From: Cytophagales bacterium Alg240-R148
GTDB lineage: Bacteria > Bacteroidota > Bacteroidia > Cytophagales > Cyclobacteriaceae
NCBI GenBank assembly: GCA_900537185.1
Contig: LS999826.1
Span: 1,568,379-1,632,378 of the forward strand
DNA length: 64,000 nucleotides
Direction of reading: 5' to 3'
Shown here: piece by piece, positions 1 through 64,000 of the stretch
Layout: every line of letters starts with the position of its first letter
How positions within the stretch are numbered: position 1 is the stretch's first letter
Made by a program: the position numbers and the translations under genes
Notes under the pieces: generated by a model
The model's database searches: none
Seen by the model: only the letters and a program-made list of their open reading frames with translations
What the model was told of the DNA's origin: nothing

Positions 1-2739
1 ATCACGGGCAAAATCTGCAGGCAACTGCTCAAACAGGAAATTCTTTACCTTATCATCATCAGTCCAGTTATCAATACCAAACTTTGTATTAAACTCTTTG
101 AGGATAGCATCCAACTCATTAAAGCCGGGCTCACCTTTTGTTCCTTTCATTACTGGTGGTGTAGGGTCTAATTCTTCATTACCACTTAGTTTGATATTTT
201 CCTGAGTTGTTCGGGTTAGTCTATAACTATCCAAGTCTATTGCTTTCAGAATGCCTTTGGCTAAATCCTCAATTTCATCTGGTTTGATTTTTGGAATCAG
301 GAATTTTAGAAACCAATACAACCTTTCCCAATAGGAATTATTGAAGGAAAGCAGCTTAGAAAGGAAGGCATACATTCTAAAAAAGGATTTCGCCTTTACA
401 TAGAAATTAATCTGGGCATCTTCATTTAATTCATTTTTATACTCCGCAACGCACTTATCAATGATTGGGTCTAATTCCTGTCTTTCCGCTTCTTTGAAAT
501 ACAATTCGGTGAAGTTTACCACATCATCCTGTGAATAGACCTGAGCTTTGTCCAAAGCATCCTGTAGGTCATTTAGTTTGTTTGCATCTGTTTCCTCACT
601 AAGGATAGTGGTAGTATAGAAAGGCTCAAATGCCTTTTTAATATCTTCTGTGGTATTAAAGAAATCCATTACAAATGTGTCTTCTTTGTAAGGTTTGTAT
701 GCTCTATTGAGTCTCGATAAGGTTTGTACAGCCTGAACATCCGCTAATTTTTTATCTACATACATGGTATGCAAGAGCGGTTGGTCGAATCCTGTTTGAA
801 ACTTATTGGCTACTATCAGAAAGCGGTATTCTTTTTTCTTAAACTCGGTTGGAATGTCATTGCTCGGGAAACCGTTTAATCTAGCCTCATCCCAATCTTC
901 TCCGTCTATTTCTTTTGTGCCTGAAAAAGCGACAATGGCTTTGTAAGGTGAGTTTATTTCTTTCATGTATTCTTTGAAAGCCTGATAGTAAAGAATGGCG
1001 TTTTTAATGCTTTTGCAAACAACCATCGCTTTTGCCTGACCATTGATGAGCTTTCTAATATCCGCATGGAAATGGTCTAACATTATTTTAGATTTTTCCA
1101 TGATGGAGAAAGGATGGCTTTCTACATAAGCACGTAATTTCTTGTTGGCTTGGCGAGTTTCAAATTCAGGGTTATCTTCAACCGCTTTATCTAATTTGTA
1201 ATAGGATTGATAAGTGGTATAATTCTTTAGTACATCAAGAATAAATTCTTCCTCGATGGCTTGCTTCATGGTATAATTATCAAAAGCAATGAATTTACCT
1301 TCGGCTGTCTTTTCACCGAAGGTTTCTAGGGTCTTGTTTTTTGGGGTGGCCGTAAATGCAAAGTAGCTACCGTTTTTAAGCATTTTACGGTTCTCAATCA
1401 ATTCATTGATAATATCTTCAGATGAAGGGGGCTCTTTTTCTTCACCGTAGGCCTCTTCTTTATCGGAAAGGACCCAATTCATTTTGCTGGCCGTTTCACC
1501 ACTTTGGCTACTGTGGGCTTCATCAATGATGATTGCAAACTTCTTTGCCTGTAATGTTCCAATTTCATCTATTATGAATGGGAATTTTTGAACTGTGGTT
1601 ACAATAATTTTCTTTCCATCTTCAAGGGCTTGCTTTAATTGACTGCTACCTTTATCTATGGCTTCAACCACGCTGCTGACCTGAGCAAATTGTTTGATAT
1701 TATCTCTAATCTGCTTATCTAAAACACGCCTGTCTGTCACCACAATAACACTATCAAAAACGGTCTCAGTATTCTCGCTATCATGTAAACTCACCAACTG
1801 GTGAGCTAACCAAGTAATTGAATTTGATTTGCCTGAACCGGCTGAATGCTGAATAAGGTATTTTTGGCCAACACCGTTTTCTTTGGAATGGTGCAGTAGC
1901 TTTTTTACTGCTCTGAGCTGGTGGTATCTTGGAAAAATGAGTTTGCGTTTGATTTTCCCTGTGTCTTCATCCTTTTCTTCAACAATTTGAGCAAAGTTCT
2001 CTACTATGTTGCTCAGACTGACCTTGGTTAAAATATCCTTCCATAGGTAATCAGTTTTTAAGCCTTCGGGGTTTACAGGATTGCCAGCACCATCATTGTT
2101 GCCTTTGTTAAAGGGTAGGAAAAAGGTCTTTGTACTATTGAGATGTGTGGTCATGTAAACCAAATCTGTATCTACGGCAAAGTGAACCATACATCTGCCA
2201 AAGGCAAACAAGGGTTCTTTCGGATCTCGGTCTGTTTGGTATTGGCGAATGGCGTGTTTTACATTCTGACCCGTCCATTGGTTCTTTAATTCAAAAGTGC
2301 TCAACGGCAAACCATTTACAAATAACACCATGTCTAAAGAGTTACTATTCTCCAAACTGTAGTACAATTGTCGGGTAACAGAAAAAATATTGCTGCTGTA
2401 TTGCTTTTGGGCTTTATCGTTAAGGAGAGAGGTTGGCTTTTTAAAGTAGAGCTGTACCCTTAAATCCAAATCCTTGACTCCATTACGGAGTATTTCAATT
2501 ATACCTTTCTGGCGAATTTGGTCGGAAAGTCGTTTTAGGAATTTGTCTTTGCCTCTTTTGATAATGGTATCGTGGGCATTGGGTTGAGTTGCTGCCAAAA
2601 AATCAAACAACAGCTTTTCATTGATGCATAGGTCACGATCATAGTCGGCACTATAGCTTGCTATGAAGCCATTCTGATTAATTAAATGCTTTTCTATTAT
2701 CGTTTCTAAACCCTTTTCTGATGTATCTGTTGCATGCAT
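1..2739 (-). CDS. hsdR: Type I restriction endonuclease, R subunit (3' end cut by the window)
   Basis: This is the motor and nuclease subunit of a type I restriction-modification complex: it translocates DNA with ATP and cuts unmodified DNA far from the recognition site. I translated 913 codons from the ATG at 2739 down to position 1. The PD-(D/E)xK nuclease motif is visible as D136 and E150-L-K152. Walker A (SAGSGKS, K304) and a DEAH box (residues 406-409) mark the SF2 helicase domains. The C-terminal coiled part is missing because the gene runs off the window. The start lies 4 bases after the stop of the TOPRIM gene, so translation is probably coupled. The order hsdM-hsdS-(two extra genes)-hsdR places the nuclease last in the operon. 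Confidence 0.95.
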   Translation of the reverse strand, partial: MHATDTSEKGLETIIEKHLINQNGFIASYSADYDRDLCINEKLLFDFLAATQPNAHDTIIKRGKDKFLKRLSDQIRQKGIIEILRNGVKDLDLRVQLYFKKPTSLLNDKAQKQYSSNIFSVTRQLYYSLENSNSLDMVLFVNGLPLSTFELKNQWTGQNVKHAIRQYQTDRDPKEPLFAFGRCMVHFAVDTDLVYMTTHLNSTKTFFLPFNKGNNDGAGNPVNPEGLKTDYLWKDILTKVSLSNIVENFAQIVEEKDEDTGKIKRKLIFPRYHQLRAVKKLLHHSKENGVGQKYLIQHSAGSGKSNSITWLAHQLVSLHDSENTETVFDSVIVVTDRRVLDKQIRDNIKQFAQVSSVVEAIDKGSSQLKQALEDGKKIIVTTVQKFPFIIDEIGTLQAKKFAIIIDEAHSSQSGETASKMNWVLSDKEEAYGEEKEPPSSEDIINELIENRKMLKNGSYFAFTATPKNKTLETFGEKTAEGKFIAFDNYTMKQAIEEEFILDVLKNYTTYQSYYKLDKAVEDNPEFETRQANKKLRAYVESHPFSIMEKSKIMLDHFHADIRKLINGQAKAMVVCKSIKNAILYYQAFKEYMKEINSPYKAIVAFSGTKEIDGEDWDEARLNGFPSNDIPTEFKKKEYRFLIVANKFQTGFDQPLLHTMYVDKKLADVQAVQTLSRLNRAYKPYKEDTFVMDFFNTTEDIKKAFEPFYTTTILSEETDANKLNDLQDALDKAQVYSQDDVVNFTELYFKEAERQELDPIIDKCVAEYKNELNEDAQINFYVKAKSFFRMYAFLSKLLSFNNSYWERLYWFLKFLIPKIKPDEIEDLAKGILKAIDLDSYRLTRTTQENIKLSGNEELDPTPPVMKGTKGEPGFNELDAILKEFNTKFGIDNWTDDDKVKNFLFEQLPADFARD

Positions 2740-2743
2740 ATCT

Positions 2744-3616
2744 CTATACTAAAACTTGCTTGATTGTTGTAAATATTTGCTTACATACATCATTAGCCAA
2801 AATCTTTTCCTGATTTAAGTAGTCAGTTTGGGCAATACAAACTGTATTGGTCATTCCCGATTTTTGTAACTGTCCTACAGTTCCGACTAATGATTTTTTA
2901 TGACTGTATTTGACTTTGTTTACTTTAAGCAATACAGTGCCACTTTCATCATAACTTAGCTTCTCTTTGAATAGATTGCAGGATGTATGAATGCTTAGGA
3001 ATTTTTCAGCTTCACCGAAAATGTCATCATTATCTTGGCGCATTAATGGAATGATAACATCTTCTAAATTCCCACTGCCTGTTTCACTTTCTTTAAAAAC
3101 ATACAAGCCTATCTTAATGTCTTCTAATAATGGGAATTGACTAAAGTCTGGTACCGGGTCGAAAGAAGCTTTTTTGAAAACTTCTTGACATTCTTCAAGA
3201 ACTTCTTTTGCCCTTTGTTCATATCCCTTATCATCTGCATCCAAGCAATAAAGTACTGAAATGGTAGTGTCAGGTAATGCCTGAATTTGATCCTGATCAG
3301 GCTCATTCAGGTCATTCAATCGCTGAAGCAATTCCTTTCTTTTTAATGATGTATCTCCACCAACTGTATAGATTATGACATAGTTGGAATCCTTAACCAT
3401 TACATATTGTGGCATAAAACGAGAACGAGCCTCTTGTATGTTAATTGAATCAACATCACTTAGGCTTAAATCTTTTAGAAAAAAATTAGCCATGTAATTT
3501 GGATACTCATTGATTTTCTTTTCTTCCCTTTTGAGACCGTTCGCTTTTAATATGCGGTACAAAAATGCTGCATCATGAGAGCCTTCTGTTAGTATGTACA
3601 ATAAATTCTGAGTCAT
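2744..3616 (-). CDS. TOPRIM-domain protein, partner of the upstream ParB-like/AAA ATPase
   Basis: A 290-residue protein with the marks of a TOPRIM fold: a glutamate in an N-terminal strand (LTEGSHD, E11), a DxD motif (LDADD, D126 and D128) and a later GNLED motif (E185), which are the metal-binding positions in TOPRIM nucleases of the DUF3226/DUF4435/OLD-like type. Its start codon shares one base with the stop codon of the ATPase gene (TAATG), so the two are almost surely made together. ATPase plus separate TOPRIM nuclease pairs are known in PARIS (AriA/AriB) and in the Rlo genes of hsd loci. The exact family is not settled by eye. Likely a DNA or RNA nuclease or effector held in check by the ATPase. 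Confidence 0.75.
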   Translation of the reverse strand: MTQNLLYILTEGSHDAAFLYRILKANGLKREEKKINEYPNYMANFFLKDLSLSDVDSINIQEARSRFMPQYVMVKDSNYVIIYTVGGDTSLKRKELLQRLNDLNEPDQDQIQALPDTTISVLYCLDADDKGYEQRAKEVLEECQEVFKKASFDPVPDFSQFPLLEDIKIGLYVFKESETGSGNLEDVIIPLMRQDNDDIFGEAEKFLSIHTSCNLFKEKLSYDESGTVLLKVNKVKYSHKKSLVGTVGQLQKSGMTNTVCIAQTDYLNQEKILANDVCKQIFTTIKQVLV

Positions 3617-5742
3617 TATCTTATATCAAAATTTATTGAATCAATTAATCTTTCTAAACGGCCTCCTTCAATATACTTGCAAGCTATTTCGCCATCTACT
3701 TCCGACAGGGCATAGGCCCTTATAAAATCATTGTGGTAATCATTCTTGACAAATGCATCAATACACTCTTTGCTATGGGTGGAAAGGAATACCTGGACAT
3801 TGAATTGCTCTGCTGTCTGTTGGATGAACTTGGTAAATTCTATCAATAAGGACTTGTGTATAGCACTATCAATCTCATCAATACATATCACACCATCTTT
3901 GCTGTAAACCATTAATAAAGCTATCTCGAACACCCTTTGTAAGCCTTCACCATATTTGGTAATATCTACCACCTCATTTATACGAGAAGAAGAAACCATA
4001 AATCTGCTTTCACCTTCATCACTAATCATCTCAATCTTTTCAATACTTGGGTCCAAATGAACTTGTATGAACTCTATTACTCTATCAAAGTATTTCTCCT
4101 TTACTGCATTTGCGTGTGCTTTTTTAAGCAACTCAGTGTTGTATCTGAACGGACTGGTAAAAGTGGCTGGACATAAAACCTGAGACTTTGAGAAACGAAG
4201 CTCCGGGGCTTTGGTGGTGTAAAGATGAATGGAACTCTCTAACGTGATGTCATTTACTTTAGCTTCTGATTCTATGGTAGAGAGGTAGCCTGACTTTTCT
4301 ATATCGTCATCAGTTTCTGTCTTTGTAAGAAACAAGCTACTCTCAGCTCCATTGAATGATCCCTCTAATTCAATGTCTGATATGAAGTTTTTGTGAATCC
4401 ATTTTGAATGAAAATCTGAGTAGAATTTCCCTCTGTATTTTTCTAAGTCCAGAAACGCATTTATATCATTCAATTGGCTTAATAGGTAAAAGCATTCCAG
4501 TATGGAAGTCTTACCCAAATTATTGCCTCCTACAAAGATGTTGACCTTAGATAGGTTCTTAACTTTGATTTTGTGTAGCTTTCTGTAGCTATGGACAAAT
4601 ATCTCATTGAAGTGATTTTCAACCGTGGTAAAATAGCTTGTTAGTCGTTTGTCATTAATGGCAACTACTGCTTTACTGGTTGGAATTAATCGGTCTAATT
4701 TGTCTTTTAGACGCTGAATTTCTCCATAATCTGGTTCTGTTAAATGCTCACTAAAATTGAATGCGATTTGTACCTCTTTGCGAAGCGTATCTAATGCATT
4801 CTTTAACCTGTTTTCACCAATTACATCACTATAAGAGTAAGCCTCTGCAATGCTGCGGCTTTCTTCCATGCGTTCTATCGCAATTGGATCGTTTAGGAAC
4901 TTGGCAATCTCTTTGATTTGCCTGTATTGACTAATAATAGGTTCTTTGGTTGAGACACGCTCATTGCCATCTTCGTCAATTTCAGTCTCTTCGGTTTGAG
5001 ATACCCAACTAAACAGTCTTTCTAAGTTTACTGCATTATTGGCTGTCATATCTTCGTTGCTCCACTCAATCCAGTTACGCATTTCCGGGCTTGAAATAAC
5101 GGTTTCAAAAATGGTGTACATTGGCGATTCAAATTGGTCGCCATAGTCGCTCTGCTTGAATTGTTGGATAAGATTTAGCGTCCTTAAACCTCTTCTTAGT
5201 TTTACTGTAGATATACCAAGAGCATCACAAACCTCTTGTTCTGTCTTACCAAATTGAGAGATTAAATCATTTATTAATTGTGATTCATTTACTGCTGGCC
5301 ATCTTTTCTTTCCATTGATGTGATGTAAACCCATAGCTACTAAATGCTGCATGGGGTCTTCATCTTCTATTAATACCAAATTGACACTTTTAAAGTCAGG
5401 TTCTGAAAGAAGACCTACATCATTGCCTTTTTTAAATTCATCAAACAGATACTTTAATGTGGCGACACGTCTATTTCCTTCGAGAACCAAGTAATTTTCA
5501 CCTACTTCGGTAACCTGTATTTGGTCAATATCCAAAAAGCCATTGGTAGAAAAGCTACTAATGAGGTCTTTTACATTACCATTGTTTTTGCCAAGGATAA
5601 AGTTCAGCGTTCTCTGCTGAACACGGGTATCTGCAACATTGGCCTGTTCTACAGGCTTGTACTCTGGCCTGTCTTTGAACCTATAATTATTAGGATCAAG
5701 TATGAGACGATCTATATGTCTGGTTATCCTTTTACTTGGCAT
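3616..5742 (-). CDS. ParB-like N-terminal domain fused to an OLD/ABC-type AAA ATPase
   Basis: A 708-residue fusion. Residues 1-130 look like a ParB/Srx-type domain (EGNRRVATLK at 88-97, the arginine-rich box of that fold), followed by a probable helix-turn-helix around 150-195 (EVCDALGISTVKLRRGL). A helical linker covers about 200-380. The ATPase begins near 385, with Walker A GGNNLGKTS (405-413), a signature-like YGEGLQR (597-603), Walker B VICIDEID (618-625) and a switch histidine in STHS (H656). This is the layout of OLD, Gabija GajA and RloA-type ATPases, but without a TOPRIM domain, which is encoded separately next door. It overlaps the end of hsdS by 11 bases. A defence sensor or regulator is the likeliest role; the ParB-like part may bind DNA or a nucleotide. 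Confidence 0.8.
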   Translation of the reverse strand: MPSKRITRHIDRLILDPNNYRFKDRPEYKPVEQANVADTRVQQRTLNFILGKNNGNVKDLISSFSTNGFLDIDQIQVTEVGENYLVLEGNRRVATLKYLFDEFKKGNDVGLLSEPDFKSVNLVLIEDEDPMQHLVAMGLHHINGKKRWPAVNESQLINDLISQFGKTEQEVCDALGISTVKLRRGLRTLNLIQQFKQSDYGDQFESPMYTIFETVISSPEMRNWIEWSNEDMTANNAVNLERLFSWVSQTEETEIDEDGNERVSTKEPIISQYRQIKEIAKFLNDPIAIERMEESRSIAEAYSYSDVIGENRLKNALDTLRKEVQIAFNFSEHLTEPDYGEIQRLKDKLDRLIPTSKAVVAINDKRLTSYFTTVENHFNEIFVHSYRKLHKIKVKNLSKVNIFVGGNNLGKTSILECFYLLSQLNDINAFLDLEKYRGKFYSDFHSKWIHKNFISDIELEGSFNGAESSLFLTKTETDDDIEKSGYLSTIESEAKVNDITLESSIHLYTTKAPELRFSKSQVLCPATFTSPFRYNTELLKKAHANAVKEKYFDRVIEFIQVHLDPSIEKIEMISDEGESRFMVSSSRINEVVDITKYGEGLQRVFEIALLMVYSKDGVICIDEIDSAIHKSLLIEFTKFIQQTAEQFNVQVFLSTHSKECIDAFVKNDYHNDFIRAYALSEVDGEIACKYIEGGRLERLIDSINFDIR

Positions 5743-7063
5743 GTTCCATTTCTTTTATAGTCTTAACCTTTAATTTGAGTTTCCCCAACACTGCTTCAGC
5801 TATCATGGCTTCCCTGTACTCTTTGATGAGTTCTATTTCTTTCTTTGCTTTAGCAATGGCCTGGTCTATTTTGGAGGTTTCGTTTTTGATGTAGTTATAA
5901 ATAATTACTTGTTCTTCTTTTGGAGGCAAAACAATTGGTAAGCTTTTCAATAAATCTTGACTCATTGAAGCACGTGTTATGATGTTCATTTCTTTTACGA
6001 AATATTCTCGCAATAATTCATTTCTGAAGTAGTATGTACTAAAACCTTCAAAAAGAAGGTTTTCTGTAGGTCTGAAACGAATTAAAAACCCTGAAAAAGT
6101 CGCATTAGGAATTGTTTCGTGGCAAGTAGAAGCAATGGCAATTTCATTCACAATTTCTGATGTTCGTGTAAAAAAAATATCTCCTTTTTTAACCGAACAG
6201 TTAGTTTGGTCTTCTTTTGAAGATTCAACTAAACCCGATGGGATTTTTGGCAAAATCTCATTGTTATATATATCACCATATCCGAAGAAGGGAAAGCCTT
6301 TTCCAAAATAATCCCCACCTTTATTTAGACCATTTTGACATTGTCCGCAGTACCTCAATTTTCTCAATTCCCAATGCTCTGGAATGTCTCCCAACCATTC
6401 AATACCGCTATCTTTTAAAGCGACATCTGGATTAATGCCTTTTGTAACAGTTTTGCTAATAACTGCATGCCTTTGCTCTTTCAATAATTCAACAAAAGCT
6501 TGCTTTTTCTGGATGAAGTGATTTATTTTTTGTGATTGGGTATTTATGTAAGTTACAATTTGGTCTTGTTCTTCTTTTGGGGGAACGGAAATCCTAATAC
6601 TGAAAAACTTATCCGAGTACAAGCGCAAGCGGCTATCTATGATCCCGAAAGATTTTTTTCTGAACTCAGCCTTCATGATAGCTGTAGAAAACAAATACCC
6701 GAAATAGTGCGGATTATTATCTCCCTTGATACGATACACACAATAGGCAGGGCTTGTAATGCCTTCAAATTTAGAAATGCCTAAACTACCATTCCAAGCC
6801 AACATGATATTGCTTACTAGATCATTTTCAGCTACTTTTTTATAGCCCACCAATGTTTTAGCATTGCTGATGAAATCATCCTCGTTTTCAAGGCTATCTC
6901 TCTTTTTGGTTACTCCAGTATAATGAGAAACGGAAAGTAATTCTTCTTCGCCTGTTTCGCTTCTTTCATCTATCTCAGCAAAGAGATTTTTGATACGCAA
7001 AGTATTCCAATGCTGCGGAACAGACGTTAACCATGTGGAAGTATTTGGTTCTTGTACCATCAT
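5732..7063 (-). CDS. hsdS: Type I restriction-modification specificity subunit
   Basis: The DNA-recognition subunit shared by the methylase and nuclease complexes. The 443 residues show two halves of the usual design. Each has a target-recognition domain (about 12-170 and 215-385) followed by a conserved helical spacer; the matching landmarks PPKEEQDQIVTYI and PPKEEQVIIYNYI end the two recognition domains. The WLTSVPQHW and WLGDIPEHW openings also repeat. The start follows the hsdM stop without any gap, and two ATG codons stand in tandem at 7063 and 7060. The end overlaps the ParB/ATPase gene by 11 bases. The recognised sequence cannot be read from the protein; the two halves imply a bipartite site. 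Confidence 0.95.
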   Translation of the reverse strand: MMVQEPNTSTWLTSVPQHWNTLRIKNLFAEIDERSETGEEELLSVSHYTGVTKKRDSLENEDDFISNAKTLVGYKKVAENDLVSNIMLAWNGSLGISKFEGITSPAYCVYRIKGDNNPHYFGYLFSTAIMKAEFRKKSFGIIDSRLRLYSDKFFSIRISVPPKEEQDQIVTYINTQSQKINHFIQKKQAFVELLKEQRHAVISKTVTKGINPDVALKDSGIEWLGDIPEHWELRKLRYCGQCQNGLNKGGDYFGKGFPFFGYGDIYNNEILPKIPSGLVESSKEDQTNCSVKKGDIFFTRTSEIVNEIAIASTCHETIPNATFSGFLIRFRPTENLLFEGFSTYYFRNELLREYFVKEMNIITRASMSQDLLKSLPIVLPPKEEQVIIYNYIKNETSKIDQAIAKAKKEIELIKEYREAMIAEAVLGKLKLKVKTIKEMEHAK

Positions 7064-8833
7064 TTACGCTTCTATAATTTCTTTTAGTAGATGCTCAGTC
7101 TCTTCCTCAATTTTGAATATATCTGCAGATATTTCTTCCAAGCTTCTAGGTGCTTTGTGCTGGTAGAAGTATTTGGCAAAATTGATTTCATAACCAATTT
7201 TGGTTTCGTTCTTTTTGTACCAGGCATCTGGTACAAAAGGGGTGACTTCTTTGGCAAAAAAGTTATCAATGTCATCTTTTAAAGGGATATTTTCCTTGTC
7301 TTTAAGGGCATTGTTACTTTTTGGTTTGCCTTTGGAATCTTTGACGATATTACCGTTTTCATCACGTTGAGGACGATGGACGGTTATCTGGCTGTAGCCA
7401 AAGTCTTCATTGTTGAGGATAATGCTATTATTGTTATTCTCAAAGTTCAAAAACAGGTCTGTAATCGTACGGATATGGTCATTGCTAAACTCTACTCTCT
7501 TTTTACCTAATGGCTTGCGCATTTTACTGTAGAACTGCTCAGAGGTAACATTGATGAGTTGTAGTTTTCCCTTTCGCTTTTCTTCCTTATTGTTGTTCAG
7601 TATAAAAATATACGTAGGTATGCCAGTATTGTAAAACAAATCATTGGGAAGGGCAATTACCGCTTCCAATAAATCATTTTCAAAAAGGTACTTGCGTATT
7701 TCCGTTTCTCCTTGACCTGCATCACCAGTAAACAATGCTGAACCATTATGGATAGTGGCTGCTCTACTGCCCAATTCACTATTGATTTTCAACTTAGAGA
7801 CAATGTTCATTACAAACAGCAATTGCCCGTCATTTACTCGGGGAACACCTACTGTAAAGCGAGGATCTATGATGTCTTTTTTATCTAGTATGGCATCTGC
7901 ATCTACTTTCCATGTTTTCCCATAAGGTGGGTTACTAATCATGAAATCGAATTGCAGATTAGGAAAGCCGTCTTTGCTTAGTGTTGAGCCGAAAGCAATC
8001 TTCTCTGGGTCTTCATCTTTTATCAGCATGTCTGCTTTACAGATGGCGTAGGTTTCGGGGTTTACTTCCTGTCCGTACAAATGGAAAGTAGCTTTGGGGT
8101 TGAGTTTTTTGGCAAAGTGTTCGGCTTCTGTTAACATCCCTCCACTACCACAAGCAGGGTCATATATCAAATACGTACCATCTTTAATCTTTCCTTTGAG
8201 GGGTTCAAAAATCAGGTGGGTCATTAAGCGAATGATTTCCCTTGGGGTAAAGTGTTCTCCGGCTTCTTCGTTATTCTCTTCGTTGAACTTGCGTATCAAC
8301 TCTTCAAACACATAGCCCATCCCTAAATTGGTCAAGCCTTCCATGACTACATTGCTGTCTTTATCTGTGACAGGCATTGGGCTTAGGTTAATTGTACTTG
8401 AGCAAAACTTTTCAATTAGTGGAAAGGTAATGTTACCTTCTTCCAAGGTCTCCAACTGGTTTCTCAATTTGAACTTACTGATGATGTCCTGCACATTGCT
8501 GCTAAAGCCATCCAGATAAGTTTCTAAGTTTTGACGGATGTTACTCGGCTCATTTAATAATCGTTTGAATGTGTAGTTTGATGTGTTGTAAAACACATAA
8601 CCGCTGGTTTTACGCAATTGAGCGGATTGGTTGTCAATCTTCATTTCGTTTAGTTTTTGGTGCATCTCCAAAACTTTGTCTTTGGTAGGCTCCAAAATGG
8701 CATCTAACCTGCGAAGTACGGTAAAGGGTAAGATTATATCTCGGTATTTTCCACGTGTGTAAACATCACGTAAAACATCATCAGCAATACTCCAGATGAA
8801 ATTAACAATAGCGTTATGTTGTACTTGATTCAT
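7064..8833 (-). CDS. hsdM: Type I restriction-modification N6-adenine methylase subunit
   Basis: Methylates adenine in the host copy of the recognition site with S-adenosylmethionine, in complex with HsdS. The 589 residues carry an N-terminal HsdM helical domain (about 1-160), then the methylase core with FTPREI (195-200), the SAM-binding motif DPACGSGGML (225-234) and the catalytic NPPYG (301-305). Length and motif order match the N6_Mtase family. It starts 2 bases after the XRE regulator stop and ends where hsdS begins, so regulator, methylase and specificity subunit form one tight operon. Confidence 0.96.
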   Translation of the reverse strand: MNQVQHNAIVNFIWSIADDVLRDVYTRGKYRDIILPFTVLRRLDAILEPTKDKVLEMHQKLNEMKIDNQSAQLRKTSGYVFYNTSNYTFKRLLNEPSNIRQNLETYLDGFSSNVQDIISKFKLRNQLETLEEGNITFPLIEKFCSSTINLSPMPVTDKDSNVVMEGLTNLGMGYVFEELIRKFNEENNEEAGEHFTPREIIRLMTHLIFEPLKGKIKDGTYLIYDPACGSGGMLTEAEHFAKKLNPKATFHLYGQEVNPETYAICKADMLIKDEDPEKIAFGSTLSKDGFPNLQFDFMISNPPYGKTWKVDADAILDKKDIIDPRFTVGVPRVNDGQLLFVMNIVSKLKINSELGSRAATIHNGSALFTGDAGQGETEIRKYLFENDLLEAVIALPNDLFYNTGIPTYIFILNNNKEEKRKGKLQLINVTSEQFYSKMRKPLGKKRVEFSNDHIRTITDLFLNFENNNNSIILNNEDFGYSQITVHRPQRDENGNIVKDSKGKPKSNNALKDKENIPLKDDIDNFFAKEVTPFVPDAWYKKNETKIGYEINFAKYFYQHKAPRSLEEISADIFKIEEETEHLLKEIIEA

Positions 8834-8835
8834 TC

Positions 8836-9129
8836 TTATTTGGTGTTTGCTTGGTTTATATCATGTTGAGCAATTTTTAAGGCTTGCAATGCCTGTGCTT
8901 CATTTTCGACCAGTTGATAAACTTGCTCTGCTAACCAAATAGTTAAAAGTTCCTCTTCATCGGTGTTTAGTAATTGAGCCAATTTCAAAACCTGTTCACG
9001 TTTAGCACGTCTGTCGCCTCTCTCAATCTTGCTAAACATAGGTGTGTCAATTTCTAGACTTGCTGCTAACTGCCGTTGCAGAAGTCCCTGGCTTTCTCTT
9101 AGCTCTTTTATCCGTTCACCAAATTGCAT
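8836..9129 (-). CDS. XRE-family HTH regulator of the restriction-modification operon
   Basis: A 97-residue protein with a helix-turn-helix at about 16-45 (LQRQLAASLEIDTPMFSKIERG), the classical Cro/C1-type fold. It is first in the hsd operon and 2 bases from hsdM, so it most likely controls the operon, in the way of controller proteins of other restriction systems. Two direct repeats (TGACCTGTTA and TGACTTGTCA, 15 bases apart at 9129 and 9144) lie over its start codon and just upstream and may be its operator. The C-terminal part (about 65-97) is helical and could help dimerise. No toxin partner is seen, so a toxin-antitoxin role is unlikely. Confidence 0.85.
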   Translation of the reverse strand: MQFGERIKELRESQGLLQRQLAASLEIDTPMFSKIERGDRRAKREQVLKLAQLLNTDEEELLTIWLAEQVYQLVENEAQALQALKIAQHDINQANTK

Positions 9130-9153
9130 GACCTGTTATTTTATGACTTGTCA
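9129..9153. promoter_or_regulatory. Paired repeats over the XRE gene start (candidate operator)
   Basis: TGACCTGTTA (9129-9138) and TGACTTGTCA (9144-9153) match at 8 of 10 positions and are set 15 bases apart. The second is a perfect palindrome of TGAC arms around TT. The first overlaps the start codon, so binding would block expression, as with controller-protein boxes. Confidence 0.45.
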
Positions 9154-9236
9154 ATATTTGGCTAATATAAGAAAATAAAAGGTTAGAAAGAGAAAATAAA
9201 GCCATTAAGTATGACTCAGGATTTTAAGGAAATGGA

Positions 9237-9267
9237 GGATACCAAGGATTAATTTTCCTTAGTATCC
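9237..9267 (-). terminator. Stem-loop at the end of the DUF3987 gene
   Basis: GGATACCAAGGA and TCCTTAGTATCC form a 12-pair stem with one G-U pair and a 7-base loop, overlapping the last codons and stop of the replication-type gene. There is no clear T run after it, so it could slow or end transcription between the backbone genes and the hsd operon, or stabilise the upstream mRNA. Confidence 0.4.
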
Positions 9268-11066
9268 TTAACATCCTCATTTTCCTCAATCGAGGTGTTT
9301 AGGTAGTTGTCCTGCGACTCACGATGAATCAGTCCTGATTTACAGAAGTCAGTGATATAGCCCTCTGCCGTTTTGTGAGGAATGCTCAAAGCTGCTGCCA
9401 CTTCAAGGTACTTTTGACGGTTGAAGTGTTTGGGTAGCTTATTCAAGAATTTCTCTTTCCTATTTAATCGAGTAGGTTTCTGAATGTCCTCTGGAAGTTC
9501 TCCAAATACTTTACTGGAATGCTTTACCAATACTTTTACCATTGCAAGCGAAGCTTGAAAGTCTCTTTCTTCACAAATCATCTTTGATGATGTTTCACCT
9601 GTTTCCATGATCCGCAAAGCGGAGAATATCATACAGAAACGATAGGCAATCAATCCTAATCTTCGGATGGTTGCCATATAGTCGATTCCCTGAATACTCA
9701 TGTACTTCTCTTGTATCTGACCAAAGAACTGATTGAATTGGTCTTGCTGGTCAGCGGTGAGAAAGAATTGAACATCCTGTCCAGCTTTCAACGAACTGTA
9801 AAGGCTAAAGAACTCATTACCTAACGCATCAAAATAGTCGTCTAATCCATTGGTAGTTTGCGAAGCAAATACATTCTTCCACACTGGCCGAACATTCATG
9901 TAATAGAATATGAAACGGCTGAATAAGCCGTTTTCTGCATTCGGGATTAATGCCGCTACTTGCTTGGGTGTACCTGACAAAACAGTAGAAAGGCAGGGGC
10001 TTTCAATGTCCACATATTCACGGTCTGTCCTGCGATAGTAGGAAATAGTCTCATGATGAAAGGCTTTTCTAAAGCCGTCACTATAGTTGCCGTAATCGCT
10101 CTTAAAAGCATGTGCAAGTGTGTCCCCCTCAGTTTCAAATATCAGTCCTTTACCATCACTATCACCCAATAATTGATAAGCTCCTGTGGAGCTATTATTG
10201 GCTGGGATAAAGAGCATCTTTTCGGGTGGCTTCTCGGGTTTCTCTATTCCTTCAACTTTTCCTTTGTTGGCGTTGTATTCAGCCAATTCAAGTTCGTAAT
10301 GTTGCTTGTGGAGTTTTGCTTGTTCCCGAAACTCTTTGTGTACTGGATTCACTAATTGGCGACAATGCACCAAACGACCTTTACCTGCGGATGCCTGGGC
10401 AGTAATGAACAGAAACAGGTTGGAATAGACACGCTTGCCGTCATAGATGCCTGACACTTTGGGTAAACAGGCACTAATAGCCACTAAGGAGCCAAGGAGT
10501 AGAATATCCCTTTCCTCATTGGAAGTGGCTATCTGTATTACCTTTTGCAAAAACTCAGGAAGTTCAGGAAACAAGGAATCAGGAAAGGTTGGCATTTGTT
10601 CCGGTTCTTTCTTGATTTCTGCCTCAGTATTGAGATTCTTGCTTTGATTCTCAGACCTGCTTGCAGGGCTGTAAGTCTGTCTTTCCTGCTTTGGTGTAGT
10701 CAATGGTATTCCTGCTTCCTTGGCATGATAGAAGAAGGTTTTCAGGGAAACTCCCTGACCTCTTGCCTTCATGCAATTATCAAACTGCTTGTCACATTCC
10801 TGTGTGGAATACTCAGGATGATATTGACTAACACGGTGAAACAGGTTTCTACCTGTCTCACCAAACTCGTCTGCAAAGGCAAAGCCTATGTTTACCCAAT
10901 CGCTGTAAGCGGAGGTGACATCTATGTGGCTGGCCTCAATGCCTTGAATGATTCGTTCAACTTCTTCGAGTTGTGTATTTGTAGTGTAATTGCTCTGCTC
11001 TGTAACTTTTACTTGTTGGTCAGGCTTGTCAAGCCATTCCAACGGATTGAATGTTTTTCGCTCCAT
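9249..11066 (-). CDS. PriCT-2 / DUF3987 mobile-element replication protein
   Basis: A 605-residue protein of a kind found on many Bacteroidota integrative elements. Residues about 35-120 look like a primase C-terminal type 2 domain (IQGIEASHIDVTSAYSDWVNIG). From about 160 onwards it matches the DUF3987 layout, a helicase-like ATPase region with a loop TAQASAGKGRL (222-232) at the place of a Walker A motif. The upstream gene begins its reading 3 bases before and carries the VirE-N-type part; together they resemble the two halves of a primase-helicase. The C-terminal about 90 residues look like a winged-helix tail. Role in element replication is inferred from family context only. Confidence 0.7.
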   Translation of the reverse strand: MERKTFNPLEWLDKPDQQVKVTEQSNYTTNTQLEEVERIIQGIEASHIDVTSAYSDWVNIGFAFADEFGETGRNLFHRVSQYHPEYSTQECDKQFDNCMKARGQGVSLKTFFYHAKEAGIPLTTPKQERQTYSPASRSENQSKNLNTEAEIKKEPEQMPTFPDSLFPELPEFLQKVIQIATSNEERDILLLGSLVAISACLPKVSGIYDGKRVYSNLFLFITAQASAGKGRLVHCRQLVNPVHKEFREQAKLHKQHYELELAEYNANKGKVEGIEKPEKPPEKMLFIPANNSSTGAYQLLGDSDGKGLIFETEGDTLAHAFKSDYGNYSDGFRKAFHHETISYYRRTDREYVDIESPCLSTVLSGTPKQVAALIPNAENGLFSRFIFYYMNVRPVWKNVFASQTTNGLDDYFDALGNEFFSLYSSLKAGQDVQFFLTADQQDQFNQFFGQIQEKYMSIQGIDYMATIRRLGLIAYRFCMIFSALRIMETGETSSKMICEERDFQASLAMVKVLVKHSSKVFGELPEDIQKPTRLNRKEKFLNKLPKHFNRQKYLEVAAALSIPHKTAEGYITDFCKSGLIHRESQDNYLNTSIEENEDVKDTKEN

Positions 11067-11069
11067 AAC

Positions 11070-11990
11070 CTATATGTATTTAGGGTTGATGAATATGTCT
11101 GTATCGTGTGGAAGGAAACATGCTCTTGAAATGTCCTTTCCTGATTGGTCTACTTCAATCTGGTAGGTGTGGGAAACGTAGTTTGCCACTGCCTTGAAAT
11201 AGACCTGATGTTTTGCCTCCGTCAAGTCTATTGGTATTACCCATTTTAACCCATCACCTGAAGGAGATACAAACAGTAGCTCCGTTTCAAAATAATGGTC
11301 ATTGAGTAATGATTGCTTGAGCTTTGGGATGTCCTCAATGTGGTCAAAATCGATTGTAAGCAAACCTGAATGTCTTTGGAGGTTTCCATCATTCCGCTTA
11401 GAGAATGAGCCGGAGAAGGTCACATAATCGAAGTTTTGAGCCTTGTACTTTCGGGCATCCTTTGGCTCTGAGATGTTGCGAAGTGTACTTGTACACGAAG
11501 CAAAATCATTGCCTTTGATGAGGTGGTACACCTCAATCAAAGAGACTTGGCGACTTGGCTTCACATTGGATACAGGCTTTTTGAAATAGCTAAAAACTGG
11601 CGGTGTAGGCTTTTGTATTTCAGGAATAGCAACCGCAGGTTGCGTTTCCTCTTGATGATAAAAACCTCTTTCCTTTCCAATTCTCAGGTATAGTTCTTCA
11701 TTGATCTTTTCAAGAAGGGCTTGCCCTTCGAGGCTGAAATGCAATGAAGCAAAATCAAAGACATTGCCTTGTGCAATGGCTTCTTCCGTATCGGTATGCG
11801 TAGCGATACCGTCAACTACTTTTACCATCAATGTGGGCTTGTCCGCATTGAATGGATTCTTAGCAGGTTTGCAGTCCCGTCCCGAAAGGGATAGGACTGT
11901 TTCACCCTGATAGTAGTGGCGTAACACATGGGCATAGATATTCAAGCCGTAATGTGTCTTTCTCAAAATGGCTTCTCTACTGATCTCCAT
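11070..11990 (-). CDS. VirE-N / BT4734-like protein of mobile islands
   Basis: A 306-residue protein when started at the ATG at 11990; an upstream in-frame ATG at 12095 would run far into the preceding HTH gene and is less likely. The second half (about 145-300) has the BT4734/VirE-N pattern with TFSGSFSKRN, LLTIDFDHI and FVSPSGDGLKWVIPID, which resembles an archaeo-eukaryotic-type primase core with the acidic pair in DFD. The first part holds a short CHC2-like or linker region. It lies 3 bases upstream of the DUF3987 gene and probably works with it in replication of the island. Confidence 0.7.
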   Translation of the reverse strand: MEISREAILRKTHYGLNIYAHVLRHYYQGETVLSLSGRDCKPAKNPFNADKPTLMVKVVDGIATHTDTEEAIAQGNVFDFASLHFSLEGQALLEKINEELYLRIGKERGFYHQEETQPAVAIPEIQKPTPPVFSYFKKPVSNVKPSRQVSLIEVYHLIKGNDFASCTSTLRNISEPKDARKYKAQNFDYVTFSGSFSKRNDGNLQRHSGLLTIDFDHIEDIPKLKQSLLNDHYFETELLFVSPSGDGLKWVIPIDLTEAKHQVYFKAVANYVSHTYQIEVDQSGKDISRACFLPHDTDIFINPKYI

Positions 11991-12273
11991 AATGCTTTGA
12001 TTTTGAAGGTGAGTAGTTGGATTCCAGTAAAGCTTCCATATCAGAAACTTTGTAATAGAACTTGCCATTGATTCGGCTGTAGGGAAGAACCCCACTATCC
12101 CGAAGGGATTGAAGGGTTCTTTTGCTAATATGCAGCGTTTGCATCACTACCTGTCCGTCAATCCATTCATCACTGAATTGCTCCAATCGTGACTTATGGA
12201 AATTGAGGAGGTAGGCTTTGATTGTTTTGATGTCCTGTGCAAGTGTCAGGAGCATATCGAATACCTCTGTCAT
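11977..12273 (-). CDS. Small helix-turn-helix protein, excisionase-like
   Basis: A 98-residue protein started at the ATG at 12273, which overlaps the stop of the upstream HTH gene as ATGA. A longer reading to 12477 only covers that gene in another frame. A MerR/excisionase-type helix-turn-helix lies around 48-85 (VMQTLHISKRTLQSLRDSG), with the usual SRINGKFYYKVSDMEALL end. Such DNA-binding proteins steer excision or transcription of the element. It overlaps the next gene by 14 bases. Confidence 0.75.
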   Translation of the reverse strand: MTEVFDMLLTLAQDIKTIKAYLLNFHKSRLEQFSDEWIDGQVVMQTLHISKRTLQSLRDSGVLPYSRINGKFYYKVSDMEALLESNYSPSKSKHYGDQ

Positions 12274-12569
12274 AGCTTTACCCTCCCTTTCTTGATTAGG
12301 TAATCCGCAGCTCTGCGGTCTATTTCTTCCTGAGTAGAATTGCGGTTGCGAAGCAACCAGCTTTCTAACTCCGTTCTCTTGAAATAGAGCTTCTTTCCGT
12401 TTGGCTTGTAGTGTGGAATATTGCCTCCACTTGTCAACTTGTACAAGTGTGACTGTGAAAGCTCCAAGTACTGGCAAGCCTCATTGAAGTTTAAAACTTC
12501 TTTCGTGTAAATCCCCTGGCTCTCAATTAGGCGTTGGAGATTTTCAAGACGTTCAATTATTTCGTCCAT
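12270..12569 (-). CDS. Helix-turn-helix excisionase-family protein
   Basis: A 99-residue protein with a MerR-like helix-turn-helix around 26-72 (LNFNEACQYLELSQSHLYKL, then KPNGKKLYFKRTELESWL), the pattern of HTH_17 excisionase proteins in Bacteroidota islands. It is the first gene of the HTH-HTH-VirE-DUF3987 unit and overlaps the next by 4 bases. It may regulate that unit or aid excision. Its own promoter would lie in 12570-12800. Confidence 0.8.
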   Translation of the reverse strand: MDEIIERLENLQRLIESQGIYTKEVLNFNEACQYLELSQSHLYKLTSGGNIPHYKPNGKKLYFKRTELESWLLRNRNSTQEEIDRRAADYLIKKGRVKL

Positions 12570-12800
12570 CTTAAATCGTATTAAGAATTAATGAATGGAC
12601 TCTTGGCCAAAAGTCATATCCGATTGTCGAATACGATGCTAAAGTATGAGGCTAAAAGGGGCGTTATGAGGCTCTAAAGCATGGTGCAGTGTAGAGTGCA
12701 GAGTGCAGAGTGGGCTGTAAAAATTGATAGACCACTTTTAAGGAAAAAGAGGACTAAACAAAAACAGAAAAAAGATAAAAGGAGTATAGTGCAGAGTGGC
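12570..12800. other. Intergenic stretch with short GCAGAGTG repeats
   Basis: No coding signal. It holds iterated copies of GTGCAGAGTG-like units near 12680-12712 and one more near 12788-12798. It must contain the promoter of the HTH-VirE-DUF3987 unit, but no convincing TAnnTTTG element was picked out. Confidence 0.4.
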
Positions 12801-13817
12801 TTATTTCAGCAGTTCAACAATCTTATCAATTTTATCACCCGTTGAAGCAGGTCGCTTCTGAGACCTAAATTTTGATCTATCAAATGGATTGCCGTTTGAG
12901 TCGATAAAACATAGGCAAGTAACTTCCCAGTTCTGTTGTTTTAGGTATTCTACCAGTTTCAGATCATTGTGCAGGAGCTTAATGAAATAGAATAGTTCAC
13001 TGATATTCCCCGTCCATTCAATAGGTGTTTTGATTTCACCTCCTGAGAACACCTTTTTGAAATTAAGTTGCGTGGTGGATTTGCTAATGAAATGATTGAG
13101 CTTTAGGCTATCCCATAAATCGATCAATTTATCTGGGTTGGTGTTTAACTGCTTGTAGGTAAATGAATGAAATGAATTTGCCGCTGCTGCGGTTTCTGTT
13201 TTGGCTGCTGGTAATGGTTTGGATTCAACTTCAATTACTTGAACTGGTTTCAAGAAATGTTTGTCCGGGACAGGTTCTAAAAGTAGTTGGCTGTAAAAGT
13301 CCTCCAGTATGAATTGATCTTCTATCCAAGTGCTGAAAGCATTTTGGATTTCTAAGTAAAGCTGCATGTATGCAAGCTTTAGAAGCTGTAAGATGAATGT
13401 GTTTGCCTTGTGAGTTTGGTCTAATTCAAAGGATGTTTTTTTAGGATCTATGTACGTCAGTGCATAGTCCTTTTCTTTAATGAGCTTACCAAGGTCTTTT
13501 AAACGTGTTTTAATCCGCTTGTTAAGTGTGTCTTCAAGCCAATACTTGATTAAGTTTTCGTTGTTGTCCTCCTTGATCAGCTCGACAAGCCTGACACATT
13601 CTGATTTGACATTATTCAATATTAGTTTGGAATAGTACTTTGTTTTGTGATCGAATGGCCTGTGAAAGCTGATTTCATATTTGAATTGAAAATCTGTGGA
13701 GGCTTCCTTTACGCTACTGAGTTTGGAAGCATACTTTTGATCAAGGCTGTTTTTTCCTAACCAAGGGCGAAGCTCTTGGTACAGGATGTCGTCAAGTAAT
13801 TTGGTTTGATTGCTCAT
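12801..13817 (-). CDS. RteC-like protein next to the integrase
   Basis: A 338-residue soluble protein. The C-terminal part (IEWTGNISELFYFIKLLH) resembles the WTG-x-x-x-x-L segment near the end of RteC, the regulator of excision in Bacteroides conjugative transposons, and the final FDRSKFRSQKRP fits that end too. The N-terminal 200 residues are charged and helical and are not recognised. It overlaps the integrase gene by 4 bases (ATGA), so it is co-expressed with the recombination genes. The family assignment is tentative; it may simply be an uncharacterised island protein. Confidence 0.5.
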   Translation of the reverse strand: MSNQTKLLDDILYQELRPWLGKNSLDQKYASKLSSVKEASTDFQFKYEISFHRPFDHKTKYYSKLILNNVKSECVRLVELIKEDNNENLIKYWLEDTLNKRIKTRLKDLGKLIKEKDYALTYIDPKKTSFELDQTHKANTFILQLLKLAYMQLYLEIQNAFSTWIEDQFILEDFYSQLLLEPVPDKHFLKPVQVIEVESKPLPAAKTETAAAANSFHSFTYKQLNTNPDKLIDLWDSLKLNHFISKSTTQLNFKKVFSGGEIKTPIEWTGNISELFYFIKLLHNDLKLVEYLKQQNWEVTCLCFIDSNGNPFDRSKFRSQKRPASTGDKIDKIVELLK

Positions 13818-14908
13818 AGGTCAAGTTTGATTTTGTTGGCTGCTTCCTGTTTCTTTTCATCTATGATTTTGGCATAGACTTGGGTGGTCTTCAATTCCTT
13901 ATGGCCTAAGAGCTTTGAGACTGTGTAAATATCAGTTCCTGCCGTAAGCTGCAAAGTGGCATAGGTATGACGGGCACAATGGAAAGTGATGGTTTTGGAG
14001 ATACCAGCTTTCATCATCCATTGTTGCAATTTCAGGTTATGCCATGCAGAGTATTTCAATCCTTTGAATACTCGCTCTTCTGGAGCTTGCCTTTCACCGA
14101 GCAAGCCAAAGGCTTGTTCTGAAATAGGGAGGGTTTCTGCTCCCTTGGTTTTCTTTTGTCTGAATCGGATGTAATACCCGTTATCATTTGAGTGCTGCAC
14201 CTCTGACCAGAGTAGCTTATTAATGTCTGACCACCGCAAACCAGTAAGGCATGAAAATATGAATGCCGTTTTCATCTGAGGTATTTCACATTCCGTATTG
14301 GCTGCTGCTTGCAGTTCCTCCAAAGTCAGAAATTCTCTTTCAGGTTCACCTTGTTTAAAGGCGTCAACTCCTTCACTTGGGTTGGTAGGTAGAATACCGT
14401 CTTTCACTGCTTGCTTTAAAGCTGCTCGCAGCTTGTTAAAGTAGGAGTACTTAGAATTTTGAGATAGTTTCTGGTCACCATGTGCAATAGCCTTCTTATC
14501 AAGGTAGTATTTGAAATCCTGAATAAACTGTCGGTCAATATCTGAGAAGGATACCTCATAGGAACAGAAAGCCTTTAGATGTTTCAGCATACTTGTCCAA
14601 TTGCCGTAATTGCCTGGACTGTCTTGTCTCTGGTTGGCAAGTAGCTCAATATATGCAAGGAAGCTGCCTTTTAATTTCTCATTGTCTCGGAATCCATAAA
14701 CACCGTTTTGGATTTCGATTTGTCGCTGTGCTCTAATAGTCTCGGCTAATTGGAGTGTCTTTTTATTGACTTCCTTTTCCTCCTTAGTCTTTGCAATAGG
14801 AGAAAGGTATAATTTGAGGTATTCGGTTTTCCTTTTCCCTTTGTGGTAGTAGTCGAGGTATAGACTGGTCTTGCCACCTTGATTACGTTTTCTTAGTGTT
14901 ACTTTCAT
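13814..14908 (-). CDS. Tyrosine recombinase (integrase) of the island
   Basis: A 364-residue site-specific recombinase. The arm-type and SAM-like DNA-binding domains fill about 1-180. The catalytic domain shows R225 (TGLRWSD), H310-x-x-R313 (HCARHTYAT), H336 ([10 protein letters not shown]) and the nucleophile Y345 (QVYAKI), so all key residues are present. It is most like the Bacteroidota phage-integrase SAM-like group of integrative elements. It overlaps both neighbours by 4 bases. With mnmE 600 bases away and no other integrase nearby, it is the enzyme that put the island at the mnmE end. Confidence 0.93.
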
Positions 14909-15258
14909 GCCTGAAACAGTTTTTCGATTTCTTCTCTCTTGATAATGGTTCGGCTCCCAATTTTTGCAGCTTGTATTTTTCCGTTCTTTATTTGACGGTA
15001 CAGGGTCATTCTACTTGCTCCTAGTAGTTTGCAGGTTTCGGCAATACTTAGAAAGTCTTTGTCTCTGACTTGCTCCTGATTGTATTCTTGTTTCTGTACC
15101 GCAGTAGGGGCAATCTCCTGTACCTTCTGATCTCTCTTGCGTTTCTTGTAGGCACGCTTAGCACAGTTATCACCACAGAATTTGGTCACAGTAGTCTTGG
15201 CGATAAACTCAGTACCGCAATGCTGACAGATTTTGGGAACTCGAATGTTGCTGCTCAT
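14905..15258 (-). CDS. Zinc-finger plus HTH protein, probable excisionase
   Basis: Read from the ATG at 15258 it has 117 residues; an upstream in-frame ATG at 15342 is possible but would read through a pair of repeats that look regulatory. Residues 11-32 hold a zinc-binding CxxC...C...C set (C11, C14, C28, C32), as in small zinc-ribbon proteins. A MerR/excisionase-type helix-turn-helix follows near 68-115 ([20 protein letters not shown], then [15 protein letters not shown]). It is first in the recombination operon and overlaps the integrase by 4 bases. A direction factor for excision is the likely job. Confidence 0.75.
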
Positions 15259-15283
15259 GGTGTTTCCTTTTTCGGCTTGTTTC

Positions 15284-15317
15284 TGTATCAGAGTGTACCC
15301 CTTTGTATCAGGATGTA
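15284..15317. promoter_or_regulatory. Tandem 14-mer repeats upstream of the excisionase-like gene
   Basis: TGTATCAGAGTGTA (15284-15297) and TGTATCAGGATGTA (15304-15317) agree at 12 of 14 positions with a 20-base period, that is two turns of the helix. A weaker related TATGTAACA follows. Placement just before the excisionase-like start suggests binding sites for that protein. Confidence 0.45.
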
Positions 15318-15356
15318 TCTCTATGTAACATAATCTCGCCACTATCTTAAAAATCT

Positions 15357-15432
15357 GTTGCTAACAACAAATATTGAATGGTCAGCAACAAATTAGTAAC
15401 GAAAGATAGGAAAAAATAGGAAAATTAGCAAC
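15357..15432. repeat. Three AGCAAC-type sites between island and mnmE
   Basis: GTTGCT at 15357 and AGCAAC at 15384 and 15427 form one inverted and two direct copies within 76 bases of the attachment core, mostly in AGCAACAA context. Their place between integrase operon and core suits integrase arm-type sites, but the motif is short. Confidence 0.35.
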
Positions 15433-15500
15433 AAGTAAAGGAAGTATAAACAGCCTAAATGATAGTAAAAGAAGGGTTTAGCGTATCAAGGGAAATGTAA

Positions 15501-15518
15501 TTACTTCCCAATACAAAA
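15501..15518. other. Probable attachment core at the mnmE 3' end
   Basis: The last 18 bases of mnmE encode FCIGK and the stop. This segment codes for the invariant CIGK end of MnmE and is known as the target of other tyrosine-recombinase islands such as the SGI1 group. The integrase operon begins about 240 bases away with nothing else between. Confidence 0.55.
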
Positions 15519-16880
15519 CTTACTAAAGATATTCGCCAGTAAATCGTCGGTAGTAATTTCTCCAGTAATCTCTCCGAGATAATGCAAAGACTGCCTAATG
15601 TCCATGGCCAGAAAATCTCCGGTTACATTGTTAGACAAACCAATCAATACGGCCTCCAAGGCCTCCTTGGTTTTAAACAGGTTTTCGTAATGCCGTATGT
15701 TGGTCACGATGGTGCCGGAGGTATTCAGATCTCCCAAATTGGCTTTTTCCAACACCTTGTCTTTTAGCAGTTCCAAATTCAACCCTTTTTTGGCCGAAAT
15801 CAGTACAAAAGCGGCATTGGCTTCCAACTGTGTTACCAAGGCTTCATCTGCTAAGTCAATTTTATTGCCAATGGCCAAAAATGGAATGCCCTGGTTTTCT
15901 AGTTTGTTTACCTCTCTTAGAATGTCGGTAATATTGTCTTCCACGAGGTCAAACAAATAAAGGATCAAGGCAGCTTCCTTCATTTTTGCTTGGGTGCGTT
16001 CTACGCCCATGGCTTCGATGGTGTCTTGGGTCTCGCGCAAGCCGGCAGTGTCAATGAACCTGAAAATTACGCCGCCCAAGTTGAGTTCGTCCTCGATAAA
16101 ATCTCGGGTGGTGCCGGCAATGTCGGAAACGATGGCCTTTTCTTCATTGAGTAGGGCGTTCAATAGGGTAGACTTACCTGCATTGGGTTTGCCTGCAATT
16201 ACGGTAGGCACCCCGTTTTTGATTACATTGCCCAAGTCAAAGCTGTTGATGAGCACCCCTATTACTTTTTTAAGGGCATCCACCAATTGTTTTAAATCGT
16301 CCCGGTCGGCAAACTCTACATCTTCTTCGCCAAAATCCAATTCCAGTTCAATCATGGAAGCAAAATGGATGAGTTTTTCTCTTAGCTCTGATATTTCATT
16401 GGAAAACCCACCGCGCATTTGGTTGATGGCCGCTTGGTGGGAGGCATCAGAATCTGCCAATATCATGTCGGCAACGGCTTCGGCTTGTGCCAAATCAAAT
16501 TGCCCATTTAAAAAGGCCCTTTTGGTAAATTCTCCTGGCAGTGCATGGCGGGCACCAGTTCTTATCAAAAGCTGGATTACCTTTCTTGCAATGTAAGGCG
16601 AACCATGGGTGCTAATTTCTACTACATTTTCTTTGGTAAAAGACTTGGGCCCTTTAAAAATAGTAACCAAAACTTCGTCCAAGACCTGCGCGCCATCTCG
16701 AATAGTACCAAAATGAGCGGTATGTGTGGCTTGTTTGCTCAGGTCTTTTCCTTTAAAAACCTTGTTTACAATAGAGATAGCATCCAACCCCGAAATTCTA
16801 ATAACGGCAATGGCTCCTACTCCGTTGGGAGTGGCCAATGCAACTATGCTGTCGTCTATGCCCTGATGTATTCCTGCCAT
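15501..16880 (-). CDS. mnmE: tRNA uridine-5-carboxymethylaminomethyl GTPase MnmE
   Basis: With MnmG this GTPase modifies the wobble uridine (position 34) of several tRNAs. The 459 residues cover the N-terminal tetrahydrofolate-binding domain (about 1-125), a helical domain, and an inserted Ras-like G domain with GKPNAGKSTLL (P-loop, about 229-239), the DIAGTTRD switch, DTAG and NKID. The C-terminal CIGK with the catalytic cysteine is intact, so island insertion kept the gene whole. The start ATG at 16880 lies 20 bases after a TACCTTTG element (16900-16907, minus strand), which fits a Bacteroidetes promoter. Confidence 0.97.
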   Translation of the reverse strand: MAGIHQGIDDSIVALATPNGVGAIAVIRISGLDAISIVNKVFKGKDLSKQATHTAHFGTIRDGAQVLDEVLVTIFKGPKSFTKENVVEISTHGSPYIARKVIQLLIRTGARHALPGEFTKRAFLNGQFDLAQAEAVADMILADSDASHQAAINQMRGGFSNEISELREKLIHFASMIELELDFGEEDVEFADRDDLKQLVDALKKVIGVLINSFDLGNVIKNGVPTVIAGKPNAGKSTLLNALLNEEKAIVSDIAGTTRDFIEDELNLGGVIFRFIDTAGLRETQDTIEAMGVERTQAKMKEAALILYLFDLVEDNITDILREVNKLENQGIPFLAIGNKIDLADEALVTQLEANAAFVLISAKKGLNLELLKDKVLEKANLGDLNTSGTIVTNIRHYENLFKTKEALEAVLIGLSNNVTGDFLAMDIRQSLHYLGEITGEITTDDLLANIFSKFCIGK

Positions 16881-16899
16881 GTGTTCTTTGCGCTTTCGG

Positions 16900-16907
16900 C
16901 AAAGGTA
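16900..16907 (-). promoter_or_regulatory. -7 element of the mnmE promoter
   Basis: TACCTTTG on the minus strand matches the Bacteroidetes -7 consensus TAnnTTTG exactly and ends 20 bases before the mnmE ATG. No TTG is seen at the usual -33 spacing. Confidence 0.55.
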
Positions 16908-17049
16908 AATAAATGTTTTGAAAAATAGTGCTTGATTGCAATTAACCCAGTACCCAATTGATTACCAGAGTCTATGGTTGTTTTTACCTACACCGAACAC
17001 CAAATAATGGCGTTGAAGCCGTACAAGTTCGTTTTTTAACTTCTTCAAT

Positions 17050-17067
17050 AAAACGTATAAACGTTTT
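17050..17067. promoter_or_regulatory. Perfect palindrome before the M48 peptidase gene
   Basis: AAAACGT and ACGTTTT are 7-base perfect arms around ATAA, 77 bases upstream of the M48 gene and between divergent genes. It may be a regulator site; the regulator is unknown. Confidence 0.35.
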
Positions 17068-17143
17068 AGGATAAGTTGTTTTTATAAGAAGTATTCAACT
17101 TATTTGAGACTTATTTTATTTTTAATTGGCTTAATCTTTTATT

Positions 17144-19234
17144 ATGAGTGTTTATCCAGCGTCTCCAAAACTTAAAGACTACAGTTTTATTGAACCCACA
17201 TCGGACTTTAAAAAAGTAGCACTTTCGGTAATTGGCTCCATTGTTTTGTTTTTTTTAGTATACGTATTGCTAATTGTAATTGGCGGCGTATTGTTAGCAG
17301 CATCTGGGGTAGCTGGTTTTTGGTTGATTACAGCCAGGCCTGGGTTCATCACCTTGGCTTTAGGAGGTGGGCTGATAGCCTTGGGGGTAATGTTTTTTGC
17401 TTTCTTATTTAAGTTCATTTTTTCGTCCAACACCAACACCAACCCGCACAGAAAAGAAATTACAAAAGAGGAGCACCCAGATTTATTTGACTTTATAAAA
17501 AAACTAACGGAAGACACCAAAACGCCTTTTCCTAAAAAGGTATTTGTATCGCCAGATGTGAATGCCATGGTATTTTACAATTCAAGTTTTTGGAGTTTGT
17601 TTTTTCCAGTTAGAAAAAACTTGGAAATAGGTTTGGGTTTGGTCAATACATTGAATGTTAGTGAGTTTAAATCAGTGCTGGCGCATGAATTTGGTCATTT
17701 CTCTCAGCGTAGTATGAAGTTGGGTAGTTATATCTATACGGTGAACAATGTTATTTACAACCTTGTTTTTGAATATGACAAATGGGATGAAACCTTGCAG
17801 GGGTGGGCCAATTCTGGTGGGATTTTTGGTGTTTTCGCGGGGATTACATTTTGGTTGGTTGAAGGCGTGCGCGGAATTTTGAAAACAGCCTATAATAGGA
17901 TCAATATCAACTATTTGAAGTTGTCCAGGCAGATGGAATACCATGCCGATTTGGTAGCCGTAAGTGTTAGTGGCAACGAGGCCTTTAAAAATGCTTTAAG
18001 AAAAATTGAATTTTCTTCTTTTGCTTATGAGTTTACCATGGGAAAGCTCAATGCCTTGACATTAAAAGACAAAGCCTCTCGAAATATTTACAACGACCAC
18101 CAGGTTTCATTGCAATTCATTGCAGACATGAACGACATTGTGCATACAAAGGATGCTTTCATTATTTCTGATAAAAATTTAGAGAATTCAGTAATAAAGT
18201 CAAGGGTGAACATAGAAAATCAATGGGCATCCCACCCATCGTTGGCAGAAAGAGAGCAAAACATTGCCCAGGTCAAGATCGACTCCGAGCAAAACTTAGA
18301 TTCTGCTTGGTCTTTGTTTGCACAAGCAGAAACACTTAAATGCCAGGTAACAGACCAACTGTATGCAGTAGGGTTTGAAAACAAAAAATTTAACTTTTTA
18401 AACGATGGAGACTACGGTCGGTTTGTAGAAGATGAAAACAATAAATACAAAATTGACCAACGGTACAATGGTTTTTATGAAGGAAGGTTCATTTCAGAAA
18501 TGGATGTGGAAGAGGTGTTGGAGCGGCCCTTGGAAAAAAATCAATTTGAAAATCTTTATGCATTAGAAAATGTAGAAATGATTAAAAGGTTGGAGGTTAA
18601 CAGACAAGACCTGGACCTGCTATTACAAATAAGAGAAAGGGAAGTAAATGTTAAGTATTTTGAGTATGACAACGTGCAATACAAATCAAGAGAGGCGGCA
18701 AGGGTATTCAACTTATTGAACAAAGAAATAAAAAAATCAGAAGAAAGCTTAAAAGCCTTGGATGAAAAAGTCCTTAGATTTCAATACCACCTAGCCCAAC
18801 AAAACAATGCTGGGGACCAATTAAAAACGTTGTACAAGAAATTTTTGACCCACCAGATTCATTTTCAATCTATGAACGAAACGCTTGGGAAGTTCCAACA
18901 AATTGGCAATGTGTTGTACAGCCATGCCCAGTTTTCTGAAGAAGATGTACTGCATCTATCGGGAGAATTGCTTCGAGTGGAAAGAAGATTCAAAGCTTTT
19001 GTAGCAGAATTGGACTTGGAAGAAGTAATAAAAGAATTAGAAGAAGAACGCATCCAAGAGGTCCTAAACACATATGCCCAAGAAGAAAAAATGCTAACGA
19101 GAGCAGGCCATCTAGATGAAAAATCCTTTGTATCCTTAAGCGACCTGATATTTGGGGTACAAGGGGCACTGGATATATTGTATGGGTTAAAACTCAAGGA
19201 AATTACAGACCTTCAAATAGAGTTTCAATCATAG
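17144..19234 (+). CDS. M48-family membrane metallopeptidase
   Basis: A 696-residue protease with two membrane segments near the N-terminus (about 24-55 and 66-95). The zinc site is clear: LAHEFGH with H181, E182 and H185, and a downstream glutamate in QMEYHAD (E265). This is the M48 (HtpX/Ste24-like) pattern. A further hydrophobic stretch lies at about 225-245. The C-terminal 300 residues are long, charged and helical with coiled-coil character, well beyond the usual HtpX length of about 290, and are not recognised. Likely membrane protein quality control. It is a single gene unit ended by the hairpin at 19246. Confidence 0.85.
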   Translation: MSVYPASPKLKDYSFIEPTSDFKKVALSVIGSIVLFFLVYVLLIVIGGVLLAASGVAGFWLITARPGFITLALGGGLIALGVMFFAFLFKFIFSSNTNTNPHRKEITKEEHPDLFDFIKKLTEDTKTPFPKKVFVSPDVNAMVFYNSSFWSLFFPVRKNLEIGLGLVNTLNVSEFKSVLAHEFGHFSQRSMKLGSYIYTVNNVIYNLVFEYDKWDETLQGWANSGGIFGVFAGITFWLVEGVRGILKTAYNRININYLKLSRQMEYHADLVAVSVSGNEAFKNALRKIEFSSFAYEFTMGKLNALTLKDKASRNIYNDHQVSLQFIADMNDIVHTKDAFIISDKNLENSVIKSRVNIENQWASHPSLAEREQNIAQVKIDSEQNLDSAWSLFAQAETLKCQVTDQLYAVGFENKKFNFLNDGDYGRFVEDENNKYKIDQRYNGFYEGRFISEMDVEEVLERPLEKNQFENLYALENVEMIKRLEVNRQDLDLLLQIREREVNVKYFEYDNVQYKSREAARVFNLLNKEIKKSEESLKALDEKVLRFQYHLAQQNNAGDQLKTLYKKFLTHQIHFQSMNETLGKFQQIGNVLYSHAQFSEEDVLHLSGELLRVERRFKAFVAELDLEEVIKELEEERIQEVLNTYAQEEKMLTRAGHLDEKSFVSLSDLIFGVQGALDILYGLKLKEITDLQIEFQS

Positions 19235-19245
19235 AAAACCAATAG

Positions 19246-19270
19246 AGGGTGTTCTGGTTAAGAACACCCT
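19246..19270. terminator. Bidirectional terminator between M48 and helicase genes
   Basis: AGGGTGTTCT and AGAACACCCT are perfect 10-base arms with a 5-base loop, midway between two convergent genes. Such a stem serves both strands, although long T runs are lacking. Confidence 0.75.
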
Positions 19271-19280
19271 TGTAGAAGTT

Positions 19281-20585
19281 TTACCTCGCCACGCTCACTT
19301 TGACCTTTCTCTTCTTTACTTTTTTCCCAGATACCTTAGGAATAACCTCTTGCACTTTGTCCAGTTTAACAGCTGCAAAGGCAATGTTGTCCATTACTTC
19401 AATGAGTCCCAGTTCGTCTTTATCCAATTCGCCCTGCTTGAGCATGAGGCCTACAATGTCTATTTTATTGATCTTATCTTTTTTGCCCCCACTAATAAAA
19501 AGGGTTTCCCATTCTGGTTGGATAGGCAATTCAATTTCTTCGGGAAGGTCTTCATATTGAAGATCTTTTTGAATGTATGCCGGCACTTCTTCCTCTTCGG
19601 CCAAAACCAAATAGCTGTCGCCTTCTGCAGTCATTCTGGCCGTTCTTCCATTTCGGTGGATGTAAGCATCTTCTTTAGGAGGTAGTTGGTAATGCACTAC
19701 GTTCTTAATTTCGGGTATATCCAACCCTCTGGAAGCCAGGTCAGTACAGATCAATGTGCGGTGGCTTCCGTTCCTAAACTTAATAAGTGCCCGTTCGCGT
19801 TCTTCTTGTTCTAAGCCACCATGGAATACATCGTGTACCAAACCTTTTTCTTTTAAGATTTCACTGATGCGGTCTACCGCTGCTCGGTGGTTACAAAAAA
19901 CAATGGTAGTACCTCCAGATAACATACAAACCAATTTCAGCAGGGCTTCTAGCTTGTCGGTGCCATCCGATTTTACTGCTTTGAGTGTTAGGCCGTGTGG
20001 TACTTCTTCGTGGGTGAAGTTGAGTTCAATGGGGTTTTTCATTTTAGTAAACCCCGGTATTTTAATGGACTTGGTTGCAGAAGTTAAAATTTTTCTCTCT
20101 AGGCTAAACAATTTAACCACAATGGACTTCATGTCTTCTTCAAAACCAAACTCAAGTGACTTATCGAATTCATCAAAAACCAATGTATGTACACTTCCTG
20201 TTCTGAAAGACTTGCGGCCAATATGGTCTCTAATTCTTCCAGGGGTTCCTACCAATACCGCAGGAGGTTCAGAAAAATTATTGGTTTCTGTTTTAAAGGA
20301 ATGCCCGCCATAGCAGCTATTTACTTTAAAACCAGTGCCCATTTTTCTGAACACAGACTCTATTTGAAGGGCCAGTTCTCTGGATGGAGAAAATACAATG
20401 GCCTGCACTCCATTTTTATCAGGGTCCAAGTGTTGGAGTATGGATAAAAGAAAAGCCAAAGTCTTCCCAGACCCAGTCGGGGACAGCAATATTAAATCTT
20501 GGCCAGTTGTATTAGCATCCAAAGTGGCCGTTTGCATGTCGTTTAATGCCGTTATACCTAGGTTTTTTAAAATCTTCTCCTCCAT
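19281..20585 (-). CDS. DEAD-box-type RNA helicase with a DEFD motif II
   Basis: An ATP-dependent RNA helicase of 434 residues from the ATG at 20585. Motifs in order: a Q-motif glutamine (LNDMQ), SPTGSGKT (35-42), PSREL (67-71), GTPGR (113-117), motif II DEFD (138-141) in place of DEAD, SAT (169-171), and in domain 2 HGGLEQEER, ICTDLASRGLDIP and HRNGRTAR. The last 70 residues are basic (KVSGKKVKKRKVKV) and may bind RNA. An ATG at 20603 is also in frame, but a TACTTTTG promoter element at 20601-20608 overlaps it, so the shorter start is chosen. Ribosome assembly or mRNA turnover is likely. Confidence 0.9.
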   Translation of the reverse strand: MEEKILKNLGITALNDMQTATLDANTTGQDLILLSPTGSGKTLAFLLSILQHLDPDKNGVQAIVFSPSRELALQIESVFRKMGTGFKVNSCYGGHSFKTETNNFSEPPAVLVGTPGRIRDHIGRKSFRTGSVHTLVFDEFDKSLEFGFEEDMKSIVVKLFSLERKILTSATKSIKIPGFTKMKNPIELNFTHEEVPHGLTLKAVKSDGTDKLEALLKLVCMLSGGTTIVFCNHRAAVDRISEILKEKGLVHDVFHGGLEQEERERALIKFRNGSHRTLICTDLASRGLDIPEIKNVVHYQLPPKEDAYIHRNGRTARMTAEGDSYLVLAEEEEVPAYIQKDLQYEDLPEEIELPIQPEWETLFISGGKKDKINKIDIVGLMLKQGELDKDELGLIEVMDNIAFAAVKLDKVQEVIPKVSGKKVKKRKVKVSVAR

Positions 20586-20600
20586 AAAATTAAATTTGAA

Positions 20601-20608
20601 CAAAAGTA
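20601..20608 (-). promoter_or_regulatory. -7 element of the helicase promoter, decides its start
   Basis: TACTTTTG on the minus strand is a perfect TAnnTTTG match. Transcription would begin a few bases past it, downstream of the ATG at 20603, which supports translation from 20585. Confidence 0.55.
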
Positions 20609-20677
20609 AGGATATTATACCGAACGATATTGTATTTATATGCGTATTATTAAAGTCAGTGATAAAGAAAAGAAAAA

Positions 20678-21775
20678 TTGGAAAATAAAGAGTCGTTAAT
20701 TTTTATACCAGACATTACTGGATTCACAGAGTTTGTGAACAATACAGAGTTGGAACATGGGCAGCACATTATTTCTGAACTGTTGGAGTTAATAGTAAAA
20801 GCCAACACCTTGGATATGACGGTAAGCGAAGTAGAAGGGGATGCCATATTGTTTTACAAGTACAACCACATCCCGTCATTGGATGCGCTAGTAGAACAAG
20901 CTAAAAAAATATTTGTCGACTTCCATACCCACTTAAAAAAATACGAACAACAAAGAATTTGCAATTGTGGCGCCTGTACTTCTGCCGCTGATTTATCCGT
21001 AAAAATTATAGCGCACTGTGGTGAAATTGGCTTTACAACCGTACTAGGAAAGCAGAAACCATTTGGTAAAGCGCTGGTGATGGCCCATAAATTACTGAAA
21101 AATGAAGTAGACGAACAGGAGTACTTGTTGTTTACCAAGCCTTTGCCAGCAACAGATTCCAATGCCTTACCAGATTGGGTAGAACTGAAGGCGTATACAA
21201 CCAAATACCCGGATATGGATGCCATTGCCTTCCAAGCATTTTCATTAACGCCGTGTATGTCGGAAGTGAAAAACCCGCCAGCACTGGAGGCCAACTTAAA
21301 AGTGGAGCACCCACCAACACTAGAGCAGATTATTGACAAACCAGTAGAATATGTATTTGAAATGGCCTCGAATTTAGGCAACCGGCTCCAATGGACAGAT
21401 TTAAACGATTTGGAGTACGACGCCAGTCAAATCAACCAAAACGGGGTGGTACACAAATGTGTTTTTGATTCGGGCACTGCCCTTATTGAAACCTTGCGCA
21501 CCGACTCAGGTGAGGATTTCTACAGTTATGGAGAAAAAATAGTTGGCAATAAATTGGCGAAAAGTGCACTATTTAACTACAAATTTTACCCACATGGCCC
21601 TACCCAAACCCGCATGGTGGCCGAAATACACATTATACCATGGCCTATAATTGGCCAACTCATCAAGGCATTGGTAATAAAAAAGCTGATTAAGAATTTG
21701 TCTTCCCAACTACCAAGATTAAAAGAACTGTGTGAGACAGGTGTGGTCAAAGAAATGCAAGCGAAAAGTTTGTAA
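20678..21775 (+). CDS. DUF2652 cyclase-like protein with C-terminal SRPBCC-type domain
   Basis: A 365-residue protein starting with TTG at 20678; no ATG exists near the conserved N-terminus (IFIPDITGFTEF). Residues 8-180 match DUF2652, a relative of class III nucleotide cyclases: the first metal aspartate is in DITGFT (D13) and a second in EVEGDAILFY. A cysteine trio CNCGAC (about 89-94) is inside this domain. The second half (about 210-355) resembles a START/SRPBCC ligand-binding fold (WTDLNDLEYDASQI, TRMVAEIHIIPWPIIGQLI). Whether it makes a cyclic nucleotide is unknown. It is divergent from the helicase gene, 92 bases apart. Confidence 0.75.
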   Translation: MENKESLIFIPDITGFTEFVNNTELEHGQHIISELLELIVKANTLDMTVSEVEGDAILFYKYNHIPSLDALVEQAKKIFVDFHTHLKKYEQQRICNCGACTSAADLSVKIIAHCGEIGFTTVLGKQKPFGKALVMAHKLLKNEVDEQEYLLFTKPLPATDSNALPDWVELKAYTTKYPDMDAIAFQAFSLTPCMSEVKNPPALEANLKVEHPPTLEQIIDKPVEYVFEMASNLGNRLQWTDLNDLEYDASQINQNGVVHKCVFDSGTALIETLRTDSGEDFYSYGEKIVGNKLAKSALFNYKFYPHGPTQTRMVAEIHIIPWPIIGQLIKALVIKKLIKNLSSQLPRLKELCETGVVKEMQAKSL

Positions 21776-22092
21776 ACTGGGGTAGGGTGGCCTTTGGTTT
21801 GGCCTGTTCCTGTTGTTCCCTCGTTTTATTGTAGCACTCCTTTGGTTGGGTTTCTAGAGGTTCCTGTTCTAAGCACCCATTGCGTATTTTTTTCTGTACC
21901 GTATTTAAATGTTTCGAGGCATTTTATGCAAACCACCACTATGGGTTTAATTTTTTGACAAGGCAAGAAGTGCCTCTAATAAGGTCCTATGGTCGTTTCT
22001 GGAATATTTTTATCGATAAACGATAAAAAACACTTCATTTTTATTGATAAACGATAAATATTTATTACTTTTGAATAAATAATTATTGAAAA
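21776..22092 (+). promoter_or_regulatory. Intergenic region with operator pair and promoter of the DUF2975 unit
   Basis: Two copies of one inverted repeat lie 31 bases apart: TATCG-ATAAA-CGATA (22011-22025) and TATTG-ATAAA-CGATA (22042-22056). The second contains TTG at 22044-22046, which is followed after exactly 19 bases by TACTTTTG (22066-22073), a textbook Bacteroidetes -33/-7 promoter. The regulator is probably the XRE protein encoded in the same unit. The part from 21776 to about 22005 shows nothing clear. Confidence 0.75.
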
Positions 22093-22734
22093 ATGGAAGA
22101 ATCAACAAAAATAAAGAACCCGATTAGCCTCAAAATTTTATACTGGCTCACCAAATTAAGTTATTGGGGATTGATCCTATTGTTTGGGATTGTAACCTTT
22201 GCGGGCAGCATCATGTTGACGCTCGACCCTAAGTTAATGAAGTTGGGATTTTCTTCTAATATAACCCATTTGGAAGAAGTCACTTATTTTAAAGAAGTCA
22301 CCAATGACCCGGTGGATGTAGAAGTAGAGTTTTATGCAGGGAGCATAGAAGTTCCCGTAAAACACCTTACCCGGCCTACCATTACCTTGATTTTGCTTAT
22401 TTCACTCCTGTTTTTGGCTTGTATGGTGTTCATAGCCCGTTGCTTTAAACTATTTATGCGCAAGGTCCTGGATGGCCATACCTTTCAACTAGAAAGCATA
22501 GTGCTCATTAAAAAAGCGGCCTTGGGCCTGCTTGTTTATGAGGTAATCGACGTGATTGGAGGCATCATTGGGTATTTCTATATCCAGTACAATTTCGATT
22601 TAGGGAAGTTGAGCAGCCCTTATACCTTGTCCTTCCCATCTACAGCGGTAATAATGGCATTGACGCTTTGGTGTTTGGCCCATATTTTCCAAAAAGGCAA
22701 ATTGTTAGAAGATGAACAAAAATTAACGGTATAA
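22093..22734 (+). CDS. DUF2975 membrane protein
   Basis: A 213-residue protein with four hydrophobic segments (about 16-40, 98-120, 139-165 and 180-203) typical of DUF2975. A soluble loop of about 50 residues lies between the first and second. Family members are usually followed by a small XRE regulator of the YozG type, as here after 2 bases. The function is not known. The upstream operators suggest repression by the partner. Confidence 0.8.
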   Translation: MEESTKIKNPISLKILYWLTKLSYWGLILLFGIVTFAGSIMLTLDPKLMKLGFSSNITHLEEVTYFKEVTNDPVDVEVEFYAGSIEVPVKHLTRPTITLILLISLLFLACMVFIARCFKLFMRKVLDGHTFQLESIVLIKKAALGLLVYEVIDVIGGIIGYFYIQYNFDLGKLSSPYTLSFPSTAVIMALTLWCLAHIFQKGKLLEDEQKLTV

Positions 22735-22736
22735 CT

Positions 22737-22949
22737 ATGGCAATTATCGTAAACTTAGACGTCATGCTTGCCAAGCGCAAGATGTCCTTAACAGAATTGT
22801 CTGAAAAAGTAGGCATCACCATGGCCAATTTGTCCATTCTAAAGAAAGGAAAGGCCAAGGCCGTTCGGTTCTCAACATTAGATACCATATGCCAAGTACT
22901 GGATTGCCAACCTGGGGATATACTAGAATACCAAGAAGAAAATAATTAA
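22737..22949 (+). CDS. YozG-like XRE transcriptional regulator
   Basis: A 70-residue Cro/C1-type helix-turn-helix protein (MSLTELSEKVGITMANLSIL, about 16-35) with the family end CQVLDCQPGDILEY. It follows the DUF2975 gene after 2 bases and precedes the CPBP protease gene by 27. It is the likely ligand of the inverted repeats at 22011 and 22042, so the unit would be self-regulated. Confidence 0.85.
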   Translation: MAIIVNLDVMLAKRKMSLTELSEKVGITMANLSILKKGKAKAVRFSTLDTICQVLDCQPGDILEYQEENN

Positions 22950-22976
22950 TCTTTCACATTTAAACAGTTGTCAATT

Positions 22977-23792
22977 ATGATCTTAAAATTAAAGGCCATT
23001 GGCTTGGCCCTGCTCTATTGTTGCTTATTTAAACTGTCTTTTGGCCTCGGGGCCTTTCTTGAGGACTTATATGCAACCAAGTACTATTGGTTTGTTCTAG
23101 GAACAGCAGGAAGTTTTTTTGTTTTCCTCATAACTTGGATATTTCTAAAATTTGAAAAATCTTCTTTCAATAAAATAGGCCTTTCTTGGGAGTCTAAAAC
23201 TCTTAATCGCTTTTTTAGGGGGGTGTTCATAGGAGTTGGAATAGCGGTGTTGATGTTCTCTGTAATGCTTCTTTTCGCAGACCTTAAAGTGGAACTGGCC
23301 GCTCCGTTTGATCTACCTGCTTTTTTGTTTTGGAGTTTGCCTTTTATCCTTACTTCTTTTATGGAAGAGGTGGCCTTCCGTTCTTACCCTTTTTTGAAAC
23401 TCAATAAAGCAATGGGGCTACGGTTTTCGCAGGTGTTTTTAGCCATTTTATTTGCTTTATACCATGTAGGCGAGGGTGATTTGATCAACGTATTGATTGG
23501 TCCCGGTATTTGGGCCTTAGTGTATGGTATGGCGGCGGTATATTCTAAAGGCATAGCCGTACCCACCGGGCTCCACTTTGGTGTTAATTTTGTTTTGGCC
23601 TCTTTTGGTGATAAAAAAGGTGTAAACCCTATATTTATTATAGATTACATCAAAGAACCAACTCCCGAAATGTTGGCGTTTACCAATCAAATGGGGGTTG
23701 GCATACAAATAGTTATGTTAATTGTGGTGGTGGTTTTAATGGAACTTTATCTGAAAAAAAAGAACAACAGAACCCCAGCACTTAACATTTAA
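22977..23792 (+). CDS. CPBP-family intramembrane glutamic protease
   Basis: A 271-residue multi-pass membrane protein read from the ATG at 22977; a TTG 9 bases earlier is ignored. The catalytic motifs of the Abi/CPBP (Rce1-like) family are intact: MEEVAFR (E130, E131, R135), ALYHVG (H163) and GLHFGVN (H200, N204). About seven membrane helices can be drawn. Members process prenylated proteins or peptides or give bacteriocin self-immunity; the substrate here is unknown. It may be the third gene of the DUF2975/XRE unit. Confidence 0.85.
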   Translation: MILKLKAIGLALLYCCLFKLSFGLGAFLEDLYATKYYWFVLGTAGSFFVFLITWIFLKFEKSSFNKIGLSWESKTLNRFFRGVFIGVGIAVLMFSVMLLFADLKVELAAPFDLPAFLFWSLPFILTSFMEEVAFRSYPFLKLNKAMGLRFSQVFLAILFALYHVGEGDLINVLIGPGIWALVYGMAAVYSKGIAVPTGLHFGVNFVLASFGDKKGVNPIFIIDYIKEPTPEMLAFTNQMGVGIQIVMLIVVVVLMELYLKKKNNRTPALNI

Positions 23793-23824
23793 CAACATAA
23801 CGATAGAACCTAAATTTGAAATAT

Positions 23825-23862
23825 AAAAGGCATACAGTTCTATATCGTACTGTTTGGCTTTT
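23825..23862. terminator. Terminator between CPBP and VOC genes
   Basis: A 14-base imperfect stem (12 of 14 paired, AAAAGGCATACAGT with ACTGTTTGGCTTTT) with a 10-base loop and a T run on the plus strand. It lies between convergent genes and reaches the last codons of the VOC gene. Confidence 0.65.
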
Positions 23863-23864
23863 TT

Positions 23865-24371
23865 TTAATTCAAAGAATGCAAACCCATTTTGTTGCCTTC
23901 GGTATCTAAAAATAACGCAAAAAAGCCACTTTCATCGGCATGCGGGGTTTTGGGCACAAGAATTTTACCTCCATTTTCTTCTACGCGGTCCAGAATTACC
24001 TGCAGGTTGTCTCCAGCATTCCAATAAACGGTGGTGCCTTCTGCGGAGGGTGTATAGCCTTCTCCCTGTACAATCACGCCTATAATGACTTGGTCCTCAA
24101 AAGGCAATAGTCCCATTTGCATGCCAGCCATTTCCATTGGCTCAATAGAAAGGTTCCATATGTTTTCGTAGAACCGAATGGCCCGAGGCATGTCATTGGC
24201 TGCAATTTCGAATATTGAGATGTAATTGTTCATGTCAGTTTTGGTTTTTGAAGTTTTTGAAGTTTTTATATTGGACTCAGATTGTTTTGCTGCATTGTTT
24301 GGTCCAAAGTTAAAAGCAAGGGTAATGCCCATCGCTACCAAAGCAACTAGCATAAATAATAGTTGTTTCAT
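23865..24371 (-). CDS. VOC-family (glyoxalase-like) protein with an N-terminal export signal
   Basis: A 168-residue protein. Residues 47-168 form a vicinal-oxygen-chelate domain (ISIFEIAANDMPRAIRFYE, then FALFLDTEGNKMGLHS) of the type often annotated glyoxalase/bleomycin resistance. In front stands a hydrophobic signal-like segment (about 1-22) and a short repeat-built linker KTSKTSKTKT. A TAATTTTG promoter element at 24391-24398 sits 20 bases before the ATG at 24371, so the long form is likely real; the shorter start at 24233 would give the bare domain. Export of a VOC protein is unusual. The substrate is unknown. Confidence 0.75.
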   Translation of the reverse strand: MKQLLFMLVALVAMGITLAFNFGPNNAAKQSESNIKTSKTSKTKTDMNNYISIFEIAANDMPRAIRFYENIWNLSIEPMEMAGMQMGLLPFEDQVIIGVIVQGEGYTPSAEGTTVYWNAGDNLQVILDRVEENGGKILVPKTPHADESGFFALFLDTEGNKMGLHSLN

Positions 24372-24390
24372 GTGTGATTTAATTTTTAAA

Positions 24391-24398
24391 CAAAATTA
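24391..24398 (-). promoter_or_regulatory. -7 element of the VOC gene
   Basis: TAATTTTG on the minus strand matches TAnnTTTG and supports the start at 24371. Confidence 0.5.
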
Positions 24399-24438
24399 TG
24401 GCTTTGAGGGGAAATGAAATTGTAAAAATGCGACAGGT

Positions 24439-25257
24439 TTATTGTTGGTAAAACAAAGCAGAAAGCGATAAGCTTTTGTCTTCTAAAAATGCATTTGGGT
24501 TGGTACCTGTAAACTCTTTAAAGTCTTTTATAAAATGGGATTGGTCGTAGTAATCGCTGGCATAAGCGATGTTGGTAAGAGAGTCGGGCGTAGGGGTGAG
24601 CAACAGTTTTAATGCGGTTTGTAACCGTATTACTTTGGATAATTGTTTGGGGCTCAGTCCAATTTGTTGGGCAAACTTTCTTTCTAGTTGTCTTCTGTTA
24701 CCGGCTACATCTTTTAGAATGGTATGGATGGGCCTGCCACCTTTGCTGGATATAAGCAGTTCTACTGTGCTTTTAACAATGGTGTCTATGGTCGCTTGCT
24801 CCTTTAATATTTCAAGCAAAAAATTTTCTACAATGGATATTCTTTGGGCAGTGCTGCTGGCTTGAATTATGTTTTGTTCTAAAACACCTGCTTTTGTTTT
24901 ATCAAAAATCTGCTCCAAAGGGGTTTCTTTGTTGGCCAACGATTTTAGCGCAACATTGGTGAAGTTGGCAAATCCATAGGGGTAAAAACGGATGGCAAAG
25001 GTATCTACACGGCCCGTAGGTTGAATATAAAAAGGGTCTACGGTTGGCCCCAATACCATGGCCCTGGGCTGGAGTATAAAGTCTTTTGTGTTGGTAAACC
25101 GTTGGATGTCATCCCCAAGAATAAAAGCCATCTCAATGGTCCCGTCGGGCACGATGCACTGTTTTTCTGCTGCGGGATCTGCTGGTATTTTTAAAGTCCA
25201 GTAACAGCTAATCAGTGCTTCTAAATCGAGTTGCGGTGTAAATGTTTGATAATCCAC
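24439..25257 (-). CDS. AraC-family transcriptional regulator
   Basis: A 272-residue regulator. The N-terminal part (about 1-150) is of the DUF6597 type (FTPQLDLEALISCYW, then IVPDGTIEMAFILGD). The C-terminal double helix-turn-helix (about 165-260) ends in the AraC hallmark YDQSHFIKDFKEFTGTNPNAF. It lies 67 bases upstream of the VOC gene on the same strand, so it may control it. Confidence 0.9.
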   Translation of the reverse strand: MDYQTFTPQLDLEALISCYWTLKIPADPAAEKQCIVPDGTIEMAFILGDDIQRFTNTKDFILQPRAMVLGPTVDPFYIQPTGRVDTFAIRFYPYGFANFTNVALKSLANKETPLEQIFDKTKAGVLEQNIIQASSTAQRISIVENFLLEILKEQATIDTIVKSTVELLISSKGGRPIHTILKDVAGNRRQLERKFAQQIGLSPKQLSKVIRLQTALKLLLTPTPDSLTNIAYASDYYDQSHFIKDFKEFTGTNPNAFLEDKSLSLSALFYQQ

Positions 25258-25355
25258 TTTTGCTGGTAATTTTACTTAAACTAATACGGATATGAAAATA
25301 ATAAAAAATGGCGGATCGTGCACCACTTCAATTGCCCTAATTTGCTGTTTTGGTT

Positions 25356-26534
25356 TTAATTGTCTTTTTTGAGTTGGTAGGTAGAAGGGGTCATTTTATT
25401 TATAAAAAATACAGCATCAAAAACCTCTTGCCAATTGCCGAAATAAGACTTGTGGGCAAAGCCACTTAATGGGAAAGGAGCCTTGTACTGGTGCAGCGGA
25501 ACAAAACAAAAGTCTACCTTCTGATTGGAAAGCCAAAGTTCCAATGCATTTGGGTCGTGCCTGTCCGGTTTAATGTCTTGGTAATGGTCTGCATCGTGCA
25601 CCCAATCGGTATATTGACCGGTGTAAGCCGTAAAGGCAATGTGGTAGTGCTGCACGTTGGTGCGTGCACCGAATTTACTGCCCATAGAAATTAAATTACC
25701 AGATTTAAAACGCCATTTTTTATCGGAATCAATTGCATTGGGATTTTTGGATATGTGGAAGTTGGCCGCCCATACAATCACTTTCTTTCCGGCGAGGTTG
25801 TTGCGCACCAACCAATCTAAATTGAGTCCCATTTGCGCATCGCGCTCTTCGTATTTTTCATAACCAGTTTTGTTTTTTTTGGGCAGACCCTGGTAGCTTT
25901 TTAGGATGAATTGGAAGCTAATAAATTGTTGTTTGTCCAACCCTTCGGACTGATCGATTAGTAGGGTTGTGAGTCTAATGGTTTCTTTTAATGCTTCTTT
26001 TTTGGTTTTTGAACCAGTAAAAATGGCATGAATGGTTGGGTTGAGTATTTCTCTCTTGAAGGTTGTTTGATTGGACGCATGCGACCAAAACAGCTCAATA
26101 AAAGCGCTGCGATCAAAGGTGCCAAACAAATCCACTCCGGCAACTTCCAATTGGTTGTTTTCTATAAAGTTTTTTAATCGGAGCATTTGGTCGCTTTTTC
26201 TCCAAACACCAGGCAGGTAATTCCACTTTTCATCCGCAGTTTTTTTGCTGTTGTTTAAGTTTGAGAAATCGGCTTCAAAAACGATCGCATTAAAACCCAT
26301 TTGTTGAACCAAATACTCTACCATAAAAGTTTTACCTACCATAGAAGCCCCATCTCCGTGGTGTTGCTCTCCCAAAAATACCACCTGGGCCGATCCAATT
26401 TCTCGTTTTAAAAAATGAAAATTTTCAAAACTTCCGGAATCAAGAGAGGGGATGGGGTAATAATCCACCTTTTGTGCCATCGAATGGATGGTTGAAATTG
26501 CGGATAAGGCCAGAATTATTACGAATGGTTTCAT
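25356..26534 (-). CDS. Exported erythromycin-esterase-like hydrolase
   Basis: A 392-residue protein with a signal peptide (cleavage about residue 20). The GEQHHG motif (E56, H58/H59), the acidic VFEADF region and the distant histidine in WAANFHI match the erythromycin-esterase family, whose members break ester bonds or have related unknown roles. True macrolide resistance is not implied by the fold. It starts 28 bases after the Ntn-hydrolase gene ends and is likely co-transcribed with it. Confidence 0.75.
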   Translation of the reverse strand: MKPFVIILALSAISTIHSMAQKVDYYPIPSLDSGSFENFHFLKREIGSAQVVFLGEQHHGDGASMVGKTFMVEYLVQQMGFNAIVFEADFSNLNNSKKTADEKWNYLPGVWRKSDQMLRLKNFIENNQLEVAGVDLFGTFDRSAFIELFWSHASNQTTFKREILNPTIHAIFTGSKTKKEALKETIRLTTLLIDQSEGLDKQQFISFQFILKSYQGLPKKNKTGYEKYEERDAQMGLNLDWLVRNNLAGKKVIVWAANFHISKNPNAIDSDKKWRFKSGNLISMGSKFGARTNVQHYHIAFTAYTGQYTDWVHDADHYQDIKPDRHDPNALELWLSNQKVDFCFVPLHQYKAPFPLSGFAHKSYFGNWQEVFDAVFFINKMTPSTYQLKKDN

Positions 26535-26562
26535 CTTAGATTCTTAATGCCTAATATAAGGA

Positions 26563-27393
26563 TTATTGAAGTTCTATTTTTTTGCGCTTGGAACGCGCGA
26601 ATGCTTCTGTTAAATCGATTTGGGTCACATTCTGGTTGCTTAATTTGTAAGACAAAAAGAATTTGTTGTCGGTAATAGCAATAAAGGTGGTATACACAGT
26701 ACCTCCAATGCGGCCCTCTTCATTTGCCCTAGGCGGTTGGGCGGCTTGCCCAAAAGTATTGCCTACTTTTTTTAGGTTGATTGCTTCGCCGCTTTTTTCC
26801 ATGGTAGCAATTCTTTCTTCAATGCTTTTGTACCGATAACAGGGGAAGTTGCCAGCTTCGGGGTTGGTTAATAAATAGTTGGTCATAACCAGCCTATTGT
26901 TTTTAATCCAATGCAATTTTTTTTCTCCATCCACCCATTCTACCACAACTGCTTGGCCTGTTTTATCGCCCAACATGATGTGGCTTTTATTGAGGGCAAT
27001 TTTTTCTTTGTCTAAGAAAGCCAGGGCTTCTTCAACTGTAGCACATTTTGCCAATAACTTGTCTCCTAAATTGTTCTTGGGGTTGCCATAGCTCTTTATT
27101 TTTTTCTGTTCGGGTGTTACAGCAGCATCAAAAAAAAGCCCTTTTTCATTGATGCCTCCTTGTGCAAAATTGTCCCAACCATACCAAAGGCGGGCATGTT
27201 TGTTTTTTGATGAAGGTTCTATTTGAATATAAGCAGCAACATCGTACCAGTAATCTTCATTGTTTACTACGTAAATTTTGCCCGTTTTAGCATCCACATA
27301 ATATAAAACGGAGCAGGCTTTAGATAAGCCAGCGCTCAGAAAAATCGTTAAAAATAATAGGATAATGTGTTTTGTACCCGTCATAAGATCCAT
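26563..27393 (-). CDS. Exported Ntn hydrolase of the choloylglycine / acyl-transferase type
   Basis: A 276-residue protein with a signal peptide ending at A26 directly before C27. The sequence CSVLYYVDAKTGKIYVVNNEDYW is the classical start of cysteine N-terminal nucleophile hydrolases (linear amide C-N hydrolases); C27 would be the catalytic residue exposed by signal cleavage. NEDYW and GGINEKGLFFD fit too. Substrates in this family are amides such as bile salts, penicillin V or N-acyl lactones; here it is unknown. An ATG at residue 4 is an alternative start. It leads the two-gene exported hydrolase unit. Confidence 0.8.
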   Translation of the reverse strand: MDLMTGTKHIILLFLTIFLSAGLSKACSVLYYVDAKTGKIYVVNNEDYWYDVAAYIQIEPSSKNKHARLWYGWDNFAQGGINEKGLFFDAAVTPEQKKIKSYGNPKNNLGDKLLAKCATVEEALAFLDKEKIALNKSHIMLGDKTGQAVVVEWVDGEKKLHWIKNNRLVMTNYLLTNPEAGNFPCYRYKSIEERIATMEKSGEAINLKKVGNTFGQAAQPPRANEEGRIGGTVYTTFIAITDNKFFLSYKLSNQNVTQIDLTEAFARSKRKKIELQ

Positions 27394-27468
27394 GTAGCTG
27401 TTATTTGTATTTGATAAAACATGTTAATTGGAAAGTGAAAATTCCAAAATTGAATGGCGCCTACTTCT

Positions 27469-28146
27469 TTATTCATATTCGATTTCTAAGTCCAAACTAT
27501 TTGCCGATTCAACAATCATTTTCATATCATTTAGACCGATGGAAGCTTTGTAAATTTTCCTTTCATTGTTCAGTTGTAGTATGGATTCGTATAGTGCATT
27601 AAAATCAGCATTGGCCACTTTTTGGGCAGTGTCATACCCTGTTTCTAATAAAATATAGGCAAAAGTGTGGTTTACCCACCTTATCCTTGATAAATCTGTC
27701 AATTTTGTGAGTACGAGTAGCTCTTTGGCACTTATTCCAATTTTTTTACCAAATGCGCTCCTTTTGCTTGGGCTTAAAATTTCTTGGTAAAGCTGTAACG
27801 TGTTCTTAATGCCTGCACTTTCAAGTTTTGACATAATATCTGGGTCAATGCACACGAAGTCTTTCAATTTGTTCGGTTTTTGTTTATACCCATTCACTGC
27901 TCTTCTAAGAACTGTTAAATACGAAACAGCAAGGCCACTTTGTTTGGAAAAATCTAGAATCTTTTTGTTGTTTTTTAATGCTTGCAATAACTCGTGGAGG
28001 TTGTTAATATTATTTTTTTTTAGGATGTTCAGGTTTTTTTCCATATCGGTCTCCAAAACTTTCCAACTCGGTATTAAAATGGTGTTTTTTAATATCTCTT
28101 TGTAGGCATCTAATGAAATGGCATTCAAATCTATATAGTATCCCAT
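27469..28146 (-). CDS. DUF4332 helix-hairpin-helix protein
   Basis: A 225-residue soluble protein made of repeated helical units of the type LKKNNINNLHELL and LESAGIKNTLQLYQ, each followed by a hairpin. This is the look of DUF4332, a family with helix-hairpin-helix folds of unknown function. No signal or catalytic motif is visible. It stands alone, 75 bases from the next gene. Confidence 0.65.
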   Translation of the reverse strand: MGYYIDLNAISLDAYKEILKNTILIPSWKVLETDMEKNLNILKKNNINNLHELLQALKNNKKILDFSKQSGLAVSYLTVLRRAVNGYKQKPNKLKDFVCIDPDIMSKLESAGIKNTLQLYQEILSPSKRSAFGKKIGISAKELLVLTKLTDLSRIRWVNHTFAYILLETGYDTAQKVANADFNALYESILQLNNERKIYKASIGLNDMKMIVESANSLDLEIEYE

Positions 28147-28358
28147 GTATTGCTGTAATTTTTTTGTGCTAATAATAGTGCACCTTGTTAATCTATAGTG
28201 GTTTAGGATTATATACCCAGTTCAACAACCGGTTTGGGTTGCTGCAAACAATAAGGGTTTCCATTTGGAGCAACCGGCTGAAGTATTGAAGGTAATTATT
28301 AAACGAAATTAAATAACTTTATTGTATTATTTATCAGGTATTTATCTTAGATAACACG

Positions 28359-29753
28359 CTACTTTTTATATAAAATATAGCGGTCAAATTCTTCCTGAAC
28401 TTCATAGGTTGGGGTTTCACCGTTTTCTGGTTTCACAACCAACCAGTAGTCCGCAATAGACCCTTCAAAATGTTCTGAATCGGTATGAATGGATTTGGTA
28501 TTAGAAAAAAGCCACAACACACGCGGTTTTTTGAATCCCACAATGCTTTCGTCAGGGATATGGTTGGATATGTATTGGTAGATTTCCACCATATCTTTTG
28601 TATAGGCCTGGTTGGAGTTGCGTTTGAATATTGGCTTTAAAGAAAAATAGGAGTGGCCACTAAAAACAACCACTAAAACGACCACAACCATGTTGAGGTA
28701 GTATTTTCTCACCTTTATTGTTTGTGTCAACAACAACATACCCTGAAAAGTAAAAAACATTAAAAATGGAATAATAGGGAAAAGGAACCTAGCACCTTGT
28801 CTGCTCGGCCAAACAAGAAGGGTCAATAGGTTCATACAAAGGAATGCCGCAAATGGAAGGTGCTTTTTTTTGTTGGAGAGTAAGCCTATTGCACCAAGCA
28901 AAAAAACAACTGCTCCAACCAAAGGCCAGGGTTGTTGAAAGAATAGAATCTTTGAAAAAAGCGTTGCATAGTAAACAGCGTTGGCATAAATGCCCTCCCA
29001 TTGCAAACCAGACAGCAACATATCCATATGGTTGGCGCCACCATTTGGTAAAAAGGTTTTACTTGTAACAAACAACAATATAAAAATACCATAAGGCAAT
29101 GCTGTTAAAAGAATAGAGGTATTGTATTTTTTCCAATGAATCCATTGGTAGATGGCATAGGTTGGAACCAAGAAAATCCCTACATCCCGAATGAAATAAG
29201 AGTAAAAAAACAACACGCCTAACAACAGCTGGTTTTTAAGGTTGTTTTTAGATGCCATCCAATTAAAGGTAGCCAAACAGCAAAAGAAAAAGGGGAAGTC
29301 CGACATGATGCTGTTAGAAAATACTATAAAGTAAAAATTAAAGGCAACGAAGGCTGCCAAAAGCAAAGGCAGTACATTCGAATCAAAATAGGGCCGAAAC
29401 AAAATATAAATAAGAGGTAGGGCCATTAAAAAGAACAAACTGCAAAATACCTTCATCGCAATAAAATCGATGCCAAAAAGCATATACACCGTGCTTAATA
29501 ACAGCGGGAAGCCATTGGGGTACAAGTAGGGGCCCATTACTTCACTTGAGTTTTGCATGGATACTTTGTTCCAATCATACAAGTCATTTAGTGCTTGGCC
29601 TTTTGCAATTTGCTCTGTTTGTTGGATATACAAAGAAAAGTCTCCACCCCAATGGTGGCCATCTTGAAGGACCTTGGAAATTAAAAATGCGCTAAGCAGA
29701 ACAATGCCAACTAGCCAATGGGTAGGTTTAATGTTTAGAGAAAAGGGGGTCAA
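28359..29753 (-). CDS. GT39-type membrane glycosyltransferase
   Basis: A 464-residue protein with about ten membrane helices. The first periplasmic loop has the acidic HWGGDFSLYIQQTEQIAKGQ pattern of GT39/ArnT-like enzymes, which transfer sugars from polyprenyl phosphate donors to lipids or proteins. The C-terminal 90 residues form a soluble domain. The gene lies 45 bases downstream of the FAD lipoprotein gene on the same strand. The acceptor is unknown. Confidence 0.8.
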   Translation of the reverse strand: MTPFSLNIKPTHWLVGIVLLSAFLISKVLQDGHHWGGDFSLYIQQTEQIAKGQALNDLYDWNKVSMQNSSEVMGPYLYPNGFPLLLSTVYMLFGIDFIAMKVFCSLFFLMALPLIYILFRPYFDSNVLPLLLAAFVAFNFYFIVFSNSIMSDFPFFFCCLATFNWMASKNNLKNQLLLGVLFFYSYFIRDVGIFLVPTYAIYQWIHWKKYNTSILLTALPYGIFILLFVTSKTFLPNGGANHMDMLLSGLQWEGIYANAVYYATLFSKILFFQQPWPLVGAVVFLLGAIGLLSNKKKHLPFAAFLCMNLLTLLVWPSRQGARFLFPIIPFLMFFTFQGMLLLTQTIKVRKYYLNMVVVVLVVVFSGHSYFSLKPIFKRNSNQAYTKDMVEIYQYISNHIPDESIVGFKKPRVLWLFSNTKSIHTDSEHFEGSIADYWLVVKPENGETPTYEVQEEFDRYILYKK

Positions 29754-29798
29754 TTGTCATTTGGTTTAGTTCACTAGTGTTTGGATGTTAAAAACACT

Positions 29799-31796
29799 TT
29801 ATTTTTTTAGTTTATTGGTGTAATACATAGAAAGTTCGGGGGCGTTTTTTGGTTCGGGAACACCTGCAGACATTTTTTCTGCCAATTCTGGAAAATGGTT
29901 TTCATAAATGCCTCTGGGCGTGGTGTTGTGTTGTTCACACAGGGCAGCAGCCATACCTATAACTTCTCCCATCATACCGGTGGTGCGTTGAACCCGCACG
30001 GTGCCCAAGGCAACATGGGTGACACTTATGTTTCTACCAGCCATTAATAAGTTGTCTATATTGCGAGAGTACAAAGAACGGTAAGGGATGGGGTAGGGCT
30101 TTATTTTTACGTATGCTGCATTGGACATAAAAGCATCACAGGCACATTTTAGTTTTTTCGGATAATGTAAGTCTATGGTCCAGGTAGTAGTAACCGAAGC
30201 ATCTTCGAACTCCTTTTTTTCTTCAATGTCTTGTTGTTTCAGAATGATATCTCCCATCAACCTTCTGGACTCTCTTTTACCGGCAATATAAGCTACCCAT
30301 TGCAAAGAGTTGTTTTTGTATTTGTTGTAAATACTGTCACTGGTATTTGGGTTTTTTAAAATGGCCCAGTTTCCAAAAATAATCCGCAAGGCATAATCTC
30401 GTATGCGTTCTGTTTCCGTTGCTTGGTCTCGATCGGCTCCTGTTTCCCAATCCCAATCGCCTCTGTCGGTAGGGATACAGGTGGTTTCGTTGAATTGAAC
30501 GGCCCAAGGTAGGTCCGTTGGGAATGCCTGCGTTGTTGCGGTTGGAGCACTGTACCACTGCATGGAAGACCCCATCAACATTTGGTCTTCTTTTGCGGGA
30601 GCCAATGTTTCCCCTGTTAAAGACTGGGGTTCTCTTCCTTGTCTAAAATCTGCACCAGCTGCAAACCCTAGGTTGCCATCTCCAGTACAGTCTGCAAAGG
30701 TTCTACCTCTTATTACCATGCGTTTGGACGTTTTTAAATCCACGGCTTTAATCGAAACAATTTTGTTTTCTTCTACTTCAGCACCATACATGTGGGTGTT
30801 TAAGAAGAGTGTTATGTTTTCTTCTGCCAATACAGCATTGAGTTTTTTGTTGTCTTCGTAATTGCGTTTAGGAGCGGCGTTGTGCATTCTGCGACTCTCA
30901 TCTTTTTCAATTATCTCAAGAACTCTTTTGCTTTTTTCTAATTTCGGATGTTTTTTGGCATCTCTGTGGGTCCAGTGTCCAACAGGTGAAATCTCATCTA
31001 CCAAGTTGCCTAAATTCGGAAAGGGTTTTTGATGAATCAATCCGGCTAGGCCCACTCTAACTTCAGAGCTGTTGTTGCCTCCCAATACCGGTCGATTCTG
31101 AACCAACGCCACCGTGATTCCGGACCTAGCTGCGCTAATAGCCGTAGTTATGCCGGCTATTCCACCACCAACTACTACAAGATCAAATTCCCCCTGGTCC
31201 ATGCTTTTTTCAGTACCCAATAATTTTTGTCTGAATGGGGTCATTTTACTTAATGTGTTGGGCGGGGTGATGGGGATGGAATCCTTGCTAAACAATATGG
31301 CGTCGCAACGGCCGTTGAAGCCCGTTAGGTCGTGTAAAGTTAGGTTTGCTTTTAGGTCGCTGATCACCACCGACCCACCTTCTTGCCAATGCCATTGGTT
31401 GCCCTTTGTTCCAAATATTGTATCCAGAGGAATGCCGTTGATCCATACTTGAAATTTCCCTGGAAACCCCTTGGCTCCCATGGTACTATCTTGTTTATAT
31501 TGCTCCGTTTTCCAAGGCGCAACCCAATCTCTTGTTCTTACCCAAACCTTATAAGTACCTGGCTCTTCAAAACTTACTTCTGTTGTGGCATCTTCGACCT
31601 GCACTCCCAATCCATGGGCCATTAAATAGGCGGATCCCATTTGGTCAATACTTTGTTGATCGAGCACCCAGCCTCCCCAGTGGTCAAAACTTTCAGACTC
31701 TACCAACAAGGTAGTTTTGGTAGTGTTCTCGTTACAAGACATGCATACAAAAGAGGCTATTGAAAGCAAAAGCCAAACAACTGTATTATTTTTCAT
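29799..31796 (-). CDS. FAD-dependent oxidoreductase lipoprotein
   Basis: A 665-residue protein with a lipobox (CMSC, lipidated C21), so it is tethered to a membrane outside the cytoplasm. Residues about 30-175 form a beta domain like the golvesin/carbohydrate-binding modules (TYKVWVRTRDWV). An FAD-binding fold follows with VVVGGGIAGITTA (GxGxxG at 210-215) and a second half with DCTGDGNLGFAAGADF. This is the FAD_oxidored arrangement found in Bacteroidota sugar-related enzymes. The substrate is unknown. Divergent from the tetR gene. Confidence 0.85.
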   Translation of the reverse strand: MKNNTVVWLLLSIASFVCMSCNENTTKTTLLVESESFDHWGGWVLDQQSIDQMGSAYLMAHGLGVQVEDATTEVSFEEPGTYKVWVRTRDWVAPWKTEQYKQDSTMGAKGFPGKFQVWINGIPLDTIFGTKGNQWHWQEGGSVVISDLKANLTLHDLTGFNGRCDAILFSKDSIPITPPNTLSKMTPFRQKLLGTEKSMDQGEFDLVVVGGGIAGITTAISAARSGITVALVQNRPVLGGNNSSEVRVGLAGLIHQKPFPNLGNLVDEISPVGHWTHRDAKKHPKLEKSKRVLEIIEKDESRRMHNAAPKRNYEDNKKLNAVLAEENITLFLNTHMYGAEVEENKIVSIKAVDLKTSKRMVIRGRTFADCTGDGNLGFAAGADFRQGREPQSLTGETLAPAKEDQMLMGSSMQWYSAPTATTQAFPTDLPWAVQFNETTCIPTDRGDWDWETGADRDQATETERIRDYALRIIFGNWAILKNPNTSDSIYNKYKNNSLQWVAYIAGKRESRRLMGDIILKQQDIEEKKEFEDASVTTTWTIDLHYPKKLKCACDAFMSNAAYVKIKPYPIPYRSLYSRNIDNLLMAGRNISVTHVALGTVRVQRTTGMMGEVIGMAAALCEQHNTTPRGIYENHFPELAEKMSAGVPEPKNAPELSMYYTNKLKK

Positions 31797-32052
31797 ATTG
31801 TTAAAAGGGGGGTTAGTTAATGATGCAATAATACAACAAGCGATACTCGAAAAAAAATAGAAGAAGTAGAATATAGAGAAGTTTAAGATGGGGTATTAAG
31901 GTTGTATAAAAGCAGAAAGGGTGAGGGAATGAAAAGGACTCTTCTATTAGAAGCCTTTTCCTCTAGAAACTTGTAGAGCTGGCAAAATCATTTATACACT
32001 AAAAACGCAACCTTACCAAGTAAGTACCGTTATGATTGAGTAATCACTCAGT
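31797..32052. other. Divergent intergenic region with a bulged stem
   Basis: Between the FAD gene and tetR lies a stem AAAAGG(ACT)CTTCT-ATT-AGAAGCCTTTT at 31932-31959 with a 3-base bulge. In a divergent region a terminator is unexpected; it may be a regulatory stem or chance. Confidence 0.3.
32037..32050. promoter_or_regulatory. TetR operator copy 1
   Basis: TGAGTAATCACTCA, a 14-base inverted repeat with TGAGT arms, ends 2 bases before the tetR ATG. A second near-identical copy precedes the next gene. Confidence 0.75.
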
Positions 32053-32610
32053 ATGGACAAACGAGATAAAATTATACAAGCTGCCATTCAACTTTTTGTT
32101 GAGAAAGGTTTTCAGGCCACTTCAACTACGAGTATCACCAATTTGGCAGGAGTTGGTACAGGTACTTTGTTTGTATACTTTAAAAACAAAAACGAATTAA
32201 TCAATGCGGTTTACTTAGAATCGAAAAAAAAAATGGGGCAATCCGTGATGCAGGTTTTTGATGTTGATGCAGATTTCGAGGCCAACTTAGAAGCCGTTTG
32301 GACAGCAGTTGTTCATTGGGCATTGCAAAACGAAAAAGAATTTAATTTTATAAATCAGTTCAAAACTTCTCCGCATATAGGCAAGTTGACCAAAGAAGAG
32401 ATAGACGGAGCGTTTCACGCCGTACACCAAATGATGGAACAAGGCCAGCAATCAGGCCGTTTGGTGTCACTTGAGTTAAACTATGTTATGCAGTTGATAA
32501 TGAGTCACTTAAATGCAACTATCGAATATTTGATGGAAAACAAAATTAAGGATGTTACTGCATTTGTACGATCGGCTTTTGCAGTATTGATGAATGGTAT
32601 AAGGGCTTAA
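32053..32610 (+). CDS. TetR/AcrR-family repressor
   Basis: A 185-residue regulator. The N-terminal helix-turn-helix (about 24-46, FQATSTTSITNLAGVGTGTLFVYF) is the strongest family mark; the rest is a helical ligand and dimer domain. Operator-like TGAGTAATCACTCA sits directly before its start, and TGAGCAATTACTCA before the metallo-hydrolase gene that follows after 37 bases. Autoregulation and control of the hydrolase follow naturally. The ligand is unknown. Confidence 0.9.
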   Translation: MDKRDKIIQAAIQLFVEKGFQATSTTSITNLAGVGTGTLFVYFKNKNELINAVYLESKKKMGQSVMQVFDVDADFEANLEAVWTAVVHWALQNEKEFNFINQFKTSPHIGKLTKEEIDGAFHAVHQMMEQGQQSGRLVSLELNYVMQLIMSHLNATIEYLMENKIKDVTAFVRSAFAVLMNGIRA

Positions 32611-32628
32611 AAAAATTTAAAATAGAAC

Positions 32629-32642
32629 TGAGCAATTACTCA
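32629..32642. promoter_or_regulatory. TetR operator copy 2
   Basis: TGAGCAATTACTCA matches copy 1 at 12 of 14 positions and ends 5 bases before the metallo-hydrolase ATG. Confidence 0.7.
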
Positions 32643-32647
32643 ATAAC

Positions 32648-33778
32648 ATGAAAAAATTAATTAAAATGACCACAATAATTGTACTTGGGCTTGTTGCCCT
32701 ACTTGTAGGTTCCTTGGCTATCTTTTTCAATACAGCCCCACAAATTGGGGCTTCAATGAACGAGCAACAATTGGAACGAGCGAATAAATTGGACCACTTT
32801 AAAGAGGGGAAGTTTGTAAATAACGTAACAACCAACATGGACATGCCAATTAGCAAAATGGGTGGCGTTATGATGGAGTATTTTAAAGGCGGTGGCGGAC
32901 GAGAACCAAAAGAAACCATTGCAACCCACCCATTGGATTCGATGGCTTATGCGGTAGAGCAGCACCAAGAACTTACCATAACTTGGTTTGGGCATTCTAC
33001 TATGTTGATAGGGATTGAAGGGGTGAATATATTGGCAGACCCCGTATTTGGCAACCGGGCTTCCATGTTCAGCTTTATGGGGCCCGAAAAATTTGACTAT
33101 AGCGAACCAATGACTGTTGAAAAACTGCCTAAAATTGATGCAGTTATTATTTCTCACGACCACTACGACCATTTGGATTATGAAACCATTCAGAAATTGA
33201 AACCCTTGGTGCACCAGTACTTTGTACCCTTGGGCGTCGGGGCCCATTTGCAATCTTGGGGCATTCCTGAAAGTGAAATTACGGAGTTGGTATGGTGGGA
33301 ATCTGCTAAGTTGGAAAATATTGAATTGATCTGTACGCCAACCAGGCATTTCTCCGGGCGTGGTTTGACCAATCGGTTTAGTACCTTGTGGGGCTCTTGG
33401 GTTATCCAAGGAACCAAACAAAAGGCCTTTTTTGGGGGAGACTCAGGTTATTTTGATGGATTCAAAACAATTGGAGAAAAATATGGGCCCTTTGATATCG
33501 CGATGTTAGAATCGGGCGCTTACAACGAAAACTGGGCTGAGATACATATGATGCCAGAAGAAACCGTTCAAGCCAGTATTGATTTACAAAGTAAATTGTT
33601 ATTGCCCATACACTGGGGAAAGTTTAATTTGAGTATGCACCCGTGGAAGGAACCCATTCAACGCCTAACAAAAAAGGCAGGAGAATTGGAAGTGAAAACT
33701 GTAACACCTGAAATAGGCACTCTTATCAAGGTAGATTCCGATTTACAACAATCCGAATGGTGGACGCGGTTTAATTGA
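32648..33778 (+). CDS. NAPE-PLD-like metallo-beta-lactamase-fold hydrolase
   Basis: A 376-residue protein with an N-terminal membrane anchor (about 9-29). The metal-binding HDHYDH motif (H170, D171, H172, D174, H175) and WFGHSTMLI are those of the UlaG/NAPE-PLD group; GGDSGYFDGF and PIHWGKF hold the further ligands. Enzymes of this type open lactones or cleave phosphodiesters in membrane lipids. Operator copy 2 places it under the TetR protein. It may share a transcript with that gene. Confidence 0.85.
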   Translation: MKKLIKMTTIIVLGLVALLVGSLAIFFNTAPQIGASMNEQQLERANKLDHFKEGKFVNNVTTNMDMPISKMGGVMMEYFKGGGGREPKETIATHPLDSMAYAVEQHQELTITWFGHSTMLIGIEGVNILADPVFGNRASMFSFMGPEKFDYSEPMTVEKLPKIDAVIISHDHYDHLDYETIQKLKPLVHQYFVPLGVGAHLQSWGIPESEITELVWWESAKLENIELICTPTRHFSGRGLTNRFSTLWGSWVIQGTKQKAFFGGDSGYFDGFKTIGEKYGPFDIAMLESGAYNENWAEIHMMPEETVQASIDLQSKLLLPIHWGKFNLSMHPWKEPIQRLTKKAGELEVKTVTPEIGTLIKVDSDLQQSEWWTRFN

Positions 33779-33863
33779 GTTGTGCCAGCGCGTTAAAAGA
33801 TGTTAAATTCAAAAAAATGAATAAAAATTGGTTTAGGTTGCATCGTACCAACAACAAAAATCA

Positions 33864-34400
33864 ATGAAAAAATTAAAAATTTTGCTGTTCATTTGTTGCG
33901 CTTTTACAATTGGCGCACAAGGGCAATCGACCCCGCCGCATAAAGACGATGCCATGTCGGAAGAAGTGAAGGCCCAAATTAACAAAGATGTTTGGGCCCC
34001 TTTCCAAAAATCTTATTCGAACCTAGATTCTGAGTTGTTTATGTCGATTCAAAGCAAAGAGATAGTAAGGGTTGAAATGGACAATAACAAACTGCTCCAC
34101 TATGCACAATACCGAGCATGGAACGAGCGGTTTTTTGACATGGTCCGGAAGCGAGATGCCGAGATTAAGATAGAGTTTAGTTTCACGCACAGAATGTACA
34201 TGGGTACCACTGCATTTGAGGCAGGATACTACTGTTTTAAAAGCAAACACAAAGGCGATGCGGATTTTGCCATAAGGGGTTATGGCGCTTTTCAGGTCAC
34301 TTTAAAAAAGGAAGCAGGGAAGTGGCGCATAGTGAGCGATGCAGACCACAGTACAAGCATCGAACGAGCAACTTTTGAAGCAGCAGAAGTACTCAATTAA
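33864..34400 (+). CDS. Exported NTF2/SnoaL-like protein
   Basis: A 178-residue protein with a signal peptide (about 1-20). The remainder (YRAWNERFFDMVRKRDAEIKIEF, then FQVTLKKEAGKWRIVSDAD) has the pattern of the NTF2-like fold, often found as DUF4440-type domains. No catalytic residues can be named. It follows the metallo-hydrolase by 85 bases and ends at a strong terminator, so it may belong to the tetR-controlled unit. Confidence 0.65.
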   Translation: MKKLKILLFICCAFTIGAQGQSTPPHKDDAMSEEVKAQINKDVWAPFQKSYSNLDSELFMSIQSKEIVRVEMDNNKLLHYAQYRAWNERFFDMVRKRDAEIKIEFSFTHRMYMGTTAFEAGYYCFKSKHKGDADFAIRGYGAFQVTLKKEAGKWRIVSDADHSTSIERATFEAAEVLN

Positions 34401-34421
34401 TACCAACAAGAAACTGATATA

Positions 34422-34461
34422 CAACAAAAAAGGGAAACAATTTTGCTTCCCTTTTTTGTTG
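34422..34461. terminator. Strong bidirectional terminator
   Basis: A perfect 15-base stem with a 10-base loop; each arm ends in a run of six A or T, giving U tracts in both directions. It lies between the convergent NTF2-like and M14 peptidase genes. Confidence 0.85.
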
Positions 34462-34480
34462 GTATTTCCTAAGTGCTGTT

Positions 34481-37030
34481 CTACCGTGGTACTCTAATGT
34501 GGTTGCCATAAAAAATGGCATTCAAGAATAGTCGGTTGGTGCCATACCAGGACCCTCGGAAATTGGGGTTGTCAGCAAACAAAATAACTCGGCCAGATCC
34601 AACACTGCTAGCAAGGATAGAAGCAGAAGGTTGTAAGTAGTTTTCCAAGTTTTCTTTGGTGATAAACCCATCGATGTGTGGGTCTTTCGTATACTGTGCA
34701 ATGGTGCCATAAGGACTCTTGCTTGGTTGCAACCAAACATTACTATTTCTATAAACAGGAAGTTTATTTCTTGTATAACCAAAACCAATAGGATGGGTAA
34801 TGTCTAGATCTACTTCAAATATACCACCTCCTACAGCTTTTTTACCTATGTGTTCGCGTGCATCCACATAGGGTAGGCGTTGAACAGCTGAACTGTCTTT
34901 TTTTGCTTTTATTAGATTTTCAATAACTATTTTGTTCTGCACAGCCCAAGACGATCCCGTTCGGGTGGTTATCAAGGTATTGCCGGCGCTTACCCATGCT
35001 TTAATTTTGTCTTTAGCAGCAGAATCAAGTTGCTGGTACCTACCAGAAACCATTACCATAACGTTATAATTGTTCAAGTTGAGTCTCCAAAAATTGCGCA
35101 ATGGTACTTTGGTAATTGGCATATGGACTCGAGTATCCAATAAATGCCAAACCTCTCCATGTTCATAAGAACTCACGCCGTTGCCTACAAATAGTAGCGC
35201 CTTCGGTTGCTTTAAAAACCTCAAATTACCACTGCCTAAATCAATGCCCGACTGGCTGTAACCAGTTTCGGTAGTGTGAAAATGAACCTCCCATTTTTTT
35301 GCTGTTGCCTGGACAGCAGCGTACAAAGAATCCTTCGAAATTAATTGTCTGCCTACCGGTATAACCAACGTGCCATAACCAAATGTTTGGTTTCCTGCAT
35401 CGGTTTTGATCTTAAAGGGTTTGAATGCACCGGTTACTACCACACCTGCCGATTGCAATTGGTACAAAGCTGCTGGTGCACTGTAATCGTTCCAAGGCAT
35501 GATGTAGGCATAGTTCGATTTTTTCACCTCCGAATGTTCCCATTCAGGTACTTTTGTAATTTCTGTGCCTTGGTTGAGGGTGTTGGTACTGGCATAAGGG
35601 ATGTTGTAGAAATTAGCCAAGGACCACGCTGAAGCATCGTAATACACGCTGTCCGTAAATTCAGAATAGGTCTCAAAAGCCGACTGTACCATTCTAAATT
35701 GTGGTTGTGCTGTAGGTATGGTATAACTCTTTCCACTGCTGTATTTTTGCCCATCGATCACCACATTTTTATTGAGTTCATACACTTTTACTTTGTGGAG
35801 CAATAATTTATCTATAAATGCATTGGTTTTGCCTTGGTCGTTTTCATCTCCAAATACATAAGCTTTTGCACCACTTTTGTTGGCATTGCTAAGAGCACTT
35901 TTGAAAAATCTATTTTGGTATTGGAATAAAATGGTTTTGTTTTCCAGAGCAGCATTGATGGTGGCGATGCTCGATACATATTGGTTGCGAATGGTAAATG
36001 CAAAAGTAAGGGCTTTGCCCGTATTTTGAAGTTGTACGTGGCCTCTTGAGCTTGCTTGTTCAAACAAAAGTGCCAATCCTCCTTGTAAATCGGGGTAAGA
36101 AGAGCCATACCCTGGGTAGGTTCCGTCAAAAACCTCTTTTGTAAAATACATCGATCCAATTGCGTCCAAATCTTTAGAGAAATGTTGAGCGAAGGCTTCA
36201 TTCAAAGTAGTGTAGTTTTCTTTGGGCATAATCGGATCCTTGCTGGCAATGGCTTTCATGGGCTCAAAGAAGTAAGTGCTGTTGCTGCCCATTTCATGAA
36301 AGTCTGTTACCACATTCGGGTACCATTGGTGGTACCACTTTAATTTGCCTCTACTTTCTGGGTTAATTGCCAACCACCAATCTCTATTGAGGTCAAAATA
36401 ATAGTGGTTGGTTCTGCCACTTGGCGACATTTCGGTATGTTCAATGTCCATAGGGTCGTTTACCAATGGCGTACCTTTGTGGGTATTGGCCCAATGGGTG
36501 TGCCGGTCTCGACCATCCGGGTTGATAGTGGGATCAATGAAAACCACTGCATTTTCTTTTTGTTCTTTTACAATGGCACTTTTAGAGGCGAGTAGGGTAT
36601 ACGCTGTGAGCATGGAGGCTTCCGTGCTAGAAGGCTCATTGCCGTGCACGTTGTATCCCAAATTGATGAAAATTGGATTGCTGCTATCAATAGCGGCGTT
36701 GTTGGGATCTACATTTTTGATATGGGAAAGCCGAAGATCTTCGAGTGCTGCAATGTTTTCTTTGCTACTGATGTTCAGAATAACAAGTTTTCTATGCTCG
36801 TGTGTTTTGCCATAATACGTAATGCTGGCTTCTTCTGATACCGCAGCCAATTTTTCCAAATACGCTACTACTTGGTCGTGTCGGGTATGTTGGAAACCAA
36901 TGGGGTAACCTAAAAATTCTTCTGGTGAAGGGATATTGGCATCAAATGGAGCGTATTTTTTGTAAAAATAATCTTGACCAAAAGAGAACGTACAACAAGT
37001 GATCAAAATGGCTGTAAAGAGTGTTTTCAT
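34481..37030 (-). CDS. Secreted M14 zinc carboxypeptidase
   Basis: An 849-residue protease from the ATG at 37030, where the signal peptide begins (MKTLFTAILITCCTFSFG); an upstream ATG at 37087 adds 19 unlikely residues. The zinc motif HGNE (H129, E132) with the paired HEMG histidine further on marks peptidase M14. The last 250 residues look like a glutamine-amidotransferase-type fold (KALLFVGNGVSSYEHGEVW) with no clear catalytic triad. Large M14 proteins of this kind are common in Bacteroidota and degrade peptides outside the cell. Confidence 0.9.
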   Translation of the reverse strand: MKTLFTAILITCCTFSFGQDYFYKKYAPFDANIPSPEEFLGYPIGFQHTRHDQVVAYLEKLAAVSEEASITYYGKTHEHRKLVILNISSKENIAALEDLRLSHIKNVDPNNAAIDSSNPIFINLGYNVHGNEPSSTEASMLTAYTLLASKSAIVKEQKENAVVFIDPTINPDGRDRHTHWANTHKGTPLVNDPMDIEHTEMSPSGRTNHYYFDLNRDWWLAINPESRGKLKWYHQWYPNVVTDFHEMGSNSTYFFEPMKAIASKDPIMPKENYTTLNEAFAQHFSKDLDAIGSMYFTKEVFDGTYPGYGSSYPDLQGGLALLFEQASSRGHVQLQNTGKALTFAFTIRNQYVSSIATINAALENKTILFQYQNRFFKSALSNANKSGAKAYVFGDENDQGKTNAFIDKLLLHKVKVYELNKNVVIDGQKYSSGKSYTIPTAQPQFRMVQSAFETYSEFTDSVYYDASAWSLANFYNIPYASTNTLNQGTEITKVPEWEHSEVKKSNYAYIMPWNDYSAPAALYQLQSAGVVVTGAFKPFKIKTDAGNQTFGYGTLVIPVGRQLISKDSLYAAVQATAKKWEVHFHTTETGYSQSGIDLGSGNLRFLKQPKALLFVGNGVSSYEHGEVWHLLDTRVHMPITKVPLRNFWRLNLNNYNVMVMVSGRYQQLDSAAKDKIKAWVSAGNTLITTRTGSSWAVQNKIVIENLIKAKKDSSAVQRLPYVDAREHIGKKAVGGGIFEVDLDITHPIGFGYTRNKLPVYRNSNVWLQPSKSPYGTIAQYTKDPHIDGFITKENLENYLQPSASILASSVGSGRVILFADNPNFRGSWYGTNRLFLNAIFYGNHIRVPR

Positions 37031-37208
37031 AATGTTAAAGTTTAGGTATTTTGAATATACCAGATAATAAAAATCGCTCCAAAACATTCTTTTGATTCTA
37101 CATGAGCGGTAGCATTGAAAAGGACCAATTTGCTAAAGACAAACCCTGATGTTATTTCTTTACCCAAGTAAATAAAATCTATTTATCTTTTTAATTGACC
37201 TTTTTATT

Positions 37209-37236
37209 AAGTGTTTACATAGTTACCTTAACACTT
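37209..37236. repeat. Inverted AAGTGTT / AACACTT pair
   Basis: AAGTGTT and AACACTT arms with a 14-base gap between the divergent M14 and ferric-reductase-like genes. The same half-sites recur at 50302-50318 with a 1-base gap. Confidence 0.3.
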
Positions 37237-37377
37237 GAAGTGAAGTGCTCAGTAGAACTTCCCATTAAGCGTTGTACCCACCAATACTTAATGAATTGAT
37301 TCGAATATTTGTCAATTGTGTTGATAATTGTAAATTAAGATGAGATGCATGGCAAGAATTTAATTTGATAAAAGAGC

Positions 37378-38025
37378 ATGGAACAAGAAGAACAAAAAAA
37401 CAGCGCATTTAAAATAACATTGTTGGCTTTGTTATTTTCAATGGTATATGCAGTAATGCGCTACCATATTTTTGGTGCAGTACCTTGGAAAGATTTGCCA
37501 TTTTTTATTTTTAACAAATCACTTGCACTGTGTGCATATCTATTGCTGTTCTTTACTTTCACCATTGGTCCTTTAAAACAGGTAGGTGTAGGTATTTCAG
37601 ATGCTTGGCTCAATGCCAGAAAGGTATTGGGAATGCTTGGATTTTTGATGGCGCTGGTACATGGCCTTATGAGTTTTATGCTTTTTAAAACAGCAATCTA
37701 TCCTAAATTTTTCGAGCTAGACGGAACACTTACTCTATTGGCGGGTCTTAGCATGTTATTCGGGGTATTGTCTTTGATAGTTCTTTGGGTAATAAACCTG
37801 AGTTTCCAAACCGCCATACGAGAAGATAAGGCTTTTATTCGTTTCATTAGTTCGAAGCGTTTCTTGATGACGGCTTTTTTGTTTGGGGCTTTGCACCTTT
37901 TGTTTATGGGCTATGAGGGATGGATGAAGCCGGCAGAATGGCATGGAGGGCTTCCTCCAATTAGTTTAATTGCCTTTGTTTTTTTCTTAGTGGGTTATGT
38001 TCTTAACATTTTTGGGAGGAAATAG
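37378..38025 (+). CDS. Ferric-reductase-like transmembrane protein
   Basis: A 215-residue protein with six hydrophobic segments, no signal and no flavin domain. Histidines in ALVHGLMSF and GALHLLF sit in membrane helices at the spacing of haem ligands in the ferric-reductase/MsrQ fold. The family call is plausible but not proven. It is a single gene. A redox role in the inner membrane is inferred. Confidence 0.6.
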   Translation: MEQEEQKNSAFKITLLALLFSMVYAVMRYHIFGAVPWKDLPFFIFNKSLALCAYLLLFFTFTIGPLKQVGVGISDAWLNARKVLGMLGFLMALVHGLMSFMLFKTAIYPKFFELDGTLTLLAGLSMLFGVLSLIVLWVINLSFQTAIREDKAFIRFISSKRFLMTAFLFGALHLLFMGYEGWMKPAEWHGGLPPISLIAFVFFLVGYVLNIFGRK

Positions 38026-38265
38026 AGCCAATGGGTCCTAGAAACAAAATTTTATAAATGTGTCACAATATTGAAGCTATTTACCAATGGTTTTGAAAAA
38101 TCAACCACTGCAGATCAGAAGGCATTTTTAATGTTCTTGTAAATCTGGAGATTAAAAGTTAACCGCCTATCTGTTCATTAATTCGGTAATCAGAATTTTT
38201 GACTTTTATCAATAAAAAACAACATATTAAAGACACCAATGTTTTAACTACCAGAGCAACGAGTT

Positions 38266-39579
38266 ATGAGAAAGTATTTAACAACCATTGTTTTAGCAAT
38301 AGTAATTGCTCCACTTCTTGGCCAAGATTACAACAAAGCAAAAATGGACAGCGTGTTGGATGTATTGTCCGATCACGATAAATTCATGGGCAGTTTGGCG
38401 GTAACACAAAATGGTGTTGTATTGTATGCCAGAGCCATTGGTTTCAGAGACCGTTCTGAAAAGTTAAAACCAGACTCTAATACTAAATTTAGAGTGGGGT
38501 CCATCTCTAAAACATTTACCGCTGTCATGATCTTCAAGGCAATTGAAGCTGGTAAAATATCTTTGGAGCAAACCATTAACCAATATTTTACAGGTATTAA
38601 AAACGAAGAGGTGATTACCATTTCCAACCTATTGAATCATAGAAGTGGCATTTATAGTTTTACCAGCCAACCAGATTATTTGGAATGGAGTACAAGCCCT
38701 AAATCAAGGGAAGATTTAATGGCCATAATAAAGGCGGGGCCCAGTTTGTTCGAACCCAACTCCAAAGCACAATACAGCAATTCAAATTACATTTTACTTA
38801 CCTATATCTTAGAGGACGTTTACAAAAAAAGTTATTCATCCCTTTTAGAAGCATTTATTACAAAACCATTACAATTGGAGCATACTGCACTTGGCAACCA
38901 AATAAATTTGAAAAACAACGATTGTTATTCTTACGAGAAAAAGAAAAAATGGAAAAAGTCTTTGGTAACGGATATGTCGGTTCCACTAGGGGCTGGTGCC
39001 ATAGTTTCTACACCTAAAGATTTGAATGTTTTTGTTGAAGCTTTGTTCCAAGAGCAATTGGTATCACAAGAGAGTTTGCAAAAAATGATAAGCATAGAAG
39101 ATGGTTATGGCAGAGGAATTTTTCCTTATCCATTTTTTGACAAGACCTGTTATGGCCACACAGGTGGTATTGATGGGTTCAGGTCGCATATGGTACATTT
39201 TAAAGAGGACAACCTAAGTGTATCCATTACATCCAATGGAACAGATTACAGTGTAAACGAATTGATGTTAGGGGCCGTGAGTAGTTTTTATAACAAACCC
39301 TTTGCTGTTCCGGTATTTAAAAATATTCAATTGAAAAGCAAACAGCTGGACCAATACCTGGGAAAGTATACAAGTGATGAATTACCGCTAGAGGTAGTGA
39401 TAACCAAAGAAGGCAATGTTCTCGTGGGTCAAGCCACAGGCCAGTCTTCCTTTGAACTGCAGCCCATCGATGAACATGTATTTAAATTTAGTGCTGCAGG
39501 GCTCGAACTAAGGTTTAACCCAGAAAAAAATGAAATGTTATTGCTCCAAGGGGGTGCCAAATTTCTATTCAAGAAGTAA
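38266..39579 (+). CDS. Serine hydrolase of the beta-lactamase class C / PBP4 family
   Basis: A 437-residue protein with a signal peptide (about 1-19). The penicillin-recognising enzyme motifs are intact: SxxK as S79-I-S-K82, YSN (Y170-N172) and HTG (298-300). A C-terminal about 100 residues form the extra beta domain usual in Bacteroidota members (LDQYLGKYTSDELPLEVVIT). These enzymes are peptidases or esterases; antibiotic resistance is not implied. It stands alone. Confidence 0.88.
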   Translation: MRKYLTTIVLAIVIAPLLGQDYNKAKMDSVLDVLSDHDKFMGSLAVTQNGVVLYARAIGFRDRSEKLKPDSNTKFRVGSISKTFTAVMIFKAIEAGKISLEQTINQYFTGIKNEEVITISNLLNHRSGIYSFTSQPDYLEWSTSPKSREDLMAIIKAGPSLFEPNSKAQYSNSNYILLTYILEDVYKKSYSSLLEAFITKPLQLEHTALGNQINLKNNDCYSYEKKKKWKKSLVTDMSVPLGAGAIVSTPKDLNVFVEALFQEQLVSQESLQKMISIEDGYGRGIFPYPFFDKTCYGHTGGIDGFRSHMVHFKEDNLSVSITSNGTDYSVNELMLGAVSSFYNKPFAVPVFKNIQLKSKQLDQYLGKYTSDELPLEVVITKEGNVLVGQATGQSSFELQPIDEHVFKFSAAGLELRFNPEKNEMLLLQGGAKFLFKK

Positions 39580-39702
39580 GTTTTCGTTTTACCTTTCTAC
39601 CATTGTCATTAAAGGTGCTCCACCTGTTGTCAACCGCATTTTCATAAATGAAAGTTGTGAAGCATACATATTGGGATATGTTTAACCAAAATTCATTTAC
39701 TT

Positions 39703-40068
39703 ATGAGAATGCCAATTGTAGACTTTTTATTAGGCGCTGATTTAAAATTTGTACTGTTGTTTATAGCCCTTATGGCTTTTTCCGTTGTTTGGGCAATAAA
39801 AAAAGTGAAAACCAAGGAAGCCGATCGGATTGTACAATACAATTTAAAAATCAAGGCCGCCGCATCATGGTTGCCTGCACTTGCCATGTTGTCTTTGTTG
39901 TTGGGTTGGATGCACTCCTTTTATTTTATAGGGAAAGCAGGTTCTGTTGCACCATCCATGTTGTACAATGGGCTGGCCAATGCCATGGTAACACCAGTGT
40001 TGGGTTTGTTGGTGTTTTTGTTCATTAGAATCTTGTCTTTTGTTGGAAATAAATCTGCCAAAATATGA
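39703..40068 (+). CDS. Small MotA/TolQ/ExbB-like membrane protein
   Basis: A 121-residue protein with three hydrophobic helices. The segment LGWMHSFYFI...LYNGLANAMVTPVLGLLVFLFIRI has the glycine and alanine spacing of the MotA/TolQ/ExbB proton-channel core (normally GMLGFLGTV and GLALALLTTAAGL), but the protein is far shorter than a full ExbB (about 230) and no ExbD partner is next to it. Its stop overlaps the DUF6624 gene start as ATGA, so it is coupled to that gene. Confidence 0.6.
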   Translation: MRMPIVDFLLGADLKFVLLFIALMAFSVVWAIKKVKTKEADRIVQYNLKIKAAASWLPALAMLSLLLGWMHSFYFIGKAGSVAPSMLYNGLANAMVTPVLGLLVFLFIRILSFVGNKSAKI

Positions 40069-40994
40069 GCCTATTGAAAAAAAACCTAACCATGGCCTTA
40101 TGGTTGGTAGCGGTATTAGCTGGGTACTGTCAAACCCTGACCGGTGATCAGCACAAACACAATGGGGATTTAGAGGCTGCCATTGCGGCTTATAAAATGC
40201 AACTGGGGTTGGACCCGTCCGACCGTAAAATTGCTTACAATTTGGCCAGTGTTTTCGCCTTAACCTATTACCAAAAAGACAGCGCATTCCATTATTTAGA
40301 AAAAGCACTGGTGGGAGACAGCGCTCTAATGGTATTGACCGATTCTGATTTTGTCGATCTTTTAGAAGACGAACGGTGGGGGCACATAGAAAAACAACAA
40401 ATGTTTAAATACAATGTCCAAAATCCCGGAATCAAAAACAAAACATTGGCATTGGAGCTTTTAAAACGGATCGCTTTGGACCAGTCGATGGACTACTTTG
40501 TACACCAAGCGCGTACTTCTTTTATGGAGAACGGGCATGTGCCCCATTGGTTTTACCCCATCAACGCTATGAAACGCCAATACGGAAAAGACAACTATGC
40601 TGCATTATTAGAAATAATCGATCTTTATGGTTGGCCTGGTTACAGTGTTGTAGGAGAGCTGGCAGCAGATGCTCCTTTGCTAATCATCAACCACCATCCA
40701 GACGATTCGGTGCGGGTTGAGTTCCTTCCCATCCTTAAAAAAGCCTGTTCGGAAGGAGAGGGAAGTTGCTTGGAGTATGCGAAAATTCAAGATAGAATAT
40801 TGGTGAACAACCAACAACCGCAACTTTACGGTATGCAATTTAGATACAATGCAGATCGAGAATTAGAACCATTCGAAATTTTTGAACCAGAAAAAGTCAA
40901 TGCAAGAAGAAAAGCAATTGGTTTAGAACCATTAGAACACTACCTAAAAAGAAAAATTAATTACATTTGGTCCATAGAGCAAAAGAAATATTGA
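40065..40994 (+). CDS. TPR-like / DUF6624 exported protein
   Basis: A 309-residue protein with a signal-like N-terminus (about 1-23). Residues 25-85 form one or two tetratricopeptide-type helix pairs (GDLEAAIAAYKMQLGLDP). The remainder matches the DUF6624 pattern: WPGYSVVGELAADAPLLIINHH, QDRILVNNQQPQLYGMQF and the final ARRKAIGLEPLEHYLKR. The function is unknown. Coupled to the ExbB-like gene and 29 bases upstream of the histidine kinase, it may sense or transmit a periplasmic signal. Confidence 0.7.
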   Translation: MSLLKKNLTMALWLVAVLAGYCQTLTGDQHKHNGDLEAAIAAYKMQLGLDPSDRKIAYNLASVFALTYYQKDSAFHYLEKALVGDSALMVLTDSDFVDLLEDERWGHIEKQQMFKYNVQNPGIKNKTLALELLKRIALDQSMDYFVHQARTSFMENGHVPHWFYPINAMKRQYGKDNYAALLEIIDLYGWPGYSVVGELAADAPLLIINHHPDDSVRVEFLPILKKACSEGEGSCLEYAKIQDRILVNNQQPQLYGMQFRYNADRELEPFEIFEPEKVNARRKAIGLEPLEHYLKRKINYIWSIEQKKY

Positions 40995-41023
40995 ACCTAG
41001 GTGGGAGTTGATTTGAGAAAACA

Positions 41024-42082
41024 ATGAAAACGAATAAAGGATTGAACCATTGGGCCGTTTCCATACTACCGCGCTTCATTTTTTGGGTGGGTGCCTTTCT
41101 CTTTTTTGTTGTTTTTTTTGGGTACCAATCAGAAGACACCAAAAAGACCTTAAATTTTAGCTTGACCATGTTGCCTGGTACCATTGTAATCTCCTGGCTT
41201 TTAAACGGTGTGTTTAGAAAGTATTTTTGGAAGAAACAATACCTAAAATTCTCTTTGTTTTTAGCTGGGGCACTGGTGGTATCGTTGTTTGTTGTGACTT
41301 TTTCTTATTTGTTAGCTTTTATCTTGATTGGTTCTTATAGTTTGAATAATATGCCACCTTTGAGTGCCAAAGGAATATTCGTGGTGGTGGCCGTTTTATT
41401 GGTTGCGGGCATATCAGTGGCTATAAATTTTATCCTGCAAGGGTATAAGGTGCAAAACGAAATGGAAAAACTCCAAGCTACGGTTTTAGAAAAAGAACTG
41501 GTATTGAAAAAAATAGAATTAGAAAAACTTAGAAATCAACTCAACCCACATTTTCTTTTTAATACTCTAAATACGTTGTATGGGTTGGCCCTCCTGCACT
41601 CCGATCAAACCGCGGATATGATCATTAAGCTTTCCAACTTGATGGACTATTTGTTGTACAAGGGGGCCAATGAGGAAGTCTTAATAAAGGAGGAGATAGC
41701 GCATATAAACGATTATATAGCGCTTGAGAAAATAAGGTTTTCAGATATCCTGGAGTTGGATTTCTCTGTGGAGGAGGCGTTGTTGGAGGAGCCGATCCCT
41801 GCCCAATTATTTTTGCCATTGGTAGAAAATGCTTTCAAGCATGGGGAGCCAATAAATGGACAATTATGCATTGCAATAAAACTAAAAAAAATAAATGAAA
41901 CACTGTGTTTCAGTGTGCAGAACACTTTTTCGGGTCTGGACAAACCAAATGGAAAAGGCATAGGGTTGGAAAATACAAGGAAAAGGTTGTCCTTGTTGTA
42001 TTCCAAGGAAGCCTTTTTGTTGGAGATAGAACAAAAACCGCCTAATTTTAAAGTGGAGTTGCACTTAGATACCAATACGTAA
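41024..42082 (+). CDS. LytS-type sensor histidine kinase
   Basis: A 352-residue kinase with four hydrophobic segments (about 15-35, 48-64, 77-104 and 117-138), a short coiled coil, and the His_kinase domain with LNPHFLFN (H176). The N, G1 and G2 ATP-binding boxes (VENAFKHGEP, GKGIGLENTRKRL) are present. It has no extra sensor domain, so the membrane part likely does the sensing. The response regulator follows at once. Confidence 0.92.
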   Translation: MKTNKGLNHWAVSILPRFIFWVGAFLFFVVFFGYQSEDTKKTLNFSLTMLPGTIVISWLLNGVFRKYFWKKQYLKFSLFLAGALVVSLFVVTFSYLLAFILIGSYSLNNMPPLSAKGIFVVVAVLLVAGISVAINFILQGYKVQNEMEKLQATVLEKELVLKKIELEKLRNQLNPHFLFNTLNTLYGLALLHSDQTADMIIKLSNLMDYLLYKGANEEVLIKEEIAHINDYIALEKIRFSDILELDFSVEEALLEEPIPAQLFLPLVENAFKHGEPINGQLCIAIKLKKINETLCFSVQNTFSGLDKPNGKGIGLENTRKRLSLLYSKEAFLLEIEQKPPNFKVELHLDTNT

Positions 42083-42086
42083 GTTG

Positions 42087-42791
42087 ATGCAGAATAAAAT
42101 TAAATGTATCCTTGTCGATGATGAGCCGATGGCAAGGAAAGTATTGCAAAAACACCTTGCTTCATTTGACTTTATAGAAGTTGTTGCACTTTGTAAAGAT
42201 GCTTTTGAGGCCCAGAGTGTGTTGGCCAATAAAGCGGTTGACTTGGTGTTTTTAGATATTCAAATGCCCCACATGACTGGGTTGAAATTTAAGGACAACA
42301 TAGACCCAAACATTGCTGTTGTGGTAACTACGGCGCACCGAGAACATGCCTTAGAAGGGTTTGAAAAAGAAGTGTTGGATTATTTGCTGAAGCCCATTAC
42401 TGCCGATCGCTTGTTACAATCCTTAAATAAGTACCTCAAAATGCAAGGGCCATCGTTGGAGCCTTCCACTGCTGCTCCCCAACAAAAGAATTATATTTTT
42501 GTTTCGGTAGATAGAAAAAAAATTAGAGTGGAACTCGAACACATCCACTACGTAGAAGGCAGCGATGACCAGGTGAAAATATGGTGCAAAGACAAGGCTA
42601 TTACTACCCGACGTACCTTGTCCGAAATGTTGTTGTCCTTGCCGGCCGATCGGTTTTTAAGAATTCATAGGTCTTTTGTAGTGGCAAAAAATAAAATCGA
42701 TGCCTACACCAATGAATACATGGAAGTAGCTGGGCAACAATTGCCAATAAGTAGGAGTTATAAAATAAAAGTTTTAGAAGCATTGGATTAA
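42087..42791 (+). CDS. LytTR response regulator
   Basis: A 234-residue protein from the ATG at 42087; a TTG one codon earlier is ignored. A receiver domain (about 5-120) holds the acidic pocket D11, D12 and the phosphorylation site D57 (FLDIQMP). The C-terminal LytTR DNA-binding domain (about 133-230) has YVEGSDDQVKIW and FLRIHRSFVVAKNKID. It is the partner of the preceding kinase, 4 bases away. Targets probably include its own operon. Confidence 0.93.
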   Translation: MQNKIKCILVDDEPMARKVLQKHLASFDFIEVVALCKDAFEAQSVLANKAVDLVFLDIQMPHMTGLKFKDNIDPNIAVVVTTAHREHALEGFEKEVLDYLLKPITADRLLQSLNKYLKMQGPSLEPSTAAPQQKNYIFVSVDRKKIRVELEHIHYVEGSDDQVKIWCKDKAITTRRTLSEMLLSLPADRFLRIHRSFVVAKNKIDAYTNEYMEVAGQQLPISRSYKIKVLEALD

Positions 42792-42798
42792 GGAATAT

Positions 42799-43272
42799 AT
42801 GGTAGATTTAACCCCTGAAATTGTAACATTAGAACCCAAGACAATGGCGGCCATGCCTATTTTGGATGCGCGGAACATACAAGAAGTAGTGGCTATTTGG
42901 AAGAAGTTTGTACCATTGGCTATGCAGTTACCCAATAGAATTGGCTCTGATTTTTATGCTCCAAGAAAACTAGCCTCCTCCAACATTGCCCCGTCTACCA
43001 CCCAACATTGGGCTGCCGTGTTGGTAAGTAGTTTTAATGGTTTGCCTCCAGAATTGGAACAATTGACCATAGAAGGGGGCACCTATGCTGTTTTTGTTCA
43101 CAAAGGAATAACAAAAAACTTTATGGAGTCGATCGAAAAGGTATATGCCGAATGGTTGCCACAATCTGGTTACCAGTTGGGCCAGCGCCTGCATTTCGAC
43201 CGCATGGGAGAAAAATATTTAGGGCCGGAAAATCCGCAGTCTGAAGAAGAAATATGGATTCCAATCCATTAA
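42799..43272 (+). CDS. GyrI-like / AraC effector-binding-domain protein
   Basis: A 157-residue soluble protein that looks like the GyrI/effector-binding fold on its own: VTLEPKTMAAMPILDARN at the start, IEGGTYAVFVHKGI in the middle (usually PAGRYAVF.H.G) and EEIWIPIH at the end (E.EI..P). No DNA-binding part is attached. Such stand-alone domains bind small compounds or act on other proteins. It starts 7 bases after the response regulator, so it may be a partner of that system. Confidence 0.75.
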   Translation: MVDLTPEIVTLEPKTMAAMPILDARNIQEVVAIWKKFVPLAMQLPNRIGSDFYAPRKLASSNIAPSTTQHWAAVLVSSFNGLPPELEQLTIEGGTYAVFVHKGITKNFMESIEKVYAEWLPQSGYQLGQRLHFDRMGEKYLGPENPQSEEEIWIPIH

Positions 43273-43304
43273 ATACTCCAAATAACCGATTCACCTCTAT
43301 TGAT

Positions 43305-44000
43305 ATGATCCAAAGAGTTTTAAAAATTGTGATTTTTGCTTTTATTGGGCTTGTAGCCATAGGGGCCTGTGGTATTTTTATTGCAAACGAAAATTTGCCT
43401 TCCGGAACCCAAGAGGATGCTGCAGATGCATGGGCGATGGAAATCCAATCTAAATTAAATAAAAAAGCTTTTGATTCATTGAAGGTAGTCCAATGGACAT
43501 TCAGAGGGAGTAATAAGTATGTTTGGAGGAAACAAGATGGCTGGTTAGAATATTCCAAAGGCAATTTGAAGGTCCATTTGAACCTGACTGATTTAACTGG
43601 TTATGCGTATAAAAATGGCCAACCATTGCAGGGGGACAAACTGGAGAAAAAATTACAACAAGCATGGTCGGGGTTTTGTAACGATAGCTTTTGGTTGGTT
43701 GCTCCCTACAAAATGTTCGATGAAGGTACTTCGCGCTCCATTGTGCAACTGGAAGATGGAAAAAAAGGATTGATGGTGGCATACGCCTCTGGAGGGGTAA
43801 CGCCTGGAGATGCCTATGTTTGGCTGGTAGACGATGATAACAATATTACGGGGTGGAAAATGTGGGTGAAGATTATACCAGTAGGAGGTTTACACTTTAC
43901 TTGGGAAAACTGGATGGAGGTAGGCAATGGGGTGCAACTATCTACCTACCACAAAGGGGTTATAAAAATAGAAATGACAGACGTAGAAGTTGTTTTTTAA
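43305..44000 (+). CDS. Unrecognised protein with an N-terminal membrane anchor
   Basis: Read from the ATG at 43305 (231 residues); an ATG at 43254 would overlap the GyrI-like gene and is less likely. A hydrophobic segment (about 4-24) is followed by a soluble domain with many aromatic residues (VVQWTFRGSNKYVWRKQDGW, then WKMWVKIIPVGGLHFTWENW). It resembles exported enzymatic or binding domains of unknown type in Bacteroidota. It closes the ExbB-DUF6624-LytS/LytTR-GyrI row. Confidence 0.6.
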   Translation: MIQRVLKIVIFAFIGLVAIGACGIFIANENLPSGTQEDAADAWAMEIQSKLNKKAFDSLKVVQWTFRGSNKYVWRKQDGWLEYSKGNLKVHLNLTDLTGYAYKNGQPLQGDKLEKKLQQAWSGFCNDSFWLVAPYKMFDEGTSRSIVQLEDGKKGLMVAYASGGVTPGDAYVWLVDDDNNITGWKMWVKIIPVGGLHFTWENWMEVGNGVQLSTYHKGVIKIEMTDVEVVF

Positions 44001-44009
44001 GGTTCATTT

Positions 44010-44576
44010 CTAGTATTTTCTACTTCTATTTTCTACTTCTATTGGCAGTTGGGCATGTACCGAATCCCAATCAAAATGAAGTACAATGGAGCTATCCTCT
44101 GGAACTAAGCTGATGGTGAACTGCTCTGTGAAAATGTCATGGTTGGACGCTCTAATTTTTATTTCTAGTACATCTAGGGCGTGATTGGGCTCAAAAAACC
44201 CAAACTTGCCAAGCTCACTATTCAAATACAATGTCCAATGGTGTTTTTCTGGTATGGCATACATCCTATAACTGCCCCTGTAAATGGGTTTACCACCAAA
44301 TAAAACATTCTGGTTGAAGGTTATTTCAGTGGCGTTGTTGGCACCAAGGCGCCAGTATTGCCCATAGGGTACCAAAGGTTGTAGGGTATCCGAACCAAAA
44401 ATTACCCTGCTCTTTTTATAGGGCCTGCTGTATTGAACTTCCACTTCAAGCCCCTGGTTGAATAAAAATGCAGTGCCCAAAGGGCTTGCTACTTCTTCGT
44501 TTTGCATGGCCACTGTTAAGTAGGCAATAAATGCAATTGATGATAGGCCCAAAACGAGAAATATGGTACGCCGCAT
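44010..44576 (-). CDS. DUF2911 exported protein
   Basis: A 188-residue protein with a signal or anchor at about 1-24. The DUF2911 pattern is plain: VEVQYSRPYKKSRVIFG, PYGQYWRLGANNATEITF, GGKPIYRGSYRMYAIP and WTLYLN. The family is common in Bacteroidota and has no known function. The last ten residues are encoded by a 13-base tandem duplication that shifts the frame; without it the end would read on for a few other residues. It is convergent with the unknown gene at 43305. Confidence 0.85.
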   Translation of the reverse strand: MRRTIFLVLGLSSIAFIAYLTVAMQNEEVASPLGTAFLFNQGLEVEVQYSRPYKKSRVIFGSDTLQPLVPYGQYWRLGANNATEITFNQNVLFGGKPIYRGSYRMYAIPEKHHWTLYLNSELGKFGFFEPNHALDVLEIKIRASNHDIFTEQFTISLVPEDSSIVLHFDWDSVHAQLPIEVENRSRKY

Positions 44577-44903
44577 AATAGAGCTAATTTGGTACTTCTA
44601 TAATTTCGTCATTTTGGTCGATTTATAAAAAGGGCTATTCATTATTATACTACATGGTAGTATTTGAACTATAACGAAATTTCATACTGTGTTTTTTGTC
44701 AAAGTGGATGAAATTGGTACATGTTAAATTAATTGGATAAAAAGAATTGCAGGATTAATTATTCTGTTAAAAGCTGATTGGTAGTGGGTTGAGCCCTGTT
44801 TTGGCGTATGACTAGAATGATTTTGTTTTGAAATTGGATAAAAAGCACGCAGGTGCGGTTACTTTATGGACTCTTACAATATTAATAAGCAACTCTATTA
44901 AAA
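44577..44903. other. Intergenic region with a palindrome and a 14-base direct repeat
   Basis: ATACTAC-ATG-GTAGTAT (44647-44663) is a perfect inverted repeat. AATTGGATAAAAAG occurs at 44731-44744 and again at 44832-44845. Both may serve the divergent genes; no promoter could be named. Confidence 0.4.
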
Positions 44904-46007
44904 ATGAGAACCTATATTCTAACCTTGGCTTTTATCTTTTTGGGCAGTGCGGTATGCGCACAATTCAGCTCAAAAAATGACAACAAATACTTTTGGGGTC
45001 AGCATGCTTCCTGGACTGGAGGTGTTTCACCAGGCCCTATTCCAAACAATGCCAACATCACCATCAACGGATTGATCGAGTGCGAATATTCTCTTCTTCT
45101 AGAAAACAATGCCAACATATTAATCCAAGAACAAGATACCTTGGTAATTTTAGGAAATGCAGAGTTTACCAATTCTGCAACGGTCAATATAATGAACAAT
45201 GCTGTGTTGCTGGTAATAGGGGATGTTACCGTTAAGAATAATTTCACTTTCAATAACATGGGTAAGGTTGTGGTAACAGGAGATTTTGAATCCGAAAACA
45301 ATGCTGCTTACCTCAATACAGATGCCATCTATACATTTGGTAACTTTTCTCCTAATGAAAACAAAACCAGTTACAACGGGCCATCGGTTGGCAACGAGGC
45401 CGACTTCAATACCGACGAACCCCAGCCATTTATAGATTTTGTATATGGGTACATCGTATTGCCCATTGAGCTTAGTTATTTGGATGCTTTTGTGGAAGAG
45501 CAAAAGGTAGTGGTGGAGTGGTCCTCTTCGGAGGAGGAAAATTTTAGCCATTATCAAATAGAACGGTCAGTGGATGGTACAGACTTTCAGACCTTGGGTA
45601 GGGTAGAGGGGAACAACCAAGGTGTGACCACCAGCGAATATTATTTTCTAGACGAAGCGCCTCAAAATGGATACAATTACTACCGGTTAAGGGCCGTGGA
45701 CCTGGATAAAAAAGAAAATGTCTTGGGCCCAGTATTTGTAGAATATCGAAAACCCGATCGGGTGCATATTACGGTGTTTCCTACCCAAGTGGAAAATGGA
45801 CACATCAATGTTAATTTTGATTTTCAGTTGCCCGAACAATCTTGGGTAACTTTGGTAGCCTCCAATGGACAAGTCGTTTCAGAAACGGAATTGGACAACA
45901 GCCAAAACAGTATAAAATTATCGGTGGACGACCTGAACAAGGGCATCTATTTCGTGAAGTACAATACGGAGGATTCTGTAATTACCAAAAGATTTGTAAA
46001 GCATTAA
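44904..46007 (+). CDS. T9SS-secreted protein with a C-terminal sorting domain
   Basis: A 367-residue protein with a signal peptide (about 1-19). The last about 80 residues form a type A sorting domain of the type IX secretion system (VHITVFPTQVENGHINVNF, GIYFVKYNTEDSVITKRFVKH), which delivers the protein to the cell surface. Residues 25-175 are rich in short beta repeats with many Asn (NNANITINGLIE), like a parallel beta fold, and a fibronectin-like stretch precedes the sorting domain. No enzyme motif was found. It ends at a good terminator. Confidence 0.85.
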   Translation: MRTYILTLAFIFLGSAVCAQFSSKNDNKYFWGQHASWTGGVSPGPIPNNANITINGLIECEYSLLLENNANILIQEQDTLVILGNAEFTNSATVNIMNNAVLLVIGDVTVKNNFTFNNMGKVVVTGDFESENNAAYLNTDAIYTFGNFSPNENKTSYNGPSVGNEADFNTDEPQPFIDFVYGYIVLPIELSYLDAFVEEQKVVVEWSSSEEENFSHYQIERSVDGTDFQTLGRVEGNNQGVTTSEYYFLDEAPQNGYNYYRLRAVDLDKKENVLGPVFVEYRKPDRVHITVFPTQVENGHINVNFDFQLPEQSWVTLVASNGQVVSETELDNSQNSIKLSVDDLNKGIYFVKYNTEDSVITKRFVKH

Positions 46008-46039
46008 AAAAGGCTTTAACAGAATGTCAAAGCCTTTTT
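46006..46039. terminator. Terminator between the T9SS protein and the tricorn-type gene
   Basis: AAAAAGGCTTT and AAAGCCTTTTT pair over 11 bases with an 11-base loop, with T and A tracts on both sides, between convergent genes. Confidence 0.8.
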
Positions 46040-46060
46040 CGCAAATGAAATTTTTCTATT

Positions 46061-49000
46061 TTATTCTGTTTCGATGGTTCCCTTTAAGTCGGTACCAATC
46101 AGTACTTCTATTGCTTTTAACAATTGTTGGTCTTCTCTACGCAACATGTATTCATAATTGTTGTTGACTTTAACATCTGGTTCCAATTGTGTGTTTTCTA
46201 AATAACTTCCATCCGGCGCCATCATTCCTACTTGAGGAATACCAAAAACCAAGGAAGGGTCAATTTGGCGTTCCCACCAAACAGCTGTGGCCGTTCCGGC
46301 AACAGGCATACCCACTAATTTCCCAATGTTTTTAGCTTTGTAGGCATAAGGAAACATGTGTGCATCGCTATAGTTGCCTTCACTCATTAATACAGTGGAA
46401 GGTCTAGACCATTTGTTGAGTGGTTCAGTTCCTAAGCGCTGATCGCGCGGTGCAAATTCTAGGTATTGGACCCCGCTCAATAAAGTCGCCAGGTCTTCGT
46501 GCAACCATCCACCCCCATTAAAACGGGTATCAATAATTATGGCTTCTTTGTCCATGTTTCTTCCCAATAATTCTTCGTATGCAACCCGATAACTGGCGTC
46601 GTTCATGCCCCGTATGTGGATGTACCCCACTTTTCCTTTAGAAAAACTTTCTACGGCAGCTCTAGAAATGTTAACCCAACGCTTGTACCGCAATTGGAAT
46701 TCAGCTCCTGTGCTAATGGGTTTAATTACTTCTTCCCACCGTTTGCTACTGGTCTTATCGTACAGAGAAAGCAACATGTTTTTTCCAATTTGACGGTTCA
46801 GCAATGTATTGACATTGGTGGCGGTCGTAATTTTTACACCATTGATCTTTTCTATAATCGTTCCCTTTTTAACTTTTGAATCTGCATTGTCTAGTGGGCC
46901 CCCTTCCATTACTTCTTCAATTTCTAACCCATCGCTTTTGTGGTTTTCGTCATAGAAAACGCCCAGACTAGCGGTGGCATCGCCCATGGATACCCTTGGT
47001 CGGTACCGGCAACCTGTGTGGGAGGCATTTAGCTCCCCTAGAAGTTCACTTAATAATTCAGCAAAATCATAGTTGTTATTAATAGAGGGCAAGAACCTTT
47101 TATAACTTTTGCCATACATGTCCCAATCCACTCCATGTAAATCTTCTCGGTAGAATTTTTTCACTACTTGTCGCCAGCTGTGGTCGAAAATATAAGCCCG
47201 CTCTTCTGATAATTTTAACTGCATTTCCCCATTAATCCCGATGGTCTTTTTACTGCCGTCGCTGGTCTTAATTTTGTGGATTCTTCCACTGGCTTGTACA
47301 AATAGGTTTTCCCCTTTTTTGTCCAACACCATGCCGTTGGCATTAGAACCTATGTGCGACAACACCTTAGTAGATCGGGTGCGAATATTGGCTTCCCATA
47401 TATCAAACCCATCCGCTACACGGCTCAAATAATACAATTTTTGACCATCTTTTGATAAAACGGCAGCAGCTAAATCTGAAGAATGAATGGTTAATCGCGT
47501 TTTTCTGGCCTCTAATCCTTTTTTCTCGATAACGATATCGGCTGTTTTATTGTCCTCTTTGTCTTTATCTTTGTCTTTGTCGTCTTTTTTCTCCTCTTTT
47601 TTCTTTTCTTTCCAAAGTTCGTAATCCGATTTAGAAAGTTTAAATTCGTCATATGCAGCTTGAGTGAAGAACATGCCGTAGATGTCGTATTCTCCCCCCC
47701 AGGAGCCATGGTTTTTTTGCCCATCTCGATCAGAGCCCCACACCATCATTTCTCCACCTTTGGCCCAAATTGGAATGGCATCGTTGTAACCACTTTTTGT
47801 TAAATTGATGTATTTTTCTGACCCATCTGCTTTGATCAACCCAATGTCCGAAATCCAGTTGTGCTCAATCATTGTTGCGAGTAACCACTTGCTGTCTGGG
47901 GACCAAGTGAAATACTGGTCTCCATCGGAGTAAGAGTAATTTTGTTTCCTTCCAAGAACAGACCTTACTGCACCAGATTTAATGTTTTTAATTTTGATTT
48001 CAGTTCTTTCACTCAGGTAAGCAATCTCTTCTCCGTTAGGAGAATATGCTGGCTGAAATTCTTCTTCTGAAGTGCCAATAATCTGGGTTTCCTTCAATAC
48101 GGTGGCGGCATAAAAGTAGTCCTCTTCCGATCGGGTCAGGCTACTTTCATAGATGTCCCAGTTGTTATTTCTTTCGGAAGCATATAATATTTTCTTTCCA
48201 TCCGGATGGAAACTGACAGAGCGTTCTTGTTCGGCGGTATTGGTAATTCTTTTGGTGTTGCCTCCTTCAATAGACGAAACAAAAACTTCCCCTCGCACAA
48301 TGTATGCAACTTCTTTGCCGTTGGGTGAAACTGCCATTTCAGAAATATTTCCATTAATTGAAATGGTTTTGGATGCGTTGCTTCTCCCATCGTTTTGAAA
48401 TGCAATGTTTACTTTTACAGGAGATTGCCCATCTTGCATGGTATAAATGCCACCATCAAATGAAAAGCACAACGTGCCGCTGTTGGCCGCGGTTAAAAAC
48501 CGAACCGGATGTTTTGTAAAGGTGGTCAGAGCAGTGGGGTTTTCTTGCCCGTCTAATGGCATAGAGTATACATTAAAAGAACCAGACCGCTCGCTTAAGT
48601 AAACAATTTCATTGTCAGATTTGAATAGGGCATTCCGGTCTTCGCCTCCCCATTTGGTTAGTTGTGTGTATTTTTTGCTGCTCGGGTCCATCATCCAGAT
48701 GTCTCTGGTAATTGCCGATTGGTGGTGTTTTCTCCACTTATCTTCGTATCCTTTCCTGTCATGGAAGATTATTTTGTCTCCTTTGGCATTGTAACGGGCG
48801 TCATCTGCTGCAAAAGTGGAAACAATTTGTGGTGTTCCCTGTCCATTTACATTGGCGGTATAGAGTTCTGGAAGGAAGCCATAAGGGAACTGGCTGCTAG
48901 AAGCCAAATCAGTTCTAACTGACGAAAACAAGACCTGAGAATTGTCCGCTGAGAAATCAGAAGGAAGGTCGTCAGAAGAATGGACTGTCAACCTTGTTGC

Positions 49001-49297
49001 CGGCCCCCCTTGAGCTGGCATGACGTAGACATCAAAGTTGCCTTTTCTGTTGGAAGCAAAGGCGATGCTTTTCCCGTCATGCGACCATACTGGCATAAAA
49101 TCATGGCCTTCGTGGAGGGTAATTGGCGTAGCCACCCCACCGCTGCTAGGTACTTTAAACAAATCTCCCTGATAACTGAATACAATTTCTTTGCCATCTG
49201 GTGAAATAGCTGGATAGCGCATCCAAAGGTTGTCGTTTTGGGCGTAGCACCAATTTACACCAAGGCAAATGGTGAGCAAGAGTAGAATTTTTTTCAT
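46061..49297 (-). CDS. Tricorn-type S41 protease with beta-propellers and PDZ domain
   Basis: A 1078-residue exported protease with a signal peptide (about 1-20). Residues about 25-720 hold propeller blades of the TolB/PD40 kind (PVWSHDGKSIAFASNRKGNFD), interrupted by a highly charged KEKKEEKKDDKDKDKDKED linker at about 560-583. A tricorn core domain follows, then a PDZ domain (about 770-840) and the S41 catalytic domain with FNGGGW and the nucleophile S977 in NYSDAH. This is the usual layout of bacterial tricorn homologues that trim peptides from larger proteases. Confidence 0.92.
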   Translation of the reverse strand: MKKILLLLTICLGVNWCYAQNDNLWMRYPAISPDGKEIVFSYQGDLFKVPSSGGVATPITLHEGHDFMPVWSHDGKSIAFASNRKGNFDVYVMPAQGGPATRLTVHSSDDLPSDFSADNSQVLFSSVRTDLASSSQFPYGFLPELYTANVNGQGTPQIVSTFAADDARYNAKGDKIIFHDRKGYEDKWRKHHQSAITRDIWMMDPSSKKYTQLTKWGGEDRNALFKSDNEIVYLSERSGSFNVYSMPLDGQENPTALTTFTKHPVRFLTAANSGTLCFSFDGGIYTMQDGQSPVKVNIAFQNDGRSNASKTISINGNISEMAVSPNGKEVAYIVRGEVFVSSIEGGNTKRITNTAEQERSVSFHPDGKKILYASERNNNWDIYESSLTRSEEDYFYAATVLKETQIIGTSEEEFQPAYSPNGEEIAYLSERTEIKIKNIKSGAVRSVLGRKQNYSYSDGDQYFTWSPDSKWLLATMIEHNWISDIGLIKADGSEKYINLTKSGYNDAIPIWAKGGEMMVWGSDRDGQKNHGSWGGEYDIYGMFFTQAAYDEFKLSKSDYELWKEKKKEEKKDDKDKDKDKEDNKTADIVIEKKGLEARKTRLTIHSSDLAAAVLSKDGQKLYYLSRVADGFDIWEANIRTRSTKVLSHIGSNANGMVLDKKGENLFVQASGRIHKIKTSDGSKKTIGINGEMQLKLSEERAYIFDHSWRQVVKKFYREDLHGVDWDMYGKSYKRFLPSINNNYDFAELLSELLGELNASHTGCRYRPRVSMGDATASLGVFYDENHKSDGLEIEEVMEGGPLDNADSKVKKGTIIEKINGVKITTATNVNTLLNRQIGKNMLLSLYDKTSSKRWEEVIKPISTGAEFQLRYKRWVNISRAAVESFSKGKVGYIHIRGMNDASYRVAYEELLGRNMDKEAIIIDTRFNGGGWLHEDLATLLSGVQYLEFAPRDQRLGTEPLNKWSRPSTVLMSEGNYSDAHMFPYAYKAKNIGKLVGMPVAGTATAVWWERQIDPSLVFGIPQVGMMAPDGSYLENTQLEPDVKVNNNYEYMLRREDQQLLKAIEVLIGTDLKGTIETE

Positions 49298-49593
49298 TTG
49301 ATTTGTTCAAGTTGGTTGATAGTCCTTGAATTTCGTATGTAAATCATTCAAATCAAAGTATTTAGAATAAATTGTAGGAGCGGAGTTATTGGAGTAGCCA
49401 AACATAGAAGTCTAAAAAATCAAATGACTTCGAATTTTGAAGGACCACTTTCCAAGAGTCCAAGTGAATACCATACATTCATTGGGACGCAACCAACTGC
49501 ATCCCAACCAAAGGAAGTAGCGACAGAGTTATCAACCAAGAACCTAAAAACGTTGGTGTAGGTTGGATTGGGATGGGATGGGATAAAGTGGTT
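49298..49593. other. Gap without a gene
   Basis: It should hold the promoter of the tricorn-type gene. A run of three GGGAT units near 49570-49584 is the only notable pattern. No hairpin terminator for the lipocalin-like gene was identified. Confidence 0.3.
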
Positions 49594-50100
49594 TTAGGAA
49601 CTTTTTGTGGAATGGTATGTAAGAATATAAAAGTATTTTTTTTTGTAAGCACGGTATTTTAGTACAAGTTTTTCGGGGGTTAAGGTGAGCACTTGGTATT
49701 GGGTTACTTGTTCTTCAGAAGCAGAGAGCAACAGTTGGTCCTCTTGCATTTGCCAGTTGCCATTTTGGTAAACCTGTAAACTTTCTTTGCGCGCTTTGCT
49801 GTTACCTTCGTCAAAAATATAGGTGCCATCGCGGTTAAAGATGATAACGTCGTCCAAGTCCGATTTCATAAATTGTCCGGTAATGTTTTTGACCTTGGAA
49901 TCATCGGTATTGTGTTCGTAAACTTCTATTTTCACTTCTTTCCAACTTGTGTCCAGAAGCATTTTGTTTTCGTTGGTGAGATGGAAGTTTTTCGTTGAAA
50001 AAGCGGAATCGTGTTGTTTTTTTGCGCAAGCAGCGCATATAACAATTGCAAAAATTGCTGCTAAATGGCTAAATCGAGCTATTTTAGGTTTCATAAACAA
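49594..50100 (-). CDS. Lipocalin-like lipoprotein
   Basis: A 168-residue protein with a lipoprotein signal ending in CAAC (lipidated C25). The rest has the beta-rich, single-domain look of the lipocalin family found widely in Bacteroidota (TSWKEVKIEVYEHN, VIIFNRDGTYIFDEG, NWQMQEDQLLLSA). No ligand is known. An ATG at residue 3 is an equal start. It stands alone. Confidence 0.7.
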   Translation of the reverse strand: MFMKPKIARFSHLAAIFAIVICAACAKKQHDSAFSTKNFHLTNENKMLLDTSWKEVKIEVYEHNTDDSKVKNITGQFMKSDLDDVIIFNRDGTYIFDEGNSKARKESLQVYQNGNWQMQEDQLLLSASEEQVTQYQVLTLTPEKLVLKYRAYKKKYFYILTYHSTKSS

Positions 50101-50573
50101 GTAGGTTAGGTTATTTTGTATCTATAATTCAAGTAAAAGTTCCTAGGGTTTGAGAATTGTCTTATTTGGAGTCTAAAATCCACGGTACAGGTAAAGAGTA
50201 TTTCATTCCTCTAAGTTTTAATTTAAAGTAGTAATAGTTAAAAAATAATTGTGTGACGTCAACGGTTCATTGCACAATATTTATGCCAAATAATTTATGT
50301 TAAGTGTTTGAAACACTTGACAATACCCAATAATTATTTTGCTGTACAGAATTACTTTTTGCGCATTTCATTTGCTGGATAAAGCGTTTTAATTTATAAC
50401 CCTGAGCTTGGTTTGGGCGTGTTTCTTGGCCTCTAAGTTGTGCCGGAGGTCTAGAGGTTCGTATTTTTTCTATTTTGCTCCACTTTTGATATAAAAAACC
50501 TTGGCTGTCAATAATTTGAAAACAAAAATAGGAAGCGACCCTACAACTTGGATGCAATGTTGTACTAGGAAAG
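50101..50573. other. 473-base gap with a palindrome
   Basis: AAGTGTTT-G-AAACACTT (50302-50318) is a perfect inverted repeat. A short reading frame on the minus strand (50300-50557) has no family features. No RNA gene was recognised. The region may include the end signals of the LysR gene and the promoter of the lipocalin-like gene. Confidence 0.4.
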
Positions 50574-51446
50574 TTAGAAATCGAGTAATTGGATTACCTT
50601 CTGTATTGCCTGGTCTTGTATGTTTTTTTTGTAGAAAACGGCCAGTTCTAATGGCATTGTCCAATCTTGGATGCCATAAAAGTCAATGGCCAAGTTAAAA
50701 CCTTGCGCCAAACTATAGGGCAGTATGGTGATGCCTAAATCTTGTTCAACCAACTTTAATATAGTGGAAGCATGTAAGGATTCGTGCTGCACTTTGGGAA
50801 CAAAATTGTGATGGGCTGCAATGCGCATTATTTGGTTCCTATACTCTGTACCAGCTTCCTTGGGGTAGAGGATAAACGGAACGTCTGAAAAATCTGCTGC
50901 TCGGCTGTTCGCATGCAGGCCCCATTGGTTGTTTTGTGCCATTGCAACCACCGTCTTTTCATTGAATACAACTTTTGAAACCACTGTTTTGGAGCTTGGT
51001 ACAGGCCTGCAAAACACAATGTCCAGTGCCCCATCTTGTAAACGCTGGAGGAGATCGGTTGAATTGCTCTCCATAATTTTTGTATGGATTCCAGGGAGTT
51101 TTTGTTGAATTTTATTCAAATAACCAGGTAACACATTGTGCATGGCAGAACCAATGCAGCCAATATTAATGTGCCCATGAATGCTGTGACCAATATCGGC
51201 GATGGAGGTACTTATAAAATCCATTTTTTTCATTAATTGATACCCTTCTTTTTGTAAAAACTGTCCGGAGGGAGTGAGGGCTACATTGCGCCTATCTCTT
51301 TTGAATAACAGAACACCTAATGTTTGTTCTAGTTCTTTAATCTGTCTGGAAAGTGCTGGTTGGGCTATGTGCAGTTTTTCTGCTGCGCGTCTGAAGTGCA
51401 GTTCTTCAGATAAAACTATAAAATATCGGATGTGTCGAAATTCCAT
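50574..51446 (-). CDS. LysR-family transcriptional regulator
   Basis: A 290-residue regulator. The winged helix-turn-helix (about 1-60, FRRAAEKLHIAQPALSRQIKELE) is typical, followed by the two-lobed effector domain (about 88-290). A perfect inverted repeat TGATAAC-TATTG-GTTATCA begins 2 bases upstream of the start and is a likely autoregulatory site. The divergent small lipoprotein gene at 51539 is the natural target. The effector is unknown. Confidence 0.93.
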   Translation of the reverse strand: MEFRHIRYFIVLSEELHFRRAAEKLHIAQPALSRQIKELEQTLGVLLFKRDRRNVALTPSGQFLQKEGYQLMKKMDFISTSIADIGHSIHGHINIGCIGSAMHNVLPGYLNKIQQKLPGIHTKIMESNSTDLLQRLQDGALDIVFCRPVPSSKTVVSKVVFNEKTVVAMAQNNQWGLHANSRAADFSDVPFILYPKEAGTEYRNQIMRIAAHHNFVPKVQHESLHASTILKLVEQDLGITILPYSLAQGFNLAIDFYGIQDWTMPLELAVFYKKNIQDQAIQKVIQLLDF

Positions 51447-51447
51447 T

Positions 51448-51466
51448 TGATAACTATTGGTTATCA
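51448..51466. promoter_or_regulatory. LysR binding site
   Basis: TGATAAC-TATTG-GTTATCA, perfect 7-base arms. It contains the T-N11-A form of LysR boxes and lies between lysR and the divergent gene. Confidence 0.65.
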
Positions 51467-51538
51467 GTTAATGTATAAAATTCTATTTTTTATATCAAAT
51501 GATAGTCGAGATATTTGTCCTAAAACCAAATAATTAGT

Positions 51539-51883
51539 ATGAATAATAACACAGTTAAACTATTGCCCTTCGTTTTGTTATTTGCGTTGGGCTGTTCCTC
51601 TACCAAAACAAAAGATGCCATGGTACAACAAGGGTTTATAGAAGTGGTGGTTCAAAACCACCTCGTTTCACACGGTTTTGATGCCAACAACCAAGAAATA
51701 ATTGAAACAGTAGAAGTAGAGAAACCGGCTAAGAAGTACCTCTCGATGGACCGAATTCAATCCATAAGTGAAAAGTACATTTTAACTACCTACAGCCATG
51801 GAAGGCTGGTCTATTGGGAATACGAAGGAAGTTACGAACAGTTGAAAGAACAAATTGAAGGACAAGTGCAAGTAAAACAATAG
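51539..51883 (+). CDS. Small lipoprotein of unknown function
   Basis: A 114-residue protein with a lipobox (FALGCSS, C19). The rest is mixed and charged with no known domain. It is divergent from lysR and shares the region with its operator, so it may be controlled by that regulator. No partner was found. Confidence 0.7.
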   Translation: MNNNTVKLLPFVLLFALGCSSTKTKDAMVQQGFIEVVVQNHLVSHGFDANNQEIIETVEVEKPAKKYLSMDRIQSISEKYILTTYSHGRLVYWEYEGSYEQLKEQIEGQVQVKQ

Positions 51884-52052
51884 CTCTAGTATAGAAGGAC
51901 TCGAACCTTTTGCTTCTTTAAGACACTTTACCGACTGGTTGCCCGATATAGAATAGAAAAGTTTCAACCCCGGGTAGTTACAATTGGCCACAGCTTGCGC
52001 CGTGTTGGACCCTAATTTTTTTCAAATGCCTTAAAACTTACTACTTTTAAGC

Positions 52053-52877
52053 ATGTTGGAAAAAATAAAATCGAGGTACCGCCGTTGGTTGTTGGTGCTG
52101 GCAATTGTTACCGGGGCCATTCCATTGGTTTTAACAGCATATGAATTGTTGTCTACCGAAAAAGAATCTGTTGTATTTCTAGAAGGTTATAGTGCCACGC
52201 TGGGTCTGTTCATTTTGCTCTATTACGTTTTATTAATAGTGTTGGCCGCGGTTTGGGTGCTTCGGCAGTTGTTGTCTTTGGTAAAGGCTAAAAAAGAATT
52301 AAAAAAGGCCGAATTGATGCACTTAAAAAGCCAAGTGAACCCCCACTTTTTTTTTAACATGCTCAATAACTTATATGGTATGGTGGAAGTGGATGTGGAA
52401 CGGGCCCAACAGCTGATTTTAAAACTATCCGATATGATGCGCTACAGCATTTACCAAGGGCAAGCCGATGCTGTTACCATCCAAGAAGAAATTGAGTACA
52501 TTCAAAACTTTATAGAACTGCACAAAATGCGGTACCTAAAAAAAGTTGAAGTTGATTTTACGTATATTATAGAGGAAGAGCAATGCCAGGTGATGCCTTT
52601 GCTGTTTATTATACTCGTTGAAAATGCTTTTAAACATGGAGTAGAAAACCTTATTGAGGATGCCAAGGTCGAAATAAAACTTGTAGCCAAAAAGGATGCA
52701 ATAGAATTTACCATCCGCAATAATTTTAATCCAGCTTTACAAAAAGAGAAAAATGGAATAGGGTTGGAAAACTTAAAACGTCGATTGGAATTGGTATACA
52801 ATAAAAAACATGCGTTAAAATTTAGGGTCAACGCCGACCATTACGAAGTTCAATTAAACTTGCAGTTACATGATTAG
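52053..52877 (+). CDS. LytS-type sensor histidine kinase
   Basis: A 274-residue kinase with two hydrophobic segments (about 12-30 and 50-72) and a His_kinase domain with VNPHFFFNMLNN (H98). The ATP-binding boxes VENAFKHGVEN and GIGLENLKRRLEL are present. It is shorter than the kinase at 41024 because it has fewer membrane helices. The end overlaps the response regulator gene by 8 bases. Confidence 0.92.
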   Translation: MLEKIKSRYRRWLLVLAIVTGAIPLVLTAYELLSTEKESVVFLEGYSATLGLFILLYYVLLIVLAAVWVLRQLLSLVKAKKELKKAELMHLKSQVNPHFFFNMLNNLYGMVEVDVERAQQLILKLSDMMRYSIYQGQADAVTIQEEIEYIQNFIELHKMRYLKKVEVDFTYIIEEEQCQVMPLLFIILVENAFKHGVENLIEDAKVEIKLVAKKDAIEFTIRNNFNPALQKEKNGIGLENLKRRLELVYNKKHALKFRVNADHYEVQLNLQLHD

Positions 52878-53568
52878 GTACATGGTTGTGGATGACGAAT
52901 ACATGGCGCATGAAGTCATAAAAAAATATTGTGCAATGTTGCCCGATATGCAATGGGTGAAAAGTTGTAACGATGCATTGGAAGCGCTAGAGTTTTTAAG
53001 AAACAATACGGTGGATTTAATATTTTTAGACTTGAACATGCCTCAATTAAAAGGCTTCGATTTTTTAAAGACTTTGACCAACCAACCCAAAATTATTGTA
53101 ACTACTGCCTACAAAGAATATGCATTAGAAGGGTATGAGTTGGATATTGTGGATTATTTGTTAAAACCTTTTAGTTTTGAAAGGTTGCTGAAAGCAATTA
53201 ACAAAGCTTTTAAAGCGGATTCGGGTGCATCCATCCCGAAAGATAAAGCTCCTGCGGATGCAGCTGAAAGAATATTTATTAAATCCAATAAGAAGTATTT
53301 GCAGCTGGTAGTGGAGGAGGTGCTTTTTGTAGAAGCATCTGGCAACTATGTGCAAATAACAACCGAACACGAAACCATAAAGTTAAGAGAAAAGTTATCG
53401 GATGTTTTGGTTATGTTGCCAGAAAATAAATTTTTACAAGTGCACAAGTCATTTGCTGTTTCTATTGCACAAATAAAAAGTATTGTAGGCAATAGAATTA
53501 TTTTAGGGCAGCACGAAATACCTATAGGGAATATGTATAGGGCATCGGTGCTGGATCTAGTAAAATGA
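52870..53568 (+). CDS. LytTR response regulator
   Basis: A 232-residue protein with receiver domain (about 2-118, acidic D8/D9 and phosphorylation site D54 in FLDLNMP) and LytTR domain (about 130-230, FVEASGNYVQI, FLQVHKSFAVSIAQIKSI). It forms a pair with the preceding kinase and is the second such system in the window, 10 kb from the first. Confidence 0.93.
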   Translation: MIRYMVVDDEYMAHEVIKKYCAMLPDMQWVKSCNDALEALEFLRNNTVDLIFLDLNMPQLKGFDFLKTLTNQPKIIVTTAYKEYALEGYELDIVDYLLKPFSFERLLKAINKAFKADSGASIPKDKAPADAAERIFIKSNKKYLQLVVEEVLFVEASGNYVQITTEHETIKLREKLSDVLVMLPENKFLQVHKSFAVSIAQIKSIVGNRIILGQHEIPIGNMYRASVLDLVK

Positions 53569-53600
53569 ATGGACTAGGACAAATTTTTTGTTTGTAGTGT

Positions 53601-54578
53601 TTAAGATTGTTTCCATTTATTTTTAACCCACTTTTGCTCTTCTTCTTTACTTAAAAAGGTCCAGGCTAAGATTCTACTTACTTTATTGCCCTGTCCCATG
53701 GCAATGGTTTTATAGGTACGTACGCCTGTTTTATCCAAAGCGCTGTAAAAATGTTTTAGATGGGATTGTTTGGAGACCAAGGTGGTGAACCAGCAACAAG
53801 ATTTTGCAAATAGTGTGCTTTCTTGGATCATATCCAAAATGAACTTTTTTTCACCCCCCTTGGTCCATAGTTCCCCTCCATGGCCGCCAAAGTTTAATTC
53901 CGATTTGGTGATTTTTTTGTTTTTCAGGTTGCTGAGTTTGCGCAAGGTTCCTTCCTGGGATGCTTCTAAAGAAGCATGAAAAGGAGGGTTGCACATGGTA
54001 AAATCCACAGGATGCTCTGGGTGCAAAATGGTTTCCAATATTTGACTGGAGTCTTCCTGCAGTTGAATGTGGATGTGCTCGAATAAACTTTTATTGGATT
54101 CCACAATGTTCAATGCCGAGGCAACTGCAACAGGGTCTACATCCGACCCAACAAATGACCACCCGTAAGATTGGTGCCCAATAATTGGGTATACGCAGTT
54201 GGCACCAACCCCAATGTCCAGCCCTTTAATAGCTGCTCCTTTTGGTATTCTGCCAAAGTTACTGCTGCTTAATAAGTCCGCTACGTAGTGCAAATAGTCT
54301 GCTCTTCCAGGAATGGGAGGGCAAAGAAAATCTTTAGGGATGTCCCAGTAGTCCAAACCATAGAAGTGTAGTAAAAGCGCTTTATTAAGCGCTTTTACCG
54401 CTCTTGGATCAAAGAAATCGACGGAGTCGTCTCCGTATTTATTTTCTGAAACGAAATTTTTTAAATCGGGATAACTTTTTATCAATGCAGCAAAATCATA
54501 GCGTTCTCTATGCAAATTGCGTGGGTGCAACCTTGATTTTACTGCAGGGTGTTTTTTCTTTTTTGAGGATGAGGACAT
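53601..54578 (-). CDS. rlmF: 23S rRNA adenine(1618)-N6-methyltransferase RlmF
   Basis: A 325-residue SAM-dependent enzyme that methylates A1618 of 23S rRNA. The family hallmarks are LHPRNLHRERYDF near the start, DIGVGANCVYPIIG (SAM-binding loop, about 123-136), and the catalytic NPPFHAS of N6-adenine methylases. NFGGHGGELWTKGGE is also typical. Convergent with the response regulator. Confidence 0.93.
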   Translation of the reverse strand: MSSSSKKKKHPAVKSRLHPRNLHRERYDFAALIKSYPDLKNFVSENKYGDDSVDFFDPRAVKALNKALLLHFYGLDYWDIPKDFLCPPIPGRADYLHYVADLLSSSNFGRIPKGAAIKGLDIGVGANCVYPIIGHQSYGWSFVGSDVDPVAVASALNIVESNKSLFEHIHIQLQEDSSQILETILHPEHPVDFTMCNPPFHASLEASQEGTLRKLSNLKNKKITKSELNFGGHGGELWTKGGEKKFILDMIQESTLFAKSCCWFTTLVSKQSHLKHFYSALDKTGVRTYKTIAMGQGNKVSRILAWTFLSKEEEQKWVKNKWKQS

Positions 54579-54687
54579 ACCACCTAGATTTTTGAATCGC
54601 TAAGGTAATACAAACAATTTAATGTTGTGGGTAGAAGATTCCTGTATTTTTTGGTAGTTTGTTTCGAGCCTGCACACTTCAAAAGTG

Positions 54688-55803
54688 TTATTCTTTTTCT
54701 ATTTGTTCAATGACTTTCAAAGCCACTTGCTTGGAAGATAAATGGTTTTGTCCTGTAACCAACTTTCCGTCTGATTCTACATGTACTGTGTTTCTATCCG
54801 AGTATTTAAAAAAACCACCATGGGCTTCGATGGTTTTTTGAATAAGAAAAGGAAATTCTTGGAAGTAGTCTGCTCCAGCTCTTTCGTAGGCTTCTGGATA
54901 GCCATTGACTGTTTTGCCATCTACTAGGTATTTTCCGTTTTTCATTTTTAAGAAAACAATACCAGCAGTACCATGGCAAACAGAAGAAACAATGCCATCA
55001 TGGTCTTCGTAAATGCGCATTGCAATGTTTTGGATGGCTTGGTTTTCAGGAACTCCAAACATAGCACTGCCTCCTCCAACATAATACACTGCTTTATATT
55101 GTGCCGGATCAATGTCTTGAGGTTTATTGGTGTTTTTAAGCGCGTACATAAAATCGGGGTTGTATAGGTATTGCATGTGCAGTTTTTCGGAAGTATTGAT
55201 GTAGGCTAGGGGAATACTACCTCCCTCTGGGCTTACAAAGTCAACAGTATATCCAGCCTTTGTAAACGTGTCATAAGCGTTTACAATTTCAGAAAAACTA
55301 TTGCCAGTAGCCAGTTGAGACTTGCCATAAAATTTGGCGTTGGAAACAACAAACAAAATGCGCAGTCCATTGCGGTTGCTGTTGCTGCTAGCAGCAGATT
55401 TGCTTATAATTTGCCAATGACCATTCAACTTTTTTAATAAGAACATATCTACAAATCGCATGTCTCTTTTGGGTATCAATATTTCTACTTTTGCTATTGC
55501 GATGCTATTGAAATACTCTATGGAAAGGATGTGGCCTATGCGCCCATTGCTTTGGCCGGTGGTTGCATTTTTAAACCAACTGAGGTATTCTGTAATTGGA
55601 ACTATTCTAAGAGCGGCTTGTTTCCCTTCTAAATACAAATTGGCTTCTGGATAAAACGCCTGTTCGATTTGTTGGGTGTTGTTGAATGACGTGCCCTGTA
55701 TGTAGTTGGATAGGGTGGTTTTAATGCTGTTGTATTCGGCGTTTTGTGCCAAGGCAAACGCCTGGTTTAAAAGAAGCAAACTAATAATACTGAAAAGTCT
55801 CAT
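54688..55803 (-). CDS. Exported NTF2-like / DJ-1-PfpI fusion
   Basis: A 371-residue protein from the ATG at 55803, where the signal peptide starts; an ATG at 55851 adds 16 unlikely residues. Residues about 22-138 form an NTF2/lumazine-binding-like domain (IQGTSFNNTQQIEQAFYPEANL, FLLKKLNGHWQIISK). Residues 147-370 form a DJ-1/PfpI domain with the nucleophilic elbow SSVCHGTAG (C276, H277). Such DJ-1 enzymes act as chaperones, glyoxalases or hydrolases. The fusion and the export signal set it apart. It follows an AraC gene on the same strand by 107 bases. Confidence 0.85.
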   Translation of the reverse strand: MRLFSIISLLLLNQAFALAQNAEYNSIKTTLSNYIQGTSFNNTQQIEQAFYPEANLYLEGKQAALRIVPITEYLSWFKNATTGQSNGRIGHILSIEYFNSIAIAKVEILIPKRDMRFVDMFLLKKLNGHWQIISKSAASSNSNRNGLRILFVVSNAKFYGKSQLATGNSFSEIVNAYDTFTKAGYTVDFVSPEGGSIPLAYINTSEKLHMQYLYNPDFMYALKNTNKPQDIDPAQYKAVYYVGGGSAMFGVPENQAIQNIAMRIYEDHDGIVSSVCHGTAGIVFLKMKNGKYLVDGKTVNGYPEAYERAGADYFQEFPFLIQKTIEAHGGFFKYSDRNTVHVESDGKLVTGQNHLSSKQVALKVIEQIEKE

Positions 55804-55910
55804 GGTGTTGTTGTTGAGTTGAAAATAATTTTCAACAATAATAACACCCACCTCCGTTCTATGCTTTAAAGATTGATAAAACGGTATTCCTGATTTATAA
55901 ATCCGGAATC

Positions 55911-56954
55911 TTAAAAAGAGCCGTTGGCAAATTTTGCAGGAGTAGTATCGGTGATTTTTTTGAATGCGGAATAAAAAGTACTGTTCGAATTAAAACCACA
56001 GTTTTCGGCTATAATTTCCATTTTGAAATGCTTATTTTTTGATAGCAAAACTTTGGCTTCTTCAATTCTGAATTCATTAATGTATTGAGAGAAATTTTTG
56101 CCCATGTTGTCGTTTAACAGTTGGGACAATAAATGAGGGCTAATATTTAATTGCATTGCAACTTCGGCAAGGGTTAAGTTGGGGTTGGTATATAGTTTTT
56201 CTGTTTTAAGAAGTTGTTCTAAATCCGCCAAAAGAGGGGTGGCTTGGGTAGGTTTAATTTTTGATTGGGCGTATTTTTCTTTTCTACCGGAGGAAGTACC
56301 ATATTGTTTTTGCTGTTGGTAAAATAGGATAATAGATAAATACAGGGCAAATGAAAAAGAAAGAGCCCCCATAATATAAGAGGTATACGAGGCGGTAAAG
56401 TAGGCAAGCCAAATAAGAGCTACTCCCAAAAAGACACTTAAATTTAAAACGTCGTAAAAGGTCAGTTTTTCATTTTTGTTCCAAAAACGCTTCCAAGTGG
56501 TTTTTAATATATAAGCAGAGGCTGTTAAAAAAAACAACCATTGGTAGTTGATAATTTTGTACATAGTGCCAGACCAAAATTTGGGATAACTGGAGTAAGG
56601 GTACCATACACCAATGAGCGTGATAATTAGCACCGATAACAAGAGCAGCCACACCCATTGTTTTTGTTTATCTGAGTTGGGAGTTATCCGGGATTTCAAA
56701 AATATATAAAGCAAGGGGCCAATAAAGAAACAAGCAGACAAACCGATTTGTAAATAAATTTTGGACAAATCCGGATTAAAATAAAAAAAAATAGATTTCC
56801 AAATTCTAATACTCAATGCTGCCAACAAACAACCAAGCAAATAATTGGAAAGATTTTTAGTTTTAACAAAGAGTAAAAAATACACACTCAACAACGAGCT
56901 GTTAAAAGCTCCAATGGCACTGAAAAAAAATAACAATTGCTGTTGGATGGACAT
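55911..56954 (-). CDS. AraC-family regulator with a membrane-embedded N-terminus
   Basis: A 347-residue protein. The first about 220 residues contain seven hydrophobic segments, and the C-terminal about 100 residues form the AraC helix-turn-helix (LTLAEVAMQLNISPHLLSQLLN, ENCGFNSNSTFYSAFKKITDTTPAKF). Membrane-bound AraC proteins of this type sense signals at the inner membrane. The NTF2/DJ-1 gene downstream is a likely target. Confidence 0.88.
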   Translation of the reverse strand: MSIQQQLLFFFSAIGAFNSSLLSVYFLLFVKTKNLSNYLLGCLLAALSIRIWKSIFFYFNPDLSKIYLQIGLSACFFIGPLLYIFLKSRITPNSDKQKQWVWLLLLSVLIITLIGVWYPYSSYPKFWSGTMYKIINYQWLFFLTASAYILKTTWKRFWNKNEKLTFYDVLNLSVFLGVALIWLAYFTASYTSYIMGALSFSFALYLSIILFYQQQKQYGTSSGRKEKYAQSKIKPTQATPLLADLEQLLKTEKLYTNPNLTLAEVAMQLNISPHLLSQLLNDNMGKNFSQYINEFRIEEAKVLLSKNKHFKMEIIAENCGFNSNSTFYSAFKKITDTTPAKFANGSF

Positions 56955-57227
56955 AAAAAGGTTGCGGTTCTTCCAATAAAGGTTCTAATCCATCCTACGA
57001 TTAAAGCCTGAAAAGGTTGGACTTTGTTTGGGGTAAACTGTGTTAATCTTAACAAACAAGTCGATTGAACCCATCTTATTTATTCAATATTGCCTGCTGC
57101 AGGGTTGGCCACCCGATCGATGGCATTGTTGTCTGTTTGCTTGTAATATGTTGTTTTTTGTTGAATAGAATTGGTTTTTTTTATTAAGTTGTGTGTTCAT
57201 GTGATTTTTAGACAAATTTGATACACA

Positions 57228-58055
57228 ATGAAATACTTCATCTTAACTATTTCTCTTTTTTTAGTTTTGGCATGTTCCAATAGAAAAGAATATTCAGCAG
57301 AAGAATACAAGCAAAAACAAAAGGATTATGAAATCAAGAAAGCTGATTTTTCTAAAGGGTTGGAAGAAGATGTAGCGTTCAAAAAACAATATTTGCTGGA
57401 CAACAAAGGGCGCATGCAAAACCTCATTGAATTGCTGGAAACATTGGCATCTCAAGAGACGTCTTTTGACTCGGTTAACAGCGACACCACTTTTGTTATG
57501 GAAGATGTTGTGATGGACCCGGTGAATTTTGGCATTCAAATGGGGAAACATACGCAGCCATCTAGAGAAGCAGATAATGCAGAAAAATCAGCTGCTGTAC
57601 CCGTCATTTTTATAAACAAGGGAGCAAAGGAATTATCCGGTCGCTTTATTACTGATTACATGGAGGATTTGAGTTTTTGTATGGATTATCCAGAAGATGT
57701 AGATTGTATGAAAATGGATATTGAAAAATTGAAGTCTTATTTATCTATTGAGTATGCTTTTATAGTAGACGAATTGTTGTCTCAAGGACCCTCCATAAAA
57801 GACAATGAAAGTTTTGATGGCGGTATGTACCTAGCCAGTATTACCTGTTATGAAATAGCTACGAAAACGCCCATTTACAAATTTAATGTAGTTGCTGGGA
57901 GCAGTGATGAAATACAATCCAACAAAGTCTTAAACCAATCGATTCAAGACAATTTAGACCAAGATTTTAGGTCCAACATTAAAAATGAAATATTGGCTTC
58001 GTGTAGGAAGCATTTTTTGTTTGTTGATGGAATTATGTTTATAGCCAATTTTTAA
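57228..58055 (+). CDS. Lipoprotein of unknown function
   Basis: A 275-residue protein with a lipobox (LVLACSN, C16). The N-terminal half is charged and helical (KQKQKDYEIKKADFSKGLEE), the C-terminal half mixed with IEYAFIVDELLSQGP and YKFNVVAGSSDE. No family recognised. The stop abuts the stop of the next, opposite gene with no base between. Confidence 0.65.
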   Translation: MKYFILTISLFLVLACSNRKEYSAEEYKQKQKDYEIKKADFSKGLEEDVAFKKQYLLDNKGRMQNLIELLETLASQETSFDSVNSDTTFVMEDVVMDPVNFGIQMGKHTQPSREADNAEKSAAVPVIFINKGAKELSGRFITDYMEDLSFCMDYPEDVDCMKMDIEKLKSYLSIEYAFIVDELLSQGPSIKDNESFDGGMYLASITCYEIATKTPIYKFNVVAGSSDEIQSNKVLNQSIQDNLDQDFRSNIKNEILASCRKHFLFVDGIMFIANF

Positions 58056-58781
58056 TTATTCTAATTCCATTCTCTCAATTTCATCGAGAGAAAAGTACCC
58101 TTCAAGGCCTTCTATTTGAATTTTAGGGTCCTTATAAGATTTATATTCTGTTCTTAATAGAGCAATCAAAGTAGCCTTGCTGATGGTGGTAGGGTTGTAG
58201 TTGTTGGTCTCAATAGTTGAATACGTCTTTTGTTCATCGTATGAATAACCCATGCCAGCATCTTCATAAAGGTCTTGTTTGGTTGAATTAAAAACGATGT
58301 TGTCGTTGTCGTAACTTTTTACTTTTAATAGTAGGTTGGTGCTTGTATAAGAATCCTTGTCTTCGTATCGTTTTAGCTCGTAGAAATCCCCAGTAGTAGG
58401 GTATTGAATGAGCATTTTGGATTCTTCCAGTCTGTTGTAAAAGTTGTCTTCCCAATTCTGCTCTTTTTGTAAGTGTTGCAAAAAGAGCACAGAAGCAACC
58501 ACCATACCCAAAATCACCAAAGAAAAGGAGTACCAAGGGGTGCCTACAGAAAGGTTCTTTTTTATAGTTGGTGCCAAGGCTGCAGGAATTTCATACAGGT
58601 CTTCGGAGCCGGCTCTCTTAAGCCCCCAAATTTTACCGATGGGAAAAAAAGGAATCCAGAATATATGAAAATACCTTTGCTTTACTACAATTCTAGTGTG
58701 TTGGTCTTCAGAAGCTGGAAGCCCTGCCTCCTCAGGAGAAAAAGATTTAATGGTAAAATTGTTGTGTCCAAATACAATCAT
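58056..58781 (-). CDS. Membrane protein of unknown function
   Basis: A 241-residue protein. The N-terminal part (VVKQRYFHIFWIPFFPIGKIWG) resembles the segment after a zinc ribbon in small Bacteroidota membrane proteins, but the cysteines are absent. One membrane helix (about 83-102) separates it from a soluble C-terminal part with LLKVKSYDNDNIVFNS. A promoter of the TATATTTG type lies 30 bases upstream. Confidence 0.6.
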   Translation of the reverse strand: MIVFGHNNFTIKSFSPEEAGLPASEDQHTRIVVKQRYFHIFWIPFFPIGKIWGLKRAGSEDLYEIPAALAPTIKKNLSVGTPWYSFSLVILGMVVASVLFLQHLQKEQNWEDNFYNRLEESKMLIQYPTTGDFYELKRYEDKDSYTSTNLLLKVKSYDNDNIVFNSTKQDLYEDAGMGYSYDEQKTYSTIETNNYNPTTISKATLIALLRTEYKSYKDPKIQIEGLEGYFSLDEIERMELE

Positions 58782-58810
58782 AAAAATCGAATTTTAATTG
58801 AGGTAAATAA

Positions 58811-58842
58811 CAAATATAAAAATTTTAAGGATTTATTTGCAA
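58811..58842 (-). promoter_or_regulatory. Promoter of the membrane protein gene
   Basis: TATATTTG (58811-58818, minus strand) with TTG 21 bases upstream (58840-58842). The -7 matches TAnnTTTG fully; the spacing is slightly long. Confidence 0.5.
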
Positions 58843-58893
58843 TAAAAGTCATTAGTTGCCGGTGGTGTACCTATTCCCTTGAATCGATTTTAA

Positions 58894-58933
58894 AAAACAA
58901 CCGTTCTAGTTTGGTACCAGCTTAGGTTGTTTT
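58894..58933 (-). terminator. Terminator of the PAF-acetylhydrolase-like gene
   Basis: On the minus strand AAAACAACC pairs with GGTTGTTTT over 9 bases with a 22-base loop, and a T run follows. It lies 43 bases downstream of that gene's stop. Confidence 0.55.
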
Positions 58934-58975
58934 GTTTTTTTTATATCCAAGGTAGCTGCTAGGGCCTGCTTCTAC

Positions 58976-60223
58976 TTATCTGTTAACCTGGTTAATAAAA
59001 AAATCGTCTTGAAATGCTTGCAAGTCCATAGTTTGCTCCTTTTCTATCCCATTAAAAAAGGAGTGGATCAATTGCAGCTGCTCTTGGTAAAGGTAGAGTT
59101 GATTCGCCATAATGGTGGTGTCTGGCTGCGAAAATTGGTGGCGGTGTAGGTAGCGCATTAAATACCCAGAAGTATAACTTTCATGTCCAAATACTTTCTT
59201 TTGAGAAACTTGTGTTATTGGTGCATTCTCTAGAGCATCAAACAAGGGAAAAGGTGCCGCAGTTTGGGTGTTGGCCAACATAAGTATGGGCAAGGTATAG
59301 TCCAGTTGGTGGTCTTGTATGGTGTGCGCTAATTCGGGCCAACCATCTTCAGACAAAAGGTAATCTACTGGCCGGCCTTCCATTGTTGTTTCTAAAGAGA
59401 CAAAGGCCTTCACTACATTGTCGTTAAAAAGGAACTTGAAACCAACTTGTGCACCAGCGCTGTGGCCTATGAAATACAGTGCATTGTTGCTGGTTAATGT
59501 TTTGGCAAAATTAATTACTGTTTTGGGCAATGCTGTATCGTCAAACTCAATGCCTTCGTACCCATACATTTTATCTTCGAAGGGCAAATGAAAGTTGGAA
59601 CTTACCACAATATACCCATTGGAAGCAAAATATTCTGCCATAATGTAGTTTTCATCCGACAATCCTTGCCCACCATGGTGGTAAACTATTACTGGGTAAT
59701 TGGACAGCCCAGCAATTCTTTTGTATTGGCTTTTGGTAGGCTGTTGCAGCAAGGTGTCCAAAACCTGATAGTAAGAAAGACCTCCGTAACCAATAGAATC
59801 GTAATTCACAAAATCTTCTATAATATTGTATTGAACAAAAAACGAATCCATTTTGCTTATAAGAGGCGCATATACACTTTGTAAAGGACTGGATAGCTCC
59901 CGTTTTCTGAATGCATCAAAGTTTAAATAAGGCCGTTCCGTAGTTTGAATAGGATGCCATATTTGTACAAACAACGGAGTAGGGCCTTGGTAGTTGTACT
60001 GGGTATAACTACTACCATTTTTTGGTAAAAAATCGAAGCGAATTTGATTGTTAAATACTACTGTGTCGCAAAAGCCAATACCATACGGTCCCATATTTAT
60101 ATTTTTATAAAAAGACTCGGACAGATGCTTTTTGCTTTTTGTTGGTTGAACCACTTTGTTTTTTGACTTATTGCAGGCCAATAGAAATAGAGCGGCAACC
60201 ACAAATACTAGAGGAAATTTCAT
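58976..60223 (-). CDS. Alpha/beta-hydrolase lipoprotein (PAF-acetylhydrolase II-like)
   Basis: A 415-residue protein with a lipobox (FLLACNK, C17). The alpha/beta-hydrolase fold shows YPVIVYHHGGQG (oxyanion region, 176-187) and the nucleophile elbow GHSAG (S255); a histidine in FGHESYTS may complete the triad. The layout fits the platelet-activating-factor acetylhydrolase II-like or dienelactone-type group. It likely cleaves an ester of a small lipid or related compound at the cell envelope. Confidence 0.82.
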   Translation of the reverse strand: MKFPLVFVVAALFLLACNKSKNKVVQPTKSKKHLSESFYKNINMGPYGIGFCDTVVFNNQIRFDFLPKNGSSYTQYNYQGPTPLFVQIWHPIQTTERPYLNFDAFRKRELSSPLQSVYAPLISKMDSFFVQYNIIEDFVNYDSIGYGGLSYYQVLDTLLQQPTKSQYKRIAGLSNYPVIVYHHGGQGLSDENYIMAEYFASNGYIVVSSNFHLPFEDKMYGYEGIEFDDTALPKTVINFAKTLTSNNALYFIGHSAGAQVGFKFLFNDNVVKAFVSLETTMEGRPVDYLLSEDGWPELAHTIQDHQLDYTLPILMLANTQTAAPFPLFDALENAPITQVSQKKVFGHESYTSGYLMRYLHRHQFSQPDTTIMANQLYLYQEQLQLIHSFFNGIEKEQTMDLQAFQDDFFINQVNR

Positions 60224-60360
60224 CGGTGTTCTATTTTGTATGCATTCAAATTACAACAATTAAAATAAGGTCGGGTTTAAAATGCTAATAATCTGGTGGT
60301 TAATGCTTATTCTAGAAAGAAGAAAATCCTAGTTAATGCCTCGAATTAGTTTTTTTTTGA

Positions 60361-60765
60361 TTAGAATCTTGCTGGTGTTTTTGGCGTTTCAGAAAAGGTA
60401 AGTACATGGCCGTTGATGTCCTTCATTGCAAATTCCAAGATGCCATAACTGGTAGTGTGCAGGGGTTTAAGCATCCAAGATTTGCCTTGTATAGGGGCGA
60501 ACAATGTATGGATGTTCTGCACTCTAATATAAAAAGTTAAGGCACCACCTATAGGATTGTTATTGAATATTGGGTATTCGGCCTTCAAAGATTTTTCTTC
60601 TTGGAACATAAGCCCTACGGCATCCCTTTGAACAAAGGCCCAATCTAACAAACCAGAAGTAGTGTTGGTGTCTATGACTTCAAAATTTAATAAATCACAG
60701 TAAAAATCCAGAGTATTTTGGACATTCTGAACCATAATGTTGGGGATTAATGCTTCCATTTTCAT
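60361..60765 (-). CDS. VOC-family (glyoxalase/bleomycin-resistance-like) protein
   Basis: A 134-residue single-domain VOC protein (IPNIMVQNVQNTLDFYCDLLNFEVI, then MKDINGHVLTFSE). Two ATG codons stand near the start (60765 and 60759). The substrate is unknown. It is last of a possible three-gene row with the AraC and NTF2-like genes upstream. Confidence 0.85.
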   Translation of the reverse strand: MKMEALIPNIMVQNVQNTLDFYCDLLNFEVIDTNTTSGLLDWAFVQRDAVGLMFQEEKSLKAEYPIFNNNPIGGALTFYIRVQNIHTLFAPIQGKSWMLKPLHTTSYGILEFAMKDINGHVLTFSETPKTPARF

Positions 60766-60891
60766 AAGTTTTAAATAATTGGTTTTTTAAGCGTTATGCC
60801 TTTCCTATTGGTTTATAGTGGAGCATAAAGTTTATTGTGCTATAAAAGTAAGAAGGCTCCGTACTAGGGCTTTTGTAAAAAAACGACAATT

Positions 60892-61638
60892 TTAAAATTG
60901 GGATGGGTTATTGCCAGTCATTTTTAAAAATTCTTTGCTTAAGTGGGCGTGGTCATAGAAACCATTGTCGTAGGCAATGTGGAGCAAACTCATGTTTGGG
61001 TTCGCTTTTATCGATTTCACTGTATTTTTAAACCGTTCGACCCCATGAAACTCTTTCATACTGATGCCGATGGAAGCTTTGAATTTTCGTTCTAGTTGCC
61101 TCAAGCTGATGTGGTGTGCTTGTGCCAATGCATGGATGTTTATATTGGGAGCACCCTTTTTAATAGTGTTGCAAACAGAGTGGATGAGTTGGTTGTTGGG
61201 GATTAGCGTAGGGTCCAAGTACCGCAACAAGTGGGTTTCTATTATTTTAACTTGATCAACAGGCTTTTTTTTATGGAAAAGTTGTTCAACAAACTCTGTA
61301 TTTATATGGGAGATGCAATTGGTTGCTTCGGCGGAAGTGTTTTTAATTTCTGAAATTGGTACGTTGCAAATAGAACCAAGTTGACCTGCATTAAAACGGA
61401 TGCCAAAGGTATTGGTAAAAGGAGGAGGTTGCACTACTCTAAATTTTGTCTGCATTCCAGCAATTCTCATGGAATGCGTTGGCCCATGAGTAGGTTGCAG
61501 GGTTTGTTGGAAAATAATGTCCACACAACCATCTGGAACAATGGTAGATGTGGTCGAAACCCTTCCTTGTTTGCTGCTCCAAAATGCAGCGATATACTTT
61601 TGTAGTGGAACGGAAGGTGTAAATTCAATATAGTACAT
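60892..61638 (-). CDS. AraC-family transcriptional regulator
   Basis: A 248-residue regulator from the ATG at 61638, which begins YYIEFTPSVPLQKYIAAFW; an ATG at 61707 would overlap the upstream gene by 40 bases and is less likely. The N-terminal domain is of the DUF6597 type and the C-terminal AraC helix-turn-helix ends in YDNGFYDHAHLSKEFLKMTGNNPSQF. It probably controls its neighbours, the NTF2-like gene upstream and the VOC gene downstream. Confidence 0.88.
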   Translation of the reverse strand: MYYIEFTPSVPLQKYIAAFWSSKQGRVSTTSTIVPDGCVDIIFQQTLQPTHGPTHSMRIAGMQTKFRVVQPPPFTNTFGIRFNAGQLGSICNVPISEIKNTSAEATNCISHINTEFVEQLFHKKKPVDQVKIIETHLLRYLDPTLIPNNQLIHSVCNTIKKGAPNINIHALAQAHHISLRQLERKFKASIGISMKEFHGVERFKNTVKSIKANPNMSLLHIAYDNGFYDHAHLSKEFLKMTGNNPSQF

Positions 61639-61667
61639 GGGGGTAGTTCTTTTTAAAGTAGGTTCGT

Positions 61668-62129
61668 TTATTGGATTACCGTATTTTGATCGAAAACCAA
61701 TTCCCATTTGCCCTTGTTGTATTCCAATATTAGAGTGAGGTAGTAGTCAAAACTTTTGCTTTCGCCATTGCTGGTTTTTGAAACGTAGTGGATTTTTGTT
61801 AGAACTACAGCGGTTTCTTTTCGAACGGTTTTTTCAACTATTTCATAGTCGATGGACCATGCCGCATCAGAAAACCACTTTATATTGACGTTTTTGTATG
61901 CTTCGTAAGACGTGGAATGTTTTCCACTGGGCAATACCAGTGTGACTCCCTCCTTGTGTACAGTTGCTAACAGCTTATCAATGTCTCGGGTTTTAATGGC
62001 CTCAAAATGCTGTGCAATGGTTGCATCTAGGGCAGGAGTTGGGCCAGCTGTACCATTGCATCTAATTAAAAATGGGGTAATTAATAATGTTATAATAAGG
62101 ATGGGCCAAAGTGTGGGTACATTTTTCAT
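61668..62129 (-). CDS. Exported NTF2/DUF4440-like protein
   Basis: A 153-residue protein with an N-terminal hydrophobic signal or anchor (about 7-25). The remainder (HFEAIKTRDIDKLLATVHKEGVTLVLPSG, YKNVNIKWFSD, YNKGKWELVFDQNTVIQ) fits the SnoaL/DUF4440 branch of the NTF2-like fold. It stands 29 bases upstream of the AraC gene. Confidence 0.75.
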   Translation of the reverse strand: MKNVPTLWPILIITLLITPFLIRCNGTAGPTPALDATIAQHFEAIKTRDIDKLLATVHKEGVTLVLPSGKHSTSYEAYKNVNIKWFSDAAWSIDYEIVEKTVRKETAVVLTKIHYVSKTSNGESKSFDYYLTLILEYNKGKWELVFDQNTVIQ

Positions 62130-62715
62130 CTTTCAAGAAGTTGAGGTGTTGGGTGGTTCTAAAGGATTTTATCACCGCTAAAAATTTAATAGTTCGATTT
62201 ATTTTAAATACTACAATTTGCTTAACCAATTGAAAACTAATATACTACAAAAGCAGGTGAAGCAAAAGTGAAAGTAAAAATGTACCCCGAAATTTGGCCT
62301 CGGATCGACCAATAATTCTATTGCCACCAGGTAGAGATGAAAAAAAATAGGTTGGCGGCGCCAAATACCAATTCAAATACCAAACCTTGTATTTTTAATG
62401 ACCATTTGCACTGGTGGGGTTACTAAGGCATTGGCCTTTTCTTCCATAGCCAAAATTACTTTTTCTTATGTAGAACATATTGTACCTTATGAGTAAGCGA
62501 AGGTACAATGTACGAAGTGTTCCGGTTGAAATGGAATTTTTGAATGAATTCAATTTCTGTTGGCTGCAAAAAGTTTTTTGTCGCATCCAAAATTTAATTA
62601 CCCAATAGGAAATCATTTTTGAATCTTTCCCGTTACTATACCAAACAACAATTACATGTTTAAACATCTAATTGTTGTTTTACCATTTAAAATACTATAA
62701 AAACAAACAAAAGAT
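62130..62715. other. 586-base divergent gap with a 38-bp palindrome
   Basis: Between the divergent NTF2-like and pirin genes. A short minus-strand frame (62395-62667) has no recognisable domain. The main feature is the palindrome at 62643-62680. No tRNA or other RNA gene was recognised. Confidence 0.4.
62643..62680. repeat. Near-perfect 38-bp palindrome before the pirin gene
   Basis: Arms AAACAACAATTA and TAATTGTTGTTT (12 bases each, perfect) flank the perfect palindrome ATGTTTAAACAT; only one C/C pair between them is mismatched, so 18 of 19 pairs match. It ends 35 bases before the pirin ATG. Confidence 0.85.
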
Positions 62716-63426
62716 ATGAAAACAGTAAGTCATCCTTCTAATACCAGGGGCGTTGCCAACCACGGTTGGTTGGAATCTTACCATAGTTTTAGCTTTGCAA
62801 GTTACTACAACCCAGAACGATTGAACTTTGGAGCCTTGAGGGTGCTCAACGATGATTTTGTTGCTGCCGGAAGGGGCTTTGGCAAACACCCCCACGACAA
62901 CATGGAGATTATTTCTATTCCATTGGAAGGGGATTTGGTGCACAGCGATAGCTTAGGAAATGAAGGAGTCATTCGAGAAGGGGATGTGCAAGTATTAAGT
63001 GCAGGTACTGGCATTGCCCATAGTGAGTACAATAGAAACTCCGATAAACCAGTCAAGTTTTTGCAGATTTGGGTGGTTCCGCATACCCAACAAGTTGCGC
63101 CTAGATACGATCAAATTTCCATCAGAGACTTGGAGAAGGAAAACGAATGGTACCAAGTTCTTTCACCCAATTCGGAGGACGATGGGGTTTGGATCCACCA
63201 AAATGCCTGGTTCCATTTAGGGAAATTCACAAAAGACCAAACGGTAGACTATACGCTTAAATTGCCCGATAATGGTGTTTATATATTTGTTTTAGACGGA
63301 GCCATAGACGTTAGCGGGCACCAGCTCAACAAAAGAGATGCTCTTGGTGTATGGGAAACGGATTCGATTTCTGTGAAGGCCAGTGAAGGAACCCAAGTGT
63401 TGCTGCTGGAAGTACCAATGAACTAG
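62716..63426 (+). CDS. Pirin-family bicupin protein (YhhW-like)
   Basis: A 236-residue bicupin. The N-terminal cupin holds the metal site H58-P-H60, H102 and E104 (FGKHPHDNMEII, GIAHSEYN), all intact. The opening GWLESYHSFSFASYYNP is the family signature. Pirins act as quercetinases or as redox-sensitive regulators; the role here is unknown. The upstream palindrome suggests tight control. The DUF5996 gene follows after 47 bases. Confidence 0.93.
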   Translation: MKTVSHPSNTRGVANHGWLESYHSFSFASYYNPERLNFGALRVLNDDFVAAGRGFGKHPHDNMEIISIPLEGDLVHSDSLGNEGVIREGDVQVLSAGTGIAHSEYNRNSDKPVKFLQIWVVPHTQQVAPRYDQISIRDLEKENEWYQVLSPNSEDDGVWIHQNAWFHLGKFTKDQTVDYTLKLPDNGVYIFVLDGAIDVSGHQLNKRDALGVWETDSISVKASEGTQVLLLEVPMN

Positions 63427-63473
63427 AGATTAAATTACTTATAAATAAACTAAACCTACCAACCACTTGCATT

Positions 63474-64000
63474 ATGAATACATTAAAAAAGCCTTCAGAA
63501 AAATGGCCAGCGCTCAATTTTACGGCCATGCAAGATACATTGGAAACTTTACACCAGTGGCTGCAAATAGTGGGTAAAATAAGGTTGAATTCCATGCCTT
63601 GGCAAAACCATTCTTGGCATTCTACTTTGTATGTGAGTTCTAACGGATTTACTACACAAGCCATTCCTTTGGGTGGAAGGCTTATAGAATTGGAGTTTGA
63701 TTTTAAACGCCAGGTATTGGCCATTCGCTGTTCGGATACAACAGAAGCAACTGTAGCATTAAAAACCAGAACCGTGGCCAGTTTCTATGAAGCGTTGATG
63801 CTGCAACTAAAAAGTTTAGGGGTGGAGGTAAGCATACATGCTGCACCCAATGAAATGGATCCAGCCATTCCCTTTGCTGAAAATACCAGCAACCAGGTGT
63901 ACGATCCAGAATTGGCATTGACACTGTGGCAGACCATGGTACAAGTAAATGCAGTGTTTACTGAATTCAGGTCTGGTTTTATAGGGAAATCAAGTCCTGT
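63474..64000 (+). CDS. DUF5996 protein (3' end cut by the window)
   Basis: At least 175 residues from the ATG at 63474 to the window end. The DUF5996 pattern is visible: TLETLHQWLQIVGKIRLN, WHSTLYVSSNGFTTQAIPLG, LEFDFKRQVLAIRCSD, ASFYEALMLQLKSLGVEV, and the start of FRSGFIGKSSP that leads to a longer conserved C-terminus in the family. The function is unknown. Likely co-transcribed with the pirin gene. Confidence 0.85.
   Translation, partial: MNTLKKPSEKWPALNFTAMQDTLETLHQWLQIVGKIRLNSMPWQNHSWHSTLYVSSNGFTTQAIPLGGRLIELEFDFKRQVLAIRCSDTTEATVALKTRTVASFYEALMLQLKSLGVEVSIHAAPNEMDPAIPFAENTSNQVYDPELALTLWQTMVQVNAVFTEFRSGFIGKSSP

What the first reader, a model, noticed from the sequence alone, without database searches (positions are those of the whole stretch)
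15501..15518. Island probably integrated at the last 18 bases of mnmE
Seen: an integrase operon directly beside an intact mnmE 3' end. Known: the FCIGK-coding end of mnmE (also trmE/thdF) is the attachment site of SGI1-type islands in gammaproteobacteria. Inference: an unrelated Bacteroidota recombinase uses the same conserved target, a case of convergent site choice.
Basis: partly seen in the sequence, partly recalled or inferred. Interest (0 to 1): 0.6.

Follow-up and report, generated by a model that had tools for sequence, protein, structure and literature searches.

The report
Bacterial island docked at mnmE's end
A 43-kb block of metal-resistance and phage-defence genes has been spliced in at the very end of a universal housekeeping gene (mnmE) of this Bacteroidota bacterium, by an integrase whose relatives across the phylum, some in phage-like DNA, mostly sit at this same short site, the one also used by the resistance island SGI1 of Salmonella.

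Summary
Confirmed and extended. Window 15501-15518 is the last 18 nt of an intact mnmE, with a tyrosine integrase beside it. The missing left end lies 27.8 kb left of the window: a second copy of the 18-mer (17/18, same strand) at G000:C1:1540566, giving a 43.3-kb island. The 250 nt inside that copy are identical to the left end of an element in Marinoscillum furvescens; outside it nothing matches.

Relatives of the integrase sit 3' of mnmE in 65 of 73 named loci and 64 of 68 loci examined in the window's family, own included. A second core 18-58 kb away was found in 44 of 56 genomes assessed. An unoccupied Algoriphagus has the displaced neighbour genes right after mnmE. The exchange point lies inside the 18-mer, so the element supplies the last bases of mnmE.

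Not supported is "unrelated recombinase, hence convergence": a published classification puts SGI1's integrase in the IntCTnDOT subgroup with Bacteroidetes integrases; I could not obtain SGI1 Int. The site is known; I saw no description of this Bacteroidota family among the papers my searches listed.

The parts
15501..15518 (-). island/mnmE junction core (attachment site, mnmE side): last 18 nt of mnmE, TTTTGTATTGGGAAGTAA in mnmE sense
   Evidence: partner core at G000:C1:1540566-1540583, 27.8 kb left of window base 1
15501..16880 (-). mnmE (trmE/thdF), intact target gene
   Evidence: Pfam TrmE_N, MMR_HSR1, MnmE_helical; full-length orthologues in 16 same-family genomes are 64-73% identical, one of them 58%
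15343..15500 (-). right arm of the element's attachment site, between the mnmE stop and the HTH ORF; conserved between elements in different genera
15425..15433 (-). candidate arm-type integrase site TGTTGCTAA
   Evidence: 4 such motifs in 426 nt of reconstructed attP, mean 0.02 (maximum 1) in 2000 first-order Markov sequences; same offset (67 nt after the stop) in 11 of 13 relatives shown
15382..15390 (-). candidate arm-type site TGTTGCTGA
15356..15364 (+). candidate arm-type site, inverted, TGTTGCTAA
14905..15342 (-). HTH_17 / excisionase-family protein, possible recombination directionality factor; start codon uncertain
   Evidence: Pfam HTH_17, TIGR01764 excise over cut-off, phrog_66 excisionase and regulator
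13814..14908 (-). tyrosine integrase, 364 aa: Arm-DNA-bind_5 + Phage_int_SAM_5 + Phage_integrase
   Evidence: relatives at mnmE
12801..13817 (-). conserved backbone protein, 338 aa, only a sub-threshold DUF6617 match
   Evidence: 91% identical and in the same place in the M. furvescens element
12270..12569 (-). HTH_17 protein (excisionase family)
11977..12477 (-). HTH_17 protein (ORF start uncertain; overlaps the previous ORF)
   Evidence: 166-aa ORF 100% identical in the M. furvescens element
11070..12095 (-). BT4734-like_N primase-type protein
   Evidence: NF040562 PrimPol below cut-off; phrog_18375 primase/helicase
9249..11066 (-). PriCT_2 + DUF3987 primase/helicase-type protein
8836..9129 (-). 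HTH_3/HTH_31 regulator
7064..8833 (-). type I methyltransferase HsdM (cargo)
5732..7063 (-). type I specificity subunit HsdS (cargo)
3616..5742 (-). AAA ATPase, PADLOC PDC-M38A (candidate defence, cargo)
2744..3616 (-). PADLOC PDC-M38B / DUF3226 (candidate defence, cargo)
1..2739 (-). type I restriction subunit HsdR, runs out of the window (984-aa ORF G000:C1:1568163-1571117)

Best explanation
Bases 1-15500 of the window are the right part of a 43.3-kb integrated island (G000:C1:1540566-1583896). Its IntCTnDOT-type tyrosine integrase recombined an attP, which carries its own copy of the mnmE end between integrase arm sites, with the 18-bp end of the host mnmE. Strand exchange took place inside the 18-mer, so the element supplies the last bases of mnmE including the stop, the protein still ends FCIGK, and the host's own last bases were displaced to the far junction 43 kb away. 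Shown by sequence: both cores, conserved inner ends against unrelated outer flanks, the family-wide link to mnmE, and an empty site in a relative of another element of the family. Inferred: that this integrase is the catalyst, that an HTH_17 protein is the excision factor, that the TGTTGCTAA repeats are arm sites, and that the PriCT_2/DUF3987 module replicates the excised circle. How it moves between cells is unknown: no relaxase, type IV secretion or virion domain was seen in it.
For: Second core in the own genome, same strand, 17/18. The 250 nt inside the distal core are 250/250 identical to the M. furvescens element, and no outer-flank pair among 11 elements matches. Integrase 3' of mnmE on the same strand in 65 of 73 named loci and in 64 of 68 distinct family loci examined, the window's own included, out of 76 matches (the two sets overlap). 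Host-like variation in mnmE before the core, element-like sequence from the stop onward. A distal core on the same strand and contig 17.6-58.2 kb away (median 32.6 kb) in 44 of 56 genomes assessed. Base patterns place the exchange between positions 3 and 15. Empty site: genes 278 and 1026 nt beyond the distal core of occupied Algoriphagus G236 lie 278 and 1036 nt after mnmE in unoccupied G168. Integrase 99-100% identical in Algoriphagus (L045), Cyclobacterium (L046), Marinoscillum (L047) and Marivirga (L065), whose MnmE is only 64-72% identical to this one. Of 41 viral-contig loci with enough upstream DNA, 25 carry the core 202-268 nt before the integrase, most without an mnmE match: the predicted attP.
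Against: The window's own empty site could not be shown: no same-genus genome was among the relatives, the left-flank DUF5724/DUF4132 gene is absent from all 58 relatives, and that flank may be foreign too. Of three occupied Algoriphagus flanks compared, only G236 fits an empty site at the same offset; G331 is shifted by about 2.2 kb and G391 lacks the first gene. In 12 of 56 genomes no distal core was found on the same contig, though in seven of them the contig ends within 19 kb. L100 (70% identical, 10 kb upstream), L113 and L115 (38% and 34%) and L316, L321 (46% and 44%, 3 kb upstream) have no mnmE there. Window and M. furvescens disagree about which side owns core position 12, so the crossover is not fixed to one base. 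On the tree the mnmE label is scarcely more clustered than shuffled labels. No excision data.
Confidence: 0.94

Rival explanations
1. The integrase operon is a domesticated, fixed neighbour of mnmE (vertical synteny), not a mobile element, and the second core is chance.
For: Near-constant spacing integrase-mnmE over many genera (583-604 nt in 61 of the 65 adjacent named loci).
Against: Patchy presence: 73 of 390 family genomes at E<=1e-90, own included. Integrase 99-100% identical between genera whose MnmE is 64-72% identical to the window's. Inner ends conserved while outer flanks share nothing. Empty site in Algoriphagus. Distal core in 44 of 56 genomes.
Confidence: 0.02
2. The true left end is not at 1540566: the island is larger or smaller, or a composite of several insertions at this hot spot, and the copy found is the scar of another element.
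For: The left flank beyond 1540566 is itself accessory. Possible scars or tandems exist elsewhere: extra mnmE tails in G001 and G014 and a similar stretch in A. formosus, two candidate distal cores in G461 and G465. The core has one mismatch.
Against: 250 nt inside this core are identical to the left end of the M. furvescens element, which has its own core at the same place; the left ends of the other nine elements align with these two and carry the same type of arm motif 44-68 nt from the core.
Confidence: 0.06
3. Same site as SGI1 by common descent: the SGI1-type and these Bacteroidota integrases inherited mnmE specificity from one ancestor, rather than by convergence.
For: SGI1 integrase classed in the IntCTnDOT subgroup with Bacteroidetes enzymes (PMC8138268, section 11 read). 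Same 18 bp, exchange inside the 18-mer, and the published SGI1-cluster attP 9-mer GGGAAGTAA (PMC9035990, passages) equals the mnmE-side end in 29 of the 44 pairs.
Against: Not tested: no SGI1 integrase sequence could be obtained. The 9-mer is largely dictated by the G-K-stop codons. PMC7449626 (passages) reports trmE- and yicC-specific clusters in one integrase tree, so targets can switch.
Confidence: 0.35

Closest known systems
Salmonella genomic island 1 and other trmE islands (SGI1, PGI1, PGI2, AGI1, MGIVchHai6, GIPmi1) of Gammaproteobacteria
   Same: 18-bp end of mnmE/trmE as attB, tyrosine integrase, strand exchange inside the 18-mer, element-borne bases in one of the two cores, GGGAAGTAA-type attP end, resistance or phage-defence cargo (papers seen as passages)
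   Different: Other phylum; no tra/mps-type gene seen among the island's ORFs; relation of the integrases not tested here
NBU1/CTnDOT-type elements of Bacteroidetes (IntCTnDOT integrases)
   Same: Arm-DNA-bind_5/SAM_5 integrase architecture with likely arm sites, HTH excision-type proteins
   Different: NBU1 uses a Leu-tRNA gene and encodes a MobP relaxase (a reference title; passages); CTnDOT is an ICE; here the target is mnmE and no relaxase or T4SS domain was seen
Riemerella anatipestifer 10-kb island
   Same: Bacteroidota island with tyrosine integrase and direct repeats, tested in the laboratory (passages)
   Different: Arg-tRNA target, 53-bp repeat
CTnDOT-like heavy-metal islands of Mucilaginibacter
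   Same: Metal-resistance cargo on integrative elements in Bacteroidota (passages)
   Different: Conjugative modules present; the paper calls precise att-site identification strongly impaired

Membership tests
Site-specific integrative element (genomic island) | Integrase next to one boundary | tested here: met
Site-specific integrative element (genomic island) | Direct repeats of attB at both ends | tested here: met
   17/18; 44 of 56 genomes assessed
Site-specific integrative element (genomic island) | Empty site in relatives | tested here: inconclusive
   Met for the Algoriphagus element of G236 against G168; two other occupied flanks did not fit at the same offset; not shown for the window's own insertion
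Site-specific integrative element (genomic island) | Excision/circular form | not testable with these tools
   No reads or wet data. Indirect: free attP-like arrangement in viral contigs without an mnmE match
IntCTnDOT-type tyrosine integrase | Arm-binding + SAM-like core-binding + catalytic domain with the tyrosine-recombinase residues | tested here: met
   Pfam PF17293, PF13102, PF00589 over cut-offs; R225, K253, H310, R313, H336, Y345 invariant among 17 relatives, their catalytic roles being my reading. That PF17293 is the arm domain meant in PMC8138268 is my inference
SGI1-family island | Insertion at the last 18 bp of trmE with the crossover inside it | tested here: met
   SGI1 facts from passages
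SGI1-family island | Shared backbone (traN/G/H, mpsA/B-type genes) | tested here: not met
   Pfam on the 37 non-overlapping island ORFs (two given incomplete: HsdR and one P-type ATPase) found no relaxase, coupling protein or T4SS domain at E<=0.001; atypical mobilisation genes could escape Pfam
SGI1-family island | SGI1-type integrase by sequence | not tested
   No SGI1 Int sequence reachable
ICE or canonical IME | Own relaxase | tested here: not met
   As above; a relative in Bacteroides finegoldii has an annotated mobilization protein, so the wider family includes possibly mobilizable forms
Prophage | Virion genes | tested here: not met
   No phage structural Pfam domain in the scanned ORFs; nine island proteins scanned with PHROGs gave no structural family

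The most novel reading that the evidence does not exclude
One ancient recombinase lineage specific for the end of mnmE spans Bacteroidota islands, mobilizable elements and gut phages and also gave rise to the SGI1-type integrases of Gammaproteobacteria: the famous resistance-island site would then be an inherited, phylum-crossing docking site, kept because the FCIGK end of MnmE can hardly change, and not a case of convergence.
Probability: 0.3. Interest if true: 0.75.

Novelty: new variant of a known kind. Interest (0 to 1): 0.55.

Why it matters
It defines a common attachment site for mobile DNA across Bacteroidota, with exact ends, that I did not see described among the papers my searches listed. 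Metal-resistance and defence islands, and probably phages, in environmental and gut Bacteroidota can now be delimited by looking 3' of mnmE and for the second core. It turns 'why do SGI1-type islands use trmE' into a testable question of descent against convergence. A conserved 18-bp site at the end of a housekeeping gene, restored on insertion, is also a candidate for stable integration vectors in Bacteroidota.

Tried and rejected
Rejected: synteny without mobility; chance repeat; the 18-mer as pure host sequence; phage nature of this island (Pfam and PHROGs). A close-relative search in viral contigs found none, while a profile search found relatives in 312 stretches, of which the best 80 (47-56% identical) were kept. 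Led nowhere: within-window repeat search (the 20 families shown are weak); left-flank protein in 58 relatives (none); SGI1 integrase in the E. coli genomes and plasmids collections; the pattern TTYTGYATYGGGAAGTRA in viral contigs gave one mnmE and no integrase relative in 41 loci. Monophyly of mnmE targeting is not shown: the label needs 8 changes on the tree against a shuffled mean of 9.7, 22 of 500 shuffles being as low, and six of the ten 'other' rows are long branches. Literature: searches (1 to 20 papers listed of 1, 24, 126, 955, 42, 374 and 6 found) listed nothing on mnmE as an attachment site in Bacteroidota; the TIGER/Islander database (paper read whole; database not seen) may contain such islands unremarked.

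Full report
What is there. The window's ORF 15501-16880 (-) is MnmE and ends FCIGK-stop; 15501-15518 are its last 18 bases. On the same strand follow an HTH_17/excisionase-type ORF (14905-15342) and a 364-aa tyrosine integrase with Arm-DNA-bind_5, Phage_int_SAM_5 and Phage_integrase domains (13814-14908). ARAGORN finds no tRNA gene in the window.

The missing end. The window is G000:C1:1568379-1632378. With up to three mismatches the 18-mer has 33 places in the 5.3-Mb genome (22 for the reversed control), but only two with at most one mismatch: the mnmE end itself and C1:1540566-1540583, same strand, 43,313 bp away and 27.8 kb left of the window. In mnmE sense the mnmE-side copy reads TTTTGTATTGGGAAGTAA and the distal copy TTTTGTATTGGAAAGTAA.

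Is the distal copy a real junction? I compared 250 nt on each side of the distal core in 11 elements. Inside, the window matches Marinoscillum furvescens 250/250 and eight others at 75-93% over 163-248 nt; the eleventh (G042) matches the identical M. furvescens end at 72% over 94 nt. Outside, no pair matches. Window and M. furvescens agree through the first 11 core positions and differ at positions 12 and 18 and beyond. This fixes the left end without knowing the window's own empty site.

Family-wide link to mnmE. A search of named genomes by six peptides of the integrase returned 73 loci with relatives. In 65 of 73 the end of mnmE lies 174-604 nt upstream of the integrase, same strand. Of the eight misses, five (L044, L086, L091, L110, L116) have 616 nt or less before the match, three of them starting close to where the mnmE stop would be; L100, L113 and L115 have enough DNA and no mnmE there. 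Among 390 genomes of the window's family (own included), 73 have a match at E<=1e-90, 76 matches in all. I examined 68 distinct matches, the window's own among them (70 loci, two seen twice; 8 matches not fetched): 64 sit 3' of mnmE on the same strand, 163-833 nt away except L317 at 1751 nt; L138 and L296 are cut by contig ends, and L316 and L321 have 3 kb upstream without mnmE. Identity ranges from 44 to 100%. This set overlaps the named one.

Distal cores elsewhere. In genomes of loci the distal core was sought by pattern. Of 58 genomes searched there, three (G035, G037, G039) could not be judged because one search's list was cut. With the window's genome, 44 of 56 have a distal core on the same contig and strand, 17.6-58.2 kb away, median 32.6 kb (in G461 and G465 two candidates, the nearer taken). 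The 12 without are G038, G032, G057, G056, G464, G457, G458, G049, G463, G446, G053 and G055; in seven of them (G032, G057, G056, G464, G457, G458, G463) the contig ends within 19 kb of the mnmE end. In one search the reversed control pattern matched 9 times in all 43 genomes together, so chance does not give 33 of 43 neighbours.

Where strands are exchanged. Over the 44 pairs, position 2 is T in all mnmE-side copies but A in 36 of 44 distal ones; position 3 is mixed on the mnmE side (30 T, 14 C) and nearly fixed distally (43 T); positions 15 and 18 are fixed on the mnmE side (44 G, 44 A) and mixed distally (34 G/10 A; 37 A/7 G). So the left part of the mnmE-side copy is host and the right part element; the distal copy is the reverse. 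The exchange lies between positions 3 and 15. Positions 6, 9 and 12 vary on both sides; window and M. furvescens differ at 12 in opposite senses, as expected if 12 lies in the overlap. Caveats: the patterns used to find distal cores limit which bases can appear. G012, outside the 44, ends TAG on the mnmE side and its integrase has an internal stop. In more distant subclades (about 44-57% identical) the mnmE-side ends vary (TGA, TAG, AAA for AAG), so the fixed GGRAAGTAA end holds for the closer relatives only.

Empty sites. In Algoriphagus, occupied G236 has two genes 278 and 1026 nt beyond the distal core; unoccupied G168 has them 278 and 1036 nt after mnmE, G252 at 311 and 1098. In five other genomes without the integrase nearby the genes lie 1.6-9.5 kb downstream, and in one (G369) no match appeared. 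The other two occupied flanks fit less well: G331 (A. formosus) is shifted by about 2.2 kb, with a stretch resembling the mnmE-tail copy of G001 in between, and G391 starts with the second gene. For the window no same-genus genome was among the relatives; its left flank (DUF5724/DUF4132 protein) is absent from 58 relatives and may be foreign too.

Mobility. Integrases 99-100% identical to the window's occur in Algoriphagus, Cyclobacterium, Marivirga and Marinoscillum (L045, L046, L065, L047), whose MnmE is only 64-72% identical to the window's. The reconstructed attP has four TGTTGCT[AGT]A motifs (mean 0.02 in 2000 Markov sequences), one left and three right of the core; the first right one is at the same offset in 11 of 13 relatives shown, and the motif occurs in the left arm of all 11 elements compared. 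These are candidate arm sites.

Cargo and transfer. The 37 non-overlapping island ORFs of at least 80 aa were scanned with Pfam, two of them incomplete: metal efflux (AcrB-type pump, CusB-type adaptor, OEP, two P-type ATPases, two cation diffusion facilitators, two MerT-HMA proteins), regulators, an Argonaute, a type I restriction system with an embedded PDC-M38A/B pair, PriCT_2/DUF3987 and BT4734-like replication-type proteins. No relaxase, type IV secretion or virion domain appeared. It therefore does not meet the ICE, canonical IME or prophage definitions; transfer by a helper, by transduction or by uptake of DNA remains open.

Wider family. A profile of 17 relatives found relatives in 312 stretches of viral contigs; the best 80 were kept. 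Of 41 with more than 1200 nt before the integrase, 26 carry the 18-mer upstream, 25 of them 202-268 nt away and one at 845 nt; 20 of these 26 show no mnmE match, as expected for a free attP, and 15 of 41 have no such core. Of ten proteins scanned from three such contigs, one (L388, a 47.9-kb contig) has a tail-protein match; most others have no informative match. A human-gut contig labelled phage (unverified record) has mnmE directly followed by a relative. In Bacteroides finegoldii the order is mnmE, HTH, integrase..., mobilization protein..., DUF3987. On a tree of 96 representatives (from 224 integrases, thinned at 85% identity; labelled 'mnmE' if the mnmE end or the core lies within 2 kb upstream), 93 form one supported branch holding all 73 mnmE-linked rows, 7 with another or undetected target and 13 undetermined; the label needs 8 changes (shuffled mean 9.7), so a single origin of mnmE targeting is not shown.

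Against known systems. SGI1-type islands use the same 18 bp, with the exchange upstream of position 9 and attP ends GGGAAGTAA or GGGAAGTGA (PMC2297512, PMC9035990; passages). So it works like an SGI1-type insertion, but lacks the SGI1 backbone as far as Pfam can tell. Convergence against common descent needs the SGI1-type sequences, which I did not obtain. My literature searches (titles and abstract starts of the papers listed) showed no description of mnmE as an attachment site in Bacteroidota. That FCIGK is conserved because it is functionally needed is recalled, not tested.

Noticed in passing
L012:16065-18164 (G000:C1:1566064-1568163), ending just left of the window: A 699-aa prokaryotic Argonaute (PADLOC pAgo, 3.6e-293) beside a Fur-family regulator; the same pair, 94-97% identical, is in the M. 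furvescens element.
   Followed up: partly
window 2744-5742: A candidate defence pair PDC-M38A/B lies between hsdR and hsdS of the type I restriction system.
   Followed up: partly
L117 (G001), L127 (G014), L129 (G016), L229 (A. formosus): Extra copies of the mnmE tail (18-mer to about 100 codons) 1.2-2.3 kb past mnmE in G001, G014 and G016, and a similar stretch beyond the distal core in A. formosus: apparently scars of other elements that carried longer replacement ends.
   Followed up: partly
L173, L176, L186, L189, L194, L197 (Algoriphagus): A second, more distant group of integrases (37-46% identical over the part seen) also 3' of mnmE in the same genus.
   Followed up: partly
L345 (Bacteroides finegoldii NZ_OY725932.1): A related integrase (45%) follows the 3' end of dnaK, with an intervening 188-aa protein: a possible other target of the same superfamily.
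   Followed up: no
L350, L371, L379, L388, L414, L423, L425, L426 (viral contigs): The mnmE-like 18-mer 202-253 nt upstream of an integrase with no mnmE match in the stretch: probable free phage or circular forms that target mnmE.
   Followed up: partly
G401:C123 (L169, L230): The contig of the nearest sister genome of A. formosus ends inside the mnmE core, as if the repeated core broke the assembly.
   Followed up: no
L099 (MAG labelled Rickettsiales bacterium): Carries a 98% identical integrase beside an mnmE 65% identical to the window's over residues 10-344; likely a Bacteroidota contig misbinned.
   Followed up: no
E. coli genomes listings: 784 of 5374 E. coli genomes with a match lack a place covering 80% of the mnmE-to-tnaC query; five of five opened have an annotated effector-type gene between mnmE and tnaC, and no integrase is annotated there.
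   Followed up: no
plasmids collection: NZ_OL790811/812 (P. mirabilis), NZ_CP064203 and NZ_CP077849 (A. baumannii), NZ_AP026896 (A. caviae): Records of 3.6-4.9 Mb that carry mnmE are filed as plasmids: probably mislabelled chromosomes.
   Followed up: no
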